26,639 nucleotides of DNA, from positions 1 through 26,639 of IMG/VR virus record IMGVR_UViG_3300045581_000055; one strand, given 5' to 3'. The translations under genes and the position numbers were made by a program. Shown here one piece after another: positions 1 through 26,639 of this stretch; position 1 is the first letter of the stretch, and the number at the start of each line of letters is the position of its first letter. The DNA comes from a virus. The notes under the pieces are model-generated. The model was not told the origin of the DNA. It did not search any database and saw only the letters and a program-made list of their open reading frames with translations.

Positions 1-961
1 AAGTAACATAGCTACCAGCACCAACTGTTAAAAAGTCCCATCCAGTGCCGTTCCAAACCTTTAGAACCTGATTACCACCTGTTGTATCCCACCAAAGTAA
101 ACCAGTATCAGCAGCAGCTGGTGCTGTTGGAGTAGTGCTACCATAGAAAACTCTACCTGCATTATTCAAAACACCGCGAGGATTAAAGTAATTTAATAGT
201 GTTACTCCATTACTAGCTAATAATTCTAGTCTATTTTCTGTCTGGGATGCTTGACCGATTAATTGCATTTTGCTTATAGATACATCCCACTTTAAATTAC
301 TCGCTGCTTGTGGTGTATTTTGTGAGCTTATACGGGAAAGAACCACTAAACACTTATCTCTATCGTTAGCGTTTTCAATTCCAGCTGGTAAAGAAATTAA
401 ATCAGCCAAAGCATTAAAAGATGAGTCTACATATGCTGGCGTTGCATAAGTAACATTTGCATCGTCTGTTTTTAAAACATTTGTTTCTAGTTGATATAGG
501 TTTTCTTGTGAAATACCCAATAACTGAGAACTTAATAGGTTTAGTTGTTCTGCTGTGATTCTTGAACCAGTAATCCACTCTACTAACACATCTGAGTTTA
601 CTGTTCTTCTTCTAATTTCTAATGGCTCTCCGTTTACCATTGCTGGGTAAGTAAAGATACCACCAGAAGAACTAGTAAAAGTTTGTGCTGTTGGAATAGA
701 AATAGCTGTGATTGTTTTATTTGATTCGTTATATGTGATCCACTCTGGTTTGATAATACCAAAACGAGCTTTATCTGCTGCGTTTAAAGTAAGAGTAGCT
801 GGTGAAAACTCAGTATTATATATAGATTCAATATTAGTTCTATAAACTTCTACTTGATCTATATGTGCAATATTATCAAACAAAGAAAGAGTAGAGTAAG
901 AAATAGGAACGGTAAAAGCTCCTGTTGTTTCTAAAGAAACTCTATCATAATTTGTTGGCAT
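1..961 (-). CDS. Tail fibre protein, T7 gp17-like N-terminal part (3' end beyond window)
   Basis: An open frame begins with ATG at 961-959 and stays open for 320 codons to the left edge, so the C-terminus is missing. The first ~150 residues look like the T7 tail-fibre N-terminal domain that attaches the fibre to the tail tube. They include a segment reading PLEIRRRTVNSDVLVEW, then GSRITAEQLNLLSSQ and a coiled-coil-like stretch. Later parts are Thr/Ala/Asn-rich, with a segment TGLLWWDTTGGNQVLKVWNG that resembles a common repeat in phage fibres. The start has GAGG 5 nt upstream and lies 2 nt after the stop of tail tubular protein B, so the genes are probably coupled. The missing distal part would hold the receptor-binding region. 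Assignment as a tail fibre is fairly sure; length and receptor are unknown. Confidence 0.85.
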   Translation of the reverse strand, partial: MPTNYDRVSLETTGAFTVPISYSTLSLFDNIAHIDQVEVYRTNIESIYNTEFSPATLTLNAADKARFGIIKPEWITYNESNKTITAISIPTAQTFTSSSGGIFTYPAMVNGEPLEIRRRTVNSDVLVEWITGSRITAEQLNLLSSQLLGISQENLYQLETNVLKTDDANVTYATPAYVDSSFNALADLISLPAGIENANDRDKCLVVLSRISSQNTPQAASNLKWDVSISKMQLIGQASQTENRLELLASNGVTLLNYFNPRGVLNNAGRVFYGSTTPTAPAAADTGLLWWDTTGGNQVLKVWNGTGWDFLTVGAGSYVT

Positions 962-963
962 GA

Positions 964-3711
964 CTACCTCAATGAAGTGTATGTTTGTTTGAATTTACCT
1001 TTAAGTTCCATTTGAACTATATTACATGGACTTGGTAAATTACTTTGAATAAATATCTTTGTGTTATCAGAAAAACCAAAGATCTTACTAATGAACTCTC
1101 CGTTTTTTTCATAAGTTTCGTTTATTTGATCTGATTTAACAAAGCTAAATTCAGATTCTAGGTTTACTGTTCTTCCTCTACGCTCAGAAATAACTTTATA
1201 ATGTCCTGTATTAGCATGTCTTGTTACTAATGTTCTTAGGTTTAGGACACCATTAACAGAATTATTTTGGTCATCTCGTAAAAATTGCTCAGATAGTTGA
1301 ACATTCATTAAGAAAGCCCCACCAATATAATAACTTTTTCCAACATAATCAGAAAAATCAATACCAGTTATAGAGAGCTGAGATGAGTTTCCAAAGTTTG
1401 TAACTGTTGCTTTATAAGTTGTTCCTGCTAGATTTTCAAAATCTTCCCCTAAAACAACATATACATCTTCGTATGGTAAACCATAAGGAACTGTAAATGT
1501 TTGGGTTAAGCCAGAAGGGGTATTGCTGGGAATAGTAAACTTATGATAAAAGTCTAATCTAGGTATTGAGTAATCTTGTGTTTTTAATGAACATCTTGTA
1601 AGATAAAATACACCAGACTCATCTCTACGAATAAGAGCATATAGGAAGTTATCATAACTTTGCATTGATTCTACTTTATCATTTGTATCTAAAACAAAAC
1701 GAGAGAAAGCACTTTGTAGAATTCGTTCTCCACTATATCTATTAGTATAGACATAGATATTGTTCTTTTGTTGTCCGTCTGTTACTAGTATAGTATCTTG
1801 AGCAACCGCTGTACAAACTGTACCAAATTCCTCTGGTAAGTAATCTGGACAAGTTGCACTTAGTTCAACCGCTGTATTCAATCCTCTTACTTTTTGAGAG
1901 AAGTAAATGTATAATCTTTTTGAATCAAAGAAATATACTTGAGAACCAATCAATACAGGATCAACTAAAGGAGCTGTTGCATAAAATGTTGTTGGTGAGA
2001 TTTCTGCTGTTAAAGGAGAGATAACATTCTGAGAACCCTTAAGTTCAAACTGAACATTACCTTTTGTATTAACAAACAAAAACTCATCAAACGGAGTCAT
2101 TGAAATAATTTCTGCGTATTGATTTAACGATGCCCGTAAGTCAATAGGATCTGCTGTGGTTACTGAAGTAGGATCGTTAATCCATAAATCTTGAAAGTTT
2201 CCCAATTGAGAAGAAAATACAACATCACCTACAGCAAAAAATAAACGATCTCTAAATACAGAAATTGCATTTATTCTTGCTGGTTGTAGTGTTTTTTTAT
2301 CTTCTGAAAGGAAAGGACTTGGGCCTGGGTTTGTATATCTATTACCTGTTGTTCTTGGCGACCAATCAATTGGTTGCATCTTCCATCCTGTTGCGGAAGT
2401 AAATACAAGATTTTGTGGCATTCTATTTGGGTCTATATATGAGAATGCGTCAGGTGTTCTTACTCTTTGTGTATATGGTCTTCCCTTTCCAGTAACAGGA
2501 CTGATACCATCGGCTGGTAGCGGATCATAAGTTTCGGTTTCGGGGAAACTAATAATTCTATAGTAACCAGCGGGTTGGCTTAAATAAGGACCAGCACAAT
2601 AATATATTTTACCTCTACCCTGTACTGGATAATTTCCAGTTAAATAAGGATGGTCTTTATCGTATAAAGCTTGCAACATAAGTTGTGCTTTATTGTCCGA
2701 TTGAACCGAGTCTCCATTATTTGCATACCAATCGTTTTCATCTGGTGGAAATCTTATTTCAGAGAAGTCAGATAAAGACTGTCCTAACCATGCTCTGTCT
2801 ACTTCGGCATATACATAGTCTTCTACAGGAATAAATTTATTTACCCAAGTAGCAAGAGCCGTTTCACCAGAAGGTAGTGTTGTACCTTGAGGCCATAAAC
2901 GACCTAAGTTTGTTTTTACAACTTGAACAGCCGAATAATAAGTAATCTTTCTACCTTTTAAATCTATGTTGTTTGTAACATAACCATTAAAATCTACTTC
3001 ATATCCATCTTCGTTAGATGAAAAACCAGCATAAACAAGTGTGTTTAAGATTAATGTATTTGTTCCTAAAGATACAATGCGTAAAGCTTCTTTTGCCGTG
3101 TATTCTTTTTCTTGGGTATCTGACAAAACCGAACCAAAAGTAATGTATGCTCTTGATTCTTTTTTTACAACACCCAATAGTTTTTGAGCATTATATTGAG
3201 CTAGTGTTACTGTACCATTATTTGAATCGGCAACAAAAGACCAAATTACATAACGGGGATCTATAGGATCAATTGGTGTTGTCCCATCCCAAGTTAAGGA
3301 AGCGTCTGTATCATCCCATTGATATAGGGGGGTTAGATTTTCCCAATAGTTATCTACAATTCTATAAACATCAAATAACTTTTGTGTTGCACCCTTAGCA
3401 GCATAGTTTATAATAATAAGAAAACGATTATTCTTATCTATGTTTAACCAGTAATAATAGTAAGAAGAAATAGATTCACTTAAAACAGACTGTAATGGAA
3501 AAGTATCTTCGTTAAGTTTTGACATTACTTCAAAACCAGAACGCTTTTCGATAGAGCGTTCAATAGTTACAAAACAATTATCTATATTTTCTGCTTCAAA
3601 AGGAGTACGCTTGCTTGGTGCTTGTCTTCCTACACCACCGCTAAGAGATGGAATAGGAAGCCGAGTTGCAATGTTTGCTCCTTTTTTTCCTAAGCGTCTA
3701 ACTGGAGGCAT
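964..3711 (-). CDS. Tail tubular protein B (T7 gp12-like nozzle)
   Basis: This 915-residue protein matches the tail nozzle family of T7-like phages in position, size class and sequence style. T7 gp12 is 794 aa, so this one is longer. The N-terminus has the usual form, with a PSLSGGVGRQ segment followed by RTPFEAENIDNCFVT. The body is rich in beta-strand and aromatic residues, as expected of the beta-propeller-like nozzle. The protein would form the distal hexameric tail tube to which fibres attach. Its ATG overlaps the stop of tail tubular protein A by one base (TAATG), with GGAG about 8 nt upstream. It is followed after 2 nt by the tail fibre gene. Confidence 0.93.
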   Translation of the reverse strand: MPPVRRLGKKGANIATRLPIPSLSGGVGRQAPSKRTPFEAENIDNCFVTIERSIEKRSGFEVMSKLNEDTFPLQSVLSESISSYYYYWLNIDKNNRFLIIINYAAKGATQKLFDVYRIVDNYWENLTPLYQWDDTDASLTWDGTTPIDPIDPRYVIWSFVADSNNGTVTLAQYNAQKLLGVVKKESRAYITFGSVLSDTQEKEYTAKEALRIVSLGTNTLILNTLVYAGFSSNEDGYEVDFNGYVTNNIDLKGRKITYYSAVQVVKTNLGRLWPQGTTLPSGETALATWVNKFIPVEDYVYAEVDRAWLGQSLSDFSEIRFPPDENDWYANNGDSVQSDNKAQLMLQALYDKDHPYLTGNYPVQGRGKIYYCAGPYLSQPAGYYRIISFPETETYDPLPADGISPVTGKGRPYTQRVRTPDAFSYIDPNRMPQNLVFTSATGWKMQPIDWSPRTTGNRYTNPGPSPFLSEDKKTLQPARINAISVFRDRLFFAVGDVVFSSQLGNFQDLWINDPTSVTTADPIDLRASLNQYAEIISMTPFDEFLFVNTKGNVQFELKGSQNVISPLTAEISPTTFYATAPLVDPVLIGSQVYFFDSKRLYIYFSQKVRGLNTAVELSATCPDYLPEEFGTVCTAVAQDTILVTDGQQKNNIYVYTNRYSGERILQSAFSRFVLDTNDKVESMQSYDNFLYALIRRDESGVFYLTRCSLKTQDYSIPRLDFYHKFTIPSNTPSGLTQTFTVPYGLPYEDVYVVLGEDFENLAGTTYKATVTNFGNSSQLSITGIDFSDYVGKSYYIGGAFLMNVQLSEQFLRDDQNNSVNGVLNLRTLVTRHANTGHYKVISERRGRTVNLESEFSFVKSDQINETYEKNGEFISKIFGFSDNTKIFIQSNLPSPCNIVQMELKGKFKQTYTSLR

Positions 3712-4379
3712 TAACTAGTTCTCCAAAATCTAAATCTACTAGGATCATTTGTAAATGGAACTCTGTTAATAGCGTTTCTAACAGTAGGTTCTCCATTTAG
3801 GAATATGTTTCTACGCTTTGCGTTTATATCAGAAGCTCTAGCTTTAGCACTAAACAAACCTTCTTGCCCTGCTAGGAAAGCGTCTGCTTCACCATCGCCT
3901 TGTGTAGCGATTTGATAGTGACGCATTGCTGAAGTCATAATGGATCTTTGTGTTTGAGTATCAATATTTTCCCACTTTAGTTTTTTAATAATCTCGACAT
4001 AGTATTCTTCACTTGCGTTCCATTTGTCTGTGTCATCTGTAATATTCCACAACTTAGGTGGAACCGATTCTAAGATTCGTGCGACAATCTGAACAGCGTC
4101 ATCATTATAGTGATCTGATAAAAGACGCGCAGAAATTAAACCATCTTCATCACCATCCCCCATAGGAAGGTAGATATAACCATCTGAGTCTGGAATTAAT
4201 TTCCGTGTAATCTTGTTGTTAGCTAAACCTCTTAGCTGATAATCTAAACTGGTTTGCTCTAAAATGAATTCAGCAATACCAGTATCAATACCTGATGCTT
4301 CTTCTAAGTCAGCAACTAGGCTTTCACCCGCTGCCAACATCATATTATTAACTGCATCAAGTTTAGTAATGTAGCCCAT
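3711..4379 (-). CDS. Tail tubular protein A (T7 gp11-like adaptor/gatekeeper)
   Basis: The 222-residue product has the size and N-terminal pattern of the T7 gp11 family. It starts with DAVNNMMLAAGESLV, then an acidic helix, then DYQLRGLANNKITRKL and a short beta segment YIYLPMG. T7 gp11 is 196 aa. The family forms a dodecameric ring between portal and nozzle. The ATG follows a very good ribosome-binding site (AAAGGAGG). It is the first gene after the strong terminator that follows the capsid gene, so it is read by RNA polymerase that passes through that terminator, as T7 genes 11 and 12 are. Confidence 0.92.
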   Translation of the reverse strand: MGYITKLDAVNNMMLAAGESLVADLEEASGIDTGIAEFILEQTSLDYQLRGLANNKITRKLIPDSDGYIYLPMGDGDEDGLISARLLSDHYNDDAVQIVARILESVPPKLWNITDDTDKWNASEEYYVEIIKKLKWENIDTQTQRSIMTSAMRHYQIATQGDGEADAFLAGQEGLFSAKARASDINAKRRNIFLNGEPTVRNAINRVPFTNDPSRFRFWRTS

Positions 4380-4396
4380 AGATACCTCCTTTAAAG

Positions 4397-4433
4397 AAAG
4401 AAAAACCTTGGTGGATCTTTCGACCCACCAAGG
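4397..4433 (-). terminator. Strong intrinsic terminator after the capsid gene (T7 T-phi equivalent)
   Basis: On the minus strand, CCTTGGTGG (4433-4425) pairs with CCACCAAGG (4414-4406). The stem extends inward by a G.U wobble, T-A and C-G to a GAAA tetraloop, giving 12 bp capped by a GNRA loop. It is followed by TTTTT, C and TTT. It lies between the capsid gene and the gp11-like gene, exactly where T7 has T-phi. It would reduce tail gene expression relative to capsid. Confidence 0.93.
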
Positions 4434-4443
4434 CTAGATTTAA

Positions 4444-4490
4444 GATCACCCCCTTTCTAGGATAGAGTAAACAATATACCTCCTTTCCTA
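4444..4490 (-). promoter_or_regulatory. Two strong Shine-Dalgarno-like sequences without a clear gene
   Basis: In the 153-nt gap between capsid and gp11-like genes, the minus strand carries TAGGAAAGGAGGTATA (4490-4475) and AGAAAGGGGGTGATC (4458-4444). The second differs by one base from the full complement of a 16S rRNA 3' end of the form GATCACCTCCTTTCT, typical of alphaproteobacteria as I recall it. Neither leads into a convincing open frame: the first is followed by a 5-codon TTG frame, and the second lies 10 nt before the terminator stem. They could be remnants of a lost gene, ribosome standby sites, or sites that let ribosomes influence the terminator. Function is inferred only. Confidence 0.35.
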
Positions 4491-4532
4491 TAAAACGGGG
4501 AAAACATCATAAACTAATTAACCAAATAACTA

Positions 4533-5969
4533 TTAGTTATATGGGAAGCCAGGTGAAGAACCACCAGCTGTTGGTAAGTATTCGCGAGTCATACCAGTAA
4601 TACGACGAAGCACGAATCTTGCCTTAGACGCTTCTTCTCCACCTTCACCAGCATTGTCTACATAGCTGTTTACAAAGGTAACAGCACCACCAGTATCCCA
4701 GTTGGCTGTGGTTGTAGCAGCAAAAGTGGTTGTGCTTCTAAAGAGTTTGAAGTTAGCTGCGATTGCAACTTCCGATGCAGAAGAAACATCTGTATTTAGA
4801 GTTGTTGGCTTAATAAGAACAGCAGCGCATTCTGGACGGAGTACACCAGTACCGTTCATCATGCTAGCAACAGTGAATACAGTGTTACGACGAATATCGT
4901 CTACAGTATCAACCTTAAGACCTTGTAGCTTAAGTGAAGCTACACAACCCTTTTGGAATAGAAGACCGCATACACCAGCATCACCGAATTCTTCACAATA
5001 ACGACCTTCACCAATAGAACCAGCAGCGTAGTTTTGTACTGGTAAGTGGTTGCTCTTGATAATCATGCAACCTTGATATTCAAGGGAGTCTGATAGATTG
5101 TGCATACCCATAGTGAGTTGTGCGCCAAGTCCACCAGCTTCACCAACGCCACCGAATAGTGGACCGCTGGATGCGGTGTTACCAAATAGACCAGCATCTG
5201 ATCTTGCTACACCAAGAGAACGAATGTCTTGGAAAACTCTTGGAGTTACGGCAAGAACAACACCATCTGTTGGAGCGTTGATTATTTGTAGGTAAACAAA
5301 GAATTCTTCAATTGCTTGAAGAGCTAGAAGAGCAGCAGTATTTCGTTGTGCGAGGGTTGCTGCTGTATTTCCAAGATTAAAGAATTCTTTTCTTAGGTAT
5401 ACAGGACCAGTAATAACACCTCTTGGATCAATGCTTAAAAGCATGGAGTTAGCTGGAGTACCATCGCCGTCGAATGGACCGTTAGCTGTAACGGTATCGT
5501 AGCAAAGATCTTCCATAGCAGCTCTTGCAATATAAGCAGCAATTTGCTTATCTCTTGCATTAGCTAGGGTCATACCAGCTTGACGGGCAAGCTCTGAACG
5601 GAATTCCCATTGGGTTTGCATTAGATCTACATTGTCAATTTCAAAGTGTGCAGCCATTGGTCGCTTGTCTAGTTTGACAGCGATAGTGGTTGAGCTAGAG
5701 TCACCACCACCTAATTCCTGACCAGCATCCCATGCTGCTCTAAGAGCAACAGTACCAGTAATTGGGAATTCCATAGCAACACCAGAAGTAATAGTCTTTG
5801 AATCAACAAGTTGTTCAAACATGTTATATTCATCATAGGCGTGAATAACCTCGCCGCTCCAAATTGGGAGCCATAGTTTATTTGCACCAGTAAGCGGACC
5901 AGCAATACCATCAGTAACGCCTGTACGCATTACTAGGTCTGTTCCTGCAAGATCACTTGTAATAGCCAT
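4533..5969 (-). CDS. Major capsid protein (T7 gp10-like, HK97 fold)
   Basis: The 478-residue product has the features of T7-like capsid proteins: an N-terminal GEVIHAYDEYNMFEQLVD segment, then VAMEFPITGTVALRAAWDAG, and a long helix around TQWEFRSELARQAGMTLAN. The remainder is Ala/Gly-rich with a mixed alpha/beta pattern. T7 gp10A is 345 aa, so this form is larger, with extra sequence in the second half. It ends in tandem stops TAA TAG. The gene follows the scaffold gene by 14 nt with AGGA upstream of the ATG, and is followed by a strong terminator. No slippery site for a gp10B-like extension was recognised. Confidence 0.95.
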   Translation of the reverse strand: MAITSDLAGTDLVMRTGVTDGIAGPLTGANKLWLPIWSGEVIHAYDEYNMFEQLVDSKTITSGVAMEFPITGTVALRAAWDAGQELGGGDSSSTTIAVKLDKRPMAAHFEIDNVDLMQTQWEFRSELARQAGMTLANARDKQIAAYIARAAMEDLCYDTVTANGPFDGDGTPANSMLLSIDPRGVITGPVYLRKEFFNLGNTAATLAQRNTAALLALQAIEEFFVYLQIINAPTDGVVLAVTPRVFQDIRSLGVARSDAGLFGNTASSGPLFGGVGEAGGLGAQLTMGMHNLSDSLEYQGCMIIKSNHLPVQNYAAGSIGEGRYCEEFGDAGVCGLLFQKGCVASLKLQGLKVDTVDDIRRNTVFTVASMMNGTGVLRPECAAVLIKPTTLNTDVSSASEVAIAANFKLFRSTTTFAATTTANWDTGGAVTFVNSYVDNAGEGGEEASKARFVLRRITGMTREYLPTAGGSSPGFPYN

Positions 5970-5983
5970 TGTCTATTATCCTT

Positions 5984-6889
5984 TTAAGTTAGTCTGTTAA
6001 AATCCGTTTTCATCATACGGGCTTCAACTGTTTGTCTGAATCTAGGATCGTTCTTAAATTGAGGACTTGAACGATCTTTATAAAACTCTGCTTTTGAGAG
6101 ATATGGACCAGTAGCAGCTTGAGCTTTAGCTACTGGGACTTTTTCTCCTACTTTATTAACTGGTTCTTTAGCTGTTGGTTTCTTGGCTGTAGCAGAATCA
6201 TATTTAGCCTTAAGACCAAGCAACGCAACTTCCCACGATGGAGAAGCTAATGTTGCATTAATTTCCGCTTGTTGCTCAGGAGATAGATTCTTACTAGCCC
6301 AGTTAAAGACTCTAGCAAGATTATCTTTACCTCCAATAACTTTTGCTGCCTCACCATAAGCAGCATTCAGACGGGCTTTTTGACCCTGCATAAACTCATC
6401 AATTAAGAAGTCTGGTAACTTAGTTTTCTGTTTAATAGCAAGCCTTGACTCTTGGGATAACTCCCCAGTCGTAGCGACTTCAACGGAATACTTCTTCCAT
6501 TCTTCTTGTGTTAGATCAGCTTGTGCTGTCTGTGGCGGTTGTTCCTTTGGTGGTTCTACCTTTGGAATCCGTAGTTCTTCTTGAATCTGAGGCACTGGCT
6601 CAGTTTGCTCAAGAGCTACTTCTTCAGTGGTTTCTTCCACAACAGGAGCCGCTGGTTGTTTCTTGTATTGTGCTAGTTCTTGTCTAGCTTTTGTATACTC
6701 TGCTTGGGCATTCTTTAGAGACTTAAACCAATCAGCTGAAGATTTAAAGTTACTAGGTACAGCAACTTGATTTGCCTGTACATAAGTATCAAATGCTTTT
6801 AGTTCAGACTGATATTGAGTAGTCTCAGTCGAAACCTGTGATTGTTCTACAGGAGTTTCCTGTGGAGTCATGGTATCGTTTTGTTCCAT
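5984..6889 (-). CDS. Scaffold / capsid assembly protein (T7 gp9-like)
   Basis: The 301-residue product matches T7 gp9 (307 aa) in length and in its place directly before the capsid gene. The first ~130 residues are Gln/Glu/Pro/Val-rich and probably disordered. The second half contains helices such as LPDFLIDEFMQGQKARLNAAYG, and the C-terminus is basic (FRQTVEARMMKTDFNRLT), as in scaffolds that bind capsid protein through a basic C-terminal helix. It would act inside the prohead and be released during maturation. The start has AAAGGA upstream. Assignment rests mainly on context and composition. Confidence 0.87.
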   Translation of the reverse strand: MEQNDTMTPQETPVEQSQVSTETTQYQSELKAFDTYVQANQVAVPSNFKSSADWFKSLKNAQAEYTKARQELAQYKKQPAAPVVEETTEEVALEQTEPVPQIQEELRIPKVEPPKEQPPQTAQADLTQEEWKKYSVEVATTGELSQESRLAIKQKTKLPDFLIDEFMQGQKARLNAAYGEAAKVIGGKDNLARVFNWASKNLSPEQQAEINATLASPSWEVALLGLKAKYDSATAKKPTAKEPVNKVGEKVPVAKAQAATGPYLSKAEFYKDRSSPQFKNDPRFRQTVEARMMKTDFNRLT

Positions 6890-6899
6890 TGTTTATCCT

Positions 6900-7031
6900 T
6901 TATCGTTTCTTTTTCTTAGAAACTTTATTTGGTAGTTTAGTTTTCTTTGGGGTTTCCTTAGACCACCGCGCAGCAATCTTAGGATGAGTAGCATACATAA
7001 ATCGTCTTTGTGCTTTGGATTTAAAAGGCAT
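6900..7031 (-). CDS. 43-aa basic protein, first residues MPFKSKAQRRFM
   Basis: A short gene begins with ATG at 7031-7029 and ends with TAA at 6902-6900. The protein starts MPFKSKAQRRFMYATHPKIA, followed by ARWSKET, and ends in a run of Lys and Arg. This opening is familiar from many small phage proteins of unknown function. The ATG overlaps the stop of the 74-aa gene (TAATG), and GGAG lies a few bases upstream. It is followed by the scaffold gene after 10 nt. Its high charge (about one third Lys/Arg) and place in the head operon hint at a nucleic-acid or capsid role, which is inference. Confidence 0.75.
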   Translation of the reverse strand: MPFKSKAQRRFMYATHPKIAARWSKETPKKTKLPNKVSKKKKR

Positions 7032-7255
7032 TAGCTCCACCTTACTGGTTTCGCGCTTTTCTTAGCACGAACACCTTTAGCGGTACACATAGATTTAGTT
7101 GGTCTACAGGCAGGATAAGAACCTTTACTTGCGTCTTTTCGTCCACAAGGACCACCTGTTTTACAGTTAATCCATCCTTTGCCTTTATTACGGGAAAACC
7201 AACCATGTAATCCTTTTTTCTTTTCAGCAGAGAAGTTTGCTTTTTTCTTAGCCAT
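7031..7255 (-). CDS. 74-aa Lys/Cys-rich protein of unknown function
   Basis: The protein has a Lys-rich N-terminus, then GWINCKTGGPCGRKDAS, then YPACRPTKSMC and a basic tail. The four cysteines (Cx5C, then two more) could bind zinc or form a small cross-linked fold. I recall similar GW.(D/N)CKTG.PCGRK proteins as unknowns in marine phages and environmental sequences, but cannot verify a family. It overlaps the 47-aa gene by 8 nt (ATGGCTAA) and the 43-aa gene by 1 nt, so all are probably coupled. Its position between portal and scaffold suggests synthesis in amounts similar to head proteins. Confidence 0.8.
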   Translation of the reverse strand: MAKKKANFSAEKKKGLHGWFSRNKGKGWINCKTGGPCGRKDASKGSYPACRPTKSMCTAKGVRAKKSAKPVRWS

Positions 7256-7391
7256 TCTTTTTCTTCTTTCGTTTACTTCCCCACTTAGCTACACCTACTT
7301 TTCTACATGTAACCATAGCACCAGACGCATAAGCACTGTATTTACCTTTGTATGCTTTCATTACTTTTTTGTAACAAGCATCTTTAGGCAT
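7248..7391 (-). CDS. 47-aa basic protein with YSAYASGAMVTCRKVG motif
   Basis: The gene starts with ATG at 7391-7389 and ends with TAA at 7250-7248. The protein begins MPKDACYKKVMKAYKG, continues YSAYASGAMVTCRKVG and ends AKWGSKRKKKKNG. I recall the same block (DACY.KV, then PSAYASG.LVKCRKVGA) in marine phages and large viruses, always without known function. It overlaps both neighbours: the upstream stop by 1 nt and the downstream start by 8 nt. The two cysteines (6 and 29) and strong positive charge are the only clear features. Confidence 0.78.
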   Translation of the reverse strand: MPKDACYKKVMKAYKGKYSAYASGAMVTCRKVGVAKWGSKRKKKKNG

Positions 7392-7696
7392 TACTTACCC
7401 TTACACTTTCTTCCTTTTGGACAAGACTTCTTAGAACCACCTGGACCAGCCCATAAATCTTTACATGCCCAGTATTGAGCAGTCAGTTTATTTTTTGCTG
7501 AGTCGCATTTATGTCTTGCTCTAAAAGATTTTCTTGCTTCTGGGCTATAGTTATGACCATAACCACTAGCCCCATAATGAATAATCTTTTCTTGTCCATT
7601 AGCACAGGCTTTTACAACTCTTTTTTTATTTGGGTTTGGAGACTTGCGGGGTTTATTACATGGCATGGTTGCCTTATTTAATTTAGCTTTAGCCAC
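7391..7696 (-). CDS. 101-aa Lys/Cys-rich protein with KSFRARHKCD motif (GTG start)
   Basis: The protein has a Lys-rich N-terminus, then KKRVVKACANGQEKIIHYG, GYGHNYSPEARKSFRARHKC, and AQYWACKDLWAGPGG. I recall similar unknowns in marine phages. The upstream start is GTG at 7696-7694, with AGGAGG 5 nt before it and an 8-nt overlap with the portal stop. An alternative is ATG at 7666-7664, which begins MPCNKPRK and has only AAGG upstream. The GTG start is favoured by the ribosome-binding site and the overlap pattern; the ATG start is favoured by the look of the protein. Six cysteines and a basic charge suggest a small compact or metal-bound protein. Confidence 0.78.
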   Translation of the reverse strand: MAKAKLNKATMPCNKPRKSPNPNKKRVVKACANGQEKIIHYGASGYGHNYSPEARKSFRARHKCDSAKNKLTAQYWACKDLWAGPGGSKKSCPKGRKCKGK

Positions 7697-9311
7697 CTAA
7701 ACCTCCTAATAGTTGTTGTGGATTTACTCCAGCCTGTTGTAGCATGGCTTGGATATTTTGTCCACCTGTTTGTTCTATATCTGAAGCAGCAGCTGCGGAA
7801 GCCGTATCAACAGCCCCTTGAGACATAGCGTTGGCTGCTTGTTGACGCATTTGCATTTGCATTTGTTTATTTTGCATTTCTAGCATTTCAGTTTGTACTT
7901 CTTCTTCAGACTTTACCCACATACGAGAATCAAAACCAAGACTGGTAATTAAAGCTTTAGCATAACTATCCCACTTAAAGGTAGCCACTGCTTGTTCTGG
8001 TAGGTTTCTTACCATTTCTCCCATTTGAATAAGCTTTTGTAAATCTGTATCTCTTGATAAAGCTTGTAAACCAGTAATGATTTCTACTGATAGGGTTCCG
8101 TCTTTATCAAAGAATTGTTCTTGTAGTCTAGGATCAATCTCTTCTTCTTTAAGCATAAGAGCAAGTGTTCGTTTAACAAGTGGTTCCATAAGTGTTCTTG
8201 ATATGCTAGAGAAAGCACCACCAAGAATTGTTTCTAATTCAGAACCAATCATTCTTACTGCCGTTGCTGTAACACGATCACCAGTAGGGATAGCGGAAGA
8301 GGACATTAGGAATGCTTGTCCTACTTCTCTTCTCATGTTTTCTACGGCTGCACTTGTAGAAGAAATTTGTGGATTAATTGTTTGTGCGGGTGAGATTGTA
8401 AATACATCGTTAGGTCTAGCTGCAATAAAACTACCGTTTCTTGCGGCAGCAATATCATCTACTTCTGTAACTCCTGTTGGGTCTACGCCCATCCAGAAAG
8501 CTGAAGCAGCAGCCATACCTTCTAACATAGCTTGAGTATAGTTTTCAAGAGATGTTAAATCACCTAAGATATCTTCACAATGAGATCTACCATAGTTTTC
8601 ACCAGCTATTGCATACCAACGAAGGTGAACTAAAGGAAGAATTTCATAGTAGCCTTCTTCAATTAGCTCTCCTTTTTCGTTTTCTTTTCGAGAATACCAA
8701 GTACCATCTTCTTGTTTTAAATATTGACAATAAATAGTATTGTATCCTCTTCTGTATTCAATACCTGATTCTGCACCATAGTAGTACAATTCGTTTTCTG
8801 GATCAATAGCAATATACTCAAGATGTATAATTTCTTTTACATCTCCAAGCACATCTCTAGAAGATACGAATTGATCTAGTCGATAGTTTCTAAAACTAAA
8901 GTTGTCTTCCATACAGAATAAAACATCTCCAGCTACGATAAGATGTTGTAATGCAATATAGACAGACTCTCTTAAGTTTTTTGAAATTAGTTTATTATAG
9001 ACTTGGAACGATAGCGTTTCTAAATAACCAGAGATTTCGGTAGGCGGTTCAACACCACTCTTAATTTTAAATTTAAAGAATGGTGTATCGTTTAGTGGCA
9101 TTAAAGCACTAAGGATTCTAGACGCTAGTGCTGTAACACCCCTAGAAGCTACAGAGCTATAGGGTTGTGGTAGTGCCATTTCTTCTGTCCAGTTTTCTGG
9201 TGGAAGCACAGAAGGAATGGTTAATGAGGCACAAAGTCTAGCCCTATCTACTTTACTTGTTCTGGCTGAATCCAAAACTCTAAAGCGTTCGGCTAGAGTT
9301 TTTGGGTTCAT
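7689..9311 (-). CDS. Portal / head-tail connector protein (T7 gp8-like)
   Basis: The 540-residue product is nearly the length of T7 gp8 (536 aa). It has the family pattern: an N-terminal RFRVLDSARTSKVDRARLC segment, PYSSVASRGVTALASRILSA, the central RWYAIAGENYGRSHCEDILG segment, and a Gln/Met/Ala-rich C-terminal part. The protein forms the dodecameric ring at one capsid vertex through which DNA is packed and to which the tail attaches. Its ATG overlaps the preceding stop (ATGA). It begins the core virion block. Confidence 0.95.
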   Translation of the reverse strand: MNPKTLAERFRVLDSARTSKVDRARLCASLTIPSVLPPENWTEEMALPQPYSSVASRGVTALASRILSALMPLNDTPFFKFKIKSGVEPPTEISGYLETLSFQVYNKLISKNLRESVYIALQHLIVAGDVLFCMEDNFSFRNYRLDQFVSSRDVLGDVKEIIHLEYIAIDPENELYYYGAESGIEYRRGYNTIYCQYLKQEDGTWYSRKENEKGELIEEGYYEILPLVHLRWYAIAGENYGRSHCEDILGDLTSLENYTQAMLEGMAAASAFWMGVDPTGVTEVDDIAAARNGSFIAARPNDVFTISPAQTINPQISSTSAAVENMRREVGQAFLMSSSAIPTGDRVTATAVRMIGSELETILGGAFSSISRTLMEPLVKRTLALMLKEEEIDPRLQEQFFDKDGTLSVEIITGLQALSRDTDLQKLIQMGEMVRNLPEQAVATFKWDSYAKALITSLGFDSRMWVKSEEEVQTEMLEMQNKQMQMQMRQQAANAMSQGAVDTASAAAASDIEQTGGQNIQAMLQQAGVNPQQLLGGLGG

Positions 9312-9661
9312 GCTGGTCTGGTTGTATTAGTTCTGGTTGTTGGTCTTGATCCTACGCCGTTATATAAAGAACCGTAGAAATCAACTGTTAGTTTTTCTCG
9401 CCCTTCTTCTTCCTCTTCCATTGATGTTGCTGCATCAATAGCTTCTTGTTCAGCAATGTCAGCTTCGGCAATTCGTGCTGCTTCTTCTGCTTTAATTCTT
9501 TCTCGCTCTGCTTGAGCTGCTGCTTCTCTTTCTTTTTCGTCCGCTTTTGCTCTTTCTCTTCGGATATCTTCTTGTTCTTGTTGATATCTTCTTTCGTCAG
9601 CAAGAAGTTGTTCTTGTTCTGCTTTGGTCATGCCACCTTGAATTGTTGGTGCGCCGCCCAT
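9308..9661 (-). CDS. 117-aa charged coiled-coil protein before portal (T7 gp7.3 position)
   Basis: The protein consists mainly of one long charged helix (about residues 12-90), rich in Glu, Gln, Arg and Ala, then a short C-terminal part with LTVDFYGSLYNGVGSRP and a Thr/Arg/Pro tail. A coiled coil is likely. It sits directly before the portal gene, where T7 has gp7.3, a small virion protein needed for tail function, and the C-terminal SLYNGVG part might play a similar role. No sequence identity can be claimed. The ATG follows GGAGG, and the stop overlaps the portal start (ATGA). Confidence 0.8.
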   Translation of the reverse strand: MGGAPTIQGGMTKAEQEQLLADERRYQQEQEDIRRERAKADEKEREAAAQAERERIKAEEAARIAEADIAEQEAIDAATSMEEEEEGREKLTVDFYGSLYNGVGSRPTTRTNTTRPA

Positions 9662-9673
9662 AAGTACCTCCTT

Positions 9674-10552
9674 TTATTGTGGTCTTGTTTCATAAAAAGA
9701 AGGTTGCTCGACTCTACGAAGTTTGTCTTTTACTCTTGGTGGTGTAGTTGTCTTTTTCTTTGGACCTTCTTTAGTTTCAGTAGCAAGAGTAAGAGTTGGG
9801 CTTGTTTCTCGTTCTCTAATCTCTCTACCTAAAGTATCAATTGTTTGTTGTCTAATGTTTTCTAATGGTACAGCCTCAGCTTCTGCTGCGGCAATAGCAT
9901 TTTGACTGGCAAGATCTAAAGATCTTTGTGTGTTTTCTTCTTGTCCTGAGTAATACTTAATTAAATCTTTTTGTTTAACTATTTTATCAGCTTGCAAATA
10001 AGCTTTATATAATGGAGAATCCATATTACCCCAGTGAGCATTCATCCATCTAGCAGCAGAACGATATCCTGCTTTTTGTGCTTCGTTTTTATCTTGAAAT
10101 AATTTTACAACTTTCTCAGGATCTGTAAAGTAAGACTCGTCTATATTTCCGTATCTACTAGCGTAGGTTGGGATAAAAAAACTACTTAAGTTACCTGATG
10201 ATGATAATGGGGTTGCTAGTTTTTGTCTGTGTTCTTCTCTTAGTTTTTCCATTTCAGCCATTGCGTAATTAGAAATAACTTGAGATTCTTCTTTTTTAGA
10301 TGCAAAGTTTGCAAGTGCATTTTTAAAAAAGTTTGTTTCAATGTCATTAATTTTTACACCAAGATCTGATCTTTGAAGTTCTCCGATCATTCCTTTAATT
10401 CTTTGAATGTCTTTTTTTCTTTCTACTTCTCTTTGACCTTTGGATTTTTTCTTTGTAGAAGAGCCACTTAATTCTAAATTAGCGGCTTTTGCTGCTGTTC
10501 TAGAATTAAAATAAGTTGACACTCCTTTAAGTAAATCTTGAAAGGAACTCAT
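9674..10552 (-). CDS. 292-aa helical protein of unknown function upstream of portal
   Basis: The protein is Lys/Glu/Ala-rich and mostly helical. It has a short N-terminal segment (MSSFQDLLKGVSTYFNSRTA), a highly basic stretch near residues 33-55, long helices to about residue 250, and a Pro/Lys/Thr-rich tail. There is no signal peptide or membrane segment. Its ATG overlaps the stop of the 64-aa gene (ATGA), and it precedes the 117-aa and portal genes, so it is probably a virion or assembly protein. A minor or internal virion protein is one possibility, since no gp14-16-like genes follow tail tubular B here. I do not recognise the family. Confidence 0.78.
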   Translation of the reverse strand: MSSFQDLLKGVSTYFNSRTAAKAANLELSGSSTKKKSKGQREVERKKDIQRIKGMIGELQRSDLGVKINDIETNFFKNALANFASKKEESQVISNYAMAEMEKLREEHRQKLATPLSSSGNLSSFFIPTYASRYGNIDESYFTDPEKVVKLFQDKNEAQKAGYRSAARWMNAHWGNMDSPLYKAYLQADKIVKQKDLIKYYSGQEENTQRSLDLASQNAIAAAEAEAVPLENIRQQTIDTLGREIRERETSPTLTLATETKEGPKKKTTTPPRVKDKLRRVEQPSFYETRPQ

Positions 10553-10743
10553 TTTAGATTCTCCTTTTGTTGTAGTTTGACAATAGATTCTAGTTTATCT
10601 ATTAGAGAGATTTGTCCTGCTGTATATGCAGCACGACGAATAAACTCATCCGTTGTCATTGTTTCGTCGTAACGAAGGGGTTGATACAGTTCCCTTAGTA
10701 TTGGAATCCACTCTGGATTTAGATGCGGATACTTTGAGTTCAT
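10549..10743 (-). CDS. 64-aa protein overlapping the 72-aa gene
   Basis: The small acidic/aromatic protein begins MNSKYPHLNPEWIPILRELY and ends in a helix QISLIDKLESIVKLQQKENL. Its start has AAGGA about 8 nt upstream, and its stop is coupled to the 292-aa gene by ATGA. It shares 98 bp with the end of the 72-aa gene in another frame, far more than any other overlap here. A shorter version from ATG at 10659-10657 would nearly remove the overlap but lacks a ribosome-binding site. Both frames look protein-like. Function unknown. Confidence 0.65.
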   Translation of the reverse strand: MNSKYPHLNPEWIPILRELYQPLRYDETMTTDEFIRRAAYTAGQISLIDKLESIVKLQQKENLK

Positions 10744-10864
10744 TGATTTCTTCCTTCATTTTGTTTACTTCCGCAAGTAGTTCCCGCAGAAACAACGAAG
10801 TCTCTGCGGGAGTTAGTTGTACATTAGAAGTTAAACGAAGTTTAATTTGTTCTAGGCTAGCCAT
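10646..10864 (-). CDS. 72-aa coiled-coil protein of unknown function
   Basis: The protein reads MASLEQIKLRLTSN, then LTPAETSLFLRELLAEVNK and MKEEINELKVSAS, and ends in a Ser/Asn-rich tail. The middle is a predicted amphipathic, probably coiled-coil helix. It starts 3 nt after the stop of the reductase gene, with AGGA upstream. It may be the first gene of the virion block or the last of the nucleotide block. Its last 98 bp also code for the N-terminus of the 64-aa protein in another frame. Confidence 0.65.
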   Translation of the reverse strand: MASLEQIKLRLTSNVQLTPAETSLFLRELLAEVNKMKEEINELKVSASKSRVDSNTKGTVSTPSLRRNNDNG

Positions 10865-10867
10865 AAA

Positions 10868-12757
10868 TTATCCTGTTGTTAGGTCTACTAATTCACAACC
10901 ATTAGCAGTGCAAGCAAAACTATGACTTGATGTAGTAGTATCTTGTTGTTCGTATTTGCGTAGTAGAGAAAAATCAACATCTACGCGAGGGAAATTATTA
11001 TAGACTTCTTCAGTAATTTCTTCAAATGGGGCTTGCTGATATGTGTGTTCTGTCTTTGGTAAGAAAGATACACCAGAGATACCATCAAAATATTCATATA
11101 CCCACTGACCAAGCATTAGGAATTCTGAATCAGAATAATTAACAGTAACACTTGGCTTATGATGACAATAAAAATCTTGATAGATCTTCCATAAAATCAT
11201 ATGTGTAATTGCATCTAGATTAGTAGATGTAACAGTTGCATTTGAAGATTTCATTGGAAATGAAAAGACTGCTTGGTTATCTGGGTTGATAACACAATCC
11301 TCACAAGGAACACCCTGATCTTTCATAAGTTGATATACAGGATCTTTCTTATCAATACGAACCCGTCGAATAAAATAAGGAGCATATTGTGGGTGTAGTC
11401 CACTAGCACAACCAGCTAAACAACTAGTTGTTCCTTCGGGTTTTACACAAGTAATAGACTTAGATGGATTAATACCAATCTTAGCAGCCCATTCCTTATT
11501 TACTTCTTCTGTGTGTTGTTTTAATTTCTTCAATAGAAGAATTAATTTAGTTGGGCTTTGCTTACCCGAAGTTAAAGAATTGTCAAAAATACCAGTCATT
11601 GAAACACCAAGAAGTCTTTCTTCTTCGCAGTTCTTTACCCACTTTTCCCCTAAGTATGGGAAGTAAGTAAACTTACTTTGAATTGTTCCAATAATTGTAG
11701 CTACTTCAATCTTAGCCATAAGTGTTTCTTCTGTGTCATAATCTTTAACTACAATTGTAGATAAGTTACAGAATTGGTTTGGTCTAAGAATAATTTCAGA
11801 ACATGGGTTTGTTCCAAAATAAATGTTTTTAGTTTCACGACCAGCGCGTTCTGCTAGAAGCGTCATGGTTTGACGATTTAACATACCGCGTTCGCCTGAG
11901 TGTGAGTTGTATAGGTCTGTCCATTCTTCTAGGAATTGCCCTAGACTTGGCTTGCTTGTGTAGACGGCTGAGTTGTTAGCTAAGGATCTATGTCCTGCTC
12001 CGTCCCACCATGCTCCGCTCTTACACAGAGCCATTTCTCTATCTCCCAAATCACTAAGAGAAATCATTGCAGACCTACGGACACCACCAACAATTACTGA
12101 TTGTGCAATCTTACAGCAAATGTCATGGCATTCTAGTGGTGTTAATCTTCTTCCTTGAGCTTTATAAAAAGTTTGTACAATAAATCTAAAAACTTCTTCT
12201 AAAGGTGCAGGACCACTAGCTCTACCACCAAAGGTTTTTAGTCTAGCTCCTGCTGGTCTTACTCTATCTGTAGTCCACTTAGGATGAATACCATTATAAA
12301 GGAATGAAATAAGATTATAAAGGGCATCACACCAGCCTTCTCTTGAATCTTGTACATCAATATTAACATTCCAGTTCTTTTCTATTGTTGGAATAATTGG
12401 TAGTTTTTCGGTACATCGTCTTTCAACGGTAAACCCCATACCAGTTCCACACATTAGAACATACATTAATTGTGAGAAAGATTCACTTGAATCAATCTCA
12501 ATATAAGCACAGTTATATAGTGCTGTATGGTCACGATCCAACGCTGGACCAGCAACCATAAGTCCTCGCATACTAGGTAGTACCTCTCTATTAAGAATAG
12601 CTGTCTTAATATCTGGTCTTTCTAGTAAGCTAGGTTCTTTATTTGTAAAGTAATTCCACCAGCGATCTACTGTTTCTTCCCACGACTCTCTTCTGTTTTC
12701 ACTTTCAATCCATCTGGCATAACGACTGATGGCAATAAACTTTTGAAATGTATCCAT
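10868..12757 (-). CDS. nrdJ: Adenosylcobalamin-dependent (class II) monomeric ribonucleotide reductase
   Basis: The 629-residue enzyme reduces ribonucleotides (triphosphates in the Lactobacillus leichmannii relative, 739 aa) to deoxyribonucleotides using coenzyme B12. The catalytic set is complete: C83 in YNCAYIEI and C330 in FCNLS for the reducing pair, C319 and E321 in NPCSE for the thiyl radical and acid site, and the C-terminal CTANGC pair (616 and 621) that regenerates the active site. The start is ATG at 12757-12755, with AGGAG 7 nt upstream and one base after the dUTPase stop. A longer frame to 12826 would run into dUTPase and was not used. It supplies dNTPs for phage replication, and implies that the host makes or imports B12. 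Confidence 0.94.
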   Translation of the reverse strand: MDTFQKFIAISRYARWIESENRRESWEETVDRWWNYFTNKEPSLLERPDIKTAILNREVLPSMRGLMVAGPALDRDHTALYNCAYIEIDSSESFSQLMYVLMCGTGMGFTVERRCTEKLPIIPTIEKNWNVNIDVQDSREGWCDALYNLISFLYNGIHPKWTTDRVRPAGARLKTFGGRASGPAPLEEVFRFIVQTFYKAQGRRLTPLECHDICCKIAQSVIVGGVRRSAMISLSDLGDREMALCKSGAWWDGAGHRSLANNSAVYTSKPSLGQFLEEWTDLYNSHSGERGMLNRQTMTLLAERAGRETKNIYFGTNPCSEIILRPNQFCNLSTIVVKDYDTEETLMAKIEVATIIGTIQSKFTYFPYLGEKWVKNCEEERLLGVSMTGIFDNSLTSGKQSPTKLILLLKKLKQHTEEVNKEWAAKIGINPSKSITCVKPEGTTSCLAGCASGLHPQYAPYFIRRVRIDKKDPVYQLMKDQGVPCEDCVINPDNQAVFSFPMKSSNATVTSTNLDAITHMILWKIYQDFYCHHKPSVTVNYSDSEFLMLGQWVYEYFDGISGVSFLPKTEHTYQQAPFEEITEEVYNNFPRVDVDFSLLRKYEQQDTTTSSHSFACTANGCELVDLTTG

Positions 12758-12758
12758 A

Positions 12759-13283
12759 TTATACTCCTGTTGAACCAAACCCACCGCTTCCTCTAGCCGT
12801 ATTAAACACTTGCTTAACACTAACAAACTCTGGGGAAATAAAACCCATGATTAACATTTGTGCAATTCGATCTCCGTCTTTAATTGCAAAGGGTTCTTTA
12901 CCTGTGTTTTTAATAGCTACTTTAACTTCACCCCTATAGTCAGGGTCAATCAAACCAACGGCATTAGCTAAAGTAATTCCGTGCTTTGTTGCAAGTCCTG
13001 ATCGTGGCAATAGTAAAGCCATTAAATGACTGGGTAGTTCTAAAGTAATTCCAGTAGGAATAACTTTAGTTTCTTCTGGCTCTACAATAAGAAACCCTTC
13101 GTGATGTAGGTTTGCTTGGATATCGTAGGCTGCTGCTCCATCAGTTCCTTTAGTTGGAACAGAGAATCTTGAAGAAGAAATTTTAACGGTATTATTGGGA
13201 ACATAAGTATACGAGTTAACTTCGTAGTTCTTAGGGTTGGTAAACTCATTTGTATCTACATAGTAAGTATTGTTGTTATTCAT
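12759..13283 (-). CDS. dut: dUTP diphosphatase (trimeric dUTPase)
   Basis: The enzyme converts dUTP to dUMP and pyrophosphate, keeping uracil out of DNA and supplying ThyX. All five motifs are present: DGAAAYDIQA (48-57), PRSGLA (93-98), NAVGLIDPDYRGEV (107-120, catalytic D115), DGDRIAQMLI (136-145) and RGSGGFGSTG (164-173). An N-terminal extension of about 30 Asn/Tyr-rich residues precedes the core. The ATG is only about 12 nt from the predicted transcription start of the promoter-like motif upstream and has just a weak GAGA ribosome-binding site. The stop lies one base before the reductase start. Confidence 0.95.
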   Translation of the reverse strand: MNNNNTYYVDTNEFTNPKNYEVNSYTYVPNNTVKISSSRFSVPTKGTDGAAAYDIQANLHHEGFLIVEPEETKVIPTGITLELPSHLMALLLPRSGLATKHGITLANAVGLIDPDYRGEVKVAIKNTGKEPFAIKDGDRIAQMLIMGFISPEFVSVKQVFNTARGSGGFGSTGV

Positions 13284-13293
13284 GTTATATATC

Positions 13294-13306
13294 TCTATAG
13301 CCCCAA
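13294..13306 (-). promoter_or_regulatory. Putative phage RNA polymerase promoter, copy 3 (before dUTPase)
   Basis: The minus strand reads TTGGGGCTATAGA, identical to copies at 15541-15529 and 22492-22480. The CTATAG core resembles bases -5 to +1 of T7 and SP6 promoters, giving a likely start at G13295. The motif lies in the 24-nt gap between the Ig-like gene and dUTPase, so it would drive dUTPase, reductase and probably the virion genes. Confidence 0.7.
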
Positions 13307-13307
13307 T

Positions 13308-13766
13308 TTAACCTAAGCTATTCATGTCCATTCTAATAGTTGAAATATCAAAGGGAACTCTTGTATTTTCTAAAGCATCAATATTACCAAAAGTAAGATT
13401 TCCTCTATACTGTCCGTCTGCGCCTGTGTATGTTATAACAATATTCATAGTAGCACCAGGAGCTAGACAATAACGAGTGTTTGCGTTTATAGCAACTCCG
13501 TTTAGAGTAATAACGCCTGTTCCGTTTCCTGTGTTGGCTGTTACTGTCCAAGTCATACCTTGCCAACAAACAGATCCAGCACCATAGTTTGTTATAGGAA
13601 CAGTCAAAACTGCTGGATCTGCAACAAGGGATCTAGTTATAGCTACAGCAGAATTACCATTAACCGTAAAATAATTATTTTGAGGGCATCTACCAATATT
13701 ACCGTTATTTGCTGTAAATCCTAAATCGCCCATAGGCATACCAGTTCTTGCAAAAGCTTTAATCAT
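13308..13766 (-). CDS. 152-aa beta-rich, Ig-like protein of unknown function
   Basis: The start chosen is ATG at 13766-13764, which has AAAGGAG 5 nt upstream and overlaps the exonuclease stop (ATGA); the frame also runs 7 codons further upstream. The protein is rich in Thr, Asn, Gly and Val, with alternating strands: AVLTVPITNYGAGSVCW, MTWTVTANTGNGTGVITLNG, TMNIVITYTGADGQYRGNLTF. This looks like an Ig-like beta sandwich of about 100 residues, of the sort found in virion decoration or fibre proteins. There is no signal peptide. It is out of place among nucleotide and nuclease genes. Two cysteines (about 67 and 99) could pair. Function not recognised. Confidence 0.8.
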   Translation of the reverse strand: MIKAFARTGMPMGDLGFTANNGNIGRCPQNNYFTVNGNSAVAITRSLVADPAVLTVPITNYGAGSVCWQGMTWTVTANTGNGTGVITLNGVAINANTRYCLAPGATMNIVITYTGADGQYRGNLTFGNIDALENTRVPFDISTIRMDMNSLG

Positions 13767-14506
13767 TTTAACTCCTTTGGATACCAAGGTATTACTTGGT
13801 TATTCCAATCTTCTGTTCTTAAAATTCGGACGCATCTAGCTTGAGCTAAAGCATCCTCAAATGAATACTTACCCCCATCTTTGTTTGGCATTTGCTCATA
13901 CAAACTAAGAACTAAAGGGCTGTGATTAACTGGTTTGGTAGAGTCTAGTAGTTTTTTAGCCTTAGCTTGACCCATTTTCCAAACACCAGGAATATTATCA
14001 GTAACATCACCCATTATCCACTGCTTGTGGAAATTATAATCGGCTTCTTCTTTACTGGTAAAAATTACTGGATTTTCTTCTGTATCTTTCATTGGTGGTT
14101 TCCAAGACCACCCATAAACCGAATAGATATCTTTGTCAATAGTTACAGCAATTGCTTTTCCCATTGACATTTGAATACCCATTAGATCATCTGCTTCCAA
14201 ATGATCTTTAGTTTGACACTCATAACTATCTTTAATATAAGACTCAGCATAAGTTAGATTTTCGGGTGTTTGTTTTACAACATCCCTATGTGCTTTATAC
14301 TGAGGCCACCATGTTCTTCTAAAGTTTTCTGAGCGAGGACAAGAGAAAGCAACAACAACTCTTGTTACTTCTGGTGGTGTCCATTTACGAATATCATCTT
14401 TGATTCGATCTTCTAACCACTCAGAGCCTTCTTGGTCTGCCCAAAATGCAGCTCTGTAAGCAATAATGTCTCCATCTAAAACAGCTATACTAGGTTTGTT
14501 CATCAT
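13763..14506 (-). CDS. 5'-3' exonuclease (T7 gp6 / FEN-like PIN family)
   Basis: The 247-residue enzyme has the acidic metal-binding sites of the 5' nuclease family: D11 and D13 in VLDGDIIAYR, the D107 region in DHLEADDLMG, D124 and D126 in VTIDKDIYS, and GDVTDNIPGV (166-175), which leads into the helix-hairpin-helix. T7 gp6 is 300 aa, and the family removes RNA primers and degrades host DNA. It starts with a double ATG (14506 and 14503). The ribosome-binding site is weak: AGGAG is 15 nt upstream, inside the end of the 26-aa gene. Its stop overlaps the next start. Confidence 0.92.
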   Translation of the reverse strand: MMNKPSIAVLDGDIIAYRAAFWADQEGSEWLEDRIKDDIRKWTPPEVTRVVVAFSCPRSENFRRTWWPQYKAHRDVVKQTPENLTYAESYIKDSYECQTKDHLEADDLMGIQMSMGKAIAVTIDKDIYSVYGWSWKPPMKDTEENPVIFTSKEEADYNFHKQWIMGDVTDNIPGVWKMGQAKAKKLLDSTKPVNHSPLVLSLYEQMPNKDGGKYSFEDALAQARCVRILRTEDWNNQVIPWYPKELK

Positions 14507-14516
14507 AAAACACTTA

Positions 14517-14597
14517 TTAATCTCCTAAATCTATTACACCAGAACCAATTAGCAATAAAACAATTACGACAACTAAAGCAATTCCTAGTAGAATCAT
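14517..14597 (-). CDS. 26-aa single-span membrane microprotein
   Basis: A tiny gene starts with ATG at 14597-14595, overlapping the kinase stop (ATGA), and ends with TAA at 14519-14517. The product is MILLGIALVVVIVLLLIG followed by SGVIDLGD: one hydrophobic helix of about 18 residues with a short acidic tail. It exactly fills the gap between kinase and exonuclease. Single-span microproteins in phages can be lysis, inhibitor or membrane-association factors, but nothing here decides. The ATGA coupling and uninterrupted hydrophobic pattern argue against chance. Confidence 0.62.
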   Translation of the reverse strand: MILLGIALVVVIVLLLIGSGVIDLGD

Positions 14598-15322
14598 TCA
14601 GTATCTTTCTTCTTATACATATCATCAATCAGTTCTTCAATCTCCTTAAGAAGAGATTCGTGATTGATGTTTCGTCCTTGTCTGTTTGCAGAACATACTT
14701 CACATTCGCATAATACTAGACTCTCAGCGATAATATTAAACAGGATTAAAGAAAGTTGACTAAGCAATTCCACATATTTGTCCATGCTTCCATCGTTTAC
14801 AAGACGGAATTCAAACAGTTGGTCATAGTCTTTTTCACTTAGTTCTACTTTATTAGCCATTGTTTCTGATTCGTGGTTTCGCCACTCACCATTATGATCT
14901 TCTAATTGTCGAGATCCATGAGCAATAAAAATTTGTTTTGCTCCTATTTTACGACCATAAGCAACTTCGTTCATATACCGACAATCATCTATAATAATGA
15001 CTCGTTCTTTATATTTCTTTGCGTTGTTTTCTAAGTTTTCGTTTTCTTCTTTTGCCAGTTTTTCAAATGTTTTATTGAAACACTCCACCCAATAATCAGG
15101 GTTTTCTTTTCGCTTTCGTTCACCAAGATCCTGACAAAAAGCTCTGTATTGATCTGGTTTTGTTTCCTTGGATAGCCCTAGCTTTGCTGCTTCATCTTTA
15201 ATACCTTTAGCAAAAGGAACAATGACTGGCTTCATGCCCATGTTTTCTGCTATAATTTTAAGGATGTTAGCTGCCGTTGTTTTCCCAACACGGGCTTTCC
15301 CACCTAACATAATTACAATCAT
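14594..15322 (-). CDS. P-loop kinase, probable deoxynucleoside monophosphate kinase
   Basis: The 242-residue protein starts with a Walker A loop, GGKARVGKTT (7-16), in a fold start typical of nucleotide kinases. Later come RKENPDYWVECF and VIIIDDCRYMNE, which resemble the DPDYW and D.R..NE elements of phage dNMP kinases (T4 gp1 type). A helical C-terminal part with three cysteines (CECEVC) follows. It would phosphorylate dTMP and other dNMPs for DNA synthesis, which fits the neighbouring ThyX and reductase genes. The ATG has AGGAG 8 nt upstream and lies 56 bp inside the end of the 166-aa gene. Confidence 0.75.
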   Translation of the reverse strand: MIVIMLGGKARVGKTTAANILKIIAENMGMKPVIVPFAKGIKDEAAKLGLSKETKPDQYRAFCQDLGERKRKENPDYWVECFNKTFEKLAKEENENLENNAKKYKERVIIIDDCRYMNEVAYGRKIGAKQIFIAHGSRQLEDHNGEWRNHESETMANKVELSEKDYDQLFEFRLVNDGSMDKYVELLSQLSLILFNIIAESLVLCECEVCSANRQGRNINHESLLKEIEELIDDMYKKKDTE

Positions 15323-15767
15323 TTTTTAAGCTCCTATAAAGTTTAGCTGGTAGTACCCTTGTTAGGGTATCGGTGTATTTTAGTTTAAAAAGATCACAGG
15401 TATAAGTAGTGCAAACCTTTGGAGATTTGTCTGTAAACCAGCGGGTAAAAAAGAACCACCAAAAGACGGACCACGCAGACTCCTGCGTGTAATTGTCACA
15501 GTCTTCTAATATCTTTCCTACATTAGTGTCTATAGCCCCAACATAGCAACAATCTAGAAGTTTAACTTCCAGTTTGTGGAAGTTGGAAAGCTTACACATT
15601 TTCATTTTTCCCCCATTAAGAAGAACAACTGTAATATATTCGTTGTTGATCTTTAAAATTGGAGCTATATGGGTCACAGAAGAAAAAGAAACAAGTTTAA
15701 TAATTGATCCCCAAACTCCCTGTTGTTTTGAAATGTCATAGAACCCAATATAGCATTCGTATTTCAT
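15267..15767 (-). CDS. 166-aa protein, possibly a permuted NlpC/P60 (papain-like) enzyme
   Basis: The protein begins MKYECYIGFYDI and carries SFSSVTHIAPIL (His33), and later KVCTTYTCDLFKLKY (Cys118, Cys123) followed by LPAKLYRSL. A His in a 'S.THIA' strand, then a Cys at a helix start and a P..LY tail, is the order found in circularly permuted NlpC/P60 proteins of the YiiX type. Those act on amide or peptidoglycan-like bonds. This is a pattern judgement, not a firm match. It lies close to a holin-like gene, so a lysis role is possible. It overlaps the kinase by 56 bp and contains promoter motif copy 2. Confidence 0.6.
   Translation of the reverse strand: MKYECYIGFYDISKQQGVWGSIIKLVSFSSVTHIAPILKINNEYITVVLLNGGKMKMCKLSNFHKLEVKLLDCCYVGAIDTNVGKILEDCDNYTQESAWSVFWWFFFTRWFTDKSPKVCTTYTCDLFKLKYTDTLTRVLPAKLYRSLKNDCNYVRWESPCWENNGS
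15529..15541 (-). promoter_or_regulatory. Putative phage RNA polymerase promoter, copy 2 (inside the 166-aa gene)
   Basis: TTGGGGCTATAGA on the minus strand is identical to the two intergenic copies, and the flanks differ, so only these 13 bases are shared. Here the motif also encodes part of the YVGAIDT segment. It would add transcription of kinase, microprotein, exonuclease and the Ig-like gene. Confidence 0.6.
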
Positions 15768-16102
15768 GCGTTATCCCAGTTCCTAGTTTGATAATTCCAT
15801 TTATACTTGTCACCACAAGGAGAAGTAATAATTAATTCTGGTTCTTCTTTTTCTATTTCGGAAAGTCCTTGATTATCTGCTTCACTAGCGCATTGAAAAT
15901 GTTCTGTACACATTTCTTTATTACAGGAACTTTCTTCTACCCACATTCTACATGGTACTATTTGCTCAACCCATTGATTTATTTCTGCTTGGGGGTATCC
16001 ATTATCAAGTAACCATTGATTAAAGTTTTCTGGTCTATTAATATAAAATTTAGGAAAACCATACTTCCAACCAGACGGAGGATCTACATAAGTTTTATTC
16101 AT
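15764..16102 (-). CDS. 112-aa Cys/Trp-rich protein of unknown function
   Basis: The chosen start is ATG at 16102-16100, which overlaps the preceding stop by 8 nt (ATGAATAA), like many genes here. An ATG 7 codons further upstream (16123) is also open. The protein has DPPSGWKYGFPKFYI, a helix with WLLDNGYPQAEINQWVE, then four cysteines (CRMWVEESSCNKEMC and FQC), and a C-terminal CGDKYKWN. The first part resembles a small protein type I recall from other marine phages. The cysteine cluster could bind zinc. Function unknown. The stop is coupled to the next gene by ATGA. Confidence 0.72.
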   Translation of the reverse strand: MNKTYVDPPSGWKYGFPKFYINRPENFNQWLLDNGYPQAEINQWVEQIVPCRMWVEESSCNKEMCTEHFQCASEADNQGLSEIEKEEPELIITSPCGDKYKWNYQTRNWDNA

Positions 16103-16304
16103 CTTTATCTTTTCCCCATCCAAGATGTGGATATGTAGAGTTATCTCTTTGCGTTTCTAGTTTTTGAATGGTTGATTGTAGTTCTTTAATATGTGTTAGA
16201 CAAGCACCATGAATTTCTTTTGCTGTCCATCCCATACTAAATTCACTAGACTTAGGGTATTGAAGAGCGTTTTCTAGTAATTCAATAATATCTTTTGTTG
16301 TCAT
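16095..16304 (-). CDS. 69-aa helical protein of unknown function
   Basis: The protein reads MTTKDIIELLENALQYP, then FSMGWTAKEIHGACLTHIKE and a coiled-coil-like helix LQSTIQKLETQRD, and ends in a charged tail. There is no membrane segment. It overlaps the holin-like gene by ATGA at its start and the 112-aa gene by 8 nt at its end, so it is probably made together with them. No family is recognised. Confidence 0.7.
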   Translation of the reverse strand: MTTKDIIELLENALQYPKSSEFSMGWTAKEIHGACLTHIKELQSTIQKLETQRDNSTYPHLGWGKDKDE

Positions 16305-16504
16305 ACTTCTGCCTCGTTTTTAATACCAAACTTTAGCTTGACCATAGTTCTGGATACGATATACATAATACCTAGTACCGTGCCACAGATTAGAAAATAC
16401 TTTGAAAGTTCTTCATTTCCTGTTCTATTTTCTACAATACTAACTAGAACGGGAGCAATAGAAACCCAAAATTCTGATGTTTTAATACCTGTTTTAATAT
16501 CCAT
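16301..16504 (-). CDS. 67-aa two-span membrane protein, probable holin
   Basis: The protein has a KTSEFWVSIAPVLVSIV segment (residues 8-24) and a second hydrophobic segment YFLICGTVLGIMYIV (36-50), joined by a polar loop and followed by a basic/acidic tail. Small proteins with a KTSEFW start and two membrane spans are often annotated as putative holins in marine phages, as I recall. A holin would open the inner membrane at the end of infection. The gene follows the DNA polymerase by 12 nt with AAAGG upstream. No endolysin gene is certain nearby; the 166-aa protein is one candidate. Confidence 0.65.
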   Translation of the reverse strand: MDIKTGIKTSEFWVSIAPVLVSIVENRTGNEELSKYFLICGTVLGIMYIVSRTMVKLKFGIKNEAEV

Positions 16505-16516
16505 AAATAACCTTTC

Positions 16517-18223
16517 TTAGTGTGTTTCCGACCAATTAGAACCAATCTTATACTCAGCGTCAATACGCATTTTAATTTCAAGTCTTTCACCAGCTTCGGT
16601 AGCTGCGGCTTTAACAATCTTTCCTACTTCTTCGGCAATGTCTTTAGGACAAGAAAACTGAAGTTCGTCGTGAACATAAGCAATTTGTTTTACTTTATTT
16701 CCAAACTTTTTCTTTAGGTTTCTGTTTGCCAAGACCATCCAATACTTGCTAACGATTGCCCCCGATCCCTGTAGCCAAGTGTTTAGAGCCGCATGTTCGG
16801 AGCGTACAGGCACCATACGCATGTCTGGTAGCACTACTGCCCCCCACTTGGCTGCTTGAAACTTGGCTTCCTGCTGTACCTTAGCCAATGCAGGAATCTC
16901 TTTTAGAAACTTTTCTCTTAGTTTAGATCCTTCTTTTGCTGATGCGTTTACAATCTTACCAATCTTTGCATCTCCCGCACCATAAAGAAAACCATAAATA
17001 AAAACCTTTGCGTTGTTTCTTGTTGGAAGTCCCGCTGCTTTTTGGTTGTGTATGTGAATGTCTCCGTTTAGGATGATATCACCATATGCGCCTTTGTCAT
17101 ACTTGTGCATGTAATGTGCAAGCATTCTAAGTTCCAAACCACTAAGATCGCAACCAACCAGAACCTCATTAGTATCTGGTAGCCATAGTTCTCTAGCCCT
17201 ATGATCTCCAGATACTTGGGCAATGTTTGGTTGTGAGTGTGTACAACGACCAGTTGCAGCACCTTGGGCATTTACAAAACCATGTATCTTCTTATCTCTA
17301 GAAGCTTCAGCTCTTGTAATCCAGTCTTCTACTTGTCCGATTAACTTAATACAAGCAAAGTATTCCAGAAGAGCTTTTGCTTCTGGGAATTCTAAGTCTG
17401 CTAAAACAGACTCGTCAATCTTTGGATTTCCTTTGTCTGTTAGTGGTGCTTTCCATCCATATTTTTCTTCTAGTCTTTGTGCAATCTGTTGTCTAGACCC
17501 AGGATTAAATACTTCAATCTTTGGTTTTAGATCTTTACCTGTTTTTTCAGACTTACGATAATGGATTTTATCTGGAAAGATCTTACGCATTTGGTCTTCA
17601 ATCCCAACTTTTTCCATTAGTAGTTTATGGTGTAATTCATATCCATTAGTAAGATCAAAGTTAAAACCGTTGTTTGTTTGTTCCATTAGAATCTTAGATA
17701 CCATGTGTTCAAACAATACAATATTCTGATACTTCTTTTCTTCTACCCAAATTTTTTGACGCAGATAGATTTCTTTACCTAGACGCACATCTTGTTGACA
17801 GTATTGTAACATTTCATCGCTAAAGTTTTCCCATCCACCAGTATAGTCTTGCTTTGGATTGTTAAGGTAACGACCCCAAGATTCAAGACTATTATCTCCC
17901 AGTGGGTGGTTATTAATATCTGGATACATAATCTTACTAACAACAAGGGTATCCCAGTAATCACACTTAAACGATATATCTAGAATGCGCTGTAGCATAA
18001 TAATATCAAAGGATAGAATATTATGCCCGACAATTAATGTAGCTTTTTCTAGTAAAGCTTTGCATTCTTTGAGATTAAATGGAGTGAAAGAATACATCTT
18101 ATCTGTATCAATATCCACACATACCACACACCAAATAATATTTCCTTCTTTTACTGGTTGTCCTTTGGAACCAAGAGTGATTTCGTTTAGTCCGTTTGCT
18201 TCGATATCAATAACAAGTCGCAT
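16517..18223 (-). CDS. DNA polymerase, family A (T7 gp5-like) with 3'-5' exonuclease
   Basis: The 568-residue enzyme has both domains. The exonuclease shows D6 and E8 in VIDIEANGL, D73 in GHNILSFD and D145 in YCQQDVRLG. The polymerase shows motif A, VGCDLSGLELR (D359), motif B, RNNAKVFIYGFLYG (R402, K406, Y410), and motif C, YVHDEL (D519). T7 DNA polymerase is 704 aa; the distance before motif A is about 116 residues shorter here, and the thioredoxin-binding insertion of the thumb seems absent. The gene overlaps the 71-aa gene by 37 bp. It replicates phage DNA with the primase-helicase and ssDNA-binding protein. Confidence 0.96.
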   Translation of the reverse strand: MRLVIDIEANGLNEITLGSKGQPVKEGNIIWCVVCVDIDTDKMYSFTPFNLKECKALLEKATLIVGHNILSFDIIMLQRILDISFKCDYWDTLVVSKIMYPDINNHPLGDNSLESWGRYLNNPKQDYTGGWENFSDEMLQYCQQDVRLGKEIYLRQKIWVEEKKYQNIVLFEHMVSKILMEQTNNGFNFDLTNGYELHHKLLMEKVGIEDQMRKIFPDKIHYRKSEKTGKDLKPKIEVFNPGSRQQIAQRLEEKYGWKAPLTDKGNPKIDESVLADLEFPEAKALLEYFACIKLIGQVEDWITRAEASRDKKIHGFVNAQGAATGRCTHSQPNIAQVSGDHRARELWLPDTNEVLVGCDLSGLELRMLAHYMHKYDKGAYGDIILNGDIHIHNQKAAGLPTRNNAKVFIYGFLYGAGDAKIGKIVNASAKEGSKLREKFLKEIPALAKVQQEAKFQAAKWGAVVLPDMRMVPVRSEHAALNTWLQGSGAIVSKYWMVLANRNLKKKFGNKVKQIAYVHDELQFSCPKDIAEEVGKIVKAAATEAGERLEIKMRIDAEYKIGSNWSETH

Positions 18224-18402
18224 GGATTGGTGAACCGTTTATCCCTTTCTGCCAATAACTGATCTGCCATACTAGCAACCTCTTGAATAGTCATTGGCTT
18301 TTGTTTGTCTCTTGTAGTACCAGGATGTAACGCCATACTAAGAACACCAGCAGCATACATATCCCATGCTGCCATTCGCATCATAATGGCTTGCTCAAGC
18401 AT
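18187..18402 (-). CDS. 71-aa protein between primase-helicase and DNA polymerase
   Basis: The start used is ATG at 18402-18400, giving an 8-nt overlap (ATGCTTGA) with the primase stop; a longer frame to 18459 would overlap it by 65 bp. The protein begins MLEQAIMMRMAAWDMYAAGV, continues LHPGTTRDK and ends with a helix QEVASMADQLLAERDKRF and a short tail. Small helical proteins of this type between helicase and polymerase are common in T7-like marine phages. It could be a replication accessory factor, but this is only from position. Its end overlaps the polymerase start by 37 bp. Confidence 0.72.
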   Translation of the reverse strand: MLEQAIMMRMAAWDMYAAGVLSMALHPGTTRDKQKPMTIQEVASMADQLLAERDKRFTNPCDLLLISKQTD

Positions 18403-20137
18403 TGGTATCTGCAACAGGTTCAAACACAACCTGTCCCTCATCTCCAATACCAAAGTCAATCTCTTCTAGTCTACCAGACTTCCAATCGTAGAATAGAGCT
18501 GTTGCAATACCTGATTTACCTGTTAGACGATTCTTGAGAATTCTAACAAGCGTTGTGTTTGCAATCTTTTCATCTGCATTCTGACGATCACGCTCTAGTG
18601 CAATTACGGTATTAGGAACGCTAGCAAGCGCACCAGAACCCCGCAAGTCTTGTAGGGTAATACGATCACCCTCTTCGTAGGCTTTGTCTGTCTTCTTTAG
18701 CTGGGATACAATGTCAATATGGACACCAGTTCGTACTGCAAGAGATCGTAGTTCCTTCATTAGTGTATCAATAATGATACGCTCAGAGTTACCACCTTCA
18801 ATATCTTTATCATTAATACCCATCAATCCCGCAGCCGCAGCAGTAATATGATCTAGTACAATTACATCAACCTTAAGACTTACTGCCATGTACTCCATAC
18901 GAGCCAGTAGATTAGCCATTGCGTTGTTACCTAGATGATCGTAGATGTAGAAGTGAGTTCCTGCTAGCTTTTTTCTTGCTTCGGAATACTCTTCATCGCT
19001 TAGATCATCTACAAATGCAATATTAATCGGTGGCTTGCCCATCTTTGTACGCAGTTCATTCATCATCCGTGTTGCACGAATAGCCCGTACTGGTTTGTTT
19101 AGCATAAGGCTAATCATATCATCCATTGTTTCTTCTGGAGATTCTTCTAGCATGATAGCACCAACAGACCTACCCTCATCAAGATGGTGCATCATAAGTT
19201 CTCGTAAGATTGTAGACTTACCAGAACCTGTACCAGATGCCCATAGACTAATCTCTCCTGATCGTTGACCAATTAGGAATTCAGATAGACCATCAAATGG
19301 GAAGGGATATACTCGGATATTAGCAGAGCTTTCTGCGTTTGAGATAACTTGTGAGATATGTAAAATCTCATCGGGTGAATACAGTTGAGCTTCCCAGATA
19401 GCTGTAACCAAAGCTTTACTAGCTGCCTTGATAAGACATTCATTAGCGTCTTTGTAAGGTAACTTTGCAATCTTACAACGACCTGGAGGTAAGATACCAG
19501 CGATTTGTTGAACCGCTGATTGTCCTGCTTCATCGTTGTCAAAGCATAGAACAACTTCTTGATAAGAATTAATAAACTCTAGGTTATCTTTGATAGCTTT
19601 AAGGGCTGACTGCGCTCCGTTTGGTACGCTAACTACAGGCCATGTACCACCAAGTAATTGGCATACAGTCATGCAGTCAATCTCGCCTTCGGTAATCACT
19701 AGTCGCTTACCATTAGAGCTTTTCCATAGATGCTGACCAAAGAGTTCCACATTCTTACTTGAACCACGCCAAGCAAAGTTCTTTTCTGGTCCCCGTAGAT
19801 GCTGACCAATTAGTTTACCATCTTTGTAGTAATTGGCAATCTCAATATCCTTACCGTTGTAAGAAACGGTTTCATAACCAAACTGTCTGCAAGTCTTTTC
19901 ATCAATCATTCTATGACTAAGACCAATGACACTACCGCGTAGTTGTTTGAAGTCTGTCTCTTCTTTCTCTACTGTTTCCACTTGAGTTCCTTTCTTTTGC
20001 TTGCTGTAGCTGCAAGCAAAGCAATAGTAATGATCGTTATATTCTGCAAGATTGTTTCCTGAGTTGTCTGCGCCTACGCTTGCACACTTAGGACACCGAC
20101 TTCGTTTACCTGTAAATGTTGATTGATCCGTTTTCAT
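18395..20137 (-). CDS. DNA primase-helicase (T7 gp4-like)
   Basis: The 580-residue protein is close to T7 gp4 (566 aa). It has the N-terminal zinc ribbon (C15, C18, C39, C42), a TOPRIM primase domain with E150 in TEGEID and CFDNDEAG (D200, D202), and a RecA-like helicase. The helicase has Walker A GTGSGKST (302-309), Walker B-type VDVIVLDHI and a late RGSGALASVP segment. It unwinds DNA 5'-3' and makes RNA primers for the lagging strand. The start lies 32 bp inside the end of the deaminase gene. Confidence 0.96.
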   Translation of the reverse strand: MKTDQSTFTGKRSRCPKCASVGADNSGNNLAEYNDHYYCFACSYSKQKKGTQVETVEKEETDFKQLRGSVIGLSHRMIDEKTCRQFGYETVSYNGKDIEIANYYKDGKLIGQHLRGPEKNFAWRGSSKNVELFGQHLWKSSNGKRLVITEGEIDCMTVCQLLGGTWPVVSVPNGAQSALKAIKDNLEFINSYQEVVLCFDNDEAGQSAVQQIAGILPPGRCKIAKLPYKDANECLIKAASKALVTAIWEAQLYSPDEILHISQVISNAESSANIRVYPFPFDGLSEFLIGQRSGEISLWASGTGSGKSTILRELMMHHLDEGRSVGAIMLEESPEETMDDMISLMLNKPVRAIRATRMMNELRTKMGKPPINIAFVDDLSDEEYSEARKKLAGTHFYIYDHLGNNAMANLLARMEYMAVSLKVDVIVLDHITAAAAGLMGINDKDIEGGNSERIIIDTLMKELRSLAVRTGVHIDIVSQLKKTDKAYEEGDRITLQDLRGSGALASVPNTVIALERDRQNADEKIANTTLVRILKNRLTGKSGIATALFYDWKSGRLEEIDFGIGDEGQVVFEPVADTNA

Positions 20138-20474
20138 CTGAGTACACTATAGTATTAAAGATCTGTTCGCACCAAGGCATACAATACTTGCAAGGTAAAG
20201 CCATGCCAAGTTTTCCTGTCTTAGAAAACCTAAGATTAATCAGGGTAAGTTTATCTAAATCTTTGTCTTTAAGTTTGGTATAAGCATCTAGTTCTGAATG
20301 CAACCAAGGATATTTATAACCAAGCTTTACTGCTTTTGGGTGAGTCTTCCATTCATTAGTTCCAATAGCAAGCAATTCGTTTTTGCGTATAATAAGACTA
20401 ATATGTGCTTTCTCTCTAAGAATGTTTGTTGCAATCTTTTGAGAAAGTTGAACCCACTTATTGTCCAGTTTCAT
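20106..20474 (-). CDS. Zinc-dependent cytidine/dCMP deaminase-like protein
   Basis: The 122-residue protein has the zinc and catalytic motif of the cytidine deaminase superfamily: H59-S-E61 in WLHSELDAY, and C95-x2-C98 in PCKYC. It is about the length of a single-domain deaminase. In this setting it probably makes dUMP from a cytosine deoxynucleotide for ThyX, whose gene ends 17 bp into it. The substrate cannot be read from the sequence; a tRNA or free-nucleoside substrate is less likely given the neighbours. The ATG has GGAG 8 nt upstream. Confidence 0.83.
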   Translation of the reverse strand: MKLDNKWVQLSQKIATNILREKAHISLIIRKNELLAIGTNEWKTHPKAVKLGYKYPWLHSELDAYTKLKDKDLDKLTLINLRFSKTGKLGMALPCKYCMPWCEQIFNTIVYSDENGSINIYR

Positions 20475-21129
20475 TCAAGGCTCTCCAACTAATCGGGAAA
20501 TACTTAGAACAAATCTTTGATACAAGTTCGGCATAGATTCTTGCTTCAAACTGAGCATGAGAATCAGACCGTAATTGATACATGCGTGACCAAGCGTATA
20601 AACTTCCAGTCCAAATCCACTCGGTCATCATGTTCTGAGGCAATACCATTCTAGCTTGTTCTGGACAAATACCTTCTTGAATCATTCGATTATATAAACT
20701 AGTTGCGTTATCTGTCAAGGTATCAATATCTAGTTTGTAAAGATCTGACGCTGGATGTACAATTAAAGAAGAACCTTGCTTTACATTCTCTGCTTTATTC
20801 CTTAGATCCATAGGCATCCAGAAAGATGGTTCTTCGTTTACATATCTACGAGAGATTTCATTCCAAGCAAAACCAACCTGATGCTTTACAAACTGACGAG
20901 CAATAAAGATAGGTGCTTTAAAACGCATCTTAATTGTACAGTGGGCAAAAGGACTCCAATGATTGTGCTTTGCTAGATAATTAATAAGTCTTTCATTTTG
21001 ATTGACCGTAAAAAGATCGGCAGATTTATTCATAGATACTCTAGCTGCGTCACAAACAGCATCGTCATTACCCATATGATCTTCATACATTACAAGATCT
21101 TGTTCAGAACCATTATAATACTTTGGCAT
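20458..21129 (-). CDS. thyX: Flavin-dependent thymidylate synthase ThyX
   Basis: The 223-residue enzyme makes dTMP from dUMP using FAD and methylene-tetrahydrofolate. Family marks include HNHWSPFAHCTIKMRFKAPI (55-74), ARQFVKHQVGFAWNEISRRY (77-96) and the later QARMVLPQNMMTEWIWTGSL segment. The usual RHR-x7-S signature is replaced by KHQ with eight residues before S93, a variant I recall from other phage ThyX proteins. The ATG has AAGGAGG upstream and is the first gene after a terminator. It overlaps the deaminase that probably feeds it. Confidence 0.95.
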   Translation of the reverse strand: MPKYYNGSEQDLVMYEDHMGNDDAVCDAARVSMNKSADLFTVNQNERLINYLAKHNHWSPFAHCTIKMRFKAPIFIARQFVKHQVGFAWNEISRRYVNEEPSFWMPMDLRNKAENVKQGSSLIVHPASDLYKLDIDTLTDNATSLYNRMIQEGICPEQARMVLPQNMMTEWIWTGSLYAWSRMYQLRSDSHAQFEARIYAELVSKICSKYFPISWRALNETGQ

Positions 21130-21142
21130 ATATCCTCCTTAG

Positions 21143-21177
21143 AAAAAAACCATCTATAGTATTCCTACCATAGATGG
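21143..21177 (-). terminator. Intrinsic terminator before thyX
   Basis: On the minus strand CCATCTAT (21177-21170) pairs with ATAGATGG (21157-21150). The stem extends by a G.U wobble, G-C, T-A and A-T to a GGAA loop, and is followed by seven T (21149-21143). It has the same design as the terminator at 4397-4433: 12 bp, a G.U at the ninth pair and a GNRA loop. It lies between the 67-aa gene and thyX. Confidence 0.88.
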
Positions 21178-21203
21178 CTGATTGTTGCGTTTGACTGGGA
21201 TTT

Positions 21204-21407
21204 TTATGCGTTATCTTTGGGAGTCTTGTAGAAAGGACGAACCTTTTCTGCAACACGGGTGTTCCAAACAATCTCATTTTCTGCATCAGTGTATCCAGTT
21301 GAATACTCTGGAAGATGCTGTTCGGGAATATCGTTTGAAATACCTACTCCATTATAGCGATCCTTACGACCCATTACATAATACATACCTGGCTTATAGC
21401 TTGTCAT
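21204..21407 (-). CDS. 67-aa protein of unknown function downstream of rusA
   Basis: The start used is ATG at 21407-21405, with GAGG 7 nt upstream and a 14-nt overlap with the rusA stop; the open frame runs further upstream but overlaps rusA more. The protein begins MTSYKPGMYYVMGRKDRYNG and ends VAEKVRPFYKTPKDNA, with many Tyr, Arg and Lys. It is the last gene before the terminator. I do not recognise it. Confidence 0.68.
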   Translation of the reverse strand: MTSYKPGMYYVMGRKDRYNGVGISNDIPEQHLPEYSTGYTDAENEIVWNTRVAEKVRPFYKTPKDNA

Positions 21408-21774
21408 TGTTAACCTCAATTGTAAAATAACCTTCTTCGTTTTCCTCTGCCCATTGCTTAGTAGCATACACAGAGATGATTTGGGAATCGTCTTCCCACA
21501 TTATTCCATTCAAAACATCTAGCACTGCTTTGGTGTAGTTGTCTATATCTGGTTTAGGATAATCTAATTTAGTTGTCTTTGGTCTAGTCACATAAACCTC
21601 AATCACGACTGCCAATGGTCCTAGTAGCGGTTTAAACTCAGACCCTAGAATATCCTGTATCTTTTCTTTTGCCTGTTCTCTGAAGTCTTTATACGGACCA
21701 GAGTAGTAAGCTCCCCACTTACCTACTCTTGGTCTACTTGCAGCAACAGGCGGGATATCAAACCTTCGTATCAA
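21394..21774 (-). CDS. rusA: RusA-type Holliday junction resolvase
   Basis: The 126-residue protein has the RusA core: RPRVGKWGAYY near the start, YPKPDIDNYTKAVLDVLNG (72-90, with D76, D78 and K82) and WEDDSQI (93-99), which match the metal-binding Asp and catalytic Lys pattern of RusA. It cuts four-way DNA junctions before packaging. It stands where T7 uses endonuclease I (gp3). The only early start is TTG at 21774-21772, which overlaps the ssDNA-binding stop (TTGA) and has no clear ribosome-binding site, so it probably depends on coupling. Confidence 0.9.
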   Translation of the reverse strand: MIRRFDIPPVAASRPRVGKWGAYYSGPYKDFREQAKEKIQDILGSEFKPLLGPLAVVIEVYVTRPKTTKLDYPKPDIDNYTKAVLDVLNGIMWEDDSQIISVYATKQWAEENEEGYFTIEVNNDKL

Positions 21775-22280
21775 AACGGAAGTTCTTCATCCGTAGTGGG
21801 AATATCTTTACTTGGTGAAGGTGAAGAAACAAACCCACCCTCAATAGAAGTAAAGCCACCACTAGATGAACCGCTACGCTCACCCTTATGTACGATCTGA
21901 ACCCCGTTAAGGTAGAGGCTCAGGCTCTTGTCCCTAGACAGTACGACAGGCTGTAGCCGTAGCTTCACCCTGTCACCACCCATAGCCACCACCTCGCTAG
22001 GCTTGGCTTGGGAGTCAAAACAGGGAAACGAACCCTTCTCAATATGGCTCTTAGTCTTAGCCTTAAGAGTAGTTACCCCGTCCTTTTCCTTTAGACCGTT
22101 GATCTTCTTTGCTCCACTCTTCTTAAGAATTTCTTGAAGCTTCTTATTAAGTGGCTCATCTACGACTACCGTAATGTTGTGGTTTGCAGAAGCCTCTCCA
22201 AACTCAACATCAGGTTTCGATAGATTTGACCAACGACAATCCACAACTTCCGTAACAAACCCTGGAATTTTATCAGCCAT
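21771..22280 (-). CDS. Single-stranded DNA-binding protein (T7 gp2.5-like)
   Basis: The 169-residue protein has an OB-fold-like beta-rich body (IPGFVTEVVDCRWSNLSKP, VKLRLQPVVLS, SLYLNGVQIVHKG), then a flexible Ser/Gly-rich linker, and ends in the acidic-aromatic tail TDEELPF. T7 gp2.5 (232 aa) ends in DEDF, used for contact with polymerase and helicase. It coats ssDNA and organises the replisome. It overlaps the 59-aa gene by 8 nt (ATGGCTGA) and rusA by 4. Confidence 0.87.
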   Translation of the reverse strand: MADKIPGFVTEVVDCRWSNLSKPDVEFGEASANHNITVVVDEPLNKKLQEILKKSGAKKINGLKEKDGVTTLKAKTKSHIEKGSFPCFDSQAKPSEVVAMGGDRVKLRLQPVVLSRDKSLSLYLNGVQIVHKGERSGSSSGGFTSIEGGFVSSPSPSKDIPTTDEELPF

Positions 22281-22452
22281 TAATTGATTCTCCTTCTACT
22301 GGTGTAGTATTAGCTGCTTCGATCTTGGCTTCAAGATCTGCAATGTTTGTATTAAGATCGGAAACTAGACTCTGTGTATAGTCTCTAATCCGAATTAAAT
22401 AATTCTTAACTTCATTACCTTCTACAATAATAGTTGCTTTATTTTCTGGCAT
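22273..22452 (-). CDS. 59-aa acidic coiled-coil protein
   Basis: A gene too short for many finders starts with ATG at 22452-22450, with AAAGGAG 7 nt upstream, and ends with TGA at 22275-22273, overlapping the ssDNA-binding start by 8 nt. The protein reads MPENKATIIVEGNEVKNYLI, then a helix with RDYTQSLVSDLNTNIADLEA and an acidic tail. The middle looks like a short coiled coil. It is the first gene after promoter motif copy 1. Function unknown. Confidence 0.72.
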   Translation of the reverse strand: MPENKATIIVEGNEVKNYLIRIRDYTQSLVSDLNTNIADLEAKIEAANTTPVEGESING

Positions 22453-22479
22453 TTGCTTCTCCTTTCTGACGAGAAATCA

Positions 22480-22492
22480 TCTATAGCCCCAA
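22480..22492 (-). promoter_or_regulatory. Putative phage RNA polymerase promoter, copy 1 (before the replication region)
   Basis: TTGGGGCTATAGA on the minus strand is identical to the copies at 15541-15529 and 13306-13294. It lies in the 47-nt gap between the 87-aa and 59-aa genes. By analogy with T7 and SP6 the start would be G22481, giving a leader of about 29 nt with a good ribosome-binding site. It would drive ssDNA-binding protein, rusA and the 67-aa gene up to the terminator at 21143. Confidence 0.75.
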
Positions 22493-22499
22493 CCCAAAA

Positions 22500-22763
22500 T
22501 TAAGGCCAATCCTTGTAATAAACCGAACCAATAGAAACGAGATTGAATTTATAATTATTGGGAACAACCTCGACGGCATTAACTCGGTCCAGTTCTAGAA
22601 TCTTTCCAGCTACTTCGTCAATGTCTGGTAGATCCCATAGATCTTTCACAAAAGTATGAAGATCGTTATTTGATTCTTTAGTAACTACTTCTGGATACTG
22701 TCTCCAGATTCTAATATCAAAGTTCTTTGTGCTGGTCTTAATAATATATTCACGAATATTCAT
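22500..22763 (-). CDS. 87-aa protein of unknown function
   Basis: The protein begins MNIREYIIKTSTKNFDIRIW, has an acidic middle (TFVKDLWDLPDIDEVAGKI) and a beta-rich end (NAVEVVPNNYKFNLVSIG). It looks like a small alpha/beta fold. The ATG overlaps the preceding stop (ATGA). It is the last gene before promoter motif copy 1. It could be an early host-takeover protein by position, but nothing in the sequence says so. Confidence 0.7.
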   Translation of the reverse strand: MNIREYIIKTSTKNFDIRIWRQYPEVVTKESNNDLHTFVKDLWDLPDIDEVAGKILELDRVNAVEVVPNNYKFNLVSIGSVYYKDWP

Positions 22764-22936
22764 AAGTCACACTCAATATGTCTAATCTCTACAGATGATT
22801 GTCCATCTGGAAATTTATTCAACATATCACAAATAGTAATAATAAGTTTATCTGGTGATACAATCTTCATCTCATCTACATTATAGATGTATTGATCGTT
22901 AGAAAACTTTCTAAGTTTAACTTCATATAACTTCAT
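22760..22936 (-). CDS. 58-aa protein of unknown function
   Basis: The start used is ATG at 22936-22934, which overlaps the phosphoesterase stop (ATGA); the frame is open for 16 more codons upstream but would overlap that gene by 52 bp. The protein reads MKLYEVKLRKFSNDQYIYNV, then MKIVSPDKLIITICDMLNKF and a short acidic end. It has some resemblance in pattern to the following 87-aa protein (mixed beta strands and one helix), which could mean a related fold, but identity is low by eye. Confidence 0.68.
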   Translation of the reverse strand: MKLYEVKLRKFSNDQYIYNVDEMKIVSPDKLIITICDMLNKFPDGQSSVEIRHIECDL

Positions 22937-23595
22937 AGATTCATAAGCTCCAAATAAGGATGCCCGTCTTTTACAACACCACAACTAAGCACAGGTTTCT
23001 TAAGATAGTTAGAACCATAACGCATAGCAAGATGGTTTCTATCTACTCCAGATCCAACATTCATACCGAAGAACCTAGTGTTAGGACCAACAACCCAGTT
23101 GATACCAGCAACACTATGTGTATGACCCATAACCACAGACATGGCTCTCATTTTAGCAGCATTAAATGCTGGGTATAAAGAAGAACAACCAGTTCCGTGA
23201 GTATAGAATACATCATCAATAGTGTGACCCCAATCCCAAGTCCAATTGGGTGTATCGTACAGTTCATTCCAGTTCTTTAAATAAACATCTGGAATACCCG
23301 CATCAGCTGCAAGTCTAGCTACACGCTCATCGTGATTGCCAATACAAATTTTCATTGTAGGAAACACATCATACCACTTATTAATGCACTTGATTGCTGC
23401 TTTAAACTCATCCATAGCAGCTGGGTGTTCTGGGTGTTTCTTATGAAATGAAATGCAATGATGATCTACAACATCTCCGATATGCACAAACTCATCGCAT
23501 TTGTATTTAGTGGCTACACTTTTTACAAACTTAAGATAGTCTGAATGCACGGCGGGAAAGTGTGTATCACCGATTACGAGAACGGTTTTTGACAT
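22933..23595 (-). CDS. Calcineurin-like metallophosphoesterase
   Basis: The 220-residue enzyme has the full two-metal motif set: GDTHFP (D10, H12), GDVVDHH (D41), GNHDE (N87, H88), H133 in YTHGTG, and GHTHS (H158, H160). The family includes phage protein phosphatases and nucleases, and the substrate is not shown by the sequence. In the early region near the RNA polymerase it may act on host nucleotides, RNA or phosphoproteins. It overlaps the 75-aa gene before it by 29 bp and is coupled to the next gene by ATGA. Confidence 0.9.
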   Translation of the reverse strand: MSKTVLVIGDTHFPAVHSDYLKFVKSVATKYKCDEFVHIGDVVDHHCISFHKKHPEHPAAMDEFKAAIKCINKWYDVFPTMKICIGNHDERVARLAADAGIPDVYLKNWNELYDTPNWTWDWGHTIDDVFYTHGTGCSSLYPAFNAAKMRAMSVVMGHTHSVAGINWVVGPNTRFFGMNVGSGVDRNHLAMRYGSNYLKKPVLSCGVVKDGHPYLELMNL

Positions 23596-23794
23596 TAACT
23601 CTCCTTTGCATATCTTCTTTCCATTGCTGACTTAAGGGCGGCAGCGGTTCGCCTCCATCATTCTGATGAATAGGTGCATTAACATCAAACTCCCCACGCA
23701 AATGAGCAAGCTGATATGCGTTTAACTTTGTGTCGTTCTGCACCGTATAAAACTTTCCATTAAGTTTTGTCTTTGTCTTTTTCGTCTTCTTCAT
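23567..23794 (-). CDS. 75-aa basic protein of unknown function (KLNGKFYTVQND)
   Basis: The protein has a Lys/Thr-rich start, then LNGKFYTVQNDTKLNAYQLA, HLRGEFDVNAP, a Gly/Pro-rich loop and a basic tail. The ATG has AAGGA 5 nt upstream but lies 35 bp inside the end of the preceding gene, and its own end overlaps the phosphoesterase by 29 bp. In the first overlap one Lys/Asp-rich DNA repeat (GAAAAAGACAAAGAC) is read as an acidic tail in one frame and a basic head in the other. Function unknown. Confidence 0.65.
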   Translation of the reverse strand: MKKTKKTKTKLNGKFYTVQNDTKLNAYQLAHLRGEFDVNAPIHQNDGGEPLPPLSQQWKEDMQRRVNVKNRSRNR

Positions 23795-23987
23795 CTGGTC
23801 CTTTCTCTACAAATATACTAAGTTCTACGACAGGATCAAAGTTTGTTATGTTTAATAATTCTAATTCTTTCTCTGCATTCTCTACAAACAAGTTAGCAAA
23901 CTTCACAGTAGGAACAAAGATGGTTAGTTCTTTTACTTTCTTTTTTGATTTAATTAAAGCTACTAGTTTTTCTATAGCTTCTTCCAT
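23760..23987 (-). CDS. 75-aa protein with acidic tail, after RNA polymerase
   Basis: The protein begins MEEAIEKLVALIKSKKKVKE, has a hydrophobic strand LTIFVPTVKFANLFVE, and ends in a strongly acidic tail of Asp, Glu and Lys. It starts 29 nt after the RNA polymerase stop, with AAGGA upstream. Acidic small early proteins in phages sometimes mimic DNA or inhibit host enzymes, but that is inference. No family is recognised. Confidence 0.66.
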   Translation of the reverse strand: MEEAIEKLVALIKSKKKVKELTIFVPTVKFANLFVENAEKELELLNITNFDPVVELSIFVEKGPDEEDEKDKDKT

Positions 23988-24015
23988 CTGTCCTTCATTA
24001 CCACAACTAAATACT

Positions 24016-26481
24016 TCATTGGAAGAAATAAGGAGACTCCTTTACATCTTTGATTTCAAGAGTTCCTATTGCTGGTATTGCTGGAAGTTCAACTCTTAAA
24101 AGAGATTCTAGGTTTTCTTTTAACAACTCTAGTTGATTATCTTTATGAATCTCAAAGAATTGTTCTGTCGTTATACTCCTTAGCGCAGGAATGTATGGAG
24201 CGTATGTTCCATACGAGTCGTGAACAAAAGAAAGTTCTTCTATTTTAACGGCTAGAAGACCAGCGATAACAGACCACATATGTGATGCGTCTAAACTGTG
24301 AATAAAATTAGGAGCGATTGCATTATTAACAGACTCTGAATCAATCCGTTCTTTATCTGCATTACCAAAATGCAACTCCTTCATATTGAAAAGCTTTGCT
24401 ACTGAGCGTCTAGTTTGAATCTCATAGTATTGGTGAACTACTTTAAAACCACACGGCGTAGTCCATTCAAGATTTTTACCAAGATCACTAGCAATATCAG
24501 CGACTTCCTTCAACCACTTCTTACCTTCGTTAGCTGATTCTAAACAGCCACGCAAGGCTTGGTCAATGTAGGTCGCCAACTCCATGACAGCAGCACTAAG
24601 TCTTTCTTTGTTTACCCAGTCTAAATGACCATCACTACGACAATACTTTCTAATCCCATAGAATGTAACACCATAAGGATCTGTCATTACCGCTCTTTTT
24701 ACAACAGATCTACCTATTTCACCTTCCCAGTGTGTAAGGAATATATTACACCACTCGTTTTCTTTTGCGTCTTCTACCATCATATTTGTACAACGGTCAG
24801 CCACAAACGAATATACATCTTGTGGTTCACCCGTATCAAATAAATTAACCATTTTGCCAATGGCTTTATCTTTCATAATAGCCGCCCAGTGTTGGATACC
24901 ATTACACGATCCATCCATTTGTACAGGCAACTGAGTCAAACCATCTGTTCTAAATAATTCAAATATAGCAGCAAGTCTTTGAAATGTAGTATTCTTTTTC
25001 TTCTTATCTGAACACCAAAACTTTCGCGTATCGTATGGGTTATCATGGATAGCTTTAAGCATAACCATATTATCATCAACCCATTTAATTCTTTCAGCAA
25101 AAGTAATCTTATCCTGGTCAAAAAGATTTGCAATATGAATCTTTAACCAGTACCTACCTTCATCTGTCTGCTTGATAGGCGTTGCAAAATAAATCAACGC
25201 TTTGTCAAAATCACAAGACTGCGGACTAAGTAATTCACAAGCCGTATAAGCGCGACCTCTGAAGTCGCAAGTATACACATGATAAAAGAACTTATGCTTT
25301 ATCAAATCCTTAGCTAACCGCAGACGAACAAGCATACGAGAACGCAAATGTTCTTCTTTGTACCAAGCAGCATATGCTTCTTCCTTTCTAGCTTTCCAGT
25401 GCATTCGTTCTTCTTTAGTTCCTTGCTCTGGATAAGGTTCTGCGAAATCAAATGCAGTGAAGTCATATGCTGGTAGGTTTCCATCCTTAGTATTGTTCTT
25501 AAACAATCCCTCCATCACTTCATATACTTTGTTATTTATAGCCCACTCTGTTTGCATAAGAGCATTAAGACCATTAACAACAGTAGTAGAAGGTGTGGAA
25601 CCTTTTTGTTTTTTGGCTTGTTCTTCATCTTCAAATACATCCCTAAAGCGTTGAACAACTGGCTTTCTTACATACGCAAGTAAGTGACCACCAGAAGAAT
25701 CTATTGTATGATTCACGGGCGGTACAATCATCGGCCTATAAATCATCGCTGCTTTTGTAATCATATCTGAGTGAGCTTTATTCAACTCACAAAGAATCTC
25801 TTCATTAAAACTAACCAATACTTTTTCTCGCCATCCACGATTGCTATAAGTACGAACATTAGTTAGTTTGATTATACCACTTGTCTCTGCTATGCGTAAC
25901 ATGTGATGCCCAAAGTCTTCCTTTTGTTTTCGGTTAAACTTTGAACGATCTAAACATCCCATCTTCTTAGCAAAGGCTACACATCTTTTAGTTGTCCAAG
26001 ACTTAAGATACTGAGATTGAGTAAGCCAGTCCTTTTTAAAATCTTGCTTTGCTTTTTGATACCCAATGATATCTATAACCATATGGGAAATCTCAAGCGC
26101 AACATGTTGTGCTGTTGGTAAAGGAAGTTCTTTAATATCCAGATCTCTAGTCCAAATGTTAGAACCAAACCACTCAATCATAATAGTACGAAGAGTGATA
26201 TCTGCCATCTTCCTAGCACCAACAGCAAACAAAGGATACGCCCATTCGGGTGTTCGTTTAGATTTAGATACATTATCTATCCACTCCTGATAAGCAGGCT
26301 CTAGATAAGCTATGCACTTATCTAGAAGTTCCTGCTCAGGAATACCTTCATCTGGGCTTACATCATAAACATCCCAATACTTTTGTTCACTGGCTAAAAG
26401 CATATCTTCTTCAAGAGTTACTTGAAGATTCTTTCGTCTTTCTTGTTCTTCTTTAGAAAGATTGTTCCAATTAGTTAACAA
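24016..26481 (-). CDS. Single-subunit DNA-dependent RNA polymerase (T7 gp1-like), TTG start
   Basis: The 821-residue enzyme (T7: 883) transcribes phage genes from phage promoters. Key residues are in place: D523 in MDGSCNGIQHW (T7 D537), K595 and Y603 in RSVVKRAVMTDPYG (T7 K631, Y639), D755 in VHDSYGT (T7 D812), plus CDFRGRAYTACELLSPQ (405-421). The start is TTG at 26481-26479, with GGAGG 6 nt upstream; the next ATG is residue 27, so TTG is favoured. It ends in SPYFFQ, with a C-terminal aromatic pair as in T7. The TTG may limit how much is made. Its likely target is the motif at 22480, 15529 and 13294. Confidence 0.97.
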   Translation of the reverse strand: MLTNWNNLSKEEQERRKNLQVTLEEDMLLASEQKYWDVYDVSPDEGIPEQELLDKCIAYLEPAYQEWIDNVSKSKRTPEWAYPLFAVGARKMADITLRTIMIEWFGSNIWTRDLDIKELPLPTAQHVALEISHMVIDIIGYQKAKQDFKKDWLTQSQYLKSWTTKRCVAFAKKMGCLDRSKFNRKQKEDFGHHMLRIAETSGIIKLTNVRTYSNRGWREKVLVSFNEEILCELNKAHSDMITKAAMIYRPMIVPPVNHTIDSSGGHLLAYVRKPVVQRFRDVFEDEEQAKKQKGSTPSTTVVNGLNALMQTEWAINNKVYEVMEGLFKNNTKDGNLPAYDFTAFDFAEPYPEQGTKEERMHWKARKEEAYAAWYKEEHLRSRMLVRLRLAKDLIKHKFFYHVYTCDFRGRAYTACELLSPQSCDFDKALIYFATPIKQTDEGRYWLKIHIANLFDQDKITFAERIKWVDDNMVMLKAIHDNPYDTRKFWCSDKKKKNTTFQRLAAIFELFRTDGLTQLPVQMDGSCNGIQHWAAIMKDKAIGKMVNLFDTGEPQDVYSFVADRCTNMMVEDAKENEWCNIFLTHWEGEIGRSVVKRAVMTDPYGVTFYGIRKYCRSDGHLDWVNKERLSAAVMELATYIDQALRGCLESANEGKKWLKEVADIASDLGKNLEWTTPCGFKVVHQYYEIQTRRSVAKLFNMKELHFGNADKERIDSESVNNAIAPNFIHSLDASHMWSVIAGLLAVKIEELSFVHDSYGTYAPYIPALRSITTEQFFEIHKDNQLELLKENLESLLRVELPAIPAIGTLEIKDVKESPYFFQ

Positions 26482-26503
26482 GATAGACCTCCAGTAAACT
26501 TAA

Positions 26504-26639
26504 TTAAACAAGGGCAAGTGCAGACTGCATAACATCAACAGTAAGATCCTGTTGCTTGCCAAGCAGATTATTGTATGCACGGTTTTCGCTCGTAGGCTTA
26601 CGCCCACGGGCAGGATTCTTATGCTGAATCCACTTAGTT
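26504..26639 (-). CDS. C-terminal 44 residues of an unknown protein (5' end beyond window)
   Basis: The frame is open from the right edge to TAA at 26506-26504. The visible part has a basic stretch (HKNPARGRKPTSENRAY) and ends in a helix GKQQDLTVDVMQSALALV. It precedes the RNA polymerase by 22 nt, which holds only its ribosome-binding site. The basic stretch might bind nucleic acid. Product unknown. Confidence 0.65.
   Translation of the reverse strand, partial: TKWIQHKNPARGRKPTSENRAYNNLLGKQQDLTVDVMQSALALV

Follow-up and report, generated by a model that had tools for sequence, protein, structure and literature searches.

The 13-mer TTGGGGCTATAGA occurs in three exact copies in this window (the whole 26,639-nt stretch that was analysed, which is 26.6 kb from the record of an uncultured virus). 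The copies are very probably middle/late promoters from which the phage transcribes with a single-subunit T7-type RNA polymerase of its own. Sequence comparison places the putative promoters in a known kind of element, the T7-class promoter, within which they form a new specificity class. The genes run along the minus strand in the order T7-like RNA polymerase, metallophosphoesterase, SSB, RusA, ThyX, primase/helicase, DNA polymerase, a 166-aa ORF, dNMP kinase, exonuclease, dUTPase, ribonucleotide reductase (RNR), portal, scaffold, major capsid protein and tail proteins. A T7-like RNA polymerase, DNA polymerase, primase/helicase and T7-like head and tail genes, all on one strand, place the phage in the Autographiviridae. 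Close kinship with a named genus was not seen, as all RNA polymerase matches among 50,697 phage records were below 60% identity (the top-ranked ones were about 27% identical).

All three copies, which had been described in the initial annotation as exact and on the minus strand, were re-found, and, as had also been stated, there was no further exact copy on either strand of the window (zero on the plus strand). The minus strand is the strand of the window's genes, and the three copies share that direction. Two of them do lie in short intergenic gaps as annotated: copy 1 in the gap 22453-22499, between the metallophosphoesterase-side genes and the SSB operon, and copy 3 in the gap 13284-13307 before dUTPase, with a predicted leader of 12 nt. 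Copy 2 is within the 166-aa ORF (15267-15767), about 208 nt before the dNMP-kinase gene. The features are collected in Table 1.

Table 1. Predicted promoters, the genes next to them and the polymerase features of the window
Feature	Position	Strand	Details
Promoter copy 1	22478..22500	minus	-19 to +4 in T7 register; 13-mer 22492-22480; predicted +1 G 22481
Promoter copy 2	15527..15549	minus	13-mer 15541-15529; predicted +1 G 15530
Promoter copy 3	13292..13314	minus	13-mer 13306-13294; predicted +1 G 13295
First genes downstream of copy 1: 59-aa ORF and gp2.5-like SSB	21771..22452	minus	PHROG 112, E 1.2e-11
dNMP kinase, first complete gene downstream of copy 2	14594..15322	minus	PHROG 139, E 3.4e-20
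dUTPase, first gene downstream of copy 3, then ribonucleotide reductase	12759..13283	minus	PHROG 135, E 2e-51
Single-subunit T7-like RNA polymerase, 821 aa, presumed promoter reader	24016..26481	minus	PHROG 414, E 7.9e-153
Specificity-loop segment, residues 676-706 (~T7 730-762)	24364..24456	minus	Alignment; includes K696, M700
Predicted intercalating beta-hairpin, residues 204-225 (T7 about 228-245)	25807..25872	minus	Model strands E204-213/E216-225 and alignment

We observed that TTGGGGCTATAGA is the sole 13-mer other than simple polypyrimidine repeats with three copies in the window, while its Markov expectation is 0.0007 copies. The earlier judgement of chance as a very unlikely source of three matches thus stands for this particular motif; it is too strong for 13-mers at large, since some 13-mer reached three copies in 2-18% of the Markov-shuffled windows, depending on the order of the model. 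By itself, the triplication is suggestive, short of conclusive. Because of the shuffling result, the motif was then sought in relatives.

A polymerase search yielded contigs whose RNA polymerases are 85%, 75% and 59-63% identical to that of the window, and a profile search with the window polymerase added more relatives, down to 48% identity; an RNAP-profile search of the genome contigs returned no relatives. The closest large relative, G001 (RNA polymerase 85% identical, 64.8 kb), has six exact copies of TTGGGGCTATAGA, all forward and co-directional, and zero reversed. Contigs with a polymerase 58-63% identical mostly carry TTGGGGCTANNGA, also co-directional. Promoter-like sites are common to dozens of uncultured T7-like phage contigs, and the motif is present in almost all of those whose polymerase shares 58% identity or more with that of the window; the longest motif-bearing contigs are 60-68 kb. 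Exceptions were found in the 58-63% group, namely L016, whose SSB junction carries GTGGAGCTACTGA, and L067/L071 (see below), and a few contigs have one-mismatch versions only, for example CTGGGGCTACTGA or TTGGAGCTACTGA. The motif is absent from contigs with a polymerase 48-52% identical.

The core TTGGGGCTA occurred in 32 coding-strand copies and one opposite-strand copy in eight contigs (some of them mutually related), where 1.7 would be expected from permuted, composition-matched 9-mers. Eighteen of the 32 lie outside large ORFs, a space that is only 11-20% of each contig. Conservation in relatives and a bias between strands had been named as checks in the initial annotation, and both came out in favour of the motif. 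The relatives, with the six copies in G001 and the strand-biased core, settle that the repeat is real. An exact 14-mer scan of all viral contigs gave at least 120 stretches in many kinds of contig, a 14-mer being too short to inform in so large a collection. Some core matches in relatives are coding or tRNA coincidences, such as in-gene matches in G024 with C at +1, and TTGGGGCTATCGT in the G005 group was excluded as the 5' end of a tRNA-Glu gene; this gene (L027 10651-10724 and equivalents) starts GGGGCTATCGTC, a chance mimic of the motif. In L079 (near 5608-5633) and L084 (near 14141-14166), the promoter block is part of an inverted repeat, CCCCAATAAGCCCTATAGTTGGGG, which gives both-strand matches in a few relatives.

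We also placed the window proteins on six relatives (G001, G005, G011, G015, G024 and L071). The metallophosphoesterase/SSB junction has a site in the window and in all six, and the junction before dUTPase has one in all except G005. From the end of the primase region to dNMP kinase, near the DNA-polymerase/dNMP-kinase boundary, there is a site in all compared except L071. In G001, G005 and G011, additional sites follow a giant ORF and also occur in the early region, upstream of the polymerase; in G015 and in G024, a single site lies upstream of the polymerase. A site upstream of the polymerase gene would allow positive feedback, which has been proposed for LUZ100 with its promoter upstream of the polymerase gene (PMC10134795). 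The window does not include the region upstream of its polymerase and so contains only three sites, where five or six would be expected. The giant ORF has 4148 aa (3580 aa in G005) and lies at 8708-20000 and onward in L022 and at 28708-41154 in G001; the phages with this ORF and with an 1815-aa ORF (L022 3208-8655) are T7-like and 60-68 kb in size. Searches of these large ORFs against Pfam and PHROG were negative (over 3764 of the 4148 aa of the one and the 1815 aa of the other).

Copy 2, the in-gene copy, is exact at the same place in L004/L005/L006. The 166-aa ORF shares 55% nucleotide identity with that of L006, and 33 of the 62 codons for shared residues differ; however, the seven codons of copy 2 (TAT GTT GGG GCT ATA GAC ACT) are all identical, for which we roughly estimate a chance of 0.5% at that rate. 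Protein constraint alone would account for the amino acids; it does not account for third positions that stayed the same, and copy 2 is conserved beyond coding need.

The anatomy of the promoter was profiled with 49 distinct site clusters aligned on the core, where TTGGGGCTA was the selection criterion and its perfection is no evidence. Conservation spans about -19 to +4 in the T7 register and stops beyond. The positions -19/-18 are C, -16 to -13 is AT-rich (A or T at -15 in 49/49 clusters and at -14 in 48/49), and the block from -12 to -6 reads GTTGGGG, with G at -12 in 42 of the 49. CTA follows at -5 to -3, -2 is variable and -1 is A, T or G. The base at +1 is a purine in 46 clusters (41 G, 5 A) and +2 is A in 41, so that the start is mostly GA. 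The +1 purine, the AT-rich segment and the borders at -19 and +4 uphold the annotated register, with CTATAG at -5 to +1 as in T7 and SP6. Judged from the alignment, the profile is that of a T7 promoter, for which an AT-rich stretch at -17 to -13, a specificity block at -11 to -7 and unwinding at -4 to -1 have been described (PMC10138996).

Like the T7/T3/SP6 class of the Autographiviridae, the sites are about 23 bp long, with an AT-rich upstream element within -17 to -13, a specificity block at -12 to -6, a conserved CTA at -5 to -3 and a purine at +1. They occur in several co-directional copies before gene groups, and a cognate single-subunit polymerase with a specificity loop is encoded in the same genome. 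In L076, CTATAGAAG resembles the SP6 start region, by what we take to be the SP6 initial sequence. The block itself is unlike those of T7, T3 and SP6, as had been noticed: it is GTTGGGG, whereas T7 has CGACTCA. The C-rich -19/-18 is also an extra in comparison to T7, and the genomes are 60-68 kb instead of the about 40 kb of the class. The SP6 promoter core is present in primers (PMC9596486).

Other known promoters share part of these properties. The VSW-3 promoter TTAATTGGGCCACCTATA (PMC9624206) has TTGGG, an AT-rich upstream part and CTATA before +1, but its TTGGG is separated from the start by three more bases, with CCAC between TTGGG and CTATA. The Syn5 promoter ATTGGGCACCCGTAA (PMC3950665) has TTGGG and few copies per genome; it differs in having no CTATA and another spacing, and its polymerase is 23% identical. 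In LUZ100 and other orthogonal T7-like sets, there is likewise a distinct motif per polymerase clade (PMC10134795, PMC10138996), and LUZ100 too has a promoter upstream of the polymerase gene, although its polymerase is of another lineage (28% identical). We found no published case of a GTTGGGG block, and a full-text search for TTGGGGCTA with 'phage' gave only unrelated papers among the matches listed. The initial annotation had suggested a distinct promoter class, and sequence comparison (relatives, profile, specificity loop and the paired change described below) supports it.

The window polymerase is about 24-25% identical to that of T7, and it keeps all of the T7 catalytic residues D537, K631, Y639, H811 and D812. 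An AlphaFold model built from 36 sequences (pLDDT 85.7) matches T7 RNA polymerase structures with an E of 1e-38 and is of low confidence in part of the specificity loop (residues 701-706 below 50); an earlier model from 9 sequences was discarded (pLDDT 47). Relatives that are 60-85% identical overall have 27-29 of the 31 loop-segment residues identical, while named phages have only 4-8 in common. N748, R756 and Q758 of T7, which with R746 we take to be promoter-reading residues, are V, K and L in the window polymerase, and R746 is kept. A loop that is nearly invariant among motif-bearing relatives, and that changed together with the block in L067/L071, backs the proposed tie between motif and polymerase.

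The L067/L071 polymerases are nested in the TTGGGG clade as sister to L072 (support 100/97). These two contigs have no TTGGGGCTA; instead, ATGTAGCTATAGA is present at both syntenic sites examined, with ATGTAG in place of TTGGGG. At the SSB junction, L067/L071 read CCCAATAA-ATGTAG-CTATAGATAG and L072 reads CCCAATAG-TTGGGG-CTATGGATAG, while at the dUTPase junction L071 reads CCGAATAT-ATGTAG-CTATAGATAAG and its sister G023 CCCAATAG-TTGGGG-CTACTGAAGA. The outer parts were kept and the specificity block was changed identically at two separate places. We observed that 305 polymerase columns are invariant in the 50 TTGGGG-clade rows and that five of them differ in L071. Two of the five changes, K696R and M700T, are in the specificity loop, and the remaining three (L384M, F425L and L784I) are outside it.

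This is likely a natural specificity switch, in which the loop (K696R/M700T) and the promoters at both sites were re-matched together, deeper branches carrying further variants (TTGGGTA types). The two contigs are near-identical and represent a single evolutionary event, with two distinct sites, which makes the joint change of block and loop a correlation. TTGGGG-clade sites vary at -11, -10 and -7 (for example TTGGAG, TCGGGG, CTGGGG), and no variation was seen at -8. Because the clade tolerates changes at those three positions, the decisive base of the switch may be -8 (G to T).

The alternative closest to this reading keeps the promoter but moves the RNA start to a point after GATA, four bases downstream, which would put TTGGGG at -15 to -10, similar to the TTGGG at -14 to -10 in Syn5 (ATTGGGCACCCGTAA|G, PMC3950665) and VSW-3 (TTAATTGGGCCACCTATA|G, PMC9624206). 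The GATA after the core is indeed partly conserved. However, a start there would fall on a purine in only 69% of the clusters (a pyrimidine in 15/49), against the 46 of 49 of the T7 register, with which the AT-rich element and the borders at -19 and +4 agree without a gap. The polymerase was also placed outside the Syn5/VSW-3 group in the tree, although long branches make this placement unsure. We consider the downstream start unlikely; with the start placed where the +1 purine test favours it, TTGGG is at -11 to -7, which is not the Syn5/VSW-3 specificity.

Apart from the start point, repeats with unrelated flanks could be the directional site of any other phage protein (a replication origin, a repressor operator or a packaging signal) and no promoter at all. 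This is very unlikely, as the sites are always oriented with transcription and stand before gene groups, their layout is T7-class and the block changed together with the specificity loop. The paired change is what a polymerase-read promoter would predict, and it is hard to explain for the site of an unrelated protein. A host sigma-70 promoter or -10 box is slightly less probable still: the TATAGA of the window's copies does look like a -10 hexamer, but relatives conserve TTGGGGCTA and not TATA (CTACTGA, CTAATGA, CTAAAGA), and the sigma-70-like matches listed for 12800-23000 all fall at other places than the copies. Chance or coding coincidence could be argued from the shuffled windows and from the one copy within a gene. 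With sequence, place and orientation conserved over dozens of contigs, we regard it as the least probable of all.

Under the preferred reading, promoters of the phage polymerase in the T7 register, the polymerase would hold the AT-rich segment at -16 to -13, its specificity loop would read GTTGGGG (-12 to -6) in the major groove, and the DNA would be opened around CTANN (-5 to -1). RNA would begin with a purine, usually as GA, and each copy would give one co-directional transcript: the SSB/replication operon, the dNMP-kinase/exonuclease segment, and the dUTPase/RNR/virion genes. We infer the RNA start at the sites, its making by the window polymerase and the assignment of residues to bases. 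The promoter-polymerase pair, from an uncultured, deep-branching T7-type lineage, is predicted to be orthogonal to T7 and would be a useful tool. The switched sub-lineage offers a natural experiment on changes of specificity that a polymerase undergoes jointly with all its promoters and without loss of function, and it involves two named residues and a small base change.

An unbiased k-mer search for a promoter in the 52%-identity group (L095-L102) gave nothing convincing. Contigs at 48-50% polymerase identity have TTGGGT-type candidates in the same scaffold. L113 has four copies of the candidate promoter AATA(A/G)TTGGGTAA(A/T)GGAG (at 656, 9953, 13750 and 21032), L122/L117 have the candidates AGTTGGGTATTGTAGA and CCCAAAGTTGGGTATAGCGATAG (in L122 at 3704, 19554 and 21250), and L111 has the candidate CTAAGGTTGGGTATATAG before the polymerase. 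In a sister lineage, L119 carries GAATCCTACCAAAAGA four times (at 402, 456, 3728 and 12939) as a candidate promoter, and the specificity loop of this lineage reads RRSFATLFNRKELIF. We regard the TTGGGT-type and L119 repeats as leads.

The family profile of the polymerase scored 278 bits over 219-787 against the yeast mitochondrial RNA polymerase (6ymv) and 273 bits over 4-811 against T7 RNA polymerase, the former match being at least as good. The polymerase family may inform on the origin of mitochondrial polymerases.
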